Below are positions 1 through 64,000 of a stretch of DNA of 64,000 nucleotides, one piece after another. The position numbers and the translations under genes were made by a program. How positions within the stretch are numbered: position 1 is the stretch's first letter; every line of letters starts with the position of its first letter. The DNA is from Cupriavidus respiraculi (GTDB lineage Bacteria > Pseudomonadota > Gammaproteobacteria > Burkholderiales > Burkholderiaceae): NCBI RefSeq assembly GCF_914271545.1, contig NZ_CAJZAH010000001.1, forward strand, positions 434,001 to 498,000. The letters run 5' to 3'. The notes under the pieces were generated by a model. That model ran no database searches. It saw only the letters and a list, made by a program, of their open reading frames with translations, and had not been told where the DNA came from.

Positions 1-983
1 TCGAGCCGGACCTTTGCTGAATCAGCCACGCGCTTCCATTTCGTAACTTCGGTGCGCAGAAACGCATCGAATGCTTCCGGGGTGCCGCCTGCGATCTGCG
101 CGCCTTGAGCCATCAGCTTGTCGCGGACCTCCGGATCCTGAAGGGCTTTGTTGAACTGGCTGTTCATCTTAGCAACGATGGCTGGTGAGGTCCCGGTCGG
201 CACCATAAATCCACCCCAAGAAACGGCTTCGTATCCGCTTATCCCGAGCGCTTCATCTACCGTCGGCACATCGGGCAGTGCCGGCAATCGAGTCTTGCTC
301 GTGACCGCAAGAGCCCTGAGTTTTCCACTCTTGACATGTGGCATTCCAGCAAGCGCGGTGGGAAGGGCAACATTGATCTGCTGACCGAGCACGTCTGTGA
401 GCGAAGGCGCGTCTCCCTTATAGGGAACGTGGTTCATCTTGACGCCAGCCATGGTACTAAGGAGTTCCCCGGCCAGATGGCTGCCCGAACCGTTGCCTGC
501 AGATCCAAAGGTAATCTGTCCTGGCTTGGCCTTTGCTAATGAGACCAGTTGGCGCAGGTCCTTCACCGGCGAATTTGCTGCCGTGACGATAATGAGCGGC
601 ACCTTTGTCACCAAGACAACTGGCGTAAAGTCTTTCAGCGTGTCATAAGGAAGTCTCCCGTATACGGCCGGGTTGATGGCATTCGGCCCAAGGTTGGCCA
701 TCAGCACGGTGTAGCCGTCAGGCTGCGCCTTCGCAACGGCTTCATTAGCGATGATGCCGTTTGCGCCAGGCCGGTTCTCCACAACAACAGACTCTCCCCA
801 TGCCTGGCTAAGCTTAGCGCTTAGGAGCCTGGCGGTCACGTCTGAGGCGCCGCCAGGGGGATATGGAAGAACGACCCGAATCGGCTGGACCGGCCATTCC
901 TTAGCGTGGGCGGCGGCCAGACCGATGGTCAGTGTCACTCCGCAAACGGCTAATGCCCCCGCAATTCGTAGCAATCGATGCAT
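1..983 (-). CDS. Bug/TctC-family periplasmic solute-binding protein (3' end outside window)
   Basis: Reading from the ATG at 983 the frame stays open to the window edge, about 327 codons; the family is usually 320-330 residues, so only the last few codons are missing. The N terminus (MHRLLRIAGALAVCG) is a signal peptide with hydrophobic core, followed by the family signatures PIRVVLPYPPGGASD and [10 protein letters not shown]. Such proteins bind carboxylates in the periplasm; many are orphans without a TctAB permease, and none is seen here. A purine-rich GGAGACAG precedes the start. The gene lies 58 bp after the CoA-transferase gene on the same strand and is probably the last gene of that operon. 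The ligand cannot be told from sequence. Confidence 0.9.
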   Translation of the reverse strand, partial: MHRLLRIAGALAVCGVTLTIGLAAAHAKEWPVQPIRVVLPYPPGGASDVTARLLSAKLSQAWGESVVVENRPGANGIIANEAVAKAQPDGYTVLMANLGPNAINPAVYGRLPYDTLKDFTPVVLVTKVPLIIVTAANSPVKDLRQLVSLAKAKPGQITFGSAGNGSGSHLAGELLSTMAGVKMNHVPYKGDAPSLTDVLGQQINVALPTALAGMPHVKSGKLRALAVTSKTRLPALPDVPTVDEALGISGYEAVSWGGFMVPTGTSPAIVAKMNSQFNKALQDPEVRDKLMAQGAQIAGGTPEAFDAFLRTEVTKWKRVADSAKVRL

Positions 984-1041
984 GTCTGTCTCCTTTGAAC
1001 GTGATCTTTATGGTGATCACTGTGGTCGGGCGGATTACACG

Positions 1042-2265
1042 TCAGATCGTCCCATCGCGGCGCATTGCCTCAATTTGCTCCACAGACTTCCCGAGCTCAT
1101 TTTTCAGGATGGTTTCAGTGTGTTCGCCCAGCGCTGGGGGCGCGCGAAGGTAGTCGATACTGCTGCGAGAGAACTTGATAGGGTTCGCAACCTGGGGCGC
1201 GCTTGCACCGCTGCTGTGGGGCAAAGAGAAAACCATTTCACGCGCCCGGATATGGGGATCCTCCAGTGCTTCTGGAATGCTCTGGATCGGGCCACAAGGT
1301 ACGCCGACCGATTCCAGCAGTTTGAGCCACGTGTCTCTCTCTTCTTCTTCAAAGCGAGCCGAGAGCACCTCCACAAGACTTTCACGGTTCTTTAGACGAT
1401 CCGCATTGCGTCGATAGCGGTCATCATCCGGAAGATTGATTAAACCCAGCGCTTCGCACATGGCTCGGAACTGCCGGTCATTACCGACTGCTACGATCAG
1501 AGAGCCATCGCTTGCAGGGAATGACTGATAAGGTGCGAGATTGGGGTGCGCGTTGCCCCAACGACGCGGGTGGCTCCCGCCCACCAAATAGTTCGAGGCC
1601 TGGTTTGCCAGCCACGCCACCTGCGTATCCAGCAGGCTCATATCGATGTACTGCCCGCGGCCACTGCCGACTCGCTCAAATAGCGCGCTGACAATTGCAA
1701 CGCTTGCATACATGCCAGTCATCAAGTCCGATATGGGCACCCCGCATTTTTGCGGGCCGCCACCGGGGACGCCGTCGCGCTCGCCTGTGATGCTCATCAG
1801 CCCGCCCATGGCTTGCACCACGAAATCGTATCCAGCCCGCTTGCGGTATGGGCCCGTCTGCCCGAAGCCGGTGATGGAGCAGTAGACGAGCCGAGGATTG
1901 ATCTCACTCAGGGTCTTGAAGTCCAACCCGTAACGTTGCATATCGCCGAACTTGTAGTTCTCAACGAAGACGTCGCAATCTTTGACTAGCTCGTGCAGCA
2001 AATCCTGACCGACCTTGCTGCTGACATCCAGAGTGATCGAACGCTTCCCGCGATTGGCGCAAAGGAAGTACGCCGACTCTTCCGTCGTCGTGCCATCCTC
2101 ACGAGTAAGGAACGGCGGGCCCCAAGCTCGCGTGTCATCGCCGGTGCCGGGACGCTCAACCTTCATCACGTCAGCGCCCAGGTCGGACAATAGTTGCGTG
2201 CTCCAGGGTCCAGCAAGGATCCGGCTCAAGTCTAGGACCTTGATACCTGCAAGGGGGCCTGCCAT
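1042..2265 (-). CDS. CaiB/BaiF (class III) CoA-transferase
   Basis: This 407-residue protein matches family III CoA transferases, which move CoA between organic acids through an aspartyl-CoA thioester. The N-terminal LAGIKVLDLSRILAGP motif, ADVMKVERPGTGDD, and the SDLMTGMYA segment with the probable catalytic Asp at about residue 180 are all present. Length fits the family (about 400). The ATG at 2265 has an AGGAG-type ribosome site a few bases upstream. It sits 34 bp after the FAD-oxidase gene and before the Bug gene, so all three are likely co-transcribed and act on one hydroxy- or carboxylic acid. The substrate is unknown; formyl-CoA or succinyl-CoA transferase activity are both possible. 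Confidence 0.92.
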   Translation of the reverse strand: MAGPLAGIKVLDLSRILAGPWSTQLLSDLGADVMKVERPGTGDDTRAWGPPFLTREDGTTTEESAYFLCANRGKRSITLDVSSKVGQDLLHELVKDCDVFVENYKFGDMQRYGLDFKTLSEINPRLVYCSITGFGQTGPYRKRAGYDFVVQAMGGLMSITGERDGVPGGGPQKCGVPISDLMTGMYASVAIVSALFERVGSGRGQYIDMSLLDTQVAWLANQASNYLVGGSHPRRWGNAHPNLAPYQSFPASDGSLIVAVGNDRQFRAMCEALGLINLPDDDRYRRNADRLKNRESLVEVLSARFEEEERDTWLKLLESVGVPCGPIQSIPEALEDPHIRAREMVFSLPHSSGASAPQVANPIKFSRSSIDYLRAPPALGEHTETILKNELGKSVEQIEAMRRDGTI

Positions 2266-2299
2266 ATCTCCTACTCCTCTTTTTTGAGTTTCTAACTAA

Positions 2300-3904
2300 T
2301 TAGCTCGGGTCGAACAGCACGCCAGGGTTCAAGACCTGGTGCGGATCAAAGGCCTGCTTGGCGGCCTTTAGCGCGGTGCAGAACAGCTCCGGCCGTTCCT
2401 TGTCGTACCAAGGGCGATGGTCCCGACCAAGCGCATGGTGGTGGGTCACCGTACCGCCTGCGTCCACCATGGCTTGCTCTCCAATGCGTTTGATCGCTTG
2501 GAACTGCTCGGGCAATCGAGCCTTATCGCCATAGGCAAACCACGTGAAATATGGCGCAGGGCCATCAGGGTAGAGGTGGGTAAAGCGGCAAGTCACCGAA
2601 CCCGGGCGGCCGGTAACTTCGCGAATGGCCCGATGCGTTTCTGCCTTGACGTGCGCGTGAAGAGCGGCGAACTTGTCCCACGTGCACGCGGTTTCCATGG
2701 TCTCGCGCATGACGCCGCGAGCAATGGCGTACTCGCGCAGGTATGGGCCGCGCAGGAACTTGTTTCGCCAGCTCGATGTCGCAGCGTCCGCACCACCTTG
2801 GTTTCCGCTGACCGGATCATCGTCCCATTCGCCGCCGCACTCCGCGCAAATTTCCAGTGCTCGCTTCAGGCGTGCCTCGACCGGGTGGTCGGCGGACTCG
2901 AATCCCAGCACGAGAATGTCATAGCTGCCGTCGCTCGAACCCGTGTACAAGGCTTCTTCGCGTTCCACAAGGCGGGCATTGGCAGGGTTCAGTCCAGATT
3001 GAGACAGTACCCGTGTGGCCTCGACAGCGCGCGCATAGTCACGGAAACGTACGGTCACCTGCTTGCGGAAGACCGGCCGGCGGTGAAGCTTGACCCACGC
3101 CTCGGTAATGATGCCCAGTGCGCCTTCGGAGCCGAGGAAAAGTCGATCCGGATTGGGTCCCGAACCCGATACCGGGAAACGTCGGGATTCAATGGCACCC
3201 TGGGGCGTTACCACTCGCATGCTCTCGACGTGGTCGTCGATCTGAGTGAACGCGGTCGCAAAGTGGCCTGCTGCTCGCGTTGCGATCCAACCCCCCAGTG
3301 ACGAGAACTCCCACGCTTGCAGGAAGAATCGCATGGTCAGGCCGGTGGGCTTGAGCTGTCGTTCCAGCTCCGGGCCAAGGACGCCCGCTTGAATGCGCGC
3401 GGCCTGCGATGTTTGGTCTACCTCCAGCACTTTGTTGAAGTGCTTCATGTCGATGGACACCACGCCACGGTAACGATCGTGCTCGGGCGGATTCACGCCG
3501 GCCACGACGCTGGTGCCGCCGCCGTACGGAACTGCAGCAACGTTCTGGCGCCCGCACCAGTCGAACAGGTCCACGATGTCCTGCTCAGTGCGCGGGTAGG
3601 CGATGACGTCCGGCGGGTTGGAAAATTCCCGGCGCATTGCGCGCGCAACATCCATGGTGCCCGCGCCGTAGGTGTGATACAGGCGGTCGTAATGATCGCT
3701 TGTGCAGATTTCGCGAAGCGACGCGGGCAGCTGTACGCGAGGTTTGCGCAGCGAAATTTCTTCGGGCGTCGGAAAAGGTGTCGCTTCGAAGTGCTCGACA
3801 CCCAGCAAGCGTGTCCACGCTGCCTCGAACTCCCGGATTTCGTCCGGCGTGACGGTGTCACCCTCATAGCCCCACCCGTAAAACTTACGACGACGTTCCT
3901 GCAT
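2300..3904 (-). CDS. FAD-binding oxidase, alkyldihydroxyacetonephosphate-synthase-like
   Basis: A 534-residue flavoprotein of the vanillyl-alcohol-oxidase/FAD_binding_4 type. The start RRKFYGWGYEG and the histidine cluster GGTVTHHHALGRDH resemble alkylglycerone-phosphate synthases (AGPS), and the FAD-binding loop AVPYGGGTSVVAG and LFLGSEGALGIITEAW are typical. The C-terminal FAD-oxidase domain ends in DPHQVLNPGVL. The ATG at 3904 was chosen because CAGGAGG lies just upstream and the Pfam-like region starts there; the frame is open to 4057. Many bacterial AGPS-like proteins are 2-hydroxyacid or D-lactate-type dehydrogenases rather than ether-lipid enzymes, and the catabolic operon (CoA transferase, Bug protein) favours that. 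First gene of the operon; two LacI-type palindromes lie upstream. Confidence 0.9.
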   Translation of the reverse strand: MQERRRKFYGWGYEGDTVTPDEIREFEAAWTRLLGVEHFEATPFPTPEEISLRKPRVQLPASLREICTSDHYDRLYHTYGAGTMDVARAMRREFSNPPDVIAYPRTEQDIVDLFDWCGRQNVAAVPYGGGTSVVAGVNPPEHDRYRGVVSIDMKHFNKVLEVDQTSQAARIQAGVLGPELERQLKPTGLTMRFFLQAWEFSSLGGWIATRAAGHFATAFTQIDDHVESMRVVTPQGAIESRRFPVSGSGPNPDRLFLGSEGALGIITEAWVKLHRRPVFRKQVTVRFRDYARAVEATRVLSQSGLNPANARLVEREEALYTGSSDGSYDILVLGFESADHPVEARLKRALEICAECGGEWDDDPVSGNQGGADAATSSWRNKFLRGPYLREYAIARGVMRETMETACTWDKFAALHAHVKAETHRAIREVTGRPGSVTCRFTHLYPDGPAPYFTWFAYGDKARLPEQFQAIKRIGEQAMVDAGGTVTHHHALGRDHRPWYDKERPELFCTALKAAKQAFDPHQVLNPGVLFDPS

Positions 3905-3922
3905 TGTTGCCTCCTGTGTGAT

Positions 3923-3940
3923 GTGGTAATCGATTACATA
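3923..3940. promoter_or_regulatory. Palindromic operator, LacI-type (site 1)
   Basis: A perfect 12-bp palindrome GTAATCGATTAC (3926-3937) with central CG lies 22 bp before the FAD-oxidase start. A central CG flanked by A/T-rich arms is typical of LacI/GalR-family operators. A second imperfect repeat GTTAC-G-GTAAC follows at 3942-3952. The same core recurs at 4014 and 17126. Confidence 0.6.
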
Positions 3941-4013
3941 CGTTACGGTAACCTGCATCAGAGACTGTAAATAACCAATGCCAGTACGGTGATGAGGCGA
4001 AAACAGCACTGCG

Positions 4014-4028
4014 TGCAATCGATTACAT
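4014..4028. promoter_or_regulatory. Palindromic operator, LacI-type (site 2)
   Basis: TGCAATCGATTACAT, identical over 15 bases to the copy at 17126-17140 and matching site 1 in its right arm. Its centre lies 89 bp from that of site 1, so a DNA-looping repressor could bind both upstream of the FAD-oxidase operon. Confidence 0.6.
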
Positions 4029-4376
4029 AAGTTTAGATTGGTGCGGCATAATGTCAAGCAGTTAACGCAGTCGCGGCCATGGGTTGGAGCAGGAGTCGAC
4101 GAAGAGATCGGATCGCTAAGAGACCTTCCCGCGGCGAGGTCACTGTGGGTTGGAGAGCGACTTACTTGGTGGTCTTCCCTTGCAGGGCGTCACGTACGTC
4201 CTTGCCTGAGGACCCAGTGAGTCGATCCTGAGCAAGCAATCTGGGGGCGCTTGCTCGTTGCAGCGTTGGCATGGTGCTCGAGCGACAGAGCAGCAAGAAG
4301 TGTGGCCGCTCCCTAGGCCTCAAGCGATGACATGCGGCATATCCGCCCTGGGTAGCCCACCAAACGGAGAGAAGAT
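4029..4376. other. Intergenic region between divergent FAD-oxidase operon and LysR gene
   Basis: No credible gene. Besides the two operators to its left, it holds an inverted repeat GAGCAAGC / GCTTGCTC (4230-4256, 11-bp loop) with no following T-run, so it is not a clear terminator. It presumably carries the LysR promoter. Confidence 0.4.
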
Positions 4377-5258
4377 ATGGCCCTGCAACACATCCCGCCC
4401 ATTCAATGTCTTGTCACCTTCGAGACGGTTGCAAGGCTTCGGAGCGCCACACGTGCCGCCGACGAGTTGTGTGTAACAACCAGCGCCGTGAGTCATCGAA
4501 TCCGCCAGCTTGAATCTCACCTCGGTGTTGAACTCTTCGGGCGGAGTGACTTCACGCTTTCTGCACATGGTGCAGCGTACCTGGCGAATGTCCGAAGCGG
4601 CCTCGCTGCGCTACAGCAGATGCCGGTCAAAAATGGAAAAGCCTCTTCCACGCGACTGCGGGTCGCGGTGACCCCAACTTTCTCCAGGCAGTTCCTGATG
4701 CCCAAACTGGAACTGTTCCGCAACAAGTATCCGGACATCGACCTTATCTTGCAGGTCTCCATCCCATTCCTGGACGTCACAGCCGAGCCATCCGATTTGG
4801 AAATCCGGTACGGCGCCGGCGGATATGCGGACGTCGATCATCGCGTCGTTCTCTCGGAGGAGGTGGCGCCGGCTTGCAGCCCTACCTATCTCAACGAGTT
4901 CGGCCCCTTCGAAGGCTTCGAAATGGCGGGTGAAATCGACCAGGCGCGTCTGATACGTAGCCCGCTTGAGCCTTGGACGACATGGTTCTCCTCATGTGGA
5001 TTGACGAGAACGGAGCCGCATGTGGGCGCTCAATTCAACGATCTAGGGCTTCTCTATGACGCAGCCGCGTGCGGGTTCGGCGTGGCACTAGTGAGGACCC
5101 GTATGGCGCAGTCATGGCTAGAGGGGGGGCGACTCATCCGCATATCGGATCGATCCGTGCCTTCACCGATGGCGCACTACTTATGCTGGGAACCTGGGGC
5201 CCTGGAGAGATGGGAGTGCGCCGCCTTTATGGAGTGGCTCACCGACTCGCTAAGTTGA
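4377..5258 (+). CDS. LysR-family transcriptional regulator (GcvA-like)
   Basis: A 293-residue LysR protein. The N-terminal winged helix-turn-helix spans about residues 10-70 (FETVARLRSATRAADEL, TTSAVSHRIRQLESHLG), followed by a substrate-binding domain. The phrase SAVSHRIRQLE and the overall shape resemble the GcvA subgroup. The ATG at 4377 follows GGAGAAGAT. It diverges from the FAD-oxidase/CoA-transferase/Bug operon and lies 332 bp before glcD on the same strand, so either set could be its target. The effector is unknown. Confidence 0.9.
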   Translation: MALQHIPPIQCLVTFETVARLRSATRAADELCVTTSAVSHRIRQLESHLGVELFGRSDFTLSAHGAAYLANVRSGLAALQQMPVKNGKASSTRLRVAVTPTFSRQFLMPKLELFRNKYPDIDLILQVSIPFLDVTAEPSDLEIRYGAGGYADVDHRVVLSEEVAPACSPTYLNEFGPFEGFEMAGEIDQARLIRSPLEPWTTWFSSCGLTRTEPHVGAQFNDLGLLYDAAACGFGVALVRTRMAQSWLEGGRLIRISDRSVPSPMAHYLCWEPGALERWECAAFMEWLTDSLS

Positions 5259-5590
5259 GCGGCCCAAACACGGCAATCAAGTTTTCTGCAACTCAACCGC
5301 AAATAACTCTCAACCTGCTATATCGCGTGATTGTCTACAGTCAAGTCATGGCGTCTCGTCGACGCCTTTGACAGAAGTGTATTAGAACCTCCCCACACAA
5401 TGCATCGCATTCATCGCTCAACGTTTGAGCCTCAGCGCCCGGAAGCAACGCTCCGCCTTGGAGCTGCAGCATCCGTCCAGGCTGATTGCGCGGTTCGCCG
5501 GCTCGCTACGGTCGCGCCGTCGCTCCGCACTGATTATCCAATAGACCGGCACAGCACGACGCAGCTTCATCGCACCAGGAGGGCAAAGTC
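5259..5590. other. Intergenic region upstream of glcD
   Basis: About 330 bp without a gene. A good ribosome site (CCAGGAGGGC) lies at its end before glcD. No strong palindrome or terminator was recognised; the promoter of the glc operon should be here. Confidence 0.35.
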
Positions 5591-7102
5591 ATGAATGCGA
5601 CGCGTGACGGCTGGTTGGCACATCCTACTGACGCTGAGCGGAGGGAAGCCCGGCGTGCGGAAGTGGTTTCCGCGCTAGAAGGCGTGCTGCCTAGGGACCT
5701 TATCCTGTCGCAGCGCGAGGACACCCAGCCATTTGAATGCGATGGCCTTACGGCCTATCGGGCGCAGCCGCTCGTCGTGGTGCTTCCCGAAACAGAAGAG
5801 CAGGTTGTTGCCATTCTGCGAACGTGCAAGACGCTCGGTGCGCCCGTCGTGGCTCGGGGCGCAGGCACGGGATTGTCAGGCGGTGCGCTCCCACATGAGA
5901 TGGGCGTGCTCCTTTCGCTCGCTCGTTTTAACCGGATCGTCAGGGTAGATCCTGTGAGTTGTACCGCAGTGGTCCAATGCGGTGTACGCAACGCCGCAAT
6001 CAGTGAGGCAGCCGCTACGTATGGGCTGTACTACGCCCCCGATCCGTCCAGCCAGATTGCCTGCACGATCGGTGGAAACGTGGCCGAGAATTCCGGAGGC
6101 GTCCATTGCCTCAAGTACGGACTCACGTTGCAGAACGTAATGAAAGTACGGGGATACACCATTCAGGGCGAGGCGATAGAGTTTGGATCGGAAGCCCTTG
6201 ATGTCCCTGGGCTCGATTTGCTCGGCGTCGTTGTAGGCAGTGAAGGGATGCTCGCAGTGACATTGGAAGTCACCGTCAAGTTAATTCCTAAGCCAGAACT
6301 TGCGCGATGCATCGTTGCAAGCTTCGACACCGTCGAAGCCGCTGGTGACGCCGTAGCCAACGTCATCGCGGCCGGCATCATCCCAGCCGGCCTGGAACTG
6401 ATGGACAAGCCGATGACCGCCGCCGTAGAGGACTTCGTGCATGCTGGCTATGACCTGGACGCGGCCGCAATCCTATTGTGCGAGAGTGATGGGACGGCGT
6501 TGGAGGTCGAGGACGAGATTGTGAAGATGAATGCCGTCCTCACCGCCAGCGGGGCCACTCGTCTTGAAGCAAGTCAGGACGAGGCGCAGCGTCTTCGTTT
6601 CTGGAGCGGGCGAAAGAATGCATTTCCCGCGACGGGGCGCATGAGCCCGGATTACCTGTGCATGGATTCCACGATTCCTCGCAAGAGTCTCGCTGCGATC
6701 CTTCGAGCAATCAGCGAGATGGAGGTGCGCTATGGGCTTCGCTGCGTGAACGTGTTCCACGCCGGCGACGGGAATCTACATCCGCTGATCCTTTTCGACG
6801 CCAACAATCCCGAAGAACTGCACCAGGCGGAGCAATTCGGCGCAGAGATTCTGGAAACAAGCGTCACGCTTGGCGGGACGGTGACCGGAGAGCACGGTGT
6901 GGGCGTGGAGAAGCTGAACTCAATGTGCGTTCAGTTCTCAGGCGCAGAGCGAGAACAAATGTTTGCGCTGAAACGTGCATTCGATCCGCAATCGCTCTTG
7001 AATCCTGGGAAGGTAATTCCGACGCTGCATCGATGTGCCGAATATGGTCGCATGACTGTTCGGCGTGGGATGCTGCCGCATCCAGAAATCCCGAGGTTCT
7101 AG
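5591..7102 (+). CDS. glcD: Glycolate oxidase FAD-linked subunit
   Basis: A 503-residue FAD_binding_4 / FAD-oxidase_C protein. Key segments are the FAD loop PVVARGAGTGLSGGA, VVGSEGMLAVTLEVTVKL, HAGDGNLHPLILFD and GGTVTGEHGVGVEKL, all standard in GlcD; length fits (about 500). With GlcE and GlcF it forms the membrane-associated enzyme that oxidises glycolate to glyoxylate and passes electrons to the quinone pool. The ATG at 5591 has AGGAGGGC in front. The stop is one base before the glcE start, pointing to translational coupling. D-lactate dehydrogenase is a possible alternative, but the GlcD-GlcE-GlcF order supports glycolate. Confidence 0.93.
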   Translation: MNATRDGWLAHPTDAERREARRAEVVSALEGVLPRDLILSQREDTQPFECDGLTAYRAQPLVVVLPETEEQVVAILRTCKTLGAPVVARGAGTGLSGGALPHEMGVLLSLARFNRIVRVDPVSCTAVVQCGVRNAAISEAAATYGLYYAPDPSSQIACTIGGNVAENSGGVHCLKYGLTLQNVMKVRGYTIQGEAIEFGSEALDVPGLDLLGVVVGSEGMLAVTLEVTVKLIPKPELARCIVASFDTVEAAGDAVANVIAAGIIPAGLELMDKPMTAAVEDFVHAGYDLDAAAILLCESDGTALEVEDEIVKMNAVLTASGATRLEASQDEAQRLRFWSGRKNAFPATGRMSPDYLCMDSTIPRKSLAAILRAISEMEVRYGLRCVNVFHAGDGNLHPLILFDANNPEELHQAEQFGAEILETSVTLGGTVTGEHGVGVEKLNSMCVQFSGAEREQMFALKRAFDPQSLLNPGKVIPTLHRCAEYGRMTVRRGMLPHPEIPRF

Positions 7103-7103
7103 A

Positions 7104-8177
7104 ATGACGACGATCCCCACGGAAGTGTCTCATCTGATTGAGACAGTCCTGCATGCAAGAAAAACGAAGACCTCTCTCAACATCGTTGGCGGCGGTACGA
7201 AATGCTTCTACGGTGAAGAGCCGTCGGGTGAACCGTGTGATGTCCGGCGCCTCAGCGGAATTTGCAGCTATGAACCGTCTGAGCTGGTTGTCACCGCTCG
7301 TGCAGGCACACCGCTAGAAGAACTTGAGGCCGTGCTGGCCGAGCACAATCAGTACCTTGCCTTTGAGCCGCCACGCTTTGCTAAAGGAAGTACTGTCGGA
7401 GGAGCGGTCGCGGCAGGTCTGAGCGGGCCAGCACGCGTCGGGGTAGGGTCCATTCGGGACTTCGTTCTCGGCGCGACCATGATTAACGGCAAAGGCGAGC
7501 TTCTGACATTCGGCGGGCAAGTGATGAAGAACGTTGCCGGTTATGACGTTTCGCGTCTCCTGGCGGGCTCAATGGGAATACTCGGTGTTATCTGTGAGGT
7601 CTCGCTGAAGGTTCTGCCCATTCATTCATCGAGGATCACCCTGTTCATTGAACGCGACGAAGCAGGGGCGTTGTCTCTCTTAAACGGGCTGACTCGGCAA
7701 GCATTGCCAGTCAATGCGAGTGCCTGGCACGACGGAAAGCTGTTCCTCCGACTGAGTGGTGCAGCCTCTGCTGTCACGGAAGCCAGAAAGCGTTTGGGCG
7801 GGACTGAGCTGGAACCAGACGAAGCGTTGTCCTGGTGGGATGCCGTCCGCGACCACCGCCACGACTTCTTTTCACAGAGCGACGCGCCTCTCTGGCGTGT
7901 TTCCGTTCCGGCAGTCTCCCAACCCTTCTTGGCCGCGAATCAGCTTATTGAATGGGGTGGTGCATTGAGATGGCTATACACCGACGATCCCATCGAGGAC
8001 GTTCGGGAAATGGCGTCATCGCTTGGTGGTCACGCCACGCTGTTCAGGGATCCGCATCATAGGAGCGGCGTGTTCACGCCACCGAGCGATGCGCTCTTCG
8101 AGATTCATCGCAATCTCAAGCAAGCGTTTGATCCCGATGGCATCTTCAATGTTGGTCGACTCTACCCCGGCCTGTAA
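7104..8177 (+). CDS. glcE: Glycolate oxidase subunit GlcE (FAD-binding)
   Basis: A 357-residue second FAD-binding subunit, shorter than GlcD as expected for GlcE (about 350). Motifs include SLNIVGGGTKCFYG, RFAKGSTVGGAVAAGLSGP, GEVLTFGG-like GELLTFGGQVMKNVAGYDVSRL and SMGILGVICEVSLKVLP; the end AFDPDGIFNVGRL is typical. The ATG at 7104 was chosen because homologues begin about there and it directly follows the glcD stop; the frame extends upstream inside glcD. Ten bases separate its stop from the glcF start. Confidence 0.93.
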   Translation: MTTIPTEVSHLIETVLHARKTKTSLNIVGGGTKCFYGEEPSGEPCDVRRLSGICSYEPSELVVTARAGTPLEELEAVLAEHNQYLAFEPPRFAKGSTVGGAVAAGLSGPARVGVGSIRDFVLGATMINGKGELLTFGGQVMKNVAGYDVSRLLAGSMGILGVICEVSLKVLPIHSSRITLFIERDEAGALSLLNGLTRQALPVNASAWHDGKLFLRLSGAASAVTEARKRLGGTELEPDEALSWWDAVRDHRHDFFSQSDAPLWRVSVPAVSQPFLAANQLIEWGGALRWLYTDDPIEDVREMASSLGGHATLFRDPHHRSGVFTPPSDALFEIHRNLKQAFDPDGIFNVGRLYPGL

Positions 8178-8187
8178 GGGGCTCCAT

Positions 8188-9447
8188 ATGCAGACAAAAC
8201 TAAGTCATGAGTTTGCCAACACTCCAGAAGGGGCGGAGGCCGAAGAGATTCTGCGCAAGTGCGTGCATTGCGGCTTTTGTACGGCAACGTGTCCGACTTA
8301 CCTGCTTCTGGGCGATGAACGTAACGGACCCCGGGGACGCATCTACTTGATGAAGCAGTTGCTTGAGGGGGAAGAGGTCACAGCAAGCACCCAACAGAAT
8401 CTAGACCGCTGCTTGACGTGCCGGAACTGTGAAAGCACCTGTCCCAGCGGTGTCGAGTACGGCAAGCTAGTTCACATTGGGCGGAAGCTAGTCGATGAGC
8501 GAATTCCTCGTCCGCCAAAAGACCGCGCGGTGCGTTGGCTGCTGCGTGAGGGGCTAACTTCGCCATTGTTCTTGCCGGCCATGAAGATTGGCCGAATGGT
8601 TCGGCCGCTACTTCCTTCCAAGCTCGCCAACAAGCTTACGCCGAGCAGACCTGCGGGTCAGCGCCCAACGCGCCGCCACGCCAGGAAAGTGCTCATGCTC
8701 GAAGGTTGTGTGCAGCCGGCGATGATGCCGAACATCAATTCTGCGACCGCGCGGGTACTCGATGCAGCCGACTTTCAGGTTGTAAGTGTTCCTCGAGCCG
8801 GTTGCTGTGGCGCGATCCGGCTGCACACCGGAGATCACAAGGGCGGCCTCGATGATATGCGCAGAAACATCGACGCCTGGTGGCCGGCGATTTCCAGCGG
8901 TGAAGTCGAGGCAATTGTCATGAACGCGTCCGGCTGCGGCGCGACCGTGAAGGACTACGCCGACTTGCTAAAGCATGACGCGGAGTACGCCGAGAAGGCA
9001 GCTCGGGTTAGCGAGTTGACCCGCGACCTGAGCGAATTGCTTCCTGAACTTCTGCCAAGACTGCGCGGCAAAGTCAAAGCGTGCGACAAGCCGGCCTTGG
9101 CGTTCCATCCGCCGTGCACGCTGCAACACGGCCAGAAGCTGCGGGGAGTGGTGGAGGAGCATCTGGGACAGTTGGGCTTTTCCGTTCATCGTGCCAGCGT
9201 GGAGAGTCACCTTTGTTGCGGCTCAGCCGGCACCTACTCCGTTCTGCAGCCCGAAATTTCACTCCAGCTCAGAGACCGCAAGATCGAGCATCTGAGCGAG
9301 AAGCAACCTGACTGCATCGTGTCCGCGAACATCGGTTGCATCCAGCATTTGCAAAGTGGAACGCCCACGCCAGTAAAGCACTGGATCGAGGTACTGGATG
9401 ATGCAATCGAGCCGGCAGTCCAACCAGAGGAACAAGTATTTATCTAG
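8188..9447 (+). CDS. glcF: Glycolate oxidase iron-sulfur subunit GlcF
   Basis: A 419-residue iron-sulfur protein. Two 4Fe-4S ferredoxin motifs lie near the N terminus (CVHCGFCTATCP and CLTCRNCESTCPSG), followed by two cysteine-rich CCG domains (GCCGAIRLH and HPPCTLQHGQ ... LCCGSAGTYS). It carries electrons from the GlcDE flavins to the membrane. The ATG at 8188 was chosen because the conserved N-terminal MQTKLSHEF starts there; the open frame begins inside glcE. Last of the three glc genes; the next gene is 127 bp downstream. Confidence 0.94.
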   Translation: MQTKLSHEFANTPEGAEAEEILRKCVHCGFCTATCPTYLLLGDERNGPRGRIYLMKQLLEGEEVTASTQQNLDRCLTCRNCESTCPSGVEYGKLVHIGRKLVDERIPRPPKDRAVRWLLREGLTSPLFLPAMKIGRMVRPLLPSKLANKLTPSRPAGQRPTRRHARKVLMLEGCVQPAMMPNINSATARVLDAADFQVVSVPRAGCCGAIRLHTGDHKGGLDDMRRNIDAWWPAISSGEVEAIVMNASGCGATVKDYADLLKHDAEYAEKAARVSELTRDLSELLPELLPRLRGKVKACDKPALAFHPPCTLQHGQKLRGVVEEHLGQLGFSVHRASVESHLCCGSAGTYSVLQPEISLQLRDRKIEHLSEKQPDCIVSANIGCIQHLQSGTPTPVKHWIEVLDDAIEPAVQPEEQVFI

Positions 9448-9574
9448 CGGCAGGGCAAGAAACGGCGTCGAAGTCGGCACGGGCTGCGAGAGCGGCCCAT
9501 GCAGTAGTGTTTCGCCTCCTGCAAGTAACGCGGTCGGCGAAAAGTTAGTCACATCAAGATAAGAGGAGCATTTT

Positions 9575-10099
9575 GTGGCGATCTATCGAATTGGAGAGAA
9601 AGAACCGACAATTCATCCGAGCTCGTATGTATCCGAGCATGCGGTAATCATCGGCGACGTGGAAATCGCCGAAGACGTGTCCATCTGGCCCGGCGCTGTG
9701 ATCCGCGGCGACAATGAAAAGATCACGATTAGGCGAGGCGTGAACGTCCAGGAGGGGGCTGTGTTGCACACCGATCCTGGCTTTCCCGTCGAGGTAGGCG
9801 AGATGGTCTCCATTGGACACCAGGCGATGCTTCACGGTTGCAAGGTCGGAGCACGTAGTCTGGTCGGCATTCAGGCTGTGATCCTGAATGGATCCGAACT
9901 CGGACAACAATGCCTCGTGGGGGCCGGATCCTTGATCGGCGAGCGCAAGAACTTCCCGGCAGGAGGCTTGGTCATGGGCACACCTGCAAAGCAGGTACGT
10001 GAACTAACGGAGGAAGTCAAAGCTGCGATCGAGAAGAACGCTGACGACTACATTAACAAGGCGAAGACGTACAAGAAGGACCTGGTCAAGCTGAGTTAG
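9575..10099 (+). CDS. Gamma-carbonic-anhydrase-like left-handed beta-helix protein
   Basis: A 174-residue hexapeptide-repeat protein of the YrdA/PaaY/CaiE group. Repeats run from about residue 15 to 130 (VIIGDVEIAEDVSIWPGAVIRGD), and three histidines that could bind metal occur in VLHTDP, GHQAMLHGC. Length and the QxVRELTEEVKAAI helix fit the family. The start is a GTG at 9575, supported by AAGAGGAG eight bases upstream. In catabolic clusters such proteins often act as thioesterases or metal-dependent hydrolases, as known for PaaY, rather than true carbonic anhydrases. It follows glcDEF and may be co-transcribed. Confidence 0.88.
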   Translation: MAIYRIGEKEPTIHPSSYVSEHAVIIGDVEIAEDVSIWPGAVIRGDNEKITIRRGVNVQEGAVLHTDPGFPVEVGEMVSIGHQAMLHGCKVGARSLVGIQAVILNGSELGQQCLVGAGSLIGERKNFPAGGLVMGTPAKQVRELTEEVKAAIEKNADDYINKAKTYKKDLVKLS

Positions 10100-10137
10100 C
10101 AAGCTCCGCGCGTCGGCGGATCAAGCGTCGACGCCTT

Positions 10138-10168
10138 GAGACGAGAGCGCCAGCCAGCGCCTCGTCTC
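10138..10168. terminator. Strong hairpin after the glc cluster
   Basis: GAGACGAG pairs with CTCGTCTC (10138-10145 / 10161-10168), with further GCGC pairing inside. It lies about 40 bp after the beta-helix gene stop. No T-run follows, so intrinsic termination is only possible, not shown. Confidence 0.4.
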
Positions 10169-10405
10169 GTCATCCCTCTCCATCAAGATTGGTGCTCCGG
10201 CCATCGCGAACGAACGCGACAAGGCCCGGCCTTGAGTTGCTACCCGGCCACAGGCACAGAACCCCTTCACGCGCCGCCGCTGTCTGCGTGGTCGCTACCC
10301 TCACCAGTCGGACCATATCGACTCGGTGCCTCCAGGTACTTCGCGCGATCATTCTTCACTGAATCGTTATATCATCTGCTCAGTGATTGCCCCCTTTTTG
10401 TAGAC

Positions 10406-10852
10406 ATGACAGAACCTACGGTTGAAATGCTTGCGGACGAACTTAGACCCCGCTTGATGCGGATCGTTGTAGCGCTGCGGCGGGAAATGAGAGCGGCGCA
10501 CGTGCCCCCCGCGCAGAGCGCTGTTCTTAGTGCATTGCTCGTAAGAGGGCCGATGCGAGTTAGCGATCTGGCCAGGAATGAAGGCGTCAGATTGCCTACG
10601 ATGACGCAGATTGTCGGGCGGATGGTCGACGCCGAGTTAATCGCGCGCTCCGCACCCGTCGGCTCGTACAACAACATGATTCAGATTACTGATGAAGGCC
10701 GGGCTGTGGCCGGCAAATTGGCCGCACAGCGGACGGCGGCACTGGGCAAGCGCATGGAGGGATTGACGCCCGAGGAGTTGCAGACGGTGATCGCGATGTT
10801 CCCCATCATCGATAAGATGTTCAAAAGAGAACCGTGGCTGGACCACGAGTAA
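10406..10852 (+). CDS. MarR-family transcriptional regulator
   Basis: A 148-residue MarR protein with the winged-helix core LLVRGPMRVSDLARNEGVRLPTMTQ-type segment and wing (IQITDEGRAVAGKL). The ATG at 10406 gives the usual MarR length (about 145) although no good ribosome site precedes it. Convergent with the aldehyde dehydrogenase gene. MarR proteins usually repress catabolic or efflux genes in response to aromatic or lipophilic ligands; the 15-bp palindromes upstream of the P450 and transporter genes would be a reasonable target, but that is inference. An AT-rich stretch (ATCGTTATATCATCTG) lies just upstream. Confidence 0.88.
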   Translation: MTEPTVEMLADELRPRLMRIVVALRREMRAAHVPPAQSAVLSALLVRGPMRVSDLARNEGVRLPTMTQIVGRMVDAELIARSAPVGSYNNMIQITDEGRAVAGKLAAQRTAALGKRMEGLTPEELQTVIAMFPIIDKMFKREPWLDHE

Positions 10853-11009
10853 TACCAACGAAATCTTCCTGGAAGACGACACGATTCGAGAAGGCTTATC
10901 GCTAGCCGGCCGCGCTTGCGCTGCAACTGCGGAGCCATGCAGGGAGTTGTCAGAGTCGCCGAGAGCAACCGCATCGCCCAATATGGGGCGCACTGCCGCG
11001 ACCTATACG

Positions 11010-11045
11010 CTAATAAAAAAGGCGCCTAACACTCACTTAGGCGCC
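11010..11045 (-). terminator. Rho-independent terminator of the P450/aldehyde dehydrogenase operon
   Basis: Perfect 9-bp stem GGCGCCTAA / TTAGGCGCC (11021-11029, 11037-11045) with a 7-nt loop. Read on the minus strand it is followed by six T residues (11015-11020). It lies 64 bp after the aldehyde dehydrogenase stop, as expected for the operon end. Confidence 0.88.
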
Positions 11046-11109
11046 AAAACCTGACTGGGAACGTAGCTTCGGGGGAAAGGGCGACGTATCGCCCTTTGCG
11101 GCCCCCGAT

Positions 11110-12537
11110 CTACACTTGAGTTACAAATTTCGTGACGAGATAGCCGTCGAACGTCTCGGTCCCACCCTCACTCCCGATACCGCTATCTTTAATGCCTCCA
11201 AACGGTGTTTCGGCGAGAGCGCTTCCAAAGTGGTTGATGTTGACCATGCCGGCCTCAAGGCGGGTAGAGACAGCATGCGCTGTCTTCGCTGACTCGGTAA
11301 ACACGTAAGACGACAGGCCGTAAGTCAGTTTGTTCGCCCGTGCCAGCACCTCATCCAGATCGTCGAACGTTACAACCGGGGCGACAGGGCCGAATGGCTC
11401 GCAAGTCATGAGCATGGAGTCGTCTGAAATGTCTATAACGACGCTGGGCGCGAAGAAATGTCCTGTGTCGCTGCACCTGGTCCCTCCCACGACAACCTTT
11501 CCGCCGCGCGCTTTGGAGTCGGCAATCAACCCTTCCATTGCAGCAACACGGCGTTGGTTTGCGAGCGGTCCCATCTGTGTCGAGCTGTCTATACCGTTGC
11601 CGACCCGCACTGCGCCAATGACGTCCGTAAAACGCCTGAGGAACCTATCGTAAGCCCCGCGCTGGACGAAGAAGCGGGAGGGCGAGACGCATACCTGACC
11701 AGCGTTTCGCAGCTTGTAGTTTGCAAGCATCTCGGCGGCGGTATCGACATCCGCATCGTCGAAGACGATTGCAGGGGAGTGACCACCAAGCTCCATAGTG
11801 ATTCGCTTCATATGGGATCCTGCTAGAGCTGCTAGTTGTTTGCCAACAGCAGTGGACCCCGTAAAGGAGATCTTCTGGACCAGCGGAGATGCAATGAGGT
11901 GTGCTGACACCTCCGCCGGGACGCCAAATACAATGTTTAAGCAACCAGGAGGAAGGCCCGCATCATGGAACAGTTGAGCGATCGCCAGCACGGCACTCGG
12001 TGTCTCTTCTGGTCCCTTCAGAATGATCGTACAGCCTGCGCCAAGCGCGGCAGAGATTTTCCGGATCGCCTGATTGAAGGGAAAATTCCAAGGGGTGAAG
12101 GCTGCGCAGACTCCGACCGGCTGACGTAGCACGAGCTGGCGGACGTTAGGGTTGCGGCTGGGGATCACGCGGCCGTAGATCCGCCGAGCCTCTTCTGCAT
12201 GCCAGTCCGCATGCTCTGCACAAACCGTTACTTCGCCCACGGCTTCGTGCAGAGGCTTCCCCTGGTCAATGGTCATGTTGCGGCCGATTTCCGGCGCCCT
12301 TTGACGGGCGAGCTCCGCAACTTTACGCAAGATTGCACTGCGTTCCAAAGGCGATGAGTCGCGCCACGTCAGGAAAGCTCGATGAGCCGCCTCGACGGCG
12401 GTGTCGAGGTCCTCGCGGGTGGCGAGCGGCAGTCGCCCAACGACCTCCTCCGTCGCAGGATTGACTACGTCCTGGTGTCGCCGGCCTTCAATGCCGAGAA
12501 ATTCGCCATTGATGTAAAGGGATAATTCTGGATACAC
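11110..12537 (-). CDS. NAD(P)-dependent aldehyde dehydrogenase
   Basis: A 475-residue ALDH-superfamily enzyme that oxidises an aldehyde to its acid. The Rossmann motif [12 protein letters not shown], oxyanion Asn in TPWNFPFNQ, general-base Glu about 249 (MELGGHSPA) and nucleophile Cys about 283 (NAGQVCVSP) are all present, so it should be active. It resembles the succinate-semialdehyde dehydrogenase subgroup, but specificity is not fixed by that. Last gene of the minus-strand operon that begins with the P450; a strong terminator follows. In this context it probably oxidises the aldehyde made from a P450-hydroxylated substrate. Confidence 0.93.
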
Positions 12538-12599
12538 AGCGTGTACTCCAATGACTAAGAGGTTAGCTACGAAATTCTGTGCTTGTGACGGAGGTCGAT

Positions 12600-13568
12600 C
12601 TATTCGAGCTTAAAATCACCGACCTTAATTACTGCATCAATGCTCTTCTTGCGCTGCTTAAGGTAGCCCTCGAAATCCTCCGGGGACTGCGTAATGACTT
12701 CCATTCCAGTGCCTTGCATCCGCGTGCGAAGCTCGCCGTTCTTCAAAATCGTAGCGACATCGCTCTGCATTTTTTTGATTGCGTTCTGGGGCATCTTGGC
12801 AGGCGCATACAGGGCGATGGTTCCCGTAAGCTGGACGTCAATCCCCGCTTCCTTGAATGTAGGGACGTTTGGCAGCATAGGCGAGCGTTCTGGCGTCGAC
12901 ACGGCAAAGGCCTTCACTTTTCCAGCCTTAACGAGTTGCGCGATCGGTGCCATATCGATCATGAGCATATCGATCTCGCCTGAAACGATAGCGGGGACAC
13001 TTTGCCCAGCACTCTTGTAGCCGACTGGGGTCATCTTTACCCCGGTCTTTTGCGCGAACTCCTCCATACCGACACGCATGCCCAAGTTGGCCCATCCGTA
13101 CGTGAACTTCCCGTTGGCCGCACGAGCTGCCTTAATGAGGTCAGCGAGGTTGTTGTATGGCGCGGAAGCCGGGGTCACCACAACGAGTGGGGTTGCGGCT
13201 AGCCCGCTCACAAGGGTGAGTTCCTTGGTGGGATCGACAGCAACAGTGGGGCGCAAGTTTGCGTCGATGATCAACGTGGACGGGGGCATGACCAGAAGGA
13301 TCGAACCGTCCGGTTCAGCTCGCGCGACAGCCTTGCTGGCGATCGCCCCGTTTGCGCCTGGCCGATTTTCGACGATTACGGGCCGATTCCAGATTTTTGC
13401 CAGCTCTTCGCCAACTGCGCGTGCAACTACGTCGGTGCCACCGCCCGGTCCGTAGCCAACAAAGAGCCGGACCGGCAACGGGCCAGATTGCTGGGCGTAC
13501 AGGATGGAGGGCAGGGCCAGGGAGCAGAGTAGGACTGCTCTGCGGATAGCCGAAGCGGGTTTTGTCAT
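12600..13568 (-). CDS. Bug/TctC-family periplasmic solute-binding protein
   Basis: A 322-residue protein with a cleavable signal peptide ([19 protein letters not shown]) and the family motifs [17 protein letters not shown] and [14 protein letters not shown]. Full family length. The ATG at 13568 has GAGGAGACA upstream. It lies between the ferredoxin reductase and aldehyde dehydrogenase genes on the same strand, so it probably binds the substrate, or an acid product, of this P450 pathway in the periplasm. No TctA/TctB membrane partner is encoded in the window. Confidence 0.92.
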
Positions 13569-13599
13569 GTTGTCTCCTCTTTTATTATGAAATACAGCC

Positions 13600-14796
13600 T
13601 TAACCTGCTACCGCAGCTGGAGCGTGGCTCTTCGTCCACTCCTCCTTCAACAGCTTGATGTGCTCACGCGCTTTTCTACTGGCGTTCCAACTAAGAACGC
13701 CCATCAAAACGTCTCCCTGGTAGTAGCGAAAGATGCAGGAGTCGTCTTTCAGTTGATCCCCTTCGACAACTTCAACGGTGTATTGAGGGCCGATGCGTCC
13801 GTAGCTGTGGATTTGGACCTGGTACTGATCCGACCAGAAGAACGGCAGCGGAGCGTATTCAACGCGAGAGCCGAGCATGTTCTTTGCCGCGGCCATCGCC
13901 TGTTCGCTTGCATTCGTCCGGTGTTCAATACGCATGTGCTCGCCGTAGCCTTTGTGAAACCACTCTGCAGCATCGCCGGCGGCATATACGTTCGGGGCTG
14001 CTTCACAGTATTCATTGCAGACTACGCCGCTGCGGATGTTTAATCCGCTGCACCACTGCACGCTGGGAACTGCGCCGATAGCCACAACAATTACGTCGCA
14101 AGCAATCACAACCCCAGTGTCCAAGCGGACTTCGGTAATGGTGCGGTCACGCCATTTCACCTCCCTGAGTTCGCAGTCGTTGTGGAAAACCACGCCGTTG
14201 GCTTCATGGAGTTTTTCGATCCGCTTCCCAACGATATCCCCGACTCGCGCCCCGAGAGGAACTTTCGACTTGTCGATGACGGTCACCTCACAGCCGCTGG
14301 TCTTTGCAATCGCCGCTAACTCTGTGCCGATGAAGCCCGCGCCGACTACTAGTACCCGCTTTCCGGCAGTCAGATGTTCCCGAATCGCCAGCGCGTCGTT
14401 TAAGTTGCGCAGGCTGTAGCAGTTCGCCGCCTGGCTGAGGTTGGGAATCACTCGAGCGTCCGCGCCCGTGGCGATCAGCAAGCGATCATATTGAAGTGTG
14501 GAGCCGTTGCTGAGTTGCAGTGAACTGGCGTCCGTATCGAGGCCGGTGGCCGATGTCCCGTCCAGGTAGTGCAGGTTCAGCGCCTTCATGCCGTCTTCGG
14601 ACACAAGGTTGAGCGCCTCTACCGGACATTCTCCTGCCATCAGCCGCTTTGAAAGAGGAGGGCGGTCATAGGGCATGCCGCCTTCCTTTCCAATCAGCGT
14701 GAGCCGCCCTCCCCAGCCCTGTGCGCGCAGCGCTCGTGCTGCCGTGATGCCGGCGGCCGAGGCGCCGACAACGACGATGTGCTCGGGGGAGTTCAT
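13600..14796 (-). CDS. FAD-dependent ferredoxin reductase (putidaredoxin-reductase type)
   Basis: A 398-residue pyridine-nucleotide-disulfide oxidoreductase. The N-terminal FAD motif HIVVVGASAAGITAARAL, GMPYDRPPLSKRL, the NAD-binding motif VLVVGAGFIGTELAA and VYAAGDAAEWFH are typical of the reductases that pass electrons from NADH to P450 or dioxygenase ferredoxins. The ATG at 14796 overlaps the ferredoxin stop (ATGA), a clear sign of coupled translation; a GTG one codon upstream is also possible. Its partners are the ferredoxin and P450 just upstream in the operon, giving a complete class I P450 electron chain. Confidence 0.93.
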   Translation of the reverse strand: MNSPEHIVVVGASAAGITAARALRAQGWGGRLTLIGKEGGMPYDRPPLSKRLMAGECPVEALNLVSEDGMKALNLHYLDGTSATGLDTDASSLQLSNGSTLQYDRLLIATGADARVIPNLSQAANCYSLRNLNDALAIREHLTAGKRVLVVGAGFIGTELAAIAKTSGCEVTVIDKSKVPLGARVGDIVGKRIEKLHEANGVVFHNDCELREVKWRDRTITEVRLDTGVVIACDVIVVAIGAVPSVQWCSGLNIRSGVVCNEYCEAAPNVYAAGDAAEWFHKGYGEHMRIEHRTNASEQAMAAAKNMLGSRVEYAPLPFFWSDQYQVQIHSYGRIGPQYTVEVVEGDQLKDDSCIFRYYQGDVLMGVLSWNASRKAREHIKLLKEEWTKSHAPAAVAG

Positions 14797-14993
14797 CACT
14801 GATCCTCGTGAATCTCGATGGCGAGCGCTGGGCAGATGCCAGCCGCCAGGCGTGCTGATTCGAATTGGTCAGCCGACGGCTCTGCGTTCAAGAGAATGAC
14901 GATGCCATTGTCCTTTTGGTCGAACAGATCCGGCGCGTTGACGACACATTGACCAGAACCGCAGCACTTTTCGGGGTAGATTGTGATTTTCAT
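14796..14993 (-). CDS. Small P450-type ferredoxin (3Fe-4S/4Fe-4S)
   Basis: A 65-residue acidic ferredoxin (MKITIYPEKCCGSGQC ... FDQ ... GICPALAI). The spacing CCGSGQC then a distant CP pair is the pattern of the short single-cluster ferredoxins that serve bacterial cytochromes P450; the missing fourth cysteine suggests a 3Fe-4S cluster. The ATG at 14993 was chosen because GAGAAG lies just upstream; an ATG four codons earlier is possible. Its TGA overlaps the reductase ATG. It should carry electrons between the reductase and the P450 on either side. Confidence 0.9.
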   Translation of the reverse strand: MKITIYPEKCCGSGQCVVNAPDLFDQKDNGIVILLNAEPSADQFESARLAAGICPALAIEIHEDQ

Positions 14994-15016
14994 GATGCTT
15001 CTCATTTAAGTCGGGA

Positions 15017-16306
15017 TTACCAGCGAACAGGGAGTTCCTTGACGCCATACATGAGTGAATCGCCCTTGAACTCAAGGCTTTCCACGGGAACAGCAAGCTC
15101 GAGGTTCGGAAACCGCTCCAGCAAGGCGGTGAACATGATCTGCATTTCGAGCCGTGCGAGGGGTTGACCGATGCACTGATGCGGGCCGTATCCGAACGAG
15201 ACCTGCGTCCTTGAATCTCGGCGAAGGTCGAACACATTCGGATCTTCAAATTTCGAGCTGTCGCGATTGGCCGAGACACTCAGCACTACAACGGGGTCGC
15301 CCGCCTGGATCATTTGTCCGTTCACGACAATGTCCTCGGTCGCGACACGACGCTTTCCTGAATGTGTGACATCCAGATAGCGCAGAATTTCTTCCACCGC
15401 ATTTGGAACGAGGCTTGTGTCTTGTCGAAGCTCATTCCAGATATCCGGTCGTTGCAGGAGGAAAAGCACTCCCATTGCGGTCGTATTCGCCGTGGTCTCG
15501 TGGCCGGCAATCAGCAAGAGCCTTGCAAGGGAAACAACGTCCGTTTCGGTGATATCGCCCTTTCGTACGTGATTGACGATGAGGCGGCTGAGGATATCTT
15601 CCCCGGGGTTCTCCGATCTCTTCGCCACCAGGCCCTTCAGGTACACCTCGCACAACTCATGATTTGCGGCGATGGCCTCCTCAAGCGTCGCACTACTCGA
15701 CGTCAGGACCATCGCCAGTTCCTGAAAGAAGTCATGGTCTTCGTACGGAACGCCAAGCAACTCTGAGATCGCCAATGCCGGCGTAGCCAACGTAAAGGCG
15801 CTAACCAGGTCGGAGGGTTGAGGCTTTGTTGCGAAGTCGTCCAGCAGCTTGTCTACGATCGCCTGAATCCGCGGGCGAAGGGCCTCGATTTTGCGGATCG
15901 AGAATTCACCTGTCAGCATGCGCCGATGCTCTGCATGCTTGGGTGCATCCATGGTGATGAAGGTCCGGTTACTACCCCGGGCAACTTTCATTGCAGCACT
16001 GACAGTGGGATAGCCGGGATTCGTAATGTCAGAACTAAAGCGAGGGTCAGACAGGACCGAGCGGACGTCGTCATAGCGCGTAATCAGCCAGGCGATCTTT
16101 CCGTCCCAGAGCCTAGCTTGCCCCAAGCCGCTTCCTTGCTGCATCTGGAAGTACACCGGCGGCGGCGACAAAGGATCGACCCGTTCGGGCGGAAAGTCGG
16201 GGATGCCGCTGTCCCCGCCAGCGTGCATCGGACACGTGGACTGCGCAGGTGAGGCCGCGTGAAACGGGCAGCCAGTCGACTGCGTGGGGGTTTGGGGGGC
16301 GGTCAT
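15017..16306 (-). CDS. Cytochrome P450
   Basis: A 429-residue soluble bacterial P450. The I-helix AGHETTANT (oxygen-activation threonine), the K-helix EEILR (ExxR) and the heme loop FGYGPHQCIGQPLARLE with the heme-ligand Cys at about 378 are intact. The N terminus is rich in Cys-Pro-His (GCPFH, TCPMH), which is unusual. The ATG at 16306 was chosen because CGGAGA precedes it and the promoter places the transcript start near 16331; the frame is open further upstream. First gene of the P450-ferredoxin-reductase-Bug-aldehyde dehydrogenase operon. The substrate is unknown; a terpenoid or other hydrophobic compound would fit the context. Confidence 0.94.
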   Translation of the reverse strand: MTAPQTPTQSTGCPFHAASPAQSTCPMHAGGDSGIPDFPPERVDPLSPPPVYFQMQQGSGLGQARLWDGKIAWLITRYDDVRSVLSDPRFSSDITNPGYPTVSAAMKVARGSNRTFITMDAPKHAEHRRMLTGEFSIRKIEALRPRIQAIVDKLLDDFATKPQPSDLVSAFTLATPALAISELLGVPYEDHDFFQELAMVLTSSSATLEEAIAANHELCEVYLKGLVAKRSENPGEDILSRLIVNHVRKGDITETDVVSLARLLLIAGHETTANTTAMGVLFLLQRPDIWNELRQDTSLVPNAVEEILRYLDVTHSGKRRVATEDIVVNGQMIQAGDPVVVLSVSANRDSSKFEDPNVFDLRRDSRTQVSFGYGPHQCIGQPLARLEMQIMFTALLERFPNLELAVPVESLEFKGDSLMYGVKELPVRW

Positions 16307-16337
16307 GAATATGTCTCCGATGGGAAATTGTGAGTAC

Positions 16338-16366
16338 ATATTAGGTAGCCTACCTACTATATGCAA
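16338..16366 (-). promoter_or_regulatory. Sigma-70 promoter of the P450 operon
   Basis: On the minus strand: -35 TTGCAT (16361-16366), a 17-bp spacer and -10 TAATAT (16338-16343). The palindromic operator 16342-16356 fills the spacer and overlaps the -10 box, so a bound protein would block RNA polymerase. Confidence 0.7.
16342..16356. promoter_or_regulatory. Palindromic operator TAGGTAG-C-CTACCTA (P450 side)
   Basis: A perfect 15-bp palindrome with 7-bp arms and one central base. The same sequence in reverse orientation lies in the transporter promoter at 17255-17269. Size and symmetry suit a MarR- or TetR-type repressor dimer. Confidence 0.75.
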
Positions 16367-16380
16367 AAGGGGTTTACCCT

Positions 16381-16866
16381 AATCGGTGCAGAGGATTGAC
16401 CTCGCGTCACAAATCTCGATCGGGACCAGGGGTGGGAGAGGAGGGCGTGGCTAGACTGGGGGAGCCCAGTTGGCCTGAAGGCGGGCGACCGCCGATTTCA
16501 GTGGTCAAGATATGCCGCCGGTGACCCACTGGGTATGCGCGAGGACTGTTTGCCTTCTGGTTGTTATAGCTCGTCCCAGGGTAGATATGCGGTCCGGCCG
16601 GGCTGGCTGACGACAGAGGTCGGTACCGAGTGAGGCGCGGCCGGAGGCCCGCTTGGGACCTGCTGGAGGCCACCTTTGACGCCGGGACCTTCCGTAAGGT
16701 CGGGATCGCAGGGCTTCGGTTCTTACCTATGCATAGGCGTGAAAAAACACCCGCATGGACGTGGGGTTAGAAGTGCGCGATCGCCACCACTCGCTGACCA
16801 AGGGGGCAGCCTCACGACGCGTTGTTAAAGAGGCGCGGGGGGACAGTGAAGCCGGTGCAAGAAGGC
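16381..16866. other. Non-coding stretch upstream of the P450 promoter
   Basis: About 490 bp in which no convincing gene was recognised. A short hairpin-forming element GGACCTTCC-GTAAGGTC lies near 16685-16702. The open frames here lack ribosome sites and normal codon use. Confidence 0.3.
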
Positions 16867-16898
16867 AAGCGAGAAAGCCGAAGCGACCTCGCTTTGGC
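16867..16898 (-). terminator. Terminator after the 38-codon ORF
   Basis: On the minus strand GCCAAAGCG-AGGT-CGCTTCGGC forms a 9-pair stem with one A-C mismatch and is followed by TTTCTCGCTT. It lies 10 bp after the stop of the small ORF at 16909-17025. Confidence 0.6.
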
Positions 16899-16908
16899 AG
16901 CCTACAAA

Positions 16909-17025
16909 TCAAATAAATAGGCTCCAGCTCTCCCCTAACTCGGCACTGAGGTACTCGAACATCGACATGAATCGAAAGCGCTCCCATTGATTGAACGCCT
17001 CGCGTACCGCTGCCATCAGTGACAT
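16909..17025 (-). CDS. Possible small protein (38 residues)
   Basis: A 38-codon frame (MSLMAAVREAFNQWER ... ESWSLFI) starts at an ATG preceded by GGAGGT with ideal spacing, and an intrinsic terminator follows its stop. A LacI-type operator lies about 100 bp upstream on the same transcript side. These together suggest a real transcription unit. The peptide is amphipathic and rich in aromatic residues, with no obvious membrane span or known motif. It could also be a remnant of a larger gene. Confidence 0.4.
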   Translation of the reverse strand: MSLMAAVREAFNQWERFRFMSMFEYLSAELGESWSLFI

Positions 17026-17125
17026 AGCTACCTCCGGGGTGATCGACTTTAGTTAGGGGGGCCACCGCAAGAAAAAAGCAGGTCTTTCAACACTCGTTCG
17101 CATCGGCGCATAGCCCATTCCACGA

Positions 17126-17140
17126 TGCAATCGATTACAT
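17126..17140. promoter_or_regulatory. Palindromic operator, LacI-type (site 3)
   Basis: TGCAATCGATTACAT, identical to the site at 4014-4028. It lies about 100 bp upstream of the small minus-strand ORF and about 115 bp before the transporter promoter, so it may control either. Confidence 0.55.
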
Positions 17141-17244
17141 AGAGCGTAGGTCGCCACGATGGTCTGTCAAGATAAAGCGTAAAAGTGTCATTTGCGGCTC
17201 AAAATCAGCCACCTGACTTCGTTGATGGGAGGGTAAACGCCTAT

Positions 17245-17273
17245 TTGATTGTAATAGGTAGGCTACCTAATAT
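17245..17273 (+). promoter_or_regulatory. Sigma-70 promoter of the transporter operon
   Basis: -35 TTGATT (17245-17250), 17-bp spacer, -10 TAATAT (17268-17273). The layout copies the P450 promoter: the palindrome sits in the spacer and touches the -10 box. A shared AGGGTAAAC element lies 15-16 bp before the palindrome in both promoters. Confidence 0.7.
17255..17269. promoter_or_regulatory. Palindromic operator TAGGTAG-G-CTACCTA (transporter side)
   Basis: A perfect 15-bp palindrome, the reverse complement of the one at 16342-16356. Two identical operators in facing promoters show that the P450 and transporter operons share one regulator. Confidence 0.75.
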
Positions 17274-17341
17274 TTACCACAAATAAGAGTAAGCGCGCTT
17301 CGGTTTTTCAAACATTGCTTATAGAAGGGGAGACAAAATCA

Positions 17342-18718
17342 ATGCAACATCATCCCCGAAGAGGTTCGACCCCCACCCCCCAGCGGGTCCGGGATGTTCT
17401 CAAGCCGATCTCCGGTGCCGCCGTGGGAAACATGCTGGAGTGGTTTGACTACTCGTTGTATGGCTATCTTTCCGCCACCCTGGCGAAGGTGTTCTTCCCA
17501 AGCAGCGACCCGATCGTTAGCCTGATAGCGGCTTTCGCGGCATTCTCCGTCGCATTCGTTACCCGACCACTCGGCGCTCTGTTTTTTGGATCGCTGGGAG
17601 ACCGGCTTGGACGGCGCGATACGCTCGCGATTGTCGTTGGTTTGATCAGCGTTTCGACGGGGTTGGTCGGTGTCCTACCGGGATACGAGGCGATTGGCAT
17701 CGCCGCTCCTTTGCTGCTGGTAGCCCTACGCATGATTCAGGGATTTTCCGCGGGAGGCGAAGCAGGTGGAGCACTCGCATTCCTTGCCGAGTACGCCCCG
17801 ACACGCCGGCGTGGCGTTGTGATCGGGTTCTTCGGTATGTCGGCTGGAATTGGTGCGTTGAGCGGATCCGGTCTTGTTCTGGCGATCACCAGCATTTTTG
17901 GTCAGACGGCAGTTGAGGCATGGGCCTGGCGATTGCCCTTCCTGATCGCTGGTCCGATTGGGTTGGGTGCGTTCTGGCTGCGGCTGCGCATCGAGGAAAC
18001 ACCGGCATTCCGGTTGCACTTGGAACGCGAGGGCGCGGCACAAGCACCATTGCGCGAAGCCCTTCGTGACGACTGGCGAAGCATTGTCAAATGTCTTGGC
18101 GTAGCGATCTCACACGGCATCCCTTACTACTTGATCCTGGCGTATCTCCCGTCTTATCTCGTGTCAACTGGACGGTTGAGTAGCGGGCAAGCTCTAGCGG
18201 CGTCCGGCCTGGCCTTTCTGGGTTCAGTGATTGTGATCCCATTCGCTGCAGCGCTATCCGACCGCGTGGGTCGACGACCCGTCGCCTTTACGGCGGCATT
18301 GGCATACCTCGTCGTTGCGCTTCCTTTGTTCCGGATCGTCGTGGGCTCGACACCAGAGGTGGTAATTGCCACGATGGCTAGCGTCGGGGTATTGATGGGG
18401 ATGTATGGCAGCGCGCCGTTCTGCATGATGACGGAGTTGTTTCCGACACGCACACGCTACAGCGCCATGTCGGTAGGCTACAACGTGGCCATGGTGCTAT
18501 TTGGCGGCACCGCTCCTTTAATCAGCGCTTCTCTGACGAAGCTGACCGGAAACCCTTCATCACCCGCCTATTTCATGATGGGGGGCGCAGTGTTGTCTAT
18601 TTTTGCCATCTTGGCGTCTCCTGAAACGTCACGAGTACCGATTGATGAGCTCGGACAGTCGGACGAGCACATTCGCCGCGTGCGCATGGCGCTCAAGGCA
18701 TCGGCTCGCGTTGAGTGA
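17342..18718 (+). CDS. MFS transporter, metabolite:H+ symporter (MHS) family
   Basis: A 458-residue, 12-helix major-facilitator protein. The start of helix 1, GNMLEWFDYSLYGYLS, and the loop FGSLGDRLGRRDTL are signatures of the MHS family (KgtP, ShiA, ProP relatives), which take up organic acids or zwitterions with protons. The second-half loop ALSDRVGRRPVAF is present. The ATG at 17342 follows AAGGGGAGA. First gene of an operon with the GMC oxidoreductase and controlled by the shared 15-bp operator, so it probably imports the substrate or an intermediate of the P450 pathway. Confidence 0.92.
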   Translation: MQHHPRRGSTPTPQRVRDVLKPISGAAVGNMLEWFDYSLYGYLSATLAKVFFPSSDPIVSLIAAFAAFSVAFVTRPLGALFFGSLGDRLGRRDTLAIVVGLISVSTGLVGVLPGYEAIGIAAPLLLVALRMIQGFSAGGEAGGALAFLAEYAPTRRRGVVIGFFGMSAGIGALSGSGLVLAITSIFGQTAVEAWAWRLPFLIAGPIGLGAFWLRLRIEETPAFRLHLEREGAAQAPLREALRDDWRSIVKCLGVAISHGIPYYLILAYLPSYLVSTGRLSSGQALAASGLAFLGSVIVIPFAAALSDRVGRRPVAFTAALAYLVVALPLFRIVVGSTPEVVIATMASVGVLMGMYGSAPFCMMTELFPTRTRYSAMSVGYNVAMVLFGGTAPLISASLTKLTGNPSSPAYFMMGGAVLSIFAILASPETSRVPIDELGQSDEHIRRVRMALKASARVE

Positions 18719-18728
18719 TCTCCTGATT

Positions 18729-20336
18729 ATGAAAACCGCTACATACGACTACATTGTTATCGGCGCCGGCTCGGCAGGGTGTGTTCTCGCTTCTCGGCTG
18801 AGTGAAGATCCCAGCGTCAAGGTACTGCTGATAGAGGCGGGCGCTCCCGCGTCATCCATCTTTGTTCAGATGCCGGCAGGGATCCGGGTTCTCTATAAGA
18901 GCCAAAAATTCAACTGGCGCTATTGGACGGAGCCCCAGACACAACTGGACAATCGGAATATTTATATACCCCGGGGCAAGGTGGTGGGCGGTTCATCCTC
19001 GATCAATTCCATGATTGCTATCCGGGGGAACCGATCCGATTACGACAACTGGGCATCTCAGGGCCTGTCGGGCTGGGACTATGAATCCCTTCGTCCGTAC
19101 TTTCGAAAGATTGAGGATGCATCACTGGTAACGAAGGCGAGGAATGACGATCGCGGGTACGCGGGTCCGATTCGCCTGTCATACGGCACGCAGCAAAACG
19201 CCATATCGACTGCGTTCATAGAGAGCGCAGTATCGGCCGGTATGCCGGAGAACAACGGATTCAATGGGGCGTCGCAGGTAGGCGCAGGATTCTACGAGCT
19301 TACGATTGCCGAGGGAAAGCGATCCGGTGCTTATCGTTACCTGGATCGAGCAGGTAACCGATCCAATCTGACATTGATGGCGAACTGTAAAGTCCGCAGG
19401 ATTCTCCTTGCCGGAAAGCGAGCGCAAGGCGTAGTGATTGAGGATGGATGGGAGGAGGTGGAGCTTCGCGCGGACCGCGAAGTGATTCTGACAGCAGGGG
19501 CCATTGCCTCACCGCAACTCCTGATGCTTTCGGGGATCGGACCGGCCAAACATCTGCAGTCGATTGGTATCGCTCCCGTGGTCGATCTGCAAGGCGTCGG
19601 TGAGAACCTTCAGGACCATCTTGATTGCGCGATTCGCTTAGAAGCGTCGCAGCCCAATACGCTCACGCCCTATATCGGCCTGGTAAGAGGCGGAATGGCA
19701 GGAGCTCGCTATCTTCTTTCAGGAGGCGGGCCGGCTTCCTCTCAAGGCGTTGAGGCAGGAGCATTTTACAACTCCGACAGAAATCCGGATCTGCCTGAGT
19801 GGCAGGCCCATCTGATCATTGCGCTGCGCAATCCACCGCCTAACGAAAAAGTTCCCCACGGATTTGCAGTCCGCGTATGCCAGCTGCGTCCAAAAAGTAG
19901 AGGCGTGCTGCGACTGCGTTCTTCAGATCCGTCCGATTCTCCCCGAATCGACCCTCGCTTCCTCTCAGACGAGTCTGACCTGGAGAGTTTGGTGCGCGGC
20001 GTGGAACGCACGTGCGAGATTGTCGACCAGCCGGCGCTCCGGAAGTACATCAAACGAAGGCTCGACATCGATGCTTTCTCCACCGGTGCAGCCCGTAAGG
20101 CATGGATACGCTCGCATGCGGAAACCATCTATCACCCGGTTGGCACGTGTCGCATGGGAGTCGACGACAACGCTGTTGTTGACGAGGAGTTGAAAGTGCG
20201 CGGGGTTGAGAACTTGAGAGTAATTGATGGATCTGTGATGCCAACGATCATCAGTGGGAACACGAACCTTCCCATTATGGCCATGGCAGAGAAGGCCGCA
20301 GACTTGATACGAAATTCACGCACATCCGCTCGTTGA
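18729..20336 (+). CDS. GMC-family FAD-dependent alcohol oxidoreductase
   Basis: A 535-residue glucose-methanol-choline oxidoreductase. The FAD motif GAGSAGCVLA is at residues 12-21, the GMC signature GKVVGGSSSINSM follows near residue 85, and the active-site pair His469 (YHPVGTCRMG) and Asn511 (SGNTNLP) are intact. It is closest in feel to BetA/AlkJ-type alcohol dehydrogenases. Ten bases separate it from the transporter stop. It would convert the alcohol made by the P450 to an aldehyde for the aldehyde dehydrogenase of the divergent operon. Confidence 0.92.
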   Translation: MKTATYDYIVIGAGSAGCVLASRLSEDPSVKVLLIEAGAPASSIFVQMPAGIRVLYKSQKFNWRYWTEPQTQLDNRNIYIPRGKVVGGSSSINSMIAIRGNRSDYDNWASQGLSGWDYESLRPYFRKIEDASLVTKARNDDRGYAGPIRLSYGTQQNAISTAFIESAVSAGMPENNGFNGASQVGAGFYELTIAEGKRSGAYRYLDRAGNRSNLTLMANCKVRRILLAGKRAQGVVIEDGWEEVELRADREVILTAGAIASPQLLMLSGIGPAKHLQSIGIAPVVDLQGVGENLQDHLDCAIRLEASQPNTLTPYIGLVRGGMAGARYLLSGGGPASSQGVEAGAFYNSDRNPDLPEWQAHLIIALRNPPPNEKVPHGFAVRVCQLRPKSRGVLRLRSSDPSDSPRIDPRFLSDESDLESLVRGVERTCEIVDQPALRKYIKRRLDIDAFSTGAARKAWIRSHAETIYHPVGTCRMGVDDNAVVDEELKVRGVENLRVIDGSVMPTIISGNTNLPIMAMAEKAADLIRNSRTSAR

Positions 20337-20560
20337 AGTTTTCGGAGAACTCTGTTCACTGGCGTTTCGAGCTTGCTCCGTCGCCTTCTTCCCGGTTGTC
20401 CCCTTACACGGGGACGAAAGGTTGCAGCATAGATTTCCCAGCATCGAATGGGAACGTCTACGGGCTTGCGTCGTTTGATGGAAGCGTTGGGCCACACCCT
20501 TTCTCTCAAGCGCCGAAACCGCCGGAATGCCAAAGCGCGGGTTCCAGCAAAGAGGACCAC

Positions 20561-20647
20561 GTGAACAAGGGACTCGCCAGTCAACACATACCCATCACGG
20601 GCGCGTCACAGGGCATCGGCCGCTGGACATTCCCTGTACTTCAATAA
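20561..20647 (+). pseudogene. Remnant of a short-chain dehydrogenase N terminus
   Basis: A GTG-initiated frame reads VNKGLASQHIPITGASQG and continues IGR before leaving the family pattern and stopping. TGASQGIG is the cofactor-binding motif at the start of SDR enzymes, but the rest of the gene (about 230 residues) is absent. This looks like a deletion scar within the operon, between the GMC gene and the small barrel protein. The 220 bp before it (20337-20560) hold no recognisable gene. Confidence 0.6.
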
Positions 20648-20663
20648 CCTTAAGGAGATAAGA

Positions 20664-21002
20664 ATGGTCAAGTTCACCTATCTGGTACTCACGAACGCGG
20701 TTCCGGGGCGTGAAGAAGAGTTCAATCGCTGGTATACCGAGCAGCACCTTCCAGACGTGTTGCGCGTACCGGGCGTGGTGAGCGCACAGCGCTTCAGTCG
20801 CACGGAGCAGCAGCGAAAAGCGGGGCCTCATCCGTGGCAGTACCTGGCACTCTATAACTGCGAGGCCGCTGACCCGCAGGTCGTCACAGATGGGATCCAG
20901 GCTCGCGTCAACACAGCGGAGATGCAAATGAGTGACACGGTGGGCGATGTCAAATATGGTTGCTATTTCGAGCCAATCACCGAGGTGATTCGCAGTAAGT
21001 AG
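20664..21002 (+). CDS. Small dimeric alpha/beta-barrel protein (EthD/DUF4286-like)
   Basis: A 112-residue protein beginning with FTYLVLTNAVPGREEEF and NRWYTEQHLPDVL, a pattern of ferredoxin-fold dimeric-barrel proteins such as EthD and DUF4286 members. It has no signal peptide. The ATG is preceded by AAGGAGATAAGA, a strong ribosome site. EthD-like proteins often accompany P450 or oxygenase pathways, where their role is unclear; here it ends the transporter-GMC operon. Confidence 0.8.
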   Translation: MVKFTYLVLTNAVPGREEEFNRWYTEQHLPDVLRVPGVVSAQRFSRTEQQRKAGPHPWQYLALYNCEAADPQVVTDGIQARVNTAEMQMSDTVGDVKYGCYFEPITEVIRSK

Positions 21003-21232
21003 ACGGCATGGAAGTACCTGCTTTCCCGTCGTCTCAAAGATGAGTCGGGTAGAAGCTCAACAGCTTCTCCGCCACGTGAGGCGACGGGCCAGGGCGGGTC
21101 GCTTACTCCGCCGTAGCGGCGATGGAAGGCCATGCAACCCGGTGCGAGAGCTTGGGACTTGGGCCGAGGAGGCCAGCCTAAAACCTTCAGCGCTGCAATC
21201 ACATGGGCGACTGCGCTGTTGCCCGTAGCGGA
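21003..21232. other. Gap between convergent genes
   Basis: About 230 bp between the barrel protein and the AraC gene, which converge. No gene or clear terminator was recognised. Confidence 0.3.
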
Positions 21233-22231
21233 TCACGCATCCATTTCGCGGCGCCAGGCTTGCGGGCTCTGCGATGTCCATCTCCGGAATGCGCGAGTAA
21301 ATGCACTGTGCTCCGAGTACCCAAGTATCCAGGCCACCTCAGCGAGCGAAAGCCGTGGATCTTTTAGGTAATTCTCTGCAATCCGGCGTCTCGTGTCGTC
21401 ACGTAGCTCGCGAAATTTCAGACCCAGTTTGTCGAGTCGCCGCTGCAACGTGCGGGGGGTCATGTGCATGGAGGAAGCCACTGTTTCAAGGCTCACTTCG
21501 CCTTGACGCGCGAGCCCGGCTACCGCTTGCCTGATGGCATGTTCCATGTCATCCATCTTCGGCATGGCACCCAGCAGAGCCTGTACCTGAAGCTCCATGA
21601 TTCGCAGTAGCGCTTCATCAGGTTGACGCAGAGGCGCCTGCAAAAGGTCGACGGGGAAGCGCAGACTCGTCTCCGGTTGGTCGAACTTCACCGGGCAGCC
21701 GAAGTATGCAAGATAAGGGGTGGTGTCTTGAGGTGTTGCGTTAACAAAGCACACCTCCTCCAGCCTCACATCACCATCTGTCATGGCTCGCGTGAAACGG
21801 GTCATCGCAGCCAAGGCCATTTCGTCAACGAGCGGCCCCGTTGGTTCCGTCGAACGGGGCCACGTCATCACGACGGACTTACCTTCGGTTCTTAGCTCCG
21901 CCGGCGTTACGTTTGCAACCACACGGTCGTACTGTTGCCAGCGTTGCAAGACAGCCCCGACGTCAGGGCAAGCCCCAAGTGCGTATCCAAGCACGCCGAG
22001 ATGCGCAGGCGCAATGCGCTGGCCAACGTGCAATCCGAGGAGCGGATCATTGCAAACCTCGGCGGCACGCTCAAGCAAACGCCGCCAGTGATCGAGCGCG
22101 TAGAGTCGCACTTCCTGGCAATTAGGGCTGGATTCCCCCAGCACATGCACGGCATCCAGCCCTTGGTCCTGCAAGTAGTCGAAAAGCAGGTTCACGTAGG
22201 TGCTGGCGTAGTAAGCGGTGGGCGCGGACAT
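21233..22231 (-). CDS. AraC-family transcriptional regulator (OruR/ArgR-like)
   Basis: A 332-residue regulator. Residues to about 210 match the arabinose-binding-like domain found in OruR-type regulators (YLQDQGLDAVHVLGES, HLGVLGYALGACP), and the C-terminal AraC helix-turn-helix pair is clear (VSLETVASSMHMTPRTLQRRL and LSLAEVAWILGYSEHSAF). The ATG at 22231 was chosen over a TTG 18 codons upstream because it gives the usual family length. It diverges from the hydroxylase-like gene 22344 and probably controls it. Confidence 0.9.
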   Translation of the reverse strand: MSAPTAYYASTYVNLLFDYLQDQGLDAVHVLGESSPNCQEVRLYALDHWRRLLERAAEVCNDPLLGLHVGQRIAPAHLGVLGYALGACPDVGAVLQRWQQYDRVVANVTPAELRTEGKSVVMTWPRSTEPTGPLVDEMALAAMTRFTRAMTDGDVRLEEVCFVNATPQDTTPYLAYFGCPVKFDQPETSLRFPVDLLQAPLRQPDEALLRIMELQVQALLGAMPKMDDMEHAIRQAVAGLARQGEVSLETVASSMHMTPRTLQRRLDKLGLKFRELRDDTRRRIAENYLKDPRLSLAEVAWILGYSEHSAFTRAFRRWTSQSPQAWRREMDA

Positions 22232-22343
22232 GGGATGACAATGAACAATGTCGCGAAGTGTCAAGAAAGTGTCGAGGACTGTCAATGCGGAGGGTCACCA
22301 GTTTGATCAAACTGTCGGCAAGCCAAGCGAACAGGAGTCTAAA

Positions 22344-23312
22344 TTGCCGTCCGATATGATGAACTGGCTGCATTCCATATTTGGGAAGTCCGTGGATTGG
22401 AAGCAGGCGTTCATGCTCAGCATGGTTCCTCTCTTCATCATTGCATTCAGTCTCGAGACCCTGATCAATCGAAGGCGTAGAGCCGAATCGACACTGAACT
22501 GGAAAGAGGTGTGGGCGAACATCGCATTGGGCACCACTTACCAGATCATGGAGCCCCTGGGAGTGGCTCTTGTGACAGGATCCATCTATGCGTGGGTATA
22601 TTCAAAACGTTTGTTTGATATCCCGGTGGACGGTTGGACCATTCTCCCAATCATTCTGTCGGTCGAGTTCTGCTACTACTGGTTTCATCGCGCCAGCCAT
22701 CGAATCCGCTGGTTTTGGGCGGCGCACGTCGTTCATCATACCGGCGAGAACATGAACTTCACTACGGCGGCACGACAATCGATGCTCAATGTGGTCGCTG
22801 GGAGTTTCATCTTTTTCCTTCCTCCCGTGCTCCTCGGTGTGCCGCCGGCCGCAGTCGCACTCATCCTGGCCGTGAATCTGTCCTATCAGTATTTCATTCA
22901 TACCGAACTGATCCGCCGCCTTCCTGGCTGGATTGAGTACATCTTCAATACACCGTCCCATCACCGTGCCCATCATGGCCGAAACGACCAATATATCGAC
23001 AAGAACTACGGTGGCATGTTGATCATTTTCGATCGCATGTTTGGCACTTTCGAAGAAGAACGGGAGACGGTGCAATACGGCATCACCCAACAGATTAAGT
23101 CCTACAATATCCTGGTGCTGAATCTCCACGAGTTTGTCGACATGTGGCGTGACGTGATGTCACCGGGGCCCGTGTGGCAGCGACTGCAACACCTGTGGCG
23201 GCCGCCGGAATGGGTGCGCCGTGGTCATGAACCCATCCACACATGGACGGTGGACAGGAACGAGCCGACCGGCAGTGAGTCGACACCCACTCCGTCAACG
23301 TCCGCTACCTGA
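22344..23312 (+). CDS. Fatty acid hydroxylase / sterol desaturase family membrane protein
   Basis: About 320 residues with several hydrophobic helices and the histidine clusters of the family: HRASH, HVVHH, the middle region around HTELI, and HHRAHH. These bind a di-iron centre in hydroxylases and desaturases acting on lipids or sterol-like molecules in the membrane. The start is uncertain: a TTG at 22344 has AGGAG six bases before it, while the first ATG at 22356 is 18 bases from that site. The C-terminal tail is Thr/Ser/Pro-rich. The divergent AraC gene is the likely regulator. Confidence 0.9.
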   Translation: MPSDMMNWLHSIFGKSVDWKQAFMLSMVPLFIIAFSLETLINRRRRAESTLNWKEVWANIALGTTYQIMEPLGVALVTGSIYAWVYSKRLFDIPVDGWTILPIILSVEFCYYWFHRASHRIRWFWAAHVVHHTGENMNFTTAARQSMLNVVAGSFIFFLPPVLLGVPPAAVALILAVNLSYQYFIHTELIRRLPGWIEYIFNTPSHHRAHHGRNDQYIDKNYGGMLIIFDRMFGTFEEERETVQYGITQQIKSYNILVLNLHEFVDMWRDVMSPGPVWQRLQHLWRPPEWVRRGHEPIHTWTVDRNEPTGSESTPTPSTSAT

Positions 23313-23322
23313 GAGCCAACTC

Positions 23323-23730
23323 ATGCATCGCCTCTCTCAAATATACCTGGCCGTTTCGGCACTGGCTTTCCTGCTAATTGGCTTGCATACGTTTCACGAC
23401 CCCGCTACGGCAATGGCGGGCCTCGATATGCAACCCCATTCGGTGAATGCCTTCAATGAGATCCGTGCCAACTACGGTGGCATGCATCTCGGTATCAGTC
23501 TGTTGCTGGCCCTGGGTCTACTCTCGAAGGCGTGGCGAAAGCCCTCGATGTGGATCAACGTCGTGTTCACCAGCGGCCTGGTGCTCGGGCGGCTGGTCAG
23601 CATTTCCGCTGACGGGTGGCCAAATGATCTCGTTCGAATGTTGCTTGGAATCGAAGCAGCAGCGGCATTCACCGGCCTAGCGCTGTTGTGCTTCCTCAAC
23701 AAACATGATGCGCGCTCTTCCATGAGATGA
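23323..23730 (+). CDS. DUF4345-like small membrane protein
   Basis: A 135-residue protein with four predicted transmembrane helices (IYLAVSALAFLLIGLHTF, MHLGISLLLALGLL, WINVVFTSGLVLGR, AAAFTGLALLCFL). The motif EIRANYGGMHLG is typical of the DUF4345 family, whose function is not known. It starts 10 bp after the hydroxylase-family gene, with GAGAG before the ATG, so the two are co-transcribed. A small hairpin GCGCTCA-CTT-TGAGCGC follows its stop. Confidence 0.8.
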   Translation: MHRLSQIYLAVSALAFLLIGLHTFHDPATAMAGLDMQPHSVNAFNEIRANYGGMHLGISLLLALGLLSKAWRKPSMWINVVFTSGLVLGRLVSISADGWPNDLVRMLLGIEAAAAFTGLALLCFLNKHDARSSMR

Positions 23731-24117
23731 GCGCTCACTTTGAGCGCCCGCGACGCGTGGACATGAGGTCATCGTTCACCCAGTCCTATCAAGTTAAACT
23801 CGCACCGATCAACCTCCACCTGTCCTGATACCGGTCTTGCGGACAACGCGCGAGATATCCGCGTTGACGGGCTTCACCGCTTTCTAAGCATCCTTTCATC
23901 GCGACGGGTCCGACGCAGCGAAGAGAACGCTAGCTCTCCCGAGAGCAGTCAAGGTGTTGGGGCCTGGCCCCAGTAGAGACTACGGAGGTTGCGTCCAGGA
24001 CCGTAGTGTTCGGTCTCTTCTGGGGTCTTTCGATGCCGTGTCTGCAATTGCCACCCTCTGCGAAGTGCTTATTAGCAGGCGCAGATCTTTGCCGGCATCC
24101 GGCCGCCATTGTGAGAG
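23731..24117. other. Intergenic region at the left edge of the mobile segment
   Basis: About 390 bp without a gene. It contains the hairpin after the DUF4345-like gene and a short stem GGGGCC-TGGCCCC near 23960. The border between core and accessory DNA probably lies here, but no clear attachment site was identified. Confidence 0.3.
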
Positions 24118-24138
24118 TATAATTTCACGATAGTGAAA
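24118..24138 (+). promoter_or_regulatory. -10 box and autoregulatory operator of the HipB-like gene
   Basis: A consensus -10 box TATAAT (24118-24123) runs into the inverted repeat TTTCAC-GATA-GTGAAA (24123-24138), which covers the expected transcript start. No good -35 box is seen. This fits autorepression by the HTH protein encoded just downstream. Confidence 0.6.
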
Positions 24139-24191
24139 CAACACAGAAAACCGCTCTCCACGCTGGTGTTCCTTTTGCAAGAACGACCTCC

Positions 24192-24527
24192 ATGCCACGA
24201 CCACTACCTGATCCGAAGCCACCGTCGCGTGCGACGATTCGCACCATTCACCAACTGGGCGACCGCATTCGAGCAACGCGGGCAGGGAAAAGGATGCCCA
24301 TTGACCAGGCGGCAAGACATTGCGGGGTCTCGGTCGGCATGCTGTCCAAGCTCGAGAACGGCAAGGGCGTCAATCTCGAGCACGCCCTGCGTGCGTTGGA
24401 CGGACTGGGTTTGGCGATGCTGGTCGTTCCCAGGGCGCATGCGCCTTGGCTTGAACAGGCAGCGGCCCATACGGCCAAGATCGGCGAGGACGCGGCCAGG
24501 CGACAGCACGCCTGGCTGGAAGAGTAG
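24192..24527 (+). CDS. HipB-like XRE-family transcriptional regulator
   Basis: A 111-residue protein with an XRE helix-turn-helix (LGDRIRATRAGKRMPID, AARHCGVSVGMLSKLENGKG). The spacing and the phrase ENGKGVNLEHALRALDGLGL are typical of HipB antitoxins. No HipA kinase gene is next to it, so it is an orphan regulator or the remains of a toxin-antitoxin pair. The inverted repeat over its own promoter supports autoregulation. Convergent with the recombinase gene. Confidence 0.85.
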   Translation: MPRPLPDPKPPSRATIRTIHQLGDRIRATRAGKRMPIDQAARHCGVSVGMLSKLENGKGVNLEHALRALDGLGLAMLVVPRAHAPWLEQAAAHTAKIGEDAARRQHAWLEE

Positions 24528-24615
24528 TAGAGGCCTGCGATCAGGCTGGGCATCAATCTCTGATGCGATCCCAGATCGGTGCGGAAATGCACTTCGCTTG
24601 GTGTGCTGACGCGCC

Positions 24616-25842
24616 TTATGCTTTCCTGATCCATCCGATGCGGTGCCGCTCCTGCGTGGCCTCGTGCCGCGCATCCTCTTCGCTGTGCAGATAGCCGCTC
24701 GTCGTCGACAGCGAGCTGTGCCCAAAGTTGTCGCGCACATAACGCAGGTCGACCTGCTGGTCGGTCATATGCGAGCCGGCGGTGTGGCGCAGCCAGTGGG
24801 CCGAGGCGCTGGCCAGCACCGCGGCCTGCGCCCCCCACTCGGGCCCGCGCGCCCGCAGGCGCTCCGCGGCCATGCCAAACACCTCTTTCAGGATCAGGTG
24901 CAGCGCGCCGCGTGACAGGGGTTTCTCGCCACCCTCTCTGCCAATCACCGGCAGCACCAGTGGCCGCGTCTCCCCGAACTGCGGGGTAGGCGGCAGGTCG
25001 TGGGCGCGACGGTAGCGCGCGAGTTCGGCAATCAGTTCGTCGGTCGCCGGCACCAGCCGGGTCTTGTTGCCTTTGCCGGTCACCTCGAGCCACCAGCGCT
25101 CGATGCCCTGGCCATCGCGCCGGCAGAAGAACGCGCCCATGGGGGTCGCCGTCAGCTCGGAGGCGCGCAGGCCGCCCAGATAGAGCACGGTCAGCACCCA
25201 CCGGCAGCGCGCGGCGTGCCGGCGTTCCCGCGCGGTCTCGGTCGGCATGGCCGCGACGGTGTCTTTGACCGTTTCCCACAGGTCGTGGCTCAGATAGCGG
25301 GTGATGCGCGCTCGGGTGGGGGCGCGCCGGCGGCGGGCGAGGGCAAGCGGGTTGCCGGCCAGGTAGCCCGCCTCGGTCAGCCAGGCGAACAGCGCGTTCA
25401 GGATCACCATCGCGTGGCGCACGCTGGACGGCGACAGCGGCCCGGCAAACGGGCGCCAGTCGGGGTGGCCGCGTGCAAGCTTCTTGCTGCCGGCCAGCAC
25501 CCAGCGCGCGGCGGGTTGCGGATCGGCGAGGAAGCGCTCGTAGGCGAGCAGGTCTTCGTGCGTCAGCGAGGACAAGGGCTTGCCCACCTGGAGCACGGTC
25601 CACAGGATCAGCCGCTCCACCTCGCGGCGATAAGTGGTGAGCGTCGCGGTGCTGTCGGCATAGCGCGCGAGCCAGGCGGTGACGGCGGCCAGGTCGTCGG
25701 CCGCGGCGATCCGCGTGGCGCTGGCGGGCGCGCGGTTGCTGCCGGCCGCGCCGGACAGCGCCGGGGTCAGGCGCAGGCGCTCCAGCGGGGTGGGAAGCGG
25801 GGCGGCCAGGCCATCCAAAGGTTTAATCGGGAGCAGTTCCAT
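24616..25842 (-). CDS. Tyrosine recombinase (integrase), TnpS-like arrangement
   Basis: A 408-residue tyrosine recombinase. The N-terminal core-binding domain (TLTTYRREVERLILW, DWRPFAGPLSPSSVR) is followed by the catalytic domain with LGGLRASEL (first Arg), HWLRHTAGSH (His349/Arg352), GHSS (His375) and the nucleophile Tyr384 in TTSGYLH, so the active site is complete. It is divergent from a KfrA-like coiled-coil gene across a repeat-rich gap. This layout resembles the TnpS/TnpT co-integrate resolution system of Tn4651-type Tn3-family transposons, but no transposase is found here, so that link is inferred. The ATG at 25842 was chosen as the first codon after the divergent control region. Confidence 0.9.
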   Translation of the reverse strand: MELLPIKPLDGLAAPLPTPLERLRLTPALSGAAGSNRAPASATRIAAADDLAAVTAWLARYADSTATLTTYRREVERLILWTVLQVGKPLSSLTHEDLLAYERFLADPQPAARWVLAGSKKLARGHPDWRPFAGPLSPSSVRHAMVILNALFAWLTEAGYLAGNPLALARRRRAPTRARITRYLSHDLWETVKDTVAAMPTETARERRHAARCRWVLTVLYLGGLRASELTATPMGAFFCRRDGQGIERWWLEVTGKGNKTRLVPATDELIAELARYRRAHDLPPTPQFGETRPLVLPVIGREGGEKPLSRGALHLILKEVFGMAAERLRARGPEWGAQAAVLASASAHWLRHTAGSHMTDQQVDLRYVRDNFGHSSLSTTSGYLHSEEDARHEATQERHRIGWIRKA

Positions 25843-25867
25843 GGTGTATCGGCCTAAGCGTCGGTTT

Positions 25868-26217
25868 GCACAAATTTGTTCCCGCTGGTCGCACGCCAGC
25901 AAGCCGATTGCAGGGCGATGGTAACAATATTGCGTCGAGAAACGCTGCAAGAAATTGTTCCCCCAGCCGACACTTGAAGCAATTTTGTACCTTCCCCCAA
26001 CGCATCGGTCCGTCGTCAGCCTTCACCCCGCCGACGGCGCGGGGCGATCCGATGGACGGGATTCAGCTGCGCAAAGCGATGACGTTCGCCGTCAGGCGTG
26101 CCACGCAAGCTAGCCGAGTCACGCCGCGCCTGCCGCCGGTGCGTGCGCTCCAGCGCGCCAGCCAGGCGTGCCCATGGGGGTCGGGAACAAAATTCTGCAA
26201 AAAGAGGGCACAAATTT
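25868..26217. repeat. Cluster of repeated recombinase/auxiliary binding-site-like elements
   Basis: The gap between the divergent recombinase and KfrA-like genes holds repeated copies of GCACAAATTTGTTCCC: at 25868-25883 (containing the perfect palindrome ACAAATTTGT), a 13/16 copy at 25947-25962, a weaker one at 25979-25991, an inverted 14/16 copy at 26183-26198, and a half copy at 26208-26217. Such spaced direct and inverted elements are what a recombination or resolution site with accessory sites would look like. Confidence 0.6.
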
Positions 26218-26266
26218 ATGCATACCGACAGGGGCAGCGTGGGGAGGCGATTCGAGCCAATATTAT

Positions 26267-26288
26267 AGACATAAGCGTACTTATGTCT
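26267..26288. promoter_or_regulatory. Inverted repeat AGACATAAG-CGTA-CTTATGTCT
   Basis: Perfect 9-bp arms around a 4-bp centre, in an AT-rich stretch about 80 bp before the KfrA-like start. Likely a binding site of the KfrA-like protein or of a host factor. Confidence 0.6.
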
Positions 26289-26314
26289 AAACTTTTACAC
26301 GAATCTTGTTATCC

Positions 26315-26331
26315 ACTACGTATTACGTAGT
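26315..26331. promoter_or_regulatory. 17-bp palindrome ACTACGTA-T-TACGTAGT
   Basis: Perfect 8-bp arms with a single central base, 38 bp before the KfrA-like start codon. Position and symmetry suggest an operator for autorepression, as known for KfrA on plasmids. Confidence 0.6.
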
Positions 26332-26368
26332 AATATTTAACTCTGAATGTCCAAAAAGGTGCTCGACC

Positions 26369-27400
26369 ATGACGCCAGACGCTGTAGATCCCCTTCGCCT
26401 CGAAGCCGAGGTCGAGCAGTTGCGGCACCTTCACGCCGACACGCGCACGCTCTACCGCGAGGTGTGCGGGCTGCTGTTCTTTCGCTACGGCATCACGCCC
26501 ACCACCAACAAGCTCTATCAACTGGTGCGCAAGGGCAGCATGGGCACGCCGGCCCAGGCGCTGCAGCAGTTCTGGCAAGACCTGCGCGCCCGTTCGCGGG
26601 TCACGATTGACCATCCCGATCTCCCCGACAGCCTGAAGCAGGTGGCTGCCGACGCCGTCCAGACCATCTGGCGCGCCGCCGGCGAAGCCGTCTTGGCCGA
26701 ACTCGCCGCGACGCGCCAAGACATAGAGGCGCAGGAGCAAGTCGTCGCGGCCGAGCGGGATGCCGCGCAGATGGCTTTCGCCGACGCTCAAGCCGCGCTC
26801 ACCGCGCTCGAGCGCGAGCGCGAGGCGTTGCGGGCTGAATGCCGCCAGTTGCAGGAGCAGGTGGCGCAGGCGCGCGGCGCCGAAGCAGCCGCATCGACGC
26901 ACCGGGAGGCCTTGCAGAGCGAACTGCTGGCGGCGCGCGAGCAGGCGGGCGCCGCGCGCAGTGATTTCCTGGCGGAGCTGGAGCGCATGCGCGAGCAACT
27001 CGAAGCGATGGAGGCGCGCGGGGACGCTGCCGTGCGGCGTGCCCAACTGGAATTGGACCAGGAACGCACGGCGCGGCGCCAGAGTGACCGGGGACTCGAT
27101 GCGGCGCGGGTGGAGGTGGATCGCTTGCGCGACATGCAGCGGCAGGAAGCGGTGGCCGCGGCCGAAGCGCTGGGTAGTTGGCAAGCCCAGGCGCAGGCGG
27201 CGCAGGTACGTTGCGCGGCGCTGCAGGACGCGCAGGAGAGCGGACAGCAACAACTGGGTGCCGCCCAGGAGGCCTTGGCAGAAATGACCCGGCGGGCCGA
27301 GCGTGCCGAGACTGAACGGGACCTGTCGCGCGAGTTGCTGGGCAATTGGCGCGACGGCGCCAAGGTGCGATCCGGGGCACGGCGCAAGGCCGCCGCCTAA
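26369..27400 (+). CDS. KfrA-like DNA-binding coiled-coil protein (TnpT-like position)
   Basis: A 343-residue protein. Residues about 10-120 form a KfrA_N-type helical DNA-binding domain (REVCGLLFFRYGITPT, SMGTPAQALQQFWQDLR); residues about 120-330 are a long Ala/Glu/Gln/Arg-rich coiled coil; the tail is basic. KfrA of broad-host plasmids is an autorepressor that forms alpha-helical rods, and TnpT of Tn4651 is a coiled-coil helper of the recombinase. Two perfect palindromes lie upstream. The ATG at 26369 has AAGGTG eight bases before it. Divergence from a tyrosine recombinase favours the TnpT-like role over plasmid partition. Confidence 0.88.
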   Translation: MTPDAVDPLRLEAEVEQLRHLHADTRTLYREVCGLLFFRYGITPTTNKLYQLVRKGSMGTPAQALQQFWQDLRARSRVTIDHPDLPDSLKQVAADAVQTIWRAAGEAVLAELAATRQDIEAQEQVVAAERDAAQMAFADAQAALTALEREREALRAECRQLQEQVAQARGAEAAASTHREALQSELLAAREQAGAARSDFLAELERMREQLEAMEARGDAAVRRAQLELDQERTARRQSDRGLDAARVEVDRLRDMQRQEAVAAAEALGSWQAQAQAAQVRCAALQDAQESGQQQLGAAQEALAEMTRRAERAETERDLSRELLGNWRDGAKVRSGARRKAAA

Positions 27401-27420
27401 CCGCTTCGAGCCACCGCCCA

Positions 27421-27661
27421 TGCACGCGCCCCATGAGATTGCCCGCGCCGACGCCATTCGCTGGGTGCGTATCAAGATGGCGCAATCGGGCCTGACACTG
27501 GCCGATTTATTGGCGGCCGGCTGTTTCGCGCCCACAGCGGCACGGCCACGCTACCGCAAAATGCCGAGGGGCAAACCTGGGATGGGCGAGGGGAGCGTCC
27601 CGACTGGTTTCAGCGGGCCATCAACGCCGGACAGCAGCCGGAATTCTTTCAGATCGACTGA
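27421..27661 (+). pseudogene. H-NS-family nucleoid protein, frameshifted
   Basis: The first part reads MHAPHEIARADAIRWV and goes on to TLADLLAAGCFAPT, the usual lead-in of Burkholderiaceae H-NS-like proteins. The C-terminal DNA-binding part is in another frame: RYR then NAEGQTWDGRGERPDW, and then FQRAINAG up to a TGA at 27661. The frame break falls at the run AAAA (27558-27561); one extra A would restore a protein of about 80 residues. It is 20 bp after the KfrA-like gene. This may be a mutation, a sequencing error in a homopolymer, or ribosomal slippage. Confidence 0.75.
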
Positions 27662-27686
27662 GGAATCTGCGCCAAACGCCCCTGGC

Positions 27687-27950
27687 TCAATGACGCGGGG
27701 CGCGCTTGCGCGGGGGCGTCACGTCTGGCACGCGAAACAGTTCCGCGACCGGGACTTCCAGGGCGAGCGCCAGCCGTTCAATGACGTCGATCGACAAATT
27801 GCGGGCCGCCCTTTCGACGTGTGCCAGAAACGAACGGTCCATGTCCGCTTGCCAGGCCAGATCTTCCTGCGTCCATGCATAGGCCGCGCGCAGTCGCCGA
27901 ATATTCAGGGCGAGCAATTCACGAGCGGAGGGCTGATGGACACGGGACAT
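27687..27950 (-). CDS. XRE-family transcriptional regulator
   Basis: An 87-residue helix-turn-helix protein (LALNIRRLRAAYAWTQ, EDLAWQADMDRSFLAHVE, IDVIERLALALEVPVAELF). It is little more than the DNA-binding domain, with a basic C-terminal tail. It diverges from the cargo gene block that starts at 28281; the direct repeats at 27988 and 28089 lie between them and are candidate binding sites. Confidence 0.88.
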   Translation of the reverse strand: MSRVHQPSARELLALNIRRLRAAYAWTQEDLAWQADMDRSFLAHVERAARNLSIDVIERLALALEVPVAELFRVPDVTPPRKRAPRH

Positions 27951-27987
27951 GCGTCCATATTGCGGACCGTTCCCTTATCTGTCAGTG

Positions 27988-28104
27988 GTCGTTGAGTCAC
28001 AATATTTTCCTGCTATATAAGCTCGCCGTTTCCATGAAAGACAAGGCTTTCCGAACATATTCTTGCGTCAAGGTCTTCTCATTCTGTAGTCGTTGAGACA
28101 CAAT
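27988..28104. repeat. Direct repeat GTCGTTGAG(T/A)CACAAT
   Basis: Two copies, 27988-28003 and 28089-28104, identical at 15 of 16 positions and 101 bp apart. The left copy overlaps a possible plus-strand promoter: TTGAGT (27992-27997), 16 bp, TATATA (28014-28019). Both lie in the gap between the XRE gene and the HAD gene and may be operators. Confidence 0.5.
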
Positions 28105-28280
28105 GCCGCCTTTGCAGCGGCCCTTAACCAAGGGCTTCGCGCGGCGTCACACTGCTGCGCACACCGATCGCCGCCCCGCGCGCATAGCACCGAGAGGGCC
28201 TGCCGCCGAACGGCGGATCTGGGGCGGCAGGCACGAGCGGCTACGCATTGCCCTGCGTCAGCGCAACGACACGATGCACG

Positions 28281-28811
28281 ATGATTTTGTTTCTGGACTA
28301 CGACGGTGTTCTGCACCCCGATGCGGCCTATCTGGTCAATGGCCGGCCTCAATTGCGTGCGGCAGGCTCGCTGTTCATGTGGGCGCCGATTCTCGTGGAA
28401 GCTCTCGCCCCCTATCCCCAGGTCCAGATTGTTCTCTCCACGTCGTGGGTGCGCGTGCTCAAGAGCTTCAGCCGAACCCAAGCCTATCTGCCCGCTGCGT
28501 TGCAGGCGCGCGTGATCGGCGCTACTTGGCATTCGGCCATGGCGCGACACCATGAGGGTGCGCACCGCATCGACGCGAGCTGGTTCAGCGAACTCACGCG
28601 GTATGCCCAGATCGCGCGATACGTTGCGCGATCTGGGCTGCGGGCCGAACATTGGCTGGCCATCGACGACGACAGCGAGGGCTGGCCCGTCGCGCTGCGC
28701 GACCACTTGGTCGAGACGGATGGGGCGCTGGGGCTTGCGAGCGCGTCGACACGGTGCGACCTGACCCAGCGACTGCAGGGGATGGCCGCAAGCACGCTCA
28801 GCGGGAAGTGA
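28281..28811 (+). CDS. HAD-domain protein (HAD_SAK-like)
   Basis: A 176-residue protein starting MILFLDYDGVLHPD, the DxDGxxH form of HAD motif I, with STSWV (motif II) and a late IDDDSEGW (motif IV Asp pair). It matches the small HAD domain that Pfam associates with 'Swiss Army Knife' RNA-repair proteins; standalone copies are common on mobile DNA. The activity may be phosphatase-like and is unproven. The ATG at 28281 has weak ribosome-site support. Five bases separate it from the next gene, so they form an operon. Confidence 0.8.
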   Translation: MILFLDYDGVLHPDAAYLVNGRPQLRAAGSLFMWAPILVEALAPYPQVQIVLSTSWVRVLKSFSRTQAYLPAALQARVIGATWHSAMARHHEGAHRIDASWFSELTRYAQIARYVARSGLRAEHWLAIDDDSEGWPVALRDHLVETDGALGLASASTRCDLTQRLQGMAASTLSGK

Positions 28812-28816
28812 ACACC

Positions 28817-29140
28817 ATGCTACGCGTGACCGTGGAACTCATTCCAGACGGACAGGAAGACTGCCGCCGAACACTTGGGCAGCTTGAGATCGAGAACATC
28901 GCGGGCGATTCGCTGGTGACCGGTGCCTACCGAATCGTCATGGACGAGTTCGATGCGCGGGGCCCGGGGCCGCGCACAACGTTCCGGACCATCGCATCGC
29001 TAGACAATGTGGAACGGGACCTCGTTCGCCCAATGCAATTGGTCGGCATGGCGCTTAGCGTCGTGGCACCGGTTAAGCGCACGATGCATCGTTCGGAGGA
29101 CGTGCCGCAGGGCACCGTGCTATCGCGCGAGTCGATCTAA
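28817..29140 (+). CDS. Hypothetical protein, 107 residues
   Basis: No domain was recognised. The protein starts MLRVTVELIPDGQE and reads as a beta-rich small fold (alternating hydrophobic residues in LEIENIAGDSLVTGAYRIVM). Similar small proteins are often found on phage- or island-type DNA. It is tightly linked to the HAD gene upstream (5 bp) and lies 29 bp before the next gene. A role is not assigned. Confidence 0.65.
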   Translation: MLRVTVELIPDGQEDCRRTLGQLEIENIAGDSLVTGAYRIVMDEFDARGPGPRTTFRTIASLDNVERDLVRPMQLVGMALSVVAPVKRTMHRSEDVPQGTVLSRESI

Positions 29141-29169
29141 GACGGTTTCGAGTTGCTGGGAGGGGTACC

Positions 29170-29805
29170 ATGGCTGAAAAATTTGTATTCCGAGACCTGG
29201 CGTTTCGCGCGGGTGCACACCTATGGTCCAACCCCAAACTGCGCGGCACCCCGGCGGAAATCCCTATCATCCTCGCGCGTCCGACCCTGTTTGATGTGGT
29301 CCAACTCGCCCAACGCTACCCGCTGGAAACGTTGTACCGGGCGAATCGCCGGCTCCGGGCGACCCGGGAGATTTCCGAGCGCCAGTTTCTTCGCACGCAG
29401 GAGATTCTGCGCAACATCCAACGCGCAAAGAATGATGGTGCGCTCAGTTGCGAAGATTGCGTGACGGCGGTGACCGTAGGTTACGAAGATCCTCCGAGGG
29501 AGGAACGAACGTCGACACCAGCGCAACGACACTGCGCATTGGCGAATTGGTTGCCGGGCGGACTGCAAACCATCAAATCTGAACCCGAAGAATACATCCG
29601 CCTTGACGACGTGCCGTCGGAGTTCACGGTGCCTCTCCGTCGATGGCTACGGTGGCAACTCGATTGCGCGCCGGGCCAGTCGTCGGGGTGGCTGATCGAT
29701 ACGCCTGACGGCCAGGGTCTCTCACACGGCGGATGGTGCGCTTTCCTGTCCTGGCTAACCGACGCCTTGCTTTGTCGATTAGATCAAATCGAAGTTGGTA
29801 TGTGA
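29170..29805 (+). CDS. Hypothetical protein, 211 residues
   Basis: Not recognised. The N-terminal half is Arg-rich with a helical stretch (YRANRRLRATREISE); the middle has ALSCEDC, a Cys pair that might bind metal; the C-terminal part is Trp-rich (RRWLRWQLDC, GGWCAFLSWLTDALL). GGGAGGGG lies just before the ATG. It belongs to the cargo block with the HAD gene and ends 47 bp before the next gene. Confidence 0.6.
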   Translation: MAEKFVFRDLAFRAGAHLWSNPKLRGTPAEIPIILARPTLFDVVQLAQRYPLETLYRANRRLRATREISERQFLRTQEILRNIQRAKNDGALSCEDCVTAVTVGYEDPPREERTSTPAQRHCALANWLPGGLQTIKSEPEEYIRLDDVPSEFTVPLRRWLRWQLDCAPGQSSGWLIDTPDGQGLSHGGWCAFLSWLTDALLCRLDQIEVGM

Positions 29806-29852
29806 CGAGCATCGCTCCGCCGCCGCTTCGACAACTTTCATGTAGCCGTCCG

Positions 29853-30584
29853 ATGCAAAACTCTCTCGTTGTTCTTTCCCTTCCGGGCGCGTGGGTCTCC
29901 CGTGCCGAATTTCTATCCGCGCTAAGTTCTCAAGCGCCAAAGTATCGTCTTGTTGACGGCATGCTCACGGATTTGCACACGGGGGAGAGCGTCCTCATCG
30001 AGTTTCGGAAAGGACGTCGTAGGAATACCGTGCTGGATTTTTGGTGTTTTGGTCTGCACTGGCACGACACCAGCGAGATGCGTGCAGTGAGGCAGCACGC
30101 GTCGTGCGTCATTATCAAGGGCGCGGGGGGCAGTTTGCATCGGATGATGCATCTGATGGCTGCGGCAAGCGCTGTGGTTCAAGCTGGGGCGCTGGGTGTG
30201 CTCGTCGAGCACGTCGGCATTGCCCATACGCCGCAAAAATGGCTGGACTTCGCGAGCGAGGGCGTCGATGGGATTCTTCGGGCGTTTGTCGTGACGGTCG
30301 ATGGGGCCGGCAGCGGTGCCTATAGTTGCGGTATGCATAATTTTGGGATGAAGGAAGTCAGTGCCCCGGCCGAAATCCCAAACTGTGCGAATGTTGTCGG
30401 AATCATTACCCGGCATTTGTTGGTGAAGGGCGCGAGCATTGCCCGCGGACAAACTATCGCCATCGGCGGGAAGGCAGACCGGTATCAATTTTGGGATGTG
30501 CGATCTGCGGTGGCTCCCGATGGGGCCGTATTCGACCACCAAATTGGCACGTGGAAGCTGCTGCGTGCCGAGGCCATCCATTAG
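29853..30584 (+). CDS. Hypothetical protein, 243 residues
   Basis: No certain family. The segment MMHLMAAASAVVQAGALGVLVEH followed by GIAHTPQKW loosely recalls DUF4261-type proteins. No signal peptide or membrane span is evident. The ATG at 29853 was preferred because the upstream open region overlaps the preceding gene. It is the last gene of the cargo block; the 258 bp after it to the minus-strand NmrA-like gene hold nothing recognisable. Confidence 0.6.
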   Translation: MQNSLVVLSLPGAWVSRAEFLSALSSQAPKYRLVDGMLTDLHTGESVLIEFRKGRRRNTVLDFWCFGLHWHDTSEMRAVRQHASCVIIKGAGGSLHRMMHLMAAASAVVQAGALGVLVEHVGIAHTPQKWLDFASEGVDGILRAFVVTVDGAGSGAYSCGMHNFGMKEVSAPAEIPNCANVVGIITRHLLVKGASIARGQTIAIGGKADRYQFWDVRSAVAPDGAVFDHQIGTWKLLRAEAIH

Positions 30585-30842
30585 AGTTCGAGGCAGCGCT
30601 GTGGACTGACGAGAACGGCCGTAGGAGGCGCCCTTCACCGACGTCAAATGCCGCCGTCCCGTACGACACTCTTGGTCGCTCATCATTCATGCGCCGAGAG
30701 TCCAGTTCGTGACTGAAAGGCGGTGCAACTCCCAACAGTCCCGGAAATCGATGTGTTTTACCGCTTTGTAAGCAGGACGGAAAATCAGCGTTCATGAACA
30801 CTGGGCCGGGCAGTTAAGCGCTTAGCGGTCTCCTCCCCGAAG

Positions 30843-31481
30843 TCATTGTCGGGTGCTGATTCCGGGAGCCCGGCGAACGAAATCGTGGTTCGCAATTTGA
30901 TCAAACATGAATTTGGCCAAGTCTTCACGGGCGACCGTCAGCGAATGCTTGGCGTGACCATACAAGCCGACGTTGAGTTGCTCCGCGGCGTGGCGATTCT
31001 TCAATACAGCCGCTCGAACCATTGTCCAATCAAGCGACGAGATACGGATCGCTCTTGCAAGTCCGATCATATCTTCGTAAGCACTTGGCATCGCGAACTT
31101 GATGATTGCGGCAGGCAGCCAGATCTTGAGGTCGAAATCATCGCCAGGATCAGCGGCTGTCCCGGTCGAGACCGCGATGAACCGCTTCACCTGCTCGCGT
31201 TCCATCGCTGAGATGATTGCCCGGGTCGCCGTAGTGATTGGCATACCTTTCGGGTGTGGCTGCCTGGCAGGGCCCAGCGCCGAAAGCACCGCATCTGATC
31301 CACGGATTGCGTCTCGCAACAAGTCAATATCGGTAAACTCGCCTCGGACAATCTGCACATTGGCGTTCTCAAACTTACTGCTGGAACGTGCAAAGACGGT
31401 GAGTTCGAAGCCGCGCTGCAGGCCCTCGTTTACAAGGGATGGCCCGGTTTTCCCGGTCGCTCCGAAAAGGGTAACTTTCAT
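30843..31481 (-). CDS. NAD(P)-binding NmrA-like oxidoreductase
   Basis: A 212-residue atypical short-chain dehydrogenase starting with the Rossmann motif VTLFGATGKTGPSLV (GxxGxxG). It lacks a clear YxxxK pair, as in NmrA/HSCARG-like and flavin-reductase-like proteins that bind NADP without classic SDR catalysis. GAGAGAG precedes its ATG. It is third in the DoxX-SDR-NmrA series, 98 bp after the SDR gene. Redox sensing or quinone/flavin reduction is possible. Confidence 0.85.
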   Translation of the reverse strand: MKVTLFGATGKTGPSLVNEGLQRGFELTVFARSSSKFENANVQIVRGEFTDIDLLRDAIRGSDAVLSALGPARQPHPKGMPITTATRAIISAMEREQVKRFIAVSTGTAADPGDDFDLKIWLPAAIIKFAMPSAYEDMIGLARAIRISSLDWTMVRAAVLKNRHAAEQLNVGLYGHAKHSLTVAREDLAKFMFDQIANHDFVRRAPGISTRQ

Positions 31482-31579
31482 CTCTCTCTCAATTGCCGCT
31501 TCACAGCCTCAGGTGCTAGTGGCCCGATCAAATTTGATAGCATTGCATACGTGTTCGAACCACGGACAGTTGCTCCGAG

Positions 31580-32323
31580 CTATCGAGCGCTGTCGATGAT
31601 CGAGCCGCCGTCGGGGGTAAGGCTGTATCCGGTCAAAAACTGGGCATCCTTACTCGCCAAGAACAGGACGACAGGCGCAATATCGTCTTCCGGCGAACCA
31701 TAGCGGCCGAGCGGGTTGGTCGGCGGAGGGACGTTGGTTTCCGGACCCCATGTCTCGGCCACCGGCAGTACATTATTCACCGTGATCTTGTCGGGGCCCC
31801 ACTCACGGGCAGCGGTGCGGGTGAGAGCGCGCACTGCCTCTTTGGCCATGTTGTACGGACCATATCCCACCAAGCCCAGGACACCAGCCATTGAGCCGAA
31901 GTTGATGACACGTCCTTCACCGCTCGCCTTGAGGTAGGGGTACGCCGCCTGCATCGTCCGCAGATACGCAATCGGTCCCATCTCGAAATTGCGCTGCAAC
32001 TGTTCCGTCGACAGATCGGTAATGGAAGAGAACGGCGCGGATGAGTCGAAGGCATTGTTGACGAGGATGTCGATCCCGCCATAGGTAGCGACGACTTTAT
32101 CCACCGCTGCCTTAATCTCGCCGGCATTGGCGATGTCGCAAAGCGCGCCGATTGCCGTTCCGCCATCAGCGCGAATGTCGGCAACGACCGCATCCACATT
32201 GGCCAGGGTGCGCGAAAGAACGGCCACTTTGGCGCCTTCTGCGGCAAACAGTTTTGCGGTGGCGCGGCCGATGCCGCGGCCGGCACCAGTGATGATCGCG
32301 ACTTTTCCGTTGAGTCGAGCCAT
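31580..32323 (-). CDS. Short-chain dehydrogenase/reductase
   Basis: A 247-residue classical SDR. The cofactor motif TGAGRGIG is at residues 12-19, the NNAF (NNAG-type) motif follows, and the catalytic YGPYNMAK (Tyr/Lys) and a serine in NFGSMAG are present. The late TGYSLTPDGG segment is typical. GGAGATCAACC precedes the ATG. It lies just after the DoxX gene and probably reduces a carbonyl compound with NAD(P)H. Confidence 0.92.
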   Translation of the reverse strand: MARLNGKVAIITGAGRGIGRATAKLFAAEGAKVAVLSRTLANVDAVVADIRADGGTAIGALCDIANAGEIKAAVDKVVATYGGIDILVNNAFDSSAPFSSITDLSTEQLQRNFEMGPIAYLRTMQAAYPYLKASGEGRVINFGSMAGVLGLVGYGPYNMAKEAVRALTRTAAREWGPDKITVNNVLPVAETWGPETNVPPPTNPLGRYGSPEDDIAPVVLFLASKDAQFLTGYSLTPDGGSIIDSAR

Positions 32324-32335
32324 GGTTGATCTCCG

Positions 32336-32740
32336 TTAGTTGAGGGATGTTTGGCGCTCCGCAAATGGAGCGTAGGGGGACGGGGTCTCGCGAGCGATGT
32401 TCTGTGTTGCGAACGACGAAACGAGCAGCACAACGCCGACTACCGCAGGCAGCGCACCTCTCAGTTCACGGACGCCAAGGTGAGCCAAACCAGACAGCAG
32501 CAGGTGATAAAACATGCCGGCGTAGGCCAGGTCGCTTAGCGGCGCGCTGACGCGCGCCAAAATGGCGGCCACGCCCAGGAGCTTTACCGCAGTGAGAAAC
32601 GGTACGAGATAGCCGGGATAGCCAAGGTCTGTAAGTGCCTGGACAACCCAAGCCCGTTTGGCTAAATACATCGTCGCGGAAGCGAGATAGAGCAAGGAGA
32701 GCAGCGCCGTGCTGATCCAGTACACGTAACTTTGAGTCAT
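32336..32740 (-). CDS. DoxX-family membrane protein
   Basis: A 134-residue protein with four transmembrane helices (ISTALLSLLYLASATMYL, FLTAVKLLGVAAILA, MFYHLLLSGLAHLG, ALPAVVGVVLLVSSFA), matching the DoxX/DUF417-like fold. DoxX proteins are often next to redox enzymes and are controlled by HxlR- or MarR-type regulators. It is the first gene of the minus-strand trio and diverges from the HxlR gene. Confidence 0.85.
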   Translation of the reverse strand: MTQSYVYWISTALLSLLYLASATMYLAKRAWVVQALTDLGYPGYLVPFLTAVKLLGVAAILARVSAPLSDLAYAGMFYHLLLSGLAHLGVRELRGALPAVVGVVLLVSSFATQNIARETPSPYAPFAERQTSLN

Positions 32741-32833
32741 GAGGTTTCCTAAAGCTGGGGGATTGCATCGACACGCAACAGAATGTCGTCTAAGCTAAAA
32801 GTCAGCAAGTAGGATGAAAAACTGGTGGTTAGT

Positions 32834-33214
32834 ATGGAAAAGAAGACTAATGGCGGCGATGAGATCAACATGCACGAGGAAATGCGCCGGGCATTTGCGC
32901 TACTGTCGGGAAAGTGGAAGCTGGAAATCATGTGGCTGCTCAACCAGCGGATCTATCGCTTTGGGGAACTGCGCAAGGCCATACCGGGGATCACTCAGCA
33001 CATGTTGACGGCACAGCTTCGTGAATTGGAGGCGGATGGCCTAATATCGCGCACGGTGTTTGCTGAGGTGCCGCCGCGCGTCGAGTACGAGATCACGGCA
33101 AAGGCGCGCGGCTTGGGGGCCACGATGGAGGCGCTGACAGCGTGGTGGAATGAGTATGGGAGAAGTGTGCCGGCGAAGCCGACGTCGCGCGGGCGCAGGG
33201 CAAAGGGGAGTTAG
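32834..33214 (+). CDS. HxlR-family transcriptional regulator
   Basis: A 126-residue winged-helix protein with the HxlR hallmark ALLSGKWKLEIMWLL, RFGELRKAIPGITQHML and TAQLRELEADGLISR. It lacks the conserved N-terminal cysteine used for redox or aldehyde sensing in HypR/YodB-type members. The tail is basic. It diverges from the DoxX-SDR-NmrA trio and is probably its repressor. A GTG three codons upstream is an alternative start. Confidence 0.9.
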   Translation: MEKKTNGGDEINMHEEMRRAFALLSGKWKLEIMWLLNQRIYRFGELRKAIPGITQHMLTAQLRELEADGLISRTVFAEVPPRVEYEITAKARGLGATMEALTAWWNEYGRSVPAKPTSRGRRAKGS

Positions 33215-33475
33215 CGCATCCGGCATGAGACTGCGTTTGCCCCGGCACCGGTTCGCATCACGCTCGCCAAGCGCAGGGGTGAGCATCGTCAACCCGCTAG
33301 TGAGGGAGAGTCTTAACGTGCCAGGAATTACACAAACTCCCGTCAACGGCGACCTGGAGTTCTCGTGCTTCGCATTGCGCGCCCCCATACGCCGGCACAA
33401 CATGCAGTCAGAGGGCTATACCGCTGCTTGCCGTTGACCATCCCCAGCGACGAGCGGCTCAGAGCCGCAGCGGGC

Positions 33476-34315
33476 TCAATGAAAGCCGTAATCGATCAGT
33501 TGCCTGCCCGCGACGAAGCGCCCATCGTTGGAGGGTGCGCCGAGAACCACAGCGAAAACACGTCGCATCGCTTTGCCCTTGGCCACCGAGCGCTTTGCCG
33601 TGACCGCCAGGCAATAGCCTGCCTTGGCAGTATGGCCCGTCTTCAGGCCATCGATAGTTGGATCGTCCAGCAGCCGATTCTTGTTGTGTCTGGTGAAGCT
33701 GCCATAGCTGAAATCCCGCTGAGCGGAGAAGGCCAGGTAGACCGGAAAATCCTCCGTCAAGCGCACCGACAGGTGGGCAATGTCTCGGGCAGTCGAGTAG
33801 TGGTTTGGCGTGGTAATGCCGGAAGGGGTGGCGAAGTGACTGGCACTCAGCCCTAGACGATTGGCGTAATCGTTCATTTTCCCTAGAAATGCGTCCTCCG
33901 ACCCGGCGACCGTACGGGCCAGGACCATTGCCGCATCGTTTGCTGAGACAACAATGAGACCCGTCAGTAGGTCCTGAATGCTGATGATCTGGCCGGCCTG
34001 GAGGCGCATGGTTGCCTCGTCGCCGCCCACATGAGCAAGGTCGCTGGCCTCCACACGCACCAACTGTTCCCACTTGATCGTGCTCGCCTTCAGGGCGTCA
34101 AGCACGACGTAGGCTGTCATCATTTTAGTTAGCGACGCGGGCTGTAGACGCTCGTCAGCATTCTTCTCGAGCATGACGCGATGCGAGCCGCTGTCGAGCA
34201 AAATGTAAGAGCGTGCTGCAATCTGTGGAGCCTGCGCGGCCGTTGCGGGGAGGGGGAGGGCGCCGAAAGCAAATGCCGAGGCGGCAAGAAAACGAGTGAA
34301 GCGCAAAAAAGGCAT
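33476..34315 (-). CDS. D-alanyl-D-alanine carboxypeptidase domain, truncated
   Basis: A 279-residue S11-family peptidase with signal peptide (FLAASAFAFGALPLPATA). The motifs SLTK (Ser about 61), SAN and KTG (LKTGHT) are intact, so it could be catalytically active. It stops at RQLIDYGFH, exactly where PBP5/DacA proteins (about 380 residues) continue into their C-terminal beta domain and membrane anchor; those are missing. It may be a domain-I-only enzyme or a truncated gene. A fragment of a related gene lies at 44142-44215. Confidence 0.85.
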   Translation of the reverse strand: MPFLRFTRFLAASAFAFGALPLPATAAQAPQIAARSYILLDSGSHRVMLEKNADERLQPASLTKMMTAYVVLDALKASTIKWEQLVRVEASDLAHVGGDEATMRLQAGQIISIQDLLTGLIVVSANDAAMVLARTVAGSEDAFLGKMNDYANRLGLSASHFATPSGITTPNHYSTARDIAHLSVRLTEDFPVYLAFSAQRDFSYGSFTRHNKNRLLDDPTIDGLKTGHTAKAGYCLAVTAKRSVAKGKAMRRVFAVVLGAPSNDGRFVAGRQLIDYGFH

Positions 34316-34378
34316 CAATGAACTGTCGTGCGTGGGCCGAGGCGTGAGGCCGCCTCGAGGAGAGCATTGTGTAGGTGA

Positions 34379-35818
34379 CTACGCCTGGGCGGAGGACGCT
34401 AGCTGGACGCACCGTTTTGCAAGGACATCAGTTGGGTCCACTAGTGCGACGCTCGCGCTTCCGACCGGGAAGCTGTCGGTCTGCGAGAAAACGAGCGGGA
34501 GTTCGGTGCAGCCGAGGATCTGGACTTGCGCACCCTTATTTTGGAGGTGCTCGATGGCTGCCCGAAGCGACGCTGCACAGTGCCCCTGCGTGTAGCCAGC
34601 CTTCACGCCTGTCGGGCCATAGATTGCCTCCATCACCATCGCCTGGAAGTCGGGCGGCGGTGTGATCAGTTCTAGCTGCCCTGCGGCAGCATCGTGATAT
34701 ACCCGACTCTCCACCGTGCCCGACGTCGCAAGAAGTCCAACTTTCGTTCCCTTTCCATACTTGCCGACGATGTGTCCGATGGTTTCCGTCAGCATGTTGA
34801 CGATCGGAATCGAGAGATGCGGCTGAATCCGCTCAACATACGCATGGGCGGTATTGCAGGGGATCGCAATGGCGTTTGCCCCCTCAGATTCCAGACGTTT
34901 GCAGGTTGCGTAGAGTGCAACTGTCGGGTCCGCTTCGTGGCGCAGCAGATTTGCCGTGCGATCCGGGATTTGCGGATTCTGCTCCACGACCATCTTAATG
35001 TGATCCTGGTCCTTGGACGCAACGGTGTTGCTCACGATCTTTCCCATAAAGTCCACCGTTGCAGCCGGGCCCACGCCGCCGACGATGCCGAGCTTGAACG
35101 CCGGATTGAATTGTCCGTCCGCCAGCGACGTCGCATAGTCAGCGTAGATCTGGTTCACGTCGACAATGGGGATACCACGACGTTGCAGGGCGGTGGCGAC
35201 CAGTGACAGTTCGGTCATGCCTGGGACAATCAAGGAGGCCCCGGCGTCAAGCAACTCCAAGCACGATTGATGGACGTGCTCCAAGGAGAGCCCCTCGGTA
35301 TTGCCGGCTTTGATGCCGTCGGCGCCGTACACCGCCTCCATCAGCACGGCCTGTGTCGTGGTGGTCGGATAGACTATCTCATAGCGTTGTCTGAAGTGTG
35401 TATCGAACAATGCGGCAACGCGAACGTAGTCTGATGCCAGGACACCAATACGCCCACCCTCCGGCAATGCGTCGCGCAACGCCTGGCCCAGTGCATCCAT
35501 CATGTTGACAATGCGAATGGACAACTCCGACTGGAGTTCATCACGGAAGGTGTGAGATGCGAAACAGGGCATAAGCACCGCATCAACCTTCCTGCTCTCG
35601 AATGACTGGCAGGTCTTGAACACGTAGAGCTTACGGCTCGTCATGTTTGCGTCGCGGGTGAGCGGCTCCGCGACATCTCGAAAGGGATGCTGCTCGAACA
35701 GGAAGTGATATCGGCCCTGGTCGGCCATGACTGCACGGCTTTTCACAAGCTTGAGGAAAAGATCAGCCCCGGCAAGCGTCCCGAGGCCGCCGATCATTCC
35801 AAAGGTAAGGTCTTGCAT
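34379..35818 (-). CDS. Double-domain aspartate/glutamate racemase
   Basis: A 479-residue protein made of two Asp/Glu racemase domains in tandem, each starting with a GMIGGLG / GIVGGVG motif (residues 8 and 245). The C-terminal copy has both catalytic cysteines (Cys321 in IPCNTAH, Cys437 in LGCTEL). The N-terminal copy keeps Cys85 (MPCFASH) but has Gly200 in place of the second (VPGMTEL), so it should not catalyse two-base racemisation. Single-domain enzymes are about 240 residues. It lies downstream of the dicarboxylate transporter and aspartase genes, which suggests interconversion of D- and L-aspartate in an aspartate-use pathway. Confidence 0.9.
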   Translation of the reverse strand: MQDLTFGMIGGLGTLAGADLFLKLVKSRAVMADQGRYHFLFEQHPFRDVAEPLTRDANMTSRKLYVFKTCQSFESRKVDAVLMPCFASHTFRDELQSELSIRIVNMMDALGQALRDALPEGGRIGVLASDYVRVAALFDTHFRQRYEIVYPTTTTQAVLMEAVYGADGIKAGNTEGLSLEHVHQSCLELLDAGASLIVPGMTELSLVATALQRRGIPIVDVNQIYADYATSLADGQFNPAFKLGIVGGVGPAATVDFMGKIVSNTVASKDQDHIKMVVEQNPQIPDRTANLLRHEADPTVALYATCKRLESEGANAIAIPCNTAHAYVERIQPHLSIPIVNMLTETIGHIVGKYGKGTKVGLLATSGTVESRVYHDAAAGQLELITPPPDFQAMVMEAIYGPTGVKAGYTQGHCAASLRAAIEHLQNKGAQVQILGCTELPLVFSQTDSFPVGSASVALVDPTDVLAKRCVQLASSAQA

Positions 35819-35870
35819 TGCGTCTAGGTGATCCGGTTTCGAGGCTGATTTCGTGCAGAGAGATTCAAGC

Positions 35871-37184
35871 TTAGTTCATGGATGCGTGGCGGCTGACCTG
35901 TGCGGCGATCGCCCCTGCCGGCGCGACATCTGCGTCATCACCGACCGTTCCAGGTGACGTCTCGTTCTCAAGTTTTGCCACGACAGCGGTGGCGACACTG
36001 TTGCCAACGACGTTGGTCGCGGTCCGACCCATGTCGAAGAACTGGTCGATGCCAATGATGAGCAGGAGGCCAGCCTCCGGCAGATGAAACATGGGCAGCG
36101 TGGCAGCGACCACCACCAGCGATGCCCGTGCAACGCCAGCCATGCCCTTGCTCGTGACCATGAGCACCAGGAGGATGGTCAGTTGCTGGGTCAAGGACAG
36201 TTCGATGTTGTACGCCTGGGCAATGAACATGACGGCGAAAGCCTGGTACATCATCGACCCATCGAGGTTGAACGAGTATCCCAGCGGCAGGACGAAGCTC
36301 GACACGCGCTTGGAGACGCCAAAGCGTTCCAGGGCCGTGATGGTCTTCGGGTAGGCCGATTCGCTGCTGGCGGTCGAGAATGCGAGCAGAATGGGTTCAC
36401 GAATCAGCTTCCCGAGTTGCCAGGTCCTACGGCCGAGGAACAGGAAACCCACACCGAACAGCATCGCCCAGAGGATCGCGAGCCCGAGGTAGAACTCGCC
36501 GATCAGCTTGCCGTAGCTGGCCAGAACACCGACGCCTTCCACCGTGATGGAAGCCGCCATCGCGGCGAAGACGCCGACCGGCGCGAAGCGCATCACATAG
36601 TCCGTAATGCGAAACATGACCTTCGTCAGTTCTTCAATTGCGTTGACGAGGGTGGAATTGCCGCTGCCCTTTACAAACGCCAACGCCGCGCCGAAGAAGA
36701 GTGAGAACACGAGAATCTGCAGAATCTCGTTGTTGGCCATGGCTTCGAAGATACTCTTCGGGAACACATGTGTGATAAAGCCCTTCAGGCTGAAGTCTCC
36801 AACCCTGAGGTTGGTCGCTGCCGCGCTGGCTTCGGGGATGGTGAGATTCAAATGGGCACCTGGCTGGAACAGGTTGACCAGCAGTATGCCAAGCGCGAGG
36901 GAGATCGCCGAGGCGGAAACGAACCAGACCATGGCCTTCAGGCCAATTCGGCCGACGGCGCCACCGTCAGCCATGCTGGCCAGCCCACCAACCAAGGTGG
37001 CGAACACCAGGGGGGCAATGATCATCTTGATCATGCGCAGGAAAATGTCGGTCACGATGCCGAAATAGCCGGCGATTTCCTTTGCGGCCTGGGCATCCTT
37101 GGCCAGGCTGTGGCACAGCCAGCCAACGGCTATGCCGGCCACCATTGCAACCACGATATGTGTGGTCAGTCGCTTCGTGTTCAT
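35871..37184 (-). CDS. Dicarboxylate/amino acid:cation symporter (DctA/GltP type)
   Basis: A 437-residue SLC1/DAACS transporter with eight transmembrane segments and re-entrant loops. Typical stretches are MIKMIIAPLVFATLVGG, AFSTASSESAYPKT, LPLGYSFNLDGSMMY and the NVVGNSVATAV binding region. The serine-rich loop (FSTASSE) and NLDG motif fit uptake of C4-dicarboxylates, aspartate or glutamate. The ATG at 37184 has GGAGG five bases ahead. Between aspartase and racemase genes, so aspartate is the likely substrate. Confidence 0.92.
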   Translation of the reverse strand: MNTKRLTTHIVVAMVAGIAVGWLCHSLAKDAQAAKEIAGYFGIVTDIFLRMIKMIIAPLVFATLVGGLASMADGGAVGRIGLKAMVWFVSASAISLALGILLVNLFQPGAHLNLTIPEASAAATNLRVGDFSLKGFITHVFPKSIFEAMANNEILQILVFSLFFGAALAFVKGSGNSTLVNAIEELTKVMFRITDYVMRFAPVGVFAAMAASITVEGVGVLASYGKLIGEFYLGLAILWAMLFGVGFLFLGRRTWQLGKLIREPILLAFSTASSESAYPKTITALERFGVSKRVSSFVLPLGYSFNLDGSMMYQAFAVMFIAQAYNIELSLTQQLTILLVLMVTSKGMAGVARASLVVVAATLPMFHLPEAGLLLIIGIDQFFDMGRTATNVVGNSVATAVVAKLENETSPGTVGDDADVAPAGAIAAQVSRHASMN

Positions 37185-37236
37185 TGTGTCCTCCACCTAC
37201 AGATGGTCTGACCGGGAACTCGTCGATCCCCGGTGC

Positions 37237-38672
37237 TTATTTATTGAATGCGATCGGCGCGCGGGGCGACGTCAAGACTTCCGGCCGGAGAATCTCGTTC
37301 AGTGCTTCCTGCGACAGCAGGCCTCGCTCCAACACGATGTCGGCAACCTTGCGGCCCGTTTCTAGCGCCTCTCGTGCGACCTCGGTCGAATTTGCGTAAC
37401 CGATGTAGGGGTTCAGCGCGGTCACAAGCACGATGGATCTGTCCAGCATCTCTCGCATATGGTCACGGTTCGCCGTAATGCCGCGTACGCACTTTTCCTC
37501 GAGCGTAGCGCAAGCCTGCGTCAAATGGCTGATACTGCGGAACAGCGAATAGGCAATGACCGGCTCAAAGGCGTTGAGCTGCAGTTGCCCGGCTTCAGCG
37601 GCCATCGTGATGGTCATATCATTGCCGATAACTTCAAAGGCCACCTGATTCACAACTTCCGGAATCACGGGATTTACCTTGCCAGGCATGATGCTGGAAC
37701 CTGCCTGCACCGGCGGCAAGTTAATCTCGCCCAGCCCAGAGCGTGGACCACTCGAGAGAAGGCGCAGGTCGTTGCAAACTTTGGAGAGCTTGACGGCTAT
37801 CCGCTTGAGCACCCCCGAGAGCTGAACGAATGCTCCGCAGTCTTGTGTCGCCTCAATGAGGTAGGGCGCGGTATGCAGCGGGAGTCCGCTTACGGTGCAC
37901 AGGTGCTTGCGCACGAGCACTGCGTAGTCCGGATGGGCGTTGATGCCGGTGCCGATCGCTGTCGCGCCGAGATTCATTTCGCTGATGAGTGGCAGTGCTT
38001 CGCCCAATCGCTGGCGGTCTTCATTCAGCATGACGGCGTACGTACCAAACTCCTGTCCCAGCGTCATGGGCACGGCGTCTTGGAGTTGCGTGCGACCCAC
38101 CTTCAGCATGTCGCGGAACTCTGCGGACTTGCGTTCGAAGGACGACTCAAGCAGCGCCATCTGGTCCAGCAATCGCAGCACGCTCCGACAGGTGGCAATC
38201 TTAAGCGCGGTTGGGTACACGTCGTTGGTCGATTGACTCATGTTGACGTGTTCATTCGGATGCAGCGCGTCGTATTCACCGCGCTGGCGTCCGAGAATTT
38301 CCAGCGCCTTGTTGCACACGACCTCATTGGCATTCATGTTGTGGTCGACGTGCCCGCGCCGCCCTGAATCAGATCGACGGCAAACTGGTCGGCGTGCTGG
38401 CCCGCGCGAATGGCCTTGCAGGCCTCGACAATGGCGTTGGCGCGCTGCTCATCAAGCAGTTCCAACTCGCGGTTTGCAAGCGCCGCGGCCTCCTTGATAT
38501 CGACCAGGGCCACAATCAGCTCTGGGTACTTCGAGATTGGGTCGCCAGTGATCGGGAAGTTCTCCAGTGCCCTCAGCGTATGAATGCCGTAGTACGCGTC
38601 TGCCGGCACCTCGCGGTAGCCAAGCAAGTCATGCTCGCGCCGCGTTCCCTTGAAATCTTGTTGAATAGCCAT
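37237..38672 (-). pseudogene. aspA: Aspartate ammonia-lyase, split by a frameshift
   Basis: Two consecutive frames together encode a complete aspartase (about 478 residues): part 1 from the ATG at 38672 (SD GAGGA) ends at 38334 with GGAGTSTTT, part 2 begins MNANEVVCNKALEIL at 38337. The intact family sequence is GGAGTSTNMNANEV, so the frame breaks at ACCACAACATG, consistent with one lost A or an added CA. The stop of part 1 overlaps the ATG of part 2 (ATGA). Part 2 carries the signature GSSIMPGKVNP. The enzyme converts L-aspartate to fumarate and ammonia. It may be a pseudogene, a sequencing error, or a coupled split enzyme. First gene of the aspartase-transporter-racemase operon. Confidence 0.85.
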
Positions 38673-38752
38673 CGCATTCCTCATCAGTGCGCCTTGTTTG
38701 CCAACCGGATTCTAGGAGCGCAATGGAATCCACTTTATGAGGATGTAAATTG

Positions 38753-38777
38753 AAACTATTCCATACCAGAATAGTTT
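38753..38777. promoter_or_regulatory. Inverted repeat AAACTATTC-N7-GAATAGTTT
   Basis: Perfect 9-bp arms with a 7-bp centre, containing ATTC-N7-GAAT, i.e. the T-N11-A form of LysR-type sites. It lies between the divergent aspA and LysR genes and is probably bound by that LysR protein. Confidence 0.65.
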
Positions 38778-38927
38778 TGCTTGGAGCGCCACATAGCGCA
38801 CTTTATGCTGTACTTTGATGATCAGGATTCGCTTATTTCTTGCGTTTTCGGTCCATACATGGGGTTTACGTGGGCGTTCGGCTGCCCACTTGGGTACGTG
38901 TGACCCTCAGCGGCAAAGAGGTGCCAA

Positions 38928-39863
38928 ATGCAACTGAAGTGGATCGAAGATCTTTTGGCGATCGAACAGACGCACAGCTTCTCCCGGGCCTCAGAGCTCC
39001 GATTTGTTACGCAATCAGCACTTTCTCGACGCGTAAAGTCGCTGGAAGATTGGGTTGGCGTCGAATTGGTAGACCGAGGCACCTACCCGGTCGAATTGAC
39101 GCCTGCTGGCCGCAGGTTCTGCGAGCAAAGCAAAGAATCCGTCGGTGCCATTACGGAACTGCGTTCGGAACTGCGCCAGGAGGCAAAGATGCCAGGCCGT
39201 TCCATCCAGATCGCCGCCGGCCATACGCTCTCGTTGACGTTCTTGCCAAGGTGGTTGAAGCAGTTCCACCAACAAACCGGTGATTTCAATGCGCGAGTCG
39301 TCGCAGCGAACGTTCACGATGCCGTCGTCGCATTGGCTGAAGGCAGTTGCGACTTGATGATCGGCTATCACCATCCACTCGTGCCGATCCTGCTCGACCG
39401 CGACAAGTTCGCCGGCATCACGTTAGGCCATGAGGATTTCATCCCTGTATCTGCGCCAGACGACCGCGGCAAACCGATCTTTTCGCTGCCGGGCACGACC
39501 GACGCTCCGCTCCCGTACCTCGCGTACACGGCCACGACATTCATGGGACGCGTTGTCGATATGATCTTGAACAGCGCCGACGCACCGTACCATCTGCGTA
39601 GCTGCTACGAGGCGGACATGGCGATGTTGCTGATGAAGATGGTGGTCGAGCGATACGGCGTTGCGTGGTTACCGGTAAGCGCGGTTGCGGAGGAGATCGC
39701 AGCGGGACGCCTCGTCCAGGCGGGCCACGACACCTGGACTGCTCAATTGGAAATCAGGTGCTACCGGGCGATTGCCAACGCCAACCCTACGCTGCAAGAC
39801 CTGTGGCAGTCATTGGACAATACTTCATCGTGTGAACACGTCGAAGATGATGCTCCAGTCTGA
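38928..39863 (+). CDS. LysR-family transcriptional regulator of the aspartate operon
   Basis: A 311-residue LysR protein (helix-turn-helix IEQTHSFSRASELRFV, TQSALSRRVKSLEDWVG) with an effector domain resembling the HypT/YjiE subgroup (LTFLPRWLKQFHQQTG, CDLMIGYHHP). The ATG at 38928 starts the conserved helix directly. It diverges from the aspA-transporter-racemase operon, with a LysR-type inverted repeat between, so it is the probable activator. Confidence 0.9.
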   Translation: MQLKWIEDLLAIEQTHSFSRASELRFVTQSALSRRVKSLEDWVGVELVDRGTYPVELTPAGRRFCEQSKESVGAITELRSELRQEAKMPGRSIQIAAGHTLSLTFLPRWLKQFHQQTGDFNARVVAANVHDAVVALAEGSCDLMIGYHHPLVPILLDRDKFAGITLGHEDFIPVSAPDDRGKPIFSLPGTTDAPLPYLAYTATTFMGRVVDMILNSADAPYHLRSCYEADMAMLLMKMVVERYGVAWLPVSAVAEEIAAGRLVQAGHDTWTAQLEIRCYRAIANANPTLQDLWQSLDNTSSCEHVEDDAPV

Positions 39864-39979
39864 ACAAGCGGCGAAGGGAAGGGGAGTCGCTGGGACCTGT
39901 TGGCAGAATGCGGGGAAGCAATGACCGCGGAATGGTTGCAAGGGTCATCCGTCGACACAGAACTAGAAAGGCCTACAGA

Positions 39980-42900
39980 ATGCGCGCGTTCGAGATCGAG
40001 ATCTCAAAGCCAACGAATGCTGACAGCTTCGAAAACATGTGCACGGATGTCTACGGTGTCGTGTTCGACGATCCGACTCCAAAGAGGAACGGCAGATCAG
40101 GGCAGAAGCAGGGCGGTGTAGACATTTTCGTTACATCAAGAGCCGGTCGAATTGGCATCCAGTGCAAGCGGTATGTCGATGGCGGGGTGACCACCAAGAC
40201 AATTGATGATGAGGTTGCCGCGGCCGACGCGGCGGGTTGGAAGATTGTCCGTCTCATAATTGCCACGACAGCTGCAAGCGACACGGCGCTCGTCAAGCAC
40301 GCACAGGAAGTCAGCGACCTTCGGCAGGCCAATGGCCAATTCTTGGTCGAAGTGGAATCGTGGACCGAGATATGCAACCACATCCAACGATACGACGCAT
40401 TGCATCCGAAATACTCCCCAAACAGCGCGGGCGGTGCCATTGCGGTGCTACGTGAGCAGGGAGAAAGGACTGGGGCGCAGATCGCTGCCATGCCTGCGAC
40501 GATGGAAGCAACATTCAAGGCGGCACTATTGCAGATGTTGCCTACAGGTCGGACAGATTCACCGAATGGGCTTGTGACGAGGCAGCTTGACAAGGTGAAC
40601 GACCTGCTGCGCGGCCTGAAATTTCAGGCTGCGCAGGAGTTGCTTGCCACTCTCGAAACCGAGATCGCGAGCTTCGACAGACATCAGAAGGCGCGCTGGA
40701 CTCTTCAGAATGGCATTGCACACTGGCAACAGAATCGTGAGGAGGTCGCTGCTGAGTGGTTTCTACGTGCCTATGACCTGTTTTGGGATGACGAGCGCAT
40801 CGCCGCTAACAAAATCCGAGCGCATATCATCCAGGGAGACCTCAAGCTTGCCAACGCTGAAGGGGCACGCCTGCTAGGCCTATTCCCGCTTTCGCTCCAT
40901 GTTTGGCTAGCGGCTACCAATGCTCGAATCTGCGAGAACGAGGACTTGACGGAAGCCGAATTGCCGGCGCGCTTCAGAGAAGAAGCAGATGCGCTGCAAA
41001 TGATGGCCTACGCCTTTTATCGGCAACAGAGCGACTTGGCGGTAACCTACGCACGGCGAGCTTTACGCGCAAAGGATGCAGGCCTTTTCACCCGCAAAGG
41101 GGCCGCAGGCATCATCGTTAGCGTCGCAGGAAAGGACGGGATTTCCGCGGACTTCGACGCCTACGCCGAAGATTTGCGTGAGGGTCTCGATGAGGTAATC
41201 GCCGCGTTCGAGCCTGCGGCAACAGAACTATGGCGGATCGAAAATAGCCAGCACAGGGCCGAAGCTGCCTCGCACGTGGCGCTTGCCCACATGCTAACCG
41301 GCAAGCCTGGCGTGGCGCTCGCCATATGCGAGCGAATCGAAACGGAAATTCCTGAGTATGCCGATAACGTGGCCGCCCTACACATCGGATCCTTGCTCTT
41401 CCTCCGCCGGCACGAGGATCTTGTTAAATTTTCCATAGCCCACCTCAATGCGCTGGACGAAGACGGATTGCTCCTTGCGGCCGAAACGGCCGCAAACCGA
41501 GGCGAGTCCGAGGCATTTGCTCGCATCACTCACGCATTGCGCGAGCATGCGCCGGACGAGAAACCGGTTGTCAAGCTGCTTGAAATGGTGTGCGCGTGCA
41601 ACTCCGGCCAATCCGAAAAGGTGGTCAAGGAAGTCAGTGAGACGCCCGCTGATGGCCTTGATCTGATTACACTCAGCGCCTTTGCGGGGCTGATGCTCAA
41701 TGCCGGCCGTGACAGCGAAGCGCTCCGGTTTGTCGAGGTCATAAAGAAGCGAGTCTCCACCCATTCGAGTTCGCGCGAGCGTCTGATCGTCGCGGATATT
41801 TTGATTCGCGCCGATCAGTTCTCCGACGCCGTCGGCCTCTTGGAGTCGGTGGACCCCAGCGGCCGCAGCCTACCAATTCAGACGCGACGACTGCGTGCCC
41901 TATTGTTTGGTGGGTACCGGCGAAAGTCAAAAGACCTCCTGGAAAAAGTGCCACCCGAATGGCTTTCAGATGACGCCTTCCGCCGCCTAGCGATGGGCGT
42001 CGCACAAGAAGCCAATGACTGGAGCCAGCTCGAACTGCTTGCGAGACTGCATCGCGAGGCCCATCCAGAGCGGGCGGAAGCATGGGTCTTTTGGTACCAA
42101 GTTGTTCTTCATACCAGACCACCCGCACAAATCCGAAACGCCTTCAGCGAGGCGCCCGAGCGTCTTACGGGGACCCTGAAGCAGATCGCGCACTTGGCGG
42201 CGGCAGAGTTGCAGTATGGCAAGCCAGAGGTCGGGTACGCGCGGCTTTATCGCATGTTCCGCTCGAACATGGACGACGTCAGTGCCGCCTCCTCCTATCT
42301 AATGGGAGTTTTGATCGGTCACCGAGCCAGACACGGTAGAACACACTTTCCGGAGGTGAGGCCTGGCTCCATGGTGACGCTTGAGGGCGCGGACAGGAGC
42401 ATCGTAAAAATCGTGATCGATCCTGCAGGCATGACGGATCTGCCGAAATCTGCGAGATTCCTTGCTGCGGACAGCCCGCTGGCGAAAACGATGCTAGGAC
42501 TGGCATGCGGCGACACCGTTGACATCGAGGGAACGTTCGATGTTCGCAATTTCACGATTCGTGAGATCAGTGATGCTCATCAAGGACTGGGCGAGTACGC
42601 GCACGAACTCTTGTCGAAATCGCTAGAACCCGCGCCTGGTCTGCAGCTCTTCAGCCTGACCGAGAAAGAGGATGGGAACCTGGATGTCTCGCCCATCCAT
42701 GACCGACTCAAGGCGCAAACGCAACGTAGCAAATCGGTAATGGAGCAATACGCCGAGAGCAAGCTTCCGCTTGGCTTGTGTGCGCAAATGCTCGGCGCCG
42801 ACGGCATGCAAATGGTCTTCAGTTGGGACCAGCGCAACCCTCCGCTCGCAAGTGGTGTCACCACAGCGCCAGAGCTTGAGGCCGCAAGTGCATTGTTGCT

Positions 42901-43978
42901 CGACCAATCGTTCCCCGTTGTGATGGACGCGCTCACGCTGGCTGAACTTGTCCGCTTTGGACAGGGTGATCTTCTCTCAGTGTTGCCACGGGTGTATGTT
43001 TGCCGGGGGACCTACGATCGATTCAAACAAGCGGAAGTCGAGGCGTTGGATTCTCGCGCAGAGGGACATGCGGCCGATATAGATGGGCAGTTCGCATTCT
43101 TGCCTATCACGGAAGAGGCTCGCAAGTGGAAGGCAAGCCAATATACCGAAGCATTGAGGCTAATGGACGAACACTGCGAAGTTTGCCCGGTGTATGGGCC
43201 GGAGCAAATGCCTCACGAACTCATCCTTCTAAAGGATCTTCTCGATACAGATACCTATGACGCGCTCGCGTTGTGCCTCGAAAAGGGGGCAGCCTTGTTC
43301 TCGGTGGATGAACGCCTTAGGAACTGGGTCTATGGAGTGTTTGGTATCAAGGGTGTGTTCCCCTATCTCGTGGCGATGAAGGGCTTGCAGGACGGCAAGA
43401 TCTCACGTGGTGATCACGCAGAGTTCGCCCTCAACTCGGCGCTGCACAATCGCACCGTTTTCGCCCTTCATGCAGATGACGTCTTTTGGGGACTCCAGCA
43501 GCCGCAGATGGCGGCGCGGACGCTTGAATTTGTTGCCACCCACCTCGCAACCGCGCTCAATCGCCGGTACGCGATCGGCCTAGCGCGCGACCTGATTCAA
43601 GGAATGCCAAACGTGTCCATGCAGTACGGCGCAGTTGTAGAGTTCGTGAAATTTATCGCCAATGGCTTGTTTCGCAGAAAGGATAACGTCACAGGAATGC
43701 GCGAGGGCTTTGCCCGATGGTTGCGGCAAGTAGCGGACATGTTGTTTGCTTATACCTCGCCGTATCCCGCTACACGAGAGATTCCCAGGGAAGACAAGGC
43801 TGAATTTCTCAACGTGCTGGAGCATGGCTTAGAAACGGGAATTGCATTGGCCGGGGAGGGCGGCGCGATAGAGCCGCCCGCGATCGGAGCGCTCTATTGC
43901 AGAACCGGCTTCGTCGTTCATCAGCCAAATGCGAAAGCGCTCACAAACGTCACGGTGTCACCGGCAACGGCAAGCTAA
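39980..43978 (+). CDS. Large multi-domain nuclease protein: PD-(D/E)XK - helical repeats - GreA/B-C-like - PIN-like
   Basis: A 1332-residue protein. Residues 1-150 form a restriction-endonuclease-like (Mrr/PD-(D/E)XK) domain: Glu18 in the first helix, GVDIF (Asp48) and IGIQCKRY (Gln61, Lys63). Residues about 190-790 are helical, TPR-like repeats. Residues about 795-880 contain MVTLEG and DSPLAKTMLGLACGDTVDIEG, which reads as a GreA/GreB C-terminal domain. Residues about 975-1115 look like a PIN nuclease: VVMDALTLAEL (Asp983) and YDALALCLEKG with LFSVDERLRN (Asp1110). The ATG at 39980 follows GAAAGG. I recall a TPR-GreAB-C-PIN arrangement predicted in surveys of bacterial conflict systems; experimental function is not known to me. 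It stands alone in an accessory segment. Confidence 0.85.
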   Translation: MRAFEIEISKPTNADSFENMCTDVYGVVFDDPTPKRNGRSGQKQGGVDIFVTSRAGRIGIQCKRYVDGGVTTKTIDDEVAAADAAGWKIVRLIIATTAASDTALVKHAQEVSDLRQANGQFLVEVESWTEICNHIQRYDALHPKYSPNSAGGAIAVLREQGERTGAQIAAMPATMEATFKAALLQMLPTGRTDSPNGLVTRQLDKVNDLLRGLKFQAAQELLATLETEIASFDRHQKARWTLQNGIAHWQQNREEVAAEWFLRAYDLFWDDERIAANKIRAHIIQGDLKLANAEGARLLGLFPLSLHVWLAATNARICENEDLTEAELPARFREEADALQMMAYAFYRQQSDLAVTYARRALRAKDAGLFTRKGAAGIIVSVAGKDGISADFDAYAEDLREGLDEVIAAFEPAATELWRIENSQHRAEAASHVALAHMLTGKPGVALAICERIETEIPEYADNVAALHIGSLLFLRRHEDLVKFSIAHLNALDEDGLLLAAETAANRGESEAFARITHALREHAPDEKPVVKLLEMVCACNSGQSEKVVKEVSETPADGLDLITLSAFAGLMLNAGRDSEALRFVEVIKKRVSTHSSSRERLIVADILIRADQFSDAVGLLESVDPSGRSLPIQTRRLRALLFGGYRRKSKDLLEKVPPEWLSDDAFRRLAMGVAQEANDWSQLELLARLHREAHPERAEAWVFWYQVVLHTRPPAQIRNAFSEAPERLTGTLKQIAHLAAAELQYGKPEVGYARLYRMFRSNMDDVSAASSYLMGVLIGHRARHGRTHFPEVRPGSMVTLEGADRSIVKIVIDPAGMTDLPKSARFLAADSPLAKTMLGLACGDTVDIEGTFDVRNFTIREISDAHQGLGEYAHELLSKSLEPAPGLQLFSLTEKEDGNLDVSPIHDRLKAQTQRSKSVMEQYAESKLPLGLCAQMLGADGMQMVFSWDQRNPPLASGVTTAPELEAASALLLDQSFPVVMDALTLAELVRFGQGDLLSVLPRVYVCRGTYDRFKQAEVEALDSRAEGHAADIDGQFAFLPITEEARKWKASQYTEALRLMDEHCEVCPVYGPEQMPHELILLKDLLDTDTYDALALCLEKGAALFSVDERLRNWVYGVFGIKGVFPYLVAMKGLQDGKISRGDHAEFALNSALHNRTVFALHADDVFWGLQQPQMAARTLEFVATHLATALNRRYAIGLARDLIQGMPNVSMQYGAVVEFVKFIANGLFRRKDNVTGMREGFARWLRQVADMLFAYTSPYPATREIPREDKAEFLNVLEHGLETGIALAGEGGAIEPPAIGALYCRTGFVVHQPNAKALTNVTVSPATAS

Positions 43979-44141
43979 TAGGACGGCGACGGGTCAACGC
44001 GTAGGGCAGGGCAGGCCAGCTTTCGTCGCATCACCTATACGTTGCGCATGAATGACGCACGTGCATTTGGCAATCCGCTGATATCGTGGCAGCAATGCGT
44101 GGCTAGTAGTCAATCATAAGCGTTCTGCTCGCGTCCACCGA
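43979..44141. other. Non-coding stretch after the large nuclease gene
   Basis: No gene or clear terminator seen in these 160 bp. Confidence 0.3.
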
Positions 44142-44215
44142 CGCTTTGCCGTGACCGCCAGGCAATTGGCTGCCTTGGCAGTGCGGCCCATCTTCAGGCT
44201 ATCGGCGGCAGTTGG
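44142..44215 (-). pseudogene. Fragment of a D-alanyl-D-alanine carboxypeptidase gene
   Basis: About 74 bp align at roughly 85% with 33591-33661. The translated piece DSLKMGRTAKAANCL matches DGLKTGHTAKAGYCL of the gene at 33476-34315, but the catalytic KTG motif has become KMG and nothing else of the gene remains. It marks a rearrangement or a second decayed copy. Confidence 0.7.
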
Positions 44216-44288
44216 AATCTGCCCCCGTCTGCGAGATAGATGAAGCCCTGCTTCGCGATGGCATAATGGAAGCAGGCCTAGCCTACGA

Positions 44289-44315
44289 GGCCACCCCAAT
44301 GTCTCATTGGTGGCC
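44289..44315. other. Hairpin upstream of terminator
   Basis: GGCCACCCCAATG pairs with CATTGGTGGCC (2-nt bulge, TCT loop). Together with the terminator four bases downstream it forms a two-hairpin 3' end like that of a small RNA or an old gene end. Confidence 0.45.
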
Positions 44316-44318
44316 GCC

Positions 44319-44342
44319 AAAAGCCCGCGCAAGCGGGCTTTT
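44319..44342. terminator. Bidirectional intrinsic terminator
   Basis: AAAAGCCCGC-GCAA-GCGGGCTTTT, perfect 10-bp arms. It ends in a T-run on both strands. It could end transcription from the large nuclease gene (340 bp upstream) or belong to a gene now lost. Confidence 0.8.
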
Positions 44343-44587
44343 GTTCGTCTCTATGGCTCAGAATTGCGCTGAAGGCGAACCTGAGCACTCGAGCGTGGCG
44401 CGATGTGTGAACGAGAAATAGCAGTTAGAGGATTTTCAGATTCAGCGCTAGTTGGCGGCGGCACAACACTCCACAGGCTCGTATAGCCGGTAACCCAGCC
44501 AGTGACAACGATGCCGAGACTATTCGCGTATCCATATGCCGAATGGTGGTGCCCTGGGCGGGTGCAGCGGTGCCGATATGCCGTAAG
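44343..44587. other. Intergenic region with no recognised gene
   Basis: About 245 bp between the terminator and the decayed recombinase; nothing recognised. Confidence 0.3.
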
Positions 44588-45688
44588 CTAAGCACTCATC
44601 CTTGGGATTGCGTAGACATTTTGCCGAGAATCTACGTTCATTCGACGATACGTGACCCTCAACCAATGGGGAGTTGCCTTCCTAAAACGGGCAGCTTCAT
44701 CCGGATTTTTGTGTTCGATCCTGTCGGCAACGAGGTTCACGGCGTTTTTTACTATTCCATAGATTGAGTCCCGGCCTAAAGGAACAGCTTGCTCGTCTCC
44801 GTGGAGCCGGGATACCAAGGGCGTTGCTGACGGAGGAGGAGGAATGTGGATACCACGTGCCGCCAAGTATCTGTAAATGGCATACTTGGCCGAAGGATTC
44901 AGGACAATCTTCCTTGCCTGCTGCCCGCTCGCGTTCCTTAAAGAAAGCGACCACGTTTCATCTCCGGAGCTTGGTGACTTGTAGCAAAACAAATCGGACA
45001 GGCGGATACAGGCCAACTCCTCCCCGCGGATGCCAGTGTTTCCCATGAACCGAATTACGAAGAGCATCCGCTCGGCCTCGTCATGCGCTGGATGTCCGAC
45101 TGGAAACTTCTCGCACTCTAACTCGAGCTCTCGGAGTAATCGAACAAACGACAAAAGGGGCAGGGATCTCGAGGGCTTTGTGGATCCCATGGCACTTTTC
45201 TTCCGACGGATTCGTCGCTCGCGGAAGAGGTTATATTGGATGTGCCGGAAATCGACCAGAAACGAAAATAAACTTTCCAAGACGCGAAATGCGAATGAGC
45301 AGCTCGCGTCCGACAAAGCTCCCTCGAACGGCCGCCAATCTCCGGCAGTACGACGCCGATTGCGCATTCCGCACCAGGAGTCTGGAGGATCCCGGAGAAA
45401 TGCATCATAGAAGTCTAGGTCTGACGGGGTGATTTCGGCCAACAGCTTTCGATCGATGAAGAGCGCCCAGCAGTAAAACCTATGGACTTCCTTCTCATAG
45501 GCACGCTCCGTAGCATGGGTAGCAAATCCAGACAGCCACTGCAGTACAGTCCCCAGCTCCTGATACGCGCCATCATGTAAAGCGCGATCGACGGGATCGC
45601 AAGGATGCCCTGGTTGGCATAGAGTTCGGAGATCCCTCAGGGAAGAAGGAAACGGTGAGATGCTTAGCCCATCTTCTTGAGCGGCCAT
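44588..45688 (-). pseudogene. Decayed tyrosine recombinase
   Basis: A 366-codon frame from the ATG at 45688 (AGGAG before it). It is a diverged relative of the recombinase at 24616-25842: both have WLSGFA / WLARYA, a TERAYEKEVHRFYCW / TLTTYRREVERLILW helix and the DWRPFEGALS / DWRPFAGPLS motif. NTGIRGEEL (Arg) and HWLRVTYRRM (His341/Arg344) remain, but the protein stops 22 residues later without the second His and the nucleophile Tyr, so it should be inactive. No KfrA-like partner is adjacent. Lower GC than its neighbours suggests foreign origin. Confidence 0.75.
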
Positions 45689-45979
45689 GTAAACTCCTGC
45701 GGCACGTATGCGTTGGACATCATCGCACGGGTCGAAGGCATTCGGCCGATAACAAAACTGTGGGCAGTAAGGGATGCAAATGAAAAAGTATGTTTGTTTT
45801 GGCGCGTATGAGCCGAAGAGCATTCGGACACGTATTTACGTCGCGATCAAACATAGTTTTGCGTCTTTCGACTGCATCCAAACGATATTGCGTTTCCAGG
45901 GGCACCCTGTACTTAACATAAGATTCATTATCGGCAGCAGTGATGTTGGCCATTTTTTCTAATGTCGTACTTGAGATCA
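45689..45979. other. AT-rich region between recombinase remnant and IS
   Basis: About 290 bp, AT-richer than its surroundings, no convincing gene. Confidence 0.35.
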
Positions 45980-47519
45980 ATTCAAATGTCGTAGTGCTCT
46001 ACCCGAATGATGCCAAGCTGGCCGCCTTGCCGCCAAGCCAGGAGCGCGATCATGGGACGAGCCGACACCATCACCATGAGCATGCGTGAGCTGGACCGGT
46101 GCAAGGTCATTCAGGCCGTTGTAGACGACGGCTTGATGGTCTGGCGTGCCGCGGAGAAGCTTGGCGTCTCCAGGCGCCACGTCGAGCGACTGGTGCTGCG
46201 ATATCGACGGGACGGCCCGCAAGGCCTGGTCTCCCGCAAATGGGGTCAGCCTGGCCATCGGCAGTTGCCGCCGGGTCTGGAGTCGCGCGTGCGTGGGCTG
46301 ATACGCGACAGCTATGCGGACTTCGGCCCGACGCTGGCTTGCGAGAAGCTGCGCGAGCGTCATGGTGTCGAGATGTCGCCTGCCTGTGTCCGCCGGATCA
46401 TGATCGACGCCGGCTTCTGGGTGCCACGCAAGCTGCGCCCACCCAAAGTCCACCAGCCGCGGCACCGGCGCGCCTGCCTGGGCGAGCTGATCCAGATCGA
46501 TGGCAGCGACCACCGCTGGTTCGAGGACCGAGGGCCGGTCAGCACGCTGCTCGTCTACGTCGACGATGCGACCGGGCAGCTGATGCAACTGCGGTTCGTG
46601 CCGACCGAGTCGACCTTCTCGTACTTTGCCGCGACGCGCTCGTATATCGAGCAGCACGGCAAGCCGGTGGCCTTCTACAGCGACAAGGCGGGCGTGTTCC
46701 GGTCAACGCGAAGGATGGGCCGGACGGGCGCGGTTATACGCAGTTTGGGCGGGCGCTGTTCGAGTTGAACATCGACATCCTGTGCGCCAATTCCAGCCAG
46801 GCCAAGGGGCGCGTGGAGCGAATGAATGGCACGCTGCAGGACCGGCTGGTCAAGGAGCTGCGGCTGCGCGGGATCGACACGCCGGCGGCAGCCAATGCCT
46901 ATGCGCCGGCCTTCATCGCCGACTTTAACGCCCGCTTTGCCAAGGTGCCGCGCAGCGACTTCGATGCGCACCGGCCGGTGCGTGCGGACGAGGATCTGCG
47001 CCGGATTTTTACCTGGCGCGAATGGCGCAAGGTGTCGCAGAACCTGACCTTGCAGTACGACAAGGTCGTGTACCTGCTGCAGGACTGCGTGGCACACCGC
47101 AAGCTGATCCGCCGGACCATCGAGGTGGCCGAATACCCGGATGGGCGGATCGAGTTATGGGCCGATGGCGCTGCCCTGCCCTACAGCGTGTTCGATCCGC
47201 GCGAGACGATCCGGCAGGCGGACATCGTGGAGCACAAGCGGCTGGGGCACGTGCTGGAGATCGCGGCGCGGGTGCAGGCGTTGCGCGAGGATCGGCAGAC
47301 GGCGGGGCCGTCCAGGACGCTCCATGGGGGGGCGGCAACTGCGATGAAGCCCACGCCGGGGGCCAAGCGCAAGCGGCAGATCAATCGGCTGGATCTGGAC
47401 AGGGCCATCGCGGGGTCGGCCGCCCCACCCTGTTGAGACGGCATCAAGATCGGCCAGCTGGACTGCCTTACGTATCACGCCCACCGACAAAAAAAGCACG
47501 ATCGGACTGACATTTGAAT
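45980..47519 (+). mobile_element. Insertion sequence, IS1202/ISNCY type, with frameshifted transposase
   Basis: A transposase-like gene (46052-47436) is flanked by the inverted motif ATTCAAATGTC (45980-45990) and GACATTTGAAT (47509-47519), giving an element of about 1.54 kb. The exact ends and target duplication are not certain; the right flank (47520-47590) contains further IS-like sequence. Confidence 0.6.
46052..47436 (+). pseudogene. IS1202/ISNCY-type transposase, frameshifted
   Basis: The N-terminal part (MSMRELDRCKVIQAVV, a helix-turn-helix, then a DDE core with LIQIDGSDHRWFED) is open to 46768. The rest (VNAKDGPDGRGYTQFG, ANSSQAKGRVERMNG) is in another frame up to 47436. One missing G near 46701 (CCGGTCAACG where CCGGGTCAACG is expected) explains the break. 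The DDE residues are split over two frames: Asp in IDGSDH, Asp in FYSDKAG, Glu in GRVERMN. SD AGGAGCG precedes the ATG at 46052. The transposase is inactive unless the frame is restored. Confidence 0.85.
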
Positions 47520-47646
47520 GTAGCCAGGGCGCAGACCTTTGAAAACCACCTAGACAAGTGATGTTGGAGCCAAGTTGTAATGTCACCTTGGGGCCAAATA
47601 GAACCGTCCTGTCGTAGCCCAAGGACGCTCACGTTTTCAACGGTGC
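47520..47646. other. Short gap right of the IS
   Basis: Fewer than 130 bp; contains pieces that resemble IS end sequence (AATGTCACCTTGG, TGTTGGAGCC) but no gene. Confidence 0.35.
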
Positions 47647-48069
47647 TCAGGCGCGCGTCCGGCTTCGTTCCGCCACTTCGAACACCCCCATCCCGGCCAG
47701 CATGGCGAGGACGAACACAATCGCTTTGTGCTCGCCCATGCCGAGTGCCACGAGCGCCGGCCCCGGGCAGAAGCCGGCAATGCCCCAGCCGATACCGAAC
47801 AGCAGACTGCCACCAACTAGGCGCCGGTCCAGTTGGGTAGCCGTTGGCAAGTGGATCTGCCACCCGAGCAGCGACACGGTGCGCCGGCGTGCCACGGCGA
47901 ACGCGACGGCACCCACCAGAATGGCGCCCCCCATCACGAAGGCCAGCGACGGGTCCCAGGGGCCTGCCAGGTCGAGAAAGGCCAGCACCTTGGCCGGATT
48001 GGCCATGCCGGAAACGATCAGGCCGATGCCGAAGACGAGGCCGGCCAGCAGTGCGAAGAAGGCGGACAT
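47647..48069 (-). CDS. YeeE/YedE-type membrane protein, C-terminal half (DUF6691-like)
   Basis: A 140-residue protein with about four transmembrane helices (FALLAGLVFGIGLIVSGM, LAFVMGGAILVGAVAFAVA, LLFGIGWGIAGFCPGPAL, AIVFVLAMLAGMGVF). The FCPGPALVALG motif with its Cys is typical of YeeE/YedE proteins that move thiosulfate or other sulfur compounds across the inner membrane. It is 9 bp downstream of the partner gene; the two halves together correspond to a full-length YeeE. Confidence 0.9.
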   Translation of the reverse strand: MSAFFALLAGLVFGIGLIVSGMANPAKVLAFLDLAGPWDPSLAFVMGGAILVGAVAFAVARRRTVSLLGWQIHLPTATQLDRRLVGGSLLFGIGWGIAGFCPGPALVALGMGEHKAIVFVLAMLAGMGVFEVAERSRTRA

Positions 48070-48078
48070 GTTCCCTCC

Positions 48079-48519
48079 CTAAAGGCCGATCATATGGCGC
48101 ACGACAAAGACAGTGACAAAGCCGGAAGCCATGAACGCCGCCGTGGCGACCAGCGAACGGGGCGACAACCGGGAGACACCGCATACCCCGTGTCCGCTCG
48201 TGCATCCGGAGCCATACCGAGTACCTGTCCCCACGAGCAGGCCTGCAAGTACCAGTTCCACGTAACCGGCATCGATCTGCGGACGCGGCAGCGCCGTGGC
48301 GAGCGCGTAGACCAATGGCGCGCCCAGCAGTCCCGCGATAAAGGCCAGACGCCACGACACGTCGCCACGCGCTGGCCGGAGCAGTCCTCCCAGCACGCCG
48401 CTGATGCCGGCGATGCGGCCATTCAACAGGATCAACATCCCGGCGGCGATGCCGATGAGCATTCCGCCGGCAAGCGACGCCCATGGGGTAAATGCAGTCC
48501 AGTCAATGCTCATGCCCAT
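48079..48519 (-). CDS. YeeE/YedE-type membrane protein, N-terminal half
   Basis: A 146-residue membrane protein. It has the conserved [18 protein letters not shown] motif with two cysteines, as in YeeE/TsuA sulfur-compound transporters. Helices include [17 protein letters not shown] and [17 protein letters not shown]. The ATG at 48519 has GGAGAG before it. With the gene at 47647 it forms a two-gene transporter, often next to sulfur-transfer or beta-lactamase-fold proteins in other bacteria; none is adjacent here. Confidence 0.9.
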
Positions 48520-48621
48520 GTTGACTCTCCTATTCCTTGGGGTAGTACAGGCGGTGCGGGTCGAGGCCCCGCCTTCCCTTGGCCCTGCAAATTCGCTCTG
48601 CAATCCGGCTTCGGATCTGCG

Positions 48622-49590
48622 TCAGGGCGTGCTGTCGCGCGCCAGCCATGCTGCGGCGGGGCGCTGTGTTGGCGATTCACATAGCCGTTCCACTTCCTTT
48701 CGTTCACACAGCGCGTTTCCGACGCTGCTGACGGTGGCGGCAGCTGCTGCCATTGCAACATTGAGCGCCTCTGCCATGGGTTCGCCTTGACTGATGGCCA
48801 GGACGAAGCCGGCAAGGAAGCTGTCGCGCGCGCCGACGGCACTCCGGACCTTGACCTGCACCGCAGGCGCACGCAGCACCTGATTCGAAGTGACGACGAT
48901 CGCGCCGCGCTCGCCCAGCGTCAGGGCCACGATTTCGACGGCACCTCGCTTGACGATGGCTCTGGCCGCATCGATGCACTCCGGCTCCGTGCTCAGCTCC
49001 CGTCCAGCCAATTCGCTCAACTCGTTCAAGCTGGGCTTGACCAGCCATGCACCGAGGATCAATGCCGCAGCCAGCGCGCTGCCTGACGTATCCAGGACGA
49101 TGCGCGCCCGCGCCGTGCCGGCCGCCCTTGCAATCCTTGCCCAAGTGTCAGCAGGCGCCCCGGCGGGAAGACTGCCGCTGAGGACCAGATAATGGCAAGT
49201 CGCGGCGGCAGTTCGAATTCTGCCCTCGCACGCCGCGATTTCCTCGGGCGACACCTCGGGTCCAGGCAGTACGAAGCGGAACTCTCGTCCGCTGGAAGCT
49301 TCCCGCACCGTGAAATTCTCGCGGGTCTCGCCGCGGATCTCAATCGGCATGGAGGGCACCGCCTCTTCGGCCAACATGGACGTAAGCCGGTTCCCGGTTG
49401 CTCCGCCGGCCAGATACACCGCGATACAGTCGCCTCCTAATCTGCGAATGACGCGCGCGACATTGACGCCACCTCCGCCCGGATATCGGACGGGAGAACT
49501 GCATCGCAGCTTCCTGGTGGGTTCCACGGTACCGACCGCCGCAAACACGTCCACTGCGGGGTTCAGCGTCACAGTCACGATGTCCGTCAT
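48622..49590 (-). CDS. PfkB-family sugar kinase (1-/6-phosphofructokinase type)
   Basis: A 322-residue ribokinase-fold enzyme. VTVTLNPAVDVFAAVG, YPGGGGVNVARVIRRLGG and VKPSLNELSELAGREL are typical of PfkB/FruK/LacC enzymes. The anion-hole motif, usually GAGDS, reads GARDSF: the catalytic Asp is kept but the preceding Gly is Arg, which may lower activity. AGGAGGCGAC precedes the ATG at 49590. It diverges from the universal-stress-protein/ATPase operon across a gap with an FNR-like box, so it may be part of the low-oxygen response. Confidence 0.9.
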   Translation of the reverse strand: MTDIVTVTLNPAVDVFAAVGTVEPTRKLRCSSPVRYPGGGGVNVARVIRRLGGDCIAVYLAGGATGNRLTSMLAEEAVPSMPIEIRGETRENFTVREASSGREFRFVLPGPEVSPEEIAACEGRIRTAAATCHYLVLSGSLPAGAPADTWARIARAAGTARARIVLDTSGSALAAALILGAWLVKPSLNELSELAGRELSTEPECIDAARAIVKRGAVEIVALTLGERGAIVVTSNQVLRAPAVQVKVRSAVGARDSFLAGFVLAISQGEPMAEALNVAMAAAAATVSSVGNALCERKEVERLCESPTQRPAAAWLARDSTP

Positions 49591-49750
49591 GTCGCCTCCT
49601 CGGCCTTTCCCCGTCAGCGCGGTTCGCGGCAGACCGGCCGACCACACTGGACACGAGAACGCCGGTCGTCATGGCAGGCAGCGGCCGATGCAGCCGATCC
49701 CGCGCCTGCGTGCCCCGCAGCGGGCACCCGCGCGAGCCATCACCGTTGGC

Positions 49751-49764
49751 TTGATCCCGGTCAA
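49751..49764. promoter_or_regulatory. FNR/Anr-like box TTGAT-CCCG-GTCAA
   Basis: Nine of ten positions match the FNR consensus TTGAT-N4-ATCAA. A TAAGCT -10-like element at 49786-49791 would place the transcript start about 41 bp from the box centre, the class II geometry, for the gene starting at 49843. It lies in the gap between the divergent kinase and stress-protein genes. Confidence 0.65.
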
Positions 49765-49842
49765 CATCATGCCCGCCGCCTGCTCTAAGCTGGCAATGAT
49801 GTCATGCGGGGAGCTTCCCGTACGGTAACAAGGAACTCAGCC

Positions 49843-50298
49843 ATGTACCGAAAGATACTTCTCGCGGTCGACGGCAGCGCCTGCGCGGACCTTGCCACGC
49901 AAGAGGCTATCGCCGTGGCCAAGGCTTGCGGCGCGGACGTGGAAGCCCTGCATGTCGCCGACAATGTCGACTCCTACTTCGATACCGGCAGTGATGAGGC
50001 GGCGCGGCTATCGAAAGCCATCGTGGCCTATGGCAAGCAAACACTGGAAGAGGCCGCCCGGCGGCTGGCCGATGCCGGCGTACCTCACCAGGTCCGCCTC
50101 ATCGAGCGCGCGGTGTTGCCGGCCAGCATCGCCGACACCATCGTCTCCGAGGCGGATTCGTGCGGGGCCGACCTGGTCGTGCTCGGCACGCATGGCCGCC
50201 GTGGCGTGCGGCGGCTGGTGACTGGCAGCGTCGCGGAAGGGGTGTTGCGACAGGCGCGTAAGCCCGTGCTGCTGGTGCGCAGCGAGGCGGAGGAATGA
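49843..50298 (+). CDS. Universal stress protein (UspA family)
   Basis: A 151-residue Usp fold protein: MYRKILLAVDGS start and the ATP-binding motif GTHGRRGVRRLVTGS (G-x2-G-x9-GS). Such proteins help cells survive starvation, redox stress or low oxygen; the partner is unknown. AAGGAACT lies upstream of the ATG. Its stop overlaps the ATPase start (ATGA), so the two are co-translated, and an FNR-like box lies upstream. Very similar to the USP at 54561-55016. Confidence 0.92.
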   Translation: MYRKILLAVDGSACADLATQEAIAVAKACGADVEALHVADNVDSYFDTGSDEAARLSKAIVAYGKQTLEEAARRLADAGVPHQVRLIERAVLPASIADTIVSEADSCGADLVVLGTHGRRGVRRLVTGSVAEGVLRQARKPVLLVRSEAEE

Positions 50299-53027
50299 CA
50301 GCCGGGGTGGACGACGCGGATGACATGCACCGCCCCCGCCCAAAAACGGGCGCCACCGAACGTGGACTGACCGCAGCCCAGGCCGCTGCGCTGCTCGCCA
50401 GGATCGGGCCCAATGCGCTGCCGCAAGTGCCCCCGCCTTCCCTGGCGGCGGTCTTCCTGCGCCAGTTCCGCAGTCCGCTCATCTATATCCTGCTGGTCGC
50501 GGCGCTGGTATCGCTGGCATTGAGCGACGCGAAGGACGCCATTTTTATCGGTGCCGTGCTGCTGCTCAATGGCATCGTTGGCACCGCCCAGGAGTATTCG
50601 GCGGGCAAGGCCGCCGCCGCGCTGCGCCGCCTCGAGCAGCCGGACGCCTTGGTGATACGCGATGACCGGCAACGCCTCATCGCCGCGCGCGATCTGGTGC
50701 CGGGCGACCTCGTGCTGATCGAGGCCGGCGGCAGAGTGCCAGCAGATATCAGGCTGGTCGAGGCGGGAGACCTGCAATGCGACGAATCGCTGCTCACAGG
50801 CGCATCGCTGCCCGTCAACAAGTTCGCAACGGATGCGGAGGACAGGTGTGCCGAAGCGCATGGCTGCCTGGCTTATGCGGGGACGGTGGTAACGCGCGGG
50901 CGCGGCCAGGGTGTCGTCGTGGCCACCGGCGCCGCCACGGAAATCGGCCGCATCGCCAAGGACATCGGCAAGGGGTCGATCTCTCAGCCTCCCCTCATGA
51001 TCCGGTTGGCGCGGTTCTCCCGCGCCATCGCTCTCTCCGTGGGGGTGGCGTTGGTACTTCTGGTCGCGGTAGGACTCTGGCGCGGGATGGACTTGCGCGA
51101 CCTGTTCATGATGTCGGTCGGGTTGGCCGTCAGCGCGATCCCGGAGGGACTGCCCGTGGCAATCTCCGTTGCCCTGGCCATCGGCATGCGGCGTATGTCC
51201 CGCGCCAACGTCATCGTCCGGAAGATGTCGGCGGTGGAGTCGCTCGGCTCGTGCACGATGATTGCGACGGACAAGACCGGCACGCTCACCATGAACGCGC
51301 TGATGGTGACCGACATTTGCCTGCCCGACGGAACGGCGTTGCGTTGCCAGGTGGGACACGATCCCGAAGACGCCACGGTGCTCGGCGACGGCGTCGATGT
51401 CGACGAGGCGCGGCAGCGCATGGCCTCACTGGTCCTGGCGGCCACCCTGCCCAACGAAGCCGAACTGGTCAAGGACGGTGCCGTCTGGAAGGGTATCGGC
51501 GACACCGTCGATGTGGCACTGCTGACGATGGCGATCAACAGCGGGGCCCTGCCTGAGGACCTGCGCGAACGTCATCCTCTTGCTGCCCGGATTCCGTACG
51601 AGCCCGATTTGCGCTATGCGGCGTCCTTCCACGAATCCGGGCAGGTCTCACCGGAAGGGGCAATCCGCATTTTCGTCAAGGGTGCGCCGGAGACGCTGAT
51701 CGCCATGTCGGATCGGATGGAAATGGGTGGTGGCGCGGTGCCGATCCGGCATGGCGAACTGCTTGCCCAGAAGGACAGGCTGGCCGCGCAGGGCCTTCGG
51801 GTGTTGGCCTTTGCCCAAGGCGAAATGGCCCCCGTGTCGGAAGCCGGCTATGGGCACGGCCATCTGATCAACCTCACCTTCCTGGGCCTCGTCGGCATGA
51901 AGGATCCCGTGAGGCCCGAGGTGCCGGCCGCGATACGCGCTTGCCACGATGCCGGCATTCAGGTCGCGATGGTGACCGGGGACGACCCCGCGACGGCAAG
52001 CGCCATCGCGGCCGAGGCGGGATTGGTGTTCTCATCGGACCAGGTGGTGACAGGCGACGCCGTCGCTCGCGCCGAGGAGAAAGGCGACACGGCCCTGGAC
52101 CGGCTGACCGATCGGGCCCGCATCTATGCGCGCGTCAATCCCTCCCAGAAGCTCGCGATCGTGCTCTCGCTCGCACGCACCGGCCACTTTGTCGCGGTCA
52201 CTGGCGACGGCGTCAATGACGCCCCCGCGCTCAAGCACGCGCATGTCGGCGTTGCAATGGGTAGAAAAGGAACTGAAGTGGCCAAGGAGAGCGCGGATAT
52301 CGTCATTACGGACGAAAACTTCGCGTCTATCGTCCACGGCATCCGCGAAGGGCGCGTGGCGTACGCGAACATTCGCAAGGTCATTTTCATGCTGGTGTCG
52401 ACTGGCGCGGCCGAAGTCGTGCTGTTCCTGCTGGCCATGCCGCTAGGCCTGCCGATGCCGCTGTTGCCGGTCCAGTTGCTGTGGCTCAATCTCGTCACCA
52501 ACGGCATTCAGGACGTGGCGCTCGCCGCGGAGCGCGGGGAAGGCGACGAGTTGAGCCTTCCACCGCGCAAGCCTGCCGAGCCAATCTTCGACCGCGTGAT
52601 GCTACGACGCATCCTGCACTCGACGATGGTAATGGGGGTCGGCGGCTGCGCCGTCTTCTACTGGCTGCTCCGCCACGGCTACACCGAGGAAGCGGCGCGC
52701 AACCTCCTGCTGCTGCTGTTCGTGCTGTTCGAGAACTTCCAGACCTTCAACAGCCGCTCCGAGCGCCACTCGATCTTTCGGCAGGGGTTCCTCGCCAATC
52801 CGCTGCTGGTGCTGACGGTACTTGGAGCGCAGGTTCTACACATAGCGGCACTCTACATCCCTGGCCTGAGTGCGACACTGCAACTGGCGCCGGTCTCGCT
52901 CGCCGAATGGTCCGTGCTACTGCTGCTGGCCGCCACCTTGTTCGCCGTGATGGAACTGGAGAAGCGTTGGGATGGGCGGATGGTGCCTGGGCGCGCAACT
53001 GCCCGTGGCGGTACGGCGGCGGGATAA
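50295..53027 (+). CDS. P-type cation-transporting ATPase (P2-like)
   Basis: A 910-residue P-type ATPase. The phosphorylation motif DKTGTLT is at Asp326, the TM4 motif IPEGLP and TM6 LNLVTN resemble P2 (Ca2+/Na+-type) pumps, and GDGVNDAPAL is present. The actuator-domain motif, usually TGES, is TGAS with Ala at residue 170; the Glu there normally drives dephosphorylation, so turnover may be impaired or altered. The ion is unknown. Coupled by ATGA overlap to the USP gene upstream. Confidence 0.92.
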   Translation: MTAGVDDADDMHRPRPKTGATERGLTAAQAAALLARIGPNALPQVPPPSLAAVFLRQFRSPLIYILLVAALVSLALSDAKDAIFIGAVLLLNGIVGTAQEYSAGKAAAALRRLEQPDALVIRDDRQRLIAARDLVPGDLVLIEAGGRVPADIRLVEAGDLQCDESLLTGASLPVNKFATDAEDRCAEAHGCLAYAGTVVTRGRGQGVVVATGAATEIGRIAKDIGKGSISQPPLMIRLARFSRAIALSVGVALVLLVAVGLWRGMDLRDLFMMSVGLAVSAIPEGLPVAISVALAIGMRRMSRANVIVRKMSAVESLGSCTMIATDKTGTLTMNALMVTDICLPDGTALRCQVGHDPEDATVLGDGVDVDEARQRMASLVLAATLPNEAELVKDGAVWKGIGDTVDVALLTMAINSGALPEDLRERHPLAARIPYEPDLRYAASFHESGQVSPEGAIRIFVKGAPETLIAMSDRMEMGGGAVPIRHGELLAQKDRLAAQGLRVLAFAQGEMAPVSEAGYGHGHLINLTFLGLVGMKDPVRPEVPAAIRACHDAGIQVAMVTGDDPATASAIAAEAGLVFSSDQVVTGDAVARAEEKGDTALDRLTDRARIYARVNPSQKLAIVLSLARTGHFVAVTGDGVNDAPALKHAHVGVAMGRKGTEVAKESADIVITDENFASIVHGIREGRVAYANIRKVIFMLVSTGAAEVVLFLLAMPLGLPMPLLPVQLLWLNLVTNGIQDVALAAERGEGDELSLPPRKPAEPIFDRVMLRRILHSTMVMGVGGCAVFYWLLRHGYTEEAARNLLLLLFVLFENFQTFNSRSERHSIFRQGFLANPLLVLTVLGAQVLHIAALYIPGLSATLQLAPVSLAEWSVLLLLAATLFAVMELEKRWDGRMVPGRATARGGTAAG

Positions 53028-53068
53028 GGCGGCTCGTGCGTGCTCCGGGCGAAGTGCCCATGCCGTGA

Positions 53069-54466
53069 TCAGGTTCGCGACAATTCCGCGCAAGACATGC
53101 GAGACGGGATGGTCGCCCGCGTCGAGCACGGGAGCGGCGACAGATGCCGCCCCAGCCATTCGGTCAACACCGCAGCGACGCGCTGGAGCTCGGGCCGCTC
53201 GCTGAATGCCGACCGTTCCGCCTCGAGCACACGGTATTCCGCCTGGCCACCCAGTTCGTGCAGCGCCTGCTCATTCCGGCTCGCGAAGGGATCGCCCTCG
53301 GGAACTATCAACAAGGTCGGCATCCGGACTTGCCGCAAGTACTCCACGCCGGCCCGGTCAGGACGGCCCGCGATACTCACTACGGTGCAAAGCCCGCTCG
53401 CATCGACCGCGGCCTGGCGAAGCGCTGCTGCCGCCGCCATACCAGTGCCAATGCAGCCGAGCGGCAAATCCGCGTAGGGAGTGTGCGAATGGACAAACGT
53501 CACCACATCGCTCAGCCGCTGTGCGAGGCGCCGCACCTGACAGGCTTCGTCCCTCGGCTCCTTTTCTTCGTCAGGCGTCATCAGATCGACAAGAAGCGTC
53601 GCGATGCCCACCGCACGGAGCTTGCGGGCAATGTACTGACCTCGCGCGGTGAGCGCCGCCCCGCCCCCGGCATGAGCCATCAGTGCGATGCCGATGGGGG
53701 CCCTGGGCGCTTCCAGCGCGCCGCGCAGGTTGGCGGTGTCGCCACACGGAATTCGCAGGACCACGCTGCTCGCGGGCACGCTCGGGAGGGCAACCGTTGC
53801 CGTCGGACCGGGCGGCGAGGCCATGAGCATCGCTCTGACCGCGTCGTCGGCGGGCAGCGGGAGATGCTGATAACGATCCCCCAGGCAATGCAGACGCTCC
53901 GCGACATCAAGGCAGATCACATCGTCGGCCAGCGGCCGCACGAAGTCGAGCGCCGCCTTGCTCGCGACCGGTACGGCACAGAGCAGTTGCGCCGGCTGCC
54001 GCCGACGCACCGCCGCCAGCGCTGCGCCCATCGCAACGCCCTGCAGCAGGCCGTCGTCCACCACGATGACGACCCTCCCCCGCGGGTCGGCGGGGTTGCT
54101 GCCGGCGGCGAGAACGGCCCGCTGCCTGCGCAGCAGGTCCAACTGCGCGTCGCGGTCATGCCGCATCGCGGGGGGCATGTCCCAGGGCGACAACGGGGCC
54201 AGCGCGTGCCGACCGATATAGGTATTGCCGCGATCATCGATCACGCCTACGCCGCCGCAGCACATCGCCTGCGGGGTCAACTGCTTGACCGGCGCGAAAT
54301 CAAGTTCTCCGTCCAGGTAATCGGCAACCACGCGACCGATCGTTACTCCCGCAGGGGTGATCGCGCGGATCAGGGGATGGCGTCCGCGATAGGCCATGAG
54401 CGCCGCTGCGAGGTCTACCGCCGCATATTCGCGGTTGGGAAACCGGGTAGTGGTGTTGGCAATCAT
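53069..54466 (-). CDS. Phosphoribosyltransferase - alpha/beta-hydrolase fusion
   Basis: A 465-residue two-domain protein. The first 210 residues form a PRTase fold with the PRPP loop VVIVVDDGLLQGVAMG. The rest resembles dienelactone-hydrolase-like alpha/beta hydrolases (PIGIALMAHAGGG, LRAVGIATLLVDLM, TLLIVPEGD). The nucleophile elbow, expected as GxSxG, reads GCIGTGMAAAA and seems to lack the serine. Fusions or pairs of this kind occur beside universal stress proteins in proteobacteria; function is not known. The ATG at 54466 was chosen as the first ATG of the conserved region. Convergent with the ATPase gene. Confidence 0.85.
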   Translation of the reverse strand: MIANTTTRFPNREYAAVDLAAALMAYRGRHPLIRAITPAGVTIGRVVADYLDGELDFAPVKQLTPQAMCCGGVGVIDDRGNTYIGRHALAPLSPWDMPPAMRHDRDAQLDLLRRQRAVLAAGSNPADPRGRVVIVVDDGLLQGVAMGAALAAVRRRQPAQLLCAVPVASKAALDFVRPLADDVICLDVAERLHCLGDRYQHLPLPADDAVRAMLMASPPGPTATVALPSVPASSVVLRIPCGDTANLRGALEAPRAPIGIALMAHAGGGAALTARGQYIARKLRAVGIATLLVDLMTPDEEKEPRDEACQVRRLAQRLSDVVTFVHSHTPYADLPLGCIGTGMAAAAALRQAAVDASGLCTVVSIAGRPDRAGVEYLRQVRMPTLLIVPEGDPFASRNEQALHELGGQAEYRVLEAERSAFSERPELQRVAAVLTEWLGRHLSPLPCSTRATIPSRMSCAELSRT

Positions 54467-54560
54467 ATGAACTCGCAACGGCACGCAGGAGCGCAGCCGG
54501 ATCCCGGCAGCCTGCGCGGGCTTGATTGAGTCGGTGTGCCTGCAGACAGCCCGTGTCCGA

Positions 54561-55016
54561 CTATTCGTCGATTTCGCTGCGGACCAGCAGCACGGGCTTG
54601 CGGGACAGCCGCAGCACGCCCTCTGCCACGCTGCCCATCACCATGCGCCGTATGCCCCGGCGTCCGTGCGTGCCAAGGACGATCAAATCGGCATTGCCGG
54701 CATCGGCTTCGCTGACGATGGTGGCCGCGATCCGCCCCGGCGCCACTGGCTTCTCGATCAGCCGGGTGGCGTGCCGCACCCCATCGGCGGACAGTCGCCT
54801 GGCCGCGGACGCCAGCGCATCCTGGCCAAACCTGACGATGGCTTGGCGCAACTCCACTGGATCGAAATACCCCACATCGAACATGACGTCGCTATCGTCA
54901 GCAACGAAAACGACCATCACGTCGCTGTCCATGGCTTTGGCCAGGGTGCTCGCTTCGATGAGCGCCAGATCGGAGGACAGGCTGCCATCGACGGCAAGCA
55001 GAATTTTTCTGTACAT
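54561..55016 (-). CDS. Universal stress protein (UspA family)
   Basis: A 151-residue USP (MYRKILLAVDGSLSSDL; GTHGRRGIRRMVMGS). Closely related to the protein at 49843-50298, including SVAEGVLR and KPVLLVRSE at the C terminus, so the two are recent paralogues. Its upstream gap to the divergent tandem USP gene holds two FNR-like boxes. The PRTase-hydrolase gene follows 94 bp downstream on the same strand. Confidence 0.92.
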   Translation of the reverse strand: MYRKILLAVDGSLSSDLALIEASTLAKAMDSDVMVVFVADDSDVMFDVGYFDPVELRQAIVRFGQDALASAARRLSADGVRHATRLIEKPVAPGRIAATIVSEADAGNADLIVLGTHGRRGIRRMVMGSVAEGVLRLSRKPVLLVRSEIDE

Positions 55017-55124
55017 GGTGGCGTCTCCTGGGTCGTGCGCCGGCTACGTTGTCGAACCGAAGGGTCCGATGAGATTGCGACATGCGGCGATGCCAGCAGC
55101 GTAGTCCATCGAGCCTTCGACGCT

Positions 55125-55138
55125 TTGACCCACATCAA
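55125..55138. promoter_or_regulatory. FNR/Anr-like box TTGAC-CCAC-ATCAA
   Basis: Nine of ten consensus positions match. It lies 109 bp upstream of the minus-strand USP gene and 186 bp before the plus-strand tandem USP gene. Confidence 0.6.
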
Positions 55139-55205
55139 GGTGTGTGTGTGGGCTTCCGACAGCGGCTGTGCGCGGCGACTCGCGCGGAAGAACGCAGTGT
55201 GGACC

Positions 55206-55219
55206 TTGATCCAGCGCAA
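55206..55219. promoter_or_regulatory. Weaker FNR/Anr-like box TTGAT-CCAG-CGCAA
   Basis: A perfect left half site and three of five matches in the right half, 105 bp before the tandem USP gene at 55324. Confidence 0.4.
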
Positions 55220-55323
55220 GGGAGAAGGCGTCCACGCTTGCGCCATGCCGCGTCTTCTCCCTACAGTGAAGTCAACCGCCAGCAGACTTTTGGGCAAACC
55301 GCCTCGAGCAACAGGGAGCCGTC

Positions 55324-56178
55324 ATGCCGTACCGCACCATCATGCTGCTTCTGGACGCCCGCCGGGAGGCATACCACCGACTCGCGATCGCGGCCCAGTT
55401 GGCCGTGCGGCACGATGCCCTGCTCATCGGCATGCTGGCGCAGCCCCCGCTTCCGCCTGCGCGCGATGGCACGAGCCACGACGCCTCTGAACAGGCTCGC
55501 AGAGACCGGGAGGAAGATGCCGAGGTGATGCGGCATGCCTTCAATGGCGAGACAGAGCATCTTCCCATCGCCACGCAATGGCACAGGTGCGCGGGCGACC
55601 CGCTCGCTATCGCCGAGGGCGAGGCGCGCCTTGCCGATCTGCTGGTAGTGGGCCAGCAGGATCAGGGCGATGCGCAGATGGCCGTGCCGAAGGGATTCGT
55701 GGAGGCGATGATCATGGGCAGCGGCAGGCCCGTGCTGGTCATTCCGGCGCACGGCTGGTTCGCCACGGTGGGCACTCGTGTGCTGGTGGCCTGGAACGGC
55801 AGTCGCGAAGCCGCACGCGCCCTTCATGATGCACTGCCCCTTCTGCAGCAAGCCAAGTCGGTAATGCTGGTGTCCTGCGCGGAATCCAGGCCAGACGCAG
55901 CCGTCGTCGCGCATCGCACGGATGGCCGCCCAACGTCGATGGCACGGTATCCGCAGGAGTGGCTCCAGCGCCAGGGTATCAGGGCCGGCACGATACCGCT
56001 GGCCTACCTGGACGGCGGCGATGTCGGCGAGCGCCTGCTGTCGCTCGCTGCGGACGAAAACATGGATCTCATCGTCGCCGGGGCCTACGGTCACAGCCGC
56101 GTTCGGGAGCAGGTGCTTGGTGGAGTGACCCGGACGCTATTGCGCTCCATGACCGTACCCGTGCTCTTTTCCCATTGA
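55324..56178 (+). CDS. Tandem universal stress protein (two Usp domains)
   Basis: A 284-residue protein with two Usp folds: residues 1-140 (YRTIMLLLDARREAYHR, degenerate, without a full ATP motif) and 150-284 (TRVLVAWNGSREAARA, GAYGHSRVREQVLGGVTRTLL, with the G-x2-G-x9-G pattern). Only the second domain is expected to bind ATP. It lies 27 bp before another tandem USP and is likely co-transcribed with it and the MBL gene. Confidence 0.9.
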   Translation: MPYRTIMLLLDARREAYHRLAIAAQLAVRHDALLIGMLAQPPLPPARDGTSHDASEQARRDREEDAEVMRHAFNGETEHLPIATQWHRCAGDPLAIAEGEARLADLLVVGQQDQGDAQMAVPKGFVEAMIMGSGRPVLVIPAHGWFATVGTRVLVAWNGSREAARALHDALPLLQQAKSVMLVSCAESRPDAAVVAHRTDGRPTSMARYPQEWLQRQGIRAGTIPLAYLDGGDVGERLLSLAADENMDLIVAGAYGHSRVREQVLGGVTRTLLRSMTVPVLFSH

Positions 56179-56205
56179 CCGGTTTGCCCCAAGGAGGAGG
56201 TATCC

Positions 56206-57045
56206 ATGGACTTCAGCACCATACTGGTCGATCTCGAAAGCGACCGCGGATATGCGGCGCGGGTCGACGTGGCAGCCGACATCGCCAGGCGTTTCGCCGG
56301 GCATGTGGTAGGGCTCACTACGTTGGGCGTGAGCCTGGAGCCCTTCCGCGGCGCTGGCGACGAAGCGGGCAAGTACGCGGAATTGGCGCGTCGCAAGATG
56401 GAGGCGCGGCGCGCCGCCGCGCAGCAGGCCTTCGATACGGCCATGGCCGCGGCCGGTCAGGCAATCGGTTACACGCATCTCGTGATGGAAGAGGAAAGCG
56501 GGTGGGCGCTGGCGCACGAGGCACGCGCGGCCGATATCGTGGTCCTTGGCCAGCCCGACGGCGATCAAGGCATGCCGGCTCTGATGGCCGAATCGGCAGA
56601 GTACGTGCTGCTCGAAGCGGGAAGGCCCATCCTGCTGGTACCGCACGACGTCCACCGTCTCGCTCTTGGGAGCGTGGCCATGGCATGGGATGGCAGCCGG
56701 GAGGCGGCCCGCGCGATGGCCGACGCCATGCCGCTGCTGCGTCAAGCGGAGCAGGTCACCATCATGACGGTTCACAAGCGCGGAGCCGCTTACGATGAAA
56801 TCGCCGAAGACGCCCTGCCCGCAGTGCAGCGCTATCTCGAGCGCCACGGCGTTATCGCTGGCGTCCGGCTGGAGGAGACGGCCGGCGAAATCGCGCCGGC
56901 CTTGCTGGATGCCGCGCACGCTGTGCACGCCGATCTGCTCGTCTGCGGCGGCTACGGCCATTCGCGGGTGCGGCAGCTGGTGATGGGCGGCACCACCCGC
57001 ACGTTGATGCGCAGTGCTCCCATCCTGTTGCTGATGTCGCACTGA
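56206..57045 (+). CDS. Tandem universal stress protein (two Usp domains)
   Basis: A 279-residue two-domain USP. The first domain (FSTILVDLESDRGYAAR) is degenerate; the second has VAMAWDGSREAARAMA and GGYGHSRVRQLVMGG. About one third identical in layout to the preceding gene, so the pair arose by duplication. AAGGAGGAG precedes its ATG. Eight bases separate its stop from the MBL gene start. Confidence 0.9.
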   Translation: MDFSTILVDLESDRGYAARVDVAADIARRFAGHVVGLTTLGVSLEPFRGAGDEAGKYAELARRKMEARRAAAQQAFDTAMAAAGQAIGYTHLVMEEESGWALAHEARAADIVVLGQPDGDQGMPALMAESAEYVLLEAGRPILLVPHDVHRLALGSVAMAWDGSREAARAMADAMPLLRQAEQVTIMTVHKRGAAYDEIAEDALPAVQRYLERHGVIAGVRLEETAGEIAPALLDAAHAVHADLLVCGGYGHSRVRQLVMGGTTRTLMRSAPILLLMSH

Positions 57046-57053
57046 TCGCTGCC

Positions 57054-58412
57054 ATGGACGTCCAGTTCCTCGGAGCCACCGACACCGTCACCGGCTCGAA
57101 ATACGTGCTCGATACCGGCCGCTCCAGGGTGATGGTCGACTGCGGGCTGTTCCAGGGCTACAAGCGTCTGCGGTTGCGCAACTGGGAGCCGTTGCCGGTC
57201 GACCCGGCATCGCTGGACGCCGTGGTCCTCACGCACGCCCATATCGATCACAGCGGGTACCTGCCGCTGCTGGTGCGCAACGGCTTCCGCGGGCGGGTCT
57301 ATTGCACGATGGGTACGGCGCAGCTTTGCGGCATCCTGCTGCCCGACTGCGCGCATCTGGCGGAGGAGGATGCGGCGTACGCAGGACGAAAGGGATTTTC
57401 GCGACATCGGCCCCCGCTGCCCCTTTACAACACCGCCGATGCCGCCCGGGCGCTGCGCCGCATAGCGCCGGTGCACTTCGGCGAACGCACGGCAGTGGCG
57501 GCCGACGTCGAGGCCGAGTTCCACCGGGCAGGCCATATCGTCGGTTCGGCTATCGTGACGCTGCACGTGCACGGCGAGCGCATCGTCTTCTCAGGCGATC
57601 TCGGGCGCCAGAACGACCTGCTGATGCGGGCTCCGGAGCCTGTCCGGCAGGCCGACGTCCTGCTCGTGGAATCGACATATGGCAACCGGCGCCATCCTGC
57701 GATCGATCCGATCGACGCACTGGGGGAGGTCGTGGCGAGAACCGTCGGCCGTGGCGGCACCCTGGTGATTCCCGCGTTTGCGGTGGGGCGCACTCAGGTG
57801 CTGCTGTACTGCCTGCACCAGCTGCGGGAACAGGGCCGGTTGCCGCCGGTGCCGGTGTACCTGAACAGTCCGATGGCGCTGGACGCCACCGAGGTGCTTG
57901 CCCTGCATCCGGACGAACTTCGCATCGACCGCGCGACTTGCGCGGCCGCCTGCAGCCTGCCGGTGATCGTGCGGAGCATGGAGGAATCCATCGCCCTGAA
58001 CCGCGACCGCTCGCCCAAGATCATTCTCGCCGGGAGCGGCATGGCCGCTGGCGGTCGGGTGGTCCATCACATCGAGACGTATGGACCCGATCCGCGCAGC
58101 ACCATCCTGCTATCCGGCTTTCAGGCCGCCGGCACGCGAGGCGCTGCGCTCGCCGGCGGACAGCGGCAACTGCGCATGCACGGGCAAGAGGTGCACATCC
58201 GCGCTGACGTCGCGCAGATCGACAATCTCTCCGCGCATGCGGATGCCGATCAGCTGATGGCATGGCTGGCCGGCTTCGCCCGCCCGCCACGGCGGACATT
58301 TGTCGTGCACGGCGAACCGGACGCCAGCGATGCGCTGCGCCAGCGCATCGAGCGGGAGCTGGGCTGGGCCGTGACGATGCCGGAGTACCGGCAGGTCTAT
58401 CGGGTTGCTTGA
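57054..58412 (+). CDS. MBL-fold beta-CASP RNA-processing exonuclease family protein
   Basis: A 452-residue metallo-beta-lactamase-fold protein with beta-CASP insertion. The metal motif HAHIDHSG (HxHxDH), the later RAGHIVGSA and FSGDLGR histidine/aspartate sites, and the beta-CASP/RMMBL parts (AGSGMAAGGRVVHH, IDNLSAHAD, FVVHGEP) resemble CPSF/YSH1-like nucleases. It should cut or trim RNA, although DNA repair nucleases share the fold. It is the last gene of the USP operon and converges with the acyl-CoA synthetase gene. Confidence 0.93.
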   Translation: MDVQFLGATDTVTGSKYVLDTGRSRVMVDCGLFQGYKRLRLRNWEPLPVDPASLDAVVLTHAHIDHSGYLPLLVRNGFRGRVYCTMGTAQLCGILLPDCAHLAEEDAAYAGRKGFSRHRPPLPLYNTADAARALRRIAPVHFGERTAVAADVEAEFHRAGHIVGSAIVTLHVHGERIVFSGDLGRQNDLLMRAPEPVRQADVLLVESTYGNRRHPAIDPIDALGEVVARTVGRGGTLVIPAFAVGRTQVLLYCLHQLREQGRLPPVPVYLNSPMALDATEVLALHPDELRIDRATCAAACSLPVIVRSMEESIALNRDRSPKIILAGSGMAAGGRVVHHIETYGPDPRSTILLSGFQAAGTRGAALAGGQRQLRMHGQEVHIRADVAQIDNLSAHADADQLMAWLAGFARPPRRTFVVHGEPDASDALRQRIERELGWAVTMPEYRQVYRVA

Positions 58413-58426
58413 CACCGGTCGCGCGG

Positions 58427-61099
58427 TCAGAGCGAGCGATGAAGCCTGACCTCCTCACCCGGCGCCTGCCGGTCCACGGCGAAGCCGCATGCCGAGGCCA
58501 GCTGGATCATCGCGACGTTGTCGGGCAGCGTCGCTCCCACCAGGTCCCTGGTGCCCTGCGCGCGGCAGTACGCGATGACCTTGTCCAGCAGCAGATGGCC
58601 CAGCCCCCTGCCCTTGCAGTCCGACCGGACGGACACGGCGAATTCCGCGCGGATATTGTCCGGATCCGTCACCGCTCGCGCCTCGCCAAGCATCTCCCAG
58701 GTACCGGCATGGTCCAGGGCCACTGCCACGAAACCCATTTCGCGGGCATAGTCGATCTGCGTCATGCGAGCAAGCTGCCCATGAGACGGCTGGCGGAAGA
58801 CACAGAAATAGCGAAGATGAATGTCCTCGGGCGCCTGGGCCGCGAAGAAGGCCAGATAGCGCCCCTCGTCGTCCGGCCGGACCGGCCGCAGCAGCAACGT
58901 GCGACCGTTCCACATCACCGTTTCCTCCAGCTCCTTCGGATATGGCCGGATGGCCAGGCGCGCGGCCCCGGGCGCCGTGGCCGGCCGCACAGCGATACGC
59001 GCGTCGAGCGCCACTACCCCATGCTCGTCCGCAATGAGCGGGTTGATGTCGAGTTCGACGATCTCGGCAAGATCGATGACCAGTTGAGAGACCCGGATCA
59101 ACACGTCGTGCAGCGCGCCATGGTCGATGGCCGGCCGATGGCGGTAGCCGGTCAGCAGCCTGGAGATACGCGTGCGCCCGACCAGGTCGCGCGCAAGGAC
59201 GTCGTCGAGCGGCGGCAGCGCGATCGCTCGATCGGCAATACGCTCCACCGCCGTGCCACCCTGGCCGAACAGCAGCACCGGTCCGAACACCGGATCGGTC
59301 GCGACCCCGATGATCAGTTCGAATGCGCCGGCGCGCGCGGCCATGCGTTGCACCGTGAACCCCGTAAGGCGCGCCCGCGGCGATTCGCGCTTGACACGGG
59401 CCTGCATCTGCTGCGCCGCGATGCGCACCTGTTCGGCGGAGGCGAGGTCCATCGCCACGCCGCCCACGTCCGATTTGTGCGTGATATCCGGCGACAGTAT
59501 CTTGAGCGCTACCGGAAAGCCGAGGACGCTCGCCTCGACGGCTGCCGCATCCGCATCCGCCGCGACATGGGTCTGCACGACAGGGATGCCGTAGGCAGCG
59601 AGTACCTCCTTGGCCTGCGCCTCGCCGAGCATGGCGTGTCCCGCGGCCAGAGCCTCCCGGACGACCGCCAGGGCGCGAGCGCGGTCCGGCGCGATGCCGT
59701 CGGGCACCGACGGCGGAGTCTGCGTCAGCAACGCCTGGTTGCGCCGATACTCCGCCGCTTGCAGGAACCCGCGCACCGCCTGCTCTGGCGTGTCGTAGGT
59801 CGGGATGCCGGCCTCGCGGCACCGCTGGCGTGCCGAAGCGACGGCGTCGCCGCCGAGCCAGGCGGTAAAGAGTGGGCGGGCACTGCCGCTCGCCGCTTGC
59901 GCGACCGCATCTGCGATATCGCCGCTGGGCACGATTGCCGTGGGAGCGTGGATCAGCAACACGGCATCCGCCTCGGGCGCCGCCTCCAGTACCCTCAATG
60001 TGTGCAGATAGCGTTCGGTGGGCGCGTCGCCAACGATATCGGCCGGATTGCCGTGCGACCACGTGGCGGGCAAGCCGGCATCGAGCTGCCGCAGGGTCGC
60101 TGCCGAGAAGGCCGCCAGCTCCCCGCCGCCCAGGATCAACGCATCGGTTGCCATCACGCCGGCGCCGCCGCCATTCGTCATGATGGCCAGGCGCTCGCCT
60201 TGCAGCGGGCGCGCCCGCGCCAGCGTCTCGACGGCGTCGAACAGTTCGCCGGTCGTGCCGACACGCAGCATGCCGGCGCGCCGGATCGCCGCATCGTAGA
60301 CATCGTCGGCGCCCGCAAGCGCCCCGGTGTGGGAAGCCGCCGCCTTGGCGCCTTCCGCCACCCGACCGGACTTGACGATCAGGACCGGCTTGTTTCGCGC
60401 CGCGGCGCGCGCGGCGGACATGAACTTGCGGCCGTTGGCGATGGCTTCCAGGTACAGCAGGATGGCGTGCGTCCCGGCATCCCCGGCCAGGTAGTCGATC
60501 ACGTCGGCGGCATCGACATCGGCGCTGTCGCCCAGCGAGACGAAATGCGAGAAGCCGATCTGCCGCGAACGGGCCCAGTCGAGCACTGCCGTGGCCAGCG
60601 CGCCGGATTGCGAGACGAACGCCAGCGAGCCGGGCAGCGCGGCGGCGTTCGCGAAGCTCGCGTTCAGGCCCATGCCCGGCACGAGCAGACCTACGCAGTT
60701 GGGCCCCAGGATACGCAGCAGATAGGGCCGCGATGCCTGCAACATGGCTTGCTGTATTGTCCTGCCGCGCCGGTCCGCTACGCGGCCAAGGCCGGCCGTC
60801 AGCACGATGGCGGCACGCGTGCCGCGATCGCCCAGCTCGGCGATCAATCCGGGCACAGTGTCGGGCGGGGTACAGATGATCGCCAGATCCGGCGTTTGCG
60901 GCAGCGCCGCGACGCTGGCATGGCAAGGCAGATCGCCCAGCTCGCGGTACTTCGGGTTCACCGCATACAGGGGCCCCGCAAAGCCGGCCGCCAGAAGGTT
61001 GGCTAGAACTGTGGCGCCCACGCTATGTGGCTTGGCCGATGCGCCTATCAGTGCCACGCTCGCAGGGGCAAACAAGTGATCGAGGTTGCGGATGCTCAT
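58427..61099 (-). CDS. NDP-forming acetate/acyl-CoA ligase fused to GNAT acetyltransferase
   Basis: An 890-residue protein. The N-terminal CoA-binding domain (SIRNLDHLFAPASVALIGAS), the ligase-CoA domain with the phospho-histidine motif SHTGALAG and an ATP-grasp domain (about 470-700) form an ADP-forming acyl-CoA synthetase. The C-terminal 150 residues are a GNAT domain (CKGRGLGHLLLDKVIAYC). This architecture is shared with Pat/AcsP-type protein lysine acetyltransferases, which can regulate acetyl-CoA synthetase. The start is uncertain between 61099 and 61111. An FNR-like box and TATCGT -10 element lie upstream. Confidence 0.92.
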   Translation of the reverse strand: MSIRNLDHLFAPASVALIGASAKPHSVGATVLANLLAAGFAGPLYAVNPKYRELGDLPCHASVAALPQTPDLAIICTPPDTVPGLIAELGDRGTRAAIVLTAGLGRVADRRGRTIQQAMLQASRPYLLRILGPNCVGLLVPGMGLNASFANAAALPGSLAFVSQSGALATAVLDWARSRQIGFSHFVSLGDSADVDAADVIDYLAGDAGTHAILLYLEAIANGRKFMSAARAAARNKPVLIVKSGRVAEGAKAAASHTGALAGADDVYDAAIRRAGMLRVGTTGELFDAVETLARARPLQGERLAIMTNGGGAGVMATDALILGGGELAAFSAATLRQLDAGLPATWSHGNPADIVGDAPTERYLHTLRVLEAAPEADAVLLIHAPTAIVPSGDIADAVAQAASGSARPLFTAWLGGDAVASARQRCREAGIPTYDTPEQAVRGFLQAAEYRRNQALLTQTPPSVPDGIAPDRARALAVVREALAAGHAMLGEAQAKEVLAAYGIPVVQTHVAADADAAAVEASVLGFPVALKILSPDITHKSDVGGVAMDLASAEQVRIAAQQMQARVKRESPRARLTGFTVQRMAARAGAFELIIGVATDPVFGPVLLFGQGGTAVERIADRAIALPPLDDVLARDLVGRTRISRLLTGYRHRPAIDHGALHDVLIRVSQLVIDLAEIVELDINPLIADEHGVVALDARIAVRPATAPGAARLAIRPYPKELEETVMWNGRTLLLRPVRPDDEGRYLAFFAAQAPEDIHLRYFCVFRQPSHGQLARMTQIDYAREMGFVAVALDHAGTWEMLGEARAVTDPDNIRAEFAVSVRSDCKGRGLGHLLLDKVIAYCRAQGTRDLVGATLPDNVAMIQLASACGFAVDRQAPGEEVRLHRSL

Positions 61100-61155
61100 G
61101 GATGCGCCCATAAATTAGCTGTCGCCAACGATACCCGCAATCGCGCCCTGCCGGC

Positions 61156-61169
61156 TTGCGATGCATCAA
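61156..61169. promoter_or_regulatory. FNR/Anr-like box TTGAT-GCAT-CGCAA (minus strand)
   Basis: On the minus strand TTGATGCATCGCAA has a perfect left half and three of five matches in the right. A TATCGT sequence at 61128-61133 (minus strand) lies at class II spacing for the ligase gene. The divergent P1B ATPase gene starts 61 bp away on the other side. Confidence 0.5.
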
Positions 61170-61229
61170 CGCTGCGGCTATCGCCGTTTCGCGTCGTCCC
61201 GATACCGCATGCCTGACCGGAGCCCTGCC

Positions 61230-63551
61230 ATGCCGCTGCGGTTTCGCCAGTCCGAACTTGGTCTGTTACCGGTCGCCGCCACGACGCTGGTGGCGGGCCT
61301 GCTGCTGTTCGCGGGTGGCGAAGCGCTCGCCGCCCGGCTGGCATGGGGCATGGGCGCGGTGGCAGTCCTTGCCGGCCTGGCGCTCTCAATCGTGCAATCG
61401 CTGCGCCATCGAAAGGCGGGCGTCGATGTGCTGGCGCTGCTCGCCATGGCACTGGCGCTTGGGCTGGGCCAGTACCTCGCCGCCGCGGTCCTGGCCTTGA
61501 TGATCGAGAGTGGCAGGGCGATCGAGAGCTATGCGCGCGGGCGGTCAGAGCGCGAGATGTCCGCGCTGCTTGCCCGCGCGCCGCAGTTTGCCAACCGGTT
61601 CGAAGACGGCCAGTGGCGCACGGTGTCGCTGGCTGCCGTGGCCCCCGGGGACCGCCTGCTGGTCCGGCATGGCGAAGCTGTGCCCGTCGATGGCACGCTG
61701 CTTGCCGCCGCGATGCTCGATGAGGCCGCGTTGACCGGCGAGTCGTTGCCTCGTCGTCGGCTTGCCGGAGACACGGTACGAAGCGGGGTGCTCAACGCCA
61801 CCGCTCCGTTCGAGATGGTAGCCGCCACCACCGCGGCGGACAGCAGCTTTGCCGGCATCGCGCGGCTCGTGCGGGAGGCGCGCGCCGAGCGTCCGCCTTC
61901 GGCACGGCTGGCAGACCGCTATGCCTTGTGGCTCGTACCGCTGACATTGATCATCGCCGGCGTGGCCTGGTTCGCCACCGGCGATCTTTCGCGGGCGCTG
62001 GCGGTGCTGGTCGTCGCCACGCCCTGCCCGCTCATCCTTGCCGTGCCGGTGGCGATCATGGCGGGCGTGTCGCGCTGCGCCCGGCGAGGCGTGTTGGTCA
62101 AAGGCGGAGGCGCGCTCGAGCGACTGGCGCAGGCGAGCATCCTGTTCTTCGACAAGACCGGCACACTGACCGGCGGCAATGTCCGTCTTGGCTCGATAGC
62201 ATGCGCGCCCGGATGGACGCCCGCAGCGCTGCTGCAAATCTCGGCGTCGCTGGCACAGGCATCCGGCCATGTCGTCGCCGAGGCCATCACCACGGCGGCG
62301 CGCGAGCGCGGCTTGCCGATGGAGCTGCCGGCGGACGTCACGGAGACGGCCGGGGCCGGCATCGCTGGCCGCGTCGGCGCCCGCGCCGTATTGCTGGGGT
62401 CCCCTGCCTTCGCCGGTGGGCACGAGGACGTGCCGCAATGGTGTCGGGCCATGCAGCAGCGGGCGGCCTATGAGGGTGCCTCGGTCTCGCTGGTGACGGT
62501 GGACTGCGCGGTCGTCGGCGCGCTGCAGTTCGTCGACAGGATACGCACCGACACGCCCCGCGCGCTGCGGTTGCTGCGCCACGCCGGCATGCGCAGGGTC
62601 GCCATGCTCACCGGCGACCGGCGCGACGTTGCCGAGACCGTCGGGGCGATGCTCGGCGTTGCCGAAGTGCACGCCGACCTTTCCGCCGCCGACAAGCTCG
62701 CCGCCATCGAAGCCGCCCGCAGGGAAGGGGTGGTCCTGATGGTGGGCGACGGCGTCAACGACGCGCCGGCGTTGGCGGCCGCGGACGTGGGCGTCGCCAT
62801 GGGGGCCCGTGGCGCCGCTGCGTCGGCGGAAGCGGCGGATGTGGTGCTGCTGGTGGACCGGCTGGACAGGCTGGTCGAGGGCGTGCGCATTGCGCGCCGG
62901 TCCCGCCGGCTGGCGACGCAGAGCGCCATGACCGGCATGGGCCTGTCGTTCGTGGCGATGGCAGCCGCCGCGCTCGGCTATCTGCCGCCCCTGGCGGGCG
63001 CGGCGCTGCAAGAAGCAATCGATCTCGTGGTGATCGCCAATGCGCTGCGCGCGTTGCGCGGCGAGCGCGCTTTACCGTCCCTGCGCCTGTCCACGGCCGA
63101 CGCCGAGCGGCTGACCCGCGAGCACGCCGCGCTGGCGCCATTGATGGAGCGGATTCGCGCCCTGGCGGACGGCTTGCCGACGATGCCCGCGGACGTAGCG
63201 GGCGCCGAACTGCGCCTGCTGTGCGCGTCCCTCACCGCGACGCTGCTACCCCACGAGCAGCACGACGACATGGCGCTCTATCCGCAACTCGCGCGCCTGA
63301 TCGGTGGCGACGACCCCATGGCCGCCATGAGCGCGATGCATCGCGAGATCTTCCGGGTCGTCCGCCTGCTGCAGCGCATGGCGGACGACTTGCCGCGCGA
63401 TGGCCCGGACGAGCAGCGCATCAGGGAATACCAGCGCCTGTTGTATGGGCTGGACGCGGTCCTGCGCCTGCATTGCGCGCAGGAGGAAGAACTATTCCAC
63501 GCGCTGCGCGATGACGGGCCCGTGGACCGCCGCGCCATGGCGAGCGCGTAG
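61230..63551 (+). CDS. P1B-type metal ATPase with C-terminal hemerythrin-like domain (P1B-5-like)
   Basis: A 773-residue metal P-type ATPase: TGES (LTGESLPRR), DKTGTLT, GDGVNDAPAL, and the metal-binding TM motif VATPCPLILAVP (TPCP). The usual HP dipeptide is HV in SGHVVAEAI. There is no N-terminal metal-binding domain. Residues about 680-760 look like a hemerythrin HHE domain (LLPHEQHDDMALYP, MHREIFRVVR, LHCAQEEELFHAL). TPCP plus a hemerythrin tail is the combination known for P1B-5 ATPases such as Sinorhizobium Nia, which export Ni/Fe. The ATG at 61230 has CGGAG at good spacing. Confidence 0.92.
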   Translation: MPLRFRQSELGLLPVAATTLVAGLLLFAGGEALAARLAWGMGAVAVLAGLALSIVQSLRHRKAGVDVLALLAMALALGLGQYLAAAVLALMIESGRAIESYARGRSEREMSALLARAPQFANRFEDGQWRTVSLAAVAPGDRLLVRHGEAVPVDGTLLAAAMLDEAALTGESLPRRRLAGDTVRSGVLNATAPFEMVAATTAADSSFAGIARLVREARAERPPSARLADRYALWLVPLTLIIAGVAWFATGDLSRALAVLVVATPCPLILAVPVAIMAGVSRCARRGVLVKGGGALERLAQASILFFDKTGTLTGGNVRLGSIACAPGWTPAALLQISASLAQASGHVVAEAITTAARERGLPMELPADVTETAGAGIAGRVGARAVLLGSPAFAGGHEDVPQWCRAMQQRAAYEGASVSLVTVDCAVVGALQFVDRIRTDTPRALRLLRHAGMRRVAMLTGDRRDVAETVGAMLGVAEVHADLSAADKLAAIEAARREGVVLMVGDGVNDAPALAAADVGVAMGARGAAASAEAADVVLLVDRLDRLVEGVRIARRSRRLATQSAMTGMGLSFVAMAAAALGYLPPLAGAALQEAIDLVVIANALRALRGERALPSLRLSTADAERLTREHAALAPLMERIRALADGLPTMPADVAGAELRLLCASLTATLLPHEQHDDMALYPQLARLIGGDDPMAAMSAMHREIFRVVRLLQRMADDLPRDGPDEQRIREYQRLLYGLDAVLRLHCAQEEELFHALRDDGPVDRRAMASA

Positions 63552-63637
63552 GCCGGCGCATGGTGGCGAGTGGCGCTGTAGCGCCATGGGACTGCCCGTC
63601 CCGCCCTTGTGACGCGGCGGTGCGGGCGCACCGTCTC

Positions 63638-64000
63638 TCAGGCAGGTGGCGCGCGCACCAGCAGCACGGGCGCGTTGGCCTGGGCGACGACACCCTGCGC
63701 GACGCTGCCCATGACGAGCCGCCGCATGCCGCGGCGACCATGCGTGCCCATCGCGATCAGGTCCGCGCCCCAGCCATTCGCTTCCGCGGCAATGGTGACG
63801 GCAATGTCGCCCTCGACCATCGGCCGACCCAGCAAGGCGGTCTGGTGGCGCAGGCGCGCGGCGGCCAGCCTGCCAGCGGCGCCTGCCAGTACGCTCTCGC
63901 CCGCGGTCGTGAGATCTTCGATCAGCCTCACGGGGTCCAGGCCGGTGACGTCCAGAAACGGACTCCGGTCGTCGACCACGTGCACCACCTCCACCTGGGC
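63638..64000 (-). CDS. Universal stress protein (partial, 5' end outside window)
   Basis: The C-terminal 121 residues of a USP run to the window edge. The ATP motif GTHGRRGMRRLVMGS and the end NAPVLLVRAPPA are clear; about 25-30 N-terminal residues are missing. It resembles the USPs at 49843 and 54561. It converges with the P1B ATPase gene, 86 bp away. Confidence 0.88.
   Translation of the reverse strand, partial: AQVEVVHVVDDRSPFLDVTGLDPVRLIEDLTTAGESVLAGAAGRLAAARLRHQTALLGRPMVEGDIAVTIAAEANGWGADLIAMGTHGRRGMRRLVMGSVAQGVVAQANAPVLLVRAPPA

Follow-up and report, generated by a model that had tools for sequence, protein, structure and literature searches.

We found that the gene described here, on a 64,000-nucleotide stretch of Cupriavidus respiraculi DNA (the window, part of contig 1 of a 5.59 Mb assembly), encodes a protein that is, by sequence and by the available text of the paper describing that system (PMC8195603), a member of the TPR-GreAB-C-PIN system. 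We consider it probable (roughly 0.6) that it serves as a standalone conflict (defence) protein, carried on a mobile island and working through both of its nucleases with docking on RNA polymerase. Its architecture is shown, three of the folds by model, and both nuclease domains retain their catalytic residues across members (Table 1).

Table 1. Features of the gene, its product and the surrounding shared DNA, in window coordinates.
Feature	Position	Strand	Size or basis
TPR-GreAB-C-PIN family protein with N-terminal PD-(D/E)XK nuclease	39980..43978	+	1332 aa
Mrr-like PD-(D/E)XK nuclease domain, residues 6-145	39995..40414	+	AF2 model, fold matches, conservation
E18	40031-40033	+	PD-(D/E)XK residue
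D48	40121-40123	+	PD-(D/E)XK residue
Q61-C62-K63	40160-40168	+	QxK of PD-(D/E)XK core
Helical (TPR-type) repeat region, ~residues 190-760	40547..42259	+	boundaries approximate
GreA/GreB C-terminal-like domain, residues 789-865	42344..42574	+	profile and fold matches
PIN domain PF20698, residues 981-1116	42920..43327	+	Pfam, conservation, fold match
D983	42926-42928	+	PIN acidic residue
D1094	43259-43261	+	third PIN acidic residue
D1110	43307-43309	+	PIN acidic residue
7.3 kb block carrying the gene	38532..45874	+	rounded identity of 100% with five further Cupriavidus genomes

A longer start is available at 39908, and homologues align from the same ATG as the tabulated frame. Comparison of the gene with its 75% homologue (L007) gave a dN/dS of 0.105, a rough value given a dS of ~1.5; judged by this ratio the gene is under purifying selection. 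A Pfam scan of the protein gave one match above cut-off, to PF20698, 'PIN domain associated with the TPR-GreAB-C-PIN system' (61.6 bits against a cut-off of 27.8, E 1.2e-16), and sub-threshold matches to GreA_GreB, Mrr_cat, Mrr_cat_2 and TPR_16. In the PADLOC scan the sole match was to DrmA at E 0.059, and we rejected the protein as a member of the PADLOC list. A search of 50,697 phage records matched a single record, which covered only the N-terminal 11%.

The available text of the 2021 eLife paper describes a core of TPR, GreA/B-C and PIN, mostly in standalone genes, with exchangeable N-terminal effectors, REase being one of 13 alternatives (PMC8195603). The window protein has in common with this system (Pfam PF20698, PIN-TPR-GreABC) the GreA/B-C and PIN parts of the core, probably the TPR repeats, the mostly standalone gene and the variable N-terminal effector, and against that text we found no essential difference (PMC8195603). 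The architecture, including the REase effector, was therefore already known, printed there as a prediction; newly documented here are the mobility of the island, the identical proteins in 5/60 Cupriavidus genomes and the defence-gene neighbours of relatives. A search by the names of the family returned no papers, and an open-literature search returned no experimental test of it.

The N-terminal domain contains an alpha-beta core with the D and QxK, as seen in the AF2 model, conservation and fold matches, and is present in 12/14 aligned full-length members; all of these 12 keep D48 and Q61, 11 keep K63 and 10 keep E18. Its fold and D...QxK core are those of the Mrr-like domains of AF1548, the Avs4 N-terminus, MspJI/AspBHI and FokI, all of which we take to be PD-(D/E)XK domains, but unlike in those proteins it is fused to TPR-GreAB-C-PIN. 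A sequence search of PDB chains with the N-terminal profile gave no match at E 0.1. The domain is likely a DNA-cutter. In L003 and L080 it is replaced by another N-terminus of ~330 residues (L003:8981-9980, L080:9014-10010), in which a DDL...QMK pattern may mark another type of PD-(D/E)XK; Pfam matched nothing in that of L003. We also noted that further genomes of this bacterial family encode ~1050-residue proteins (L148:5355-8522, L149:5445-8579, L150:7905-11081) that have the N-terminal GRxGQxQxGVD...QCK nuclease pattern in common and differ in the remainder; the L148 protein had no match in NCBIfam.

For the helical region, TPR_16 remained sub-threshold in the window protein, and TPR models exceeded the Pfam cut-off in some homologues. 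The GreA/B-C domain that precedes the PIN domain matches Gfh1, GreB and GreA by both profile and fold; a Pfam GreA_GreB match below cut-off, as in the window protein, was also seen in 1/6 homologues scanned. The C-terminal globular domain is thus common to GreA, GreB, Gfh1 and the window protein, but the matches are confined to it and we saw no counterpart of the N-terminal coiled coil. Because the Pfam match is below cut-off and the modelled Gre C-terminal domain comes without that coiled coil, binding to RNA polymerase is not assured.

In the PIN domain, which has a VapC/HARP-like fold and is likely an RNA-cutter, D983, D1110 and R1114 are invariant in 14/14 members. Residue 1094 is D in 11 of them, E in one and A in two; both of the latter (L003 and L080) are the members in which the nuclease is swapped for another N-terminus. 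Among viral structures, nothing matched the C-terminal half at E 0.001 or better, the best being an unnamed protein at E 0.022; in such a comparison, a family missing from the list of folds is not thereby excluded. The AF2 model, PF20698, and the profile and fold matches thus bear out the PD-(D/E)XK, GreA/B-C-like and PIN-like domains called in the sequence-only reading, which had proposed structure prediction as a check, and conservation in the 12 and 14 members agrees with its choice of E18, D48, QxK 61-63, D983 and D1110 as catalytic. Its view of the protein as a conflict system is likewise supported, but we rejected its suggestion that the N-terminal nuclease is specific to this form, since REase is among the 13 effectors listed there and 12/14 members have the nuclease (PMC8195603).

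We considered whether the protein belongs to GapS6b, and rejected this assignment, since it scored 14.9 bits against a cut-off of 850 for NCBIfam NF047936 ('antiphage_GapS6b'). In contrast, a protein of genome G201 (L068:7673-10975) scored 1212.5 bits as a GapS6b-family member and carries the PF20698 PIN (79.4 bits). The profile of the TPR-GreAB-C-PIN family gave only a weak alignment with this protein, in its PIN portion, and found no GreA/B-C there; we saw no REase, and its sequence start differs from that of the window protein. From sequence, the common PIN family links GAPS6 to the TPR-GreAB-C-PIN family. GapS6b is presumably anti-phage, to judge by the NCBIfam family name; among the papers listed in a literature search on GAPS6, none was on that system. 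The same locus has a frame (4674-7184) that looks by eye like a conjugative relaxase. Thus, the statement that the arrangement had been predicted but not studied stands as to the prediction and, within the open literature searched, as to tests of it, and is weakened in that GapS6b, with the same PIN, carries an anti-phage name. For two other PIN systems, the available text on DefensePredictor reports that catalytic changes abolished defence (PMC13092281).

Any match was found in 11/60 Cupriavidus genomes: five encode identical full-length proteins (the window's included), one a 75% homologue, one an interrupted copy (G046), one a 28% relative with a different N-terminus (G015), and three have partial matches. 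Near-full-length relatives, counting the interrupted copy and the one with the other N-terminus, occur in 8/60. An identical 1332-aa protein is encoded by Cupriavidus campinensis MJ1. The G046 gene (L013/L018/L019, G046:C1:1657754-1661747) appears as three matches with breaks near residues 1010 and 1290 and one in-frame TAG, which reflects either decay or assembly error. Searches that scored at most 2-3 candidates per genome, and so possibly missed members, gave any match to the whole protein in 30/398 genomes of the window's own bacterial family (17 to the N-terminal nuclease only) and matches to the profile in 195/369 genomes of a first set and 250/385 of a second, for which G150 was the chosen centre. 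Among the profile matches listed, nearly all covered nothing but the GreA/B-C part, and most of these frames were short (~160-230 residues); only G000 and G976 (first set) and G150 (second set) had full-length family matches. One such short frame (L145) begins, as we judge it, like GreA.

The 7.3 kb block is identical at 100% when rounded, that is, about 99.9% or more, in G041, G044, G007, G046 and G018, in G018 as two pieces with extra DNA between them and in G046 with the gene copy interrupted. Positions 1-20000 are likewise 100% identical (rounded) in these five genomes, as two contig pieces in G041, and much of 1-45873 is ~99.8-100% identical to other Cupriavidus genomes; G007 has other DNA between positions 20000 and 34371. 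Over ~1,900 aligned bases that include the 3' part of rpoC, the island-sharing genomes and G028 show 91-93% identity, and the four other genomes with the identical protein differ from the window's by 7-9% in the rpoC region. The shared DNA ends at ~45873, and beyond this point the window differs from each of the three records compared, as at the end of an element, to judge by the sequence. Given the identity across genomes and the stop at ~45873, the gene sits close to an end of an island that was transferred recently and extends to the left edge of the window or beyond. At the level of sequence, its distribution is both patchy and mobile; the description of the gene as alone beside a core LysR gene was misleading, since LysR sits on the same block, common to other Cupriavidus genomes. 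Island genes recognised by eye look catabolic. A 3.5 kb segment (35021-38531), with a DctA-like transporter and part of an aspartase (both named by eye), is absent from the other island copies compared, and the aspartase-like gene (37237-38684) is split over two frames that overlap (116 and 366 aa), suggestive of a frameshift. Beside the end of the shared DNA is a 411-aa minus-strand frame (44588-45823); by a motif seen by eye it resembles a tyrosine recombinase, but it had no Pfam match even at E 1.

As proposed in 2021, in the text available, GreA/B-C engages RNA polymerase and PIN cleaves the transcript as it is extruded; should this fail, cell death is triggered by the N-terminal effector (PMC8195603). 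For the window protein, we infer docking, both cutting activities and protection. By analogy with Gre factors, GreA/B-C would dock on the beta' coiled coil of RNA polymerase transcribing foreign DNA, and the helical repeats would sense an invader-linked signal, holding both nucleases inactive until then. That trigger would free PIN and REase; PIN would then cut RNA, either the transcript or, as the VapC/HARP-like fold also allows, tRNA, the Mrr-like domain would cut DNA, and the invader would be stopped or the cell killed. A more specific version, which we regard as doubtful, is a transcription-coupled immune nuclease that rides RNA polymerase through GreA/B-C and, on a foreign template, cuts both nascent RNA (PIN) and template DNA (Mrr-like); if true, this would be restriction guided by transcription rather than by sequence or modification. 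With its intact frame and conserved catalytic residues, the window gene is a ready test case for the 2021 RNA polymerase prediction as given in the available text (PMC8195603). Its PIN family, found also in GapS6b, ties that prediction to a family named anti-phage; genes beside some of the relatives point in that direction too.

The main rival, a real possibility though not one we favour, is an abortive-infection protein whose GreA/B-C serves only for structure or for binding other proteins and whose nucleases hit cellular tRNA and DNA without docking on RNA polymerase; the GreA/B-C stretch is alignable in 14/14 full-length members, with G840 invariant in all, which argues for a selected role. 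It is also conceivable, but rather unlikely, that the protein acts against plasmids or competing elements, guarding the mobile island that carries it and not the host against phage. The gene end does lie ~1.9 kb from the end of the interspecies-shared DNA, which speaks for this, but against it, some relatives neighbour phage-defence genes in different islands and on plasmids. GreA/B-C and PIN domains are known from core factors too, so that a housekeeping factor in transcription-coupled repair or RNA processing might be imagined; the patchy presence of near-full-length relatives, the recent horizontal transfer and the union of REase and PIN within one chain make this very improbable. A defence protein using both nucleases with RNA polymerase docking remains our preferred reading. 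Points against it are the catabolic look of the island genes recognised by eye, the A at residue 1094 in two members, and the scarcity of defence matches among the ten window proteins and beside 10/14 loci described below.

In the window itself, a scan of ten proteins (24.6-45.8 kb, leaving out LysR, aspartase and transporter) gave no defence-system match except a weak one to a Csa3-like regulator (E 3.3e-4). Around the relatives, eight neighbours in four loci were first chosen by eye; then a script picked, to the left and to the right of 14 full-length loci, the nearest open frame of at least 150 aa. This yielded 27 frames, one side of L067 being missing, of which 2 came from the by-eye set and 25 were scanned afterwards; two further frames were added. 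The 14 loci exclude the window's own copy and L077, which differs from L078 by six residues, and L079 stands for L003 (identical protein). Clear PADLOC matches lay beside 4/14 loci and were absent from 10/14, a raw count with no background rate in which 'clear' was judged afterwards. These were MkoB at L007, with MkoA one frame on (Mokosh); PDC-S06 at L066, where an SpbK-like TIR protein is encoded farther away; at L079, PDC-S15 together with a SIR2 protein whose match covers the first quarter of Dsr1; and, at L080, the 2TM effector of a CBASS and the accompanying cyclase. UvrD/RecD-type matches in L002, L067 and L071 were not counted as clear; the helicase of L067 aligned along almost the full length of a GajB model, at 310 bits. 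A truncated relative, L082, adjoins both GajA and GajB (Gabija).
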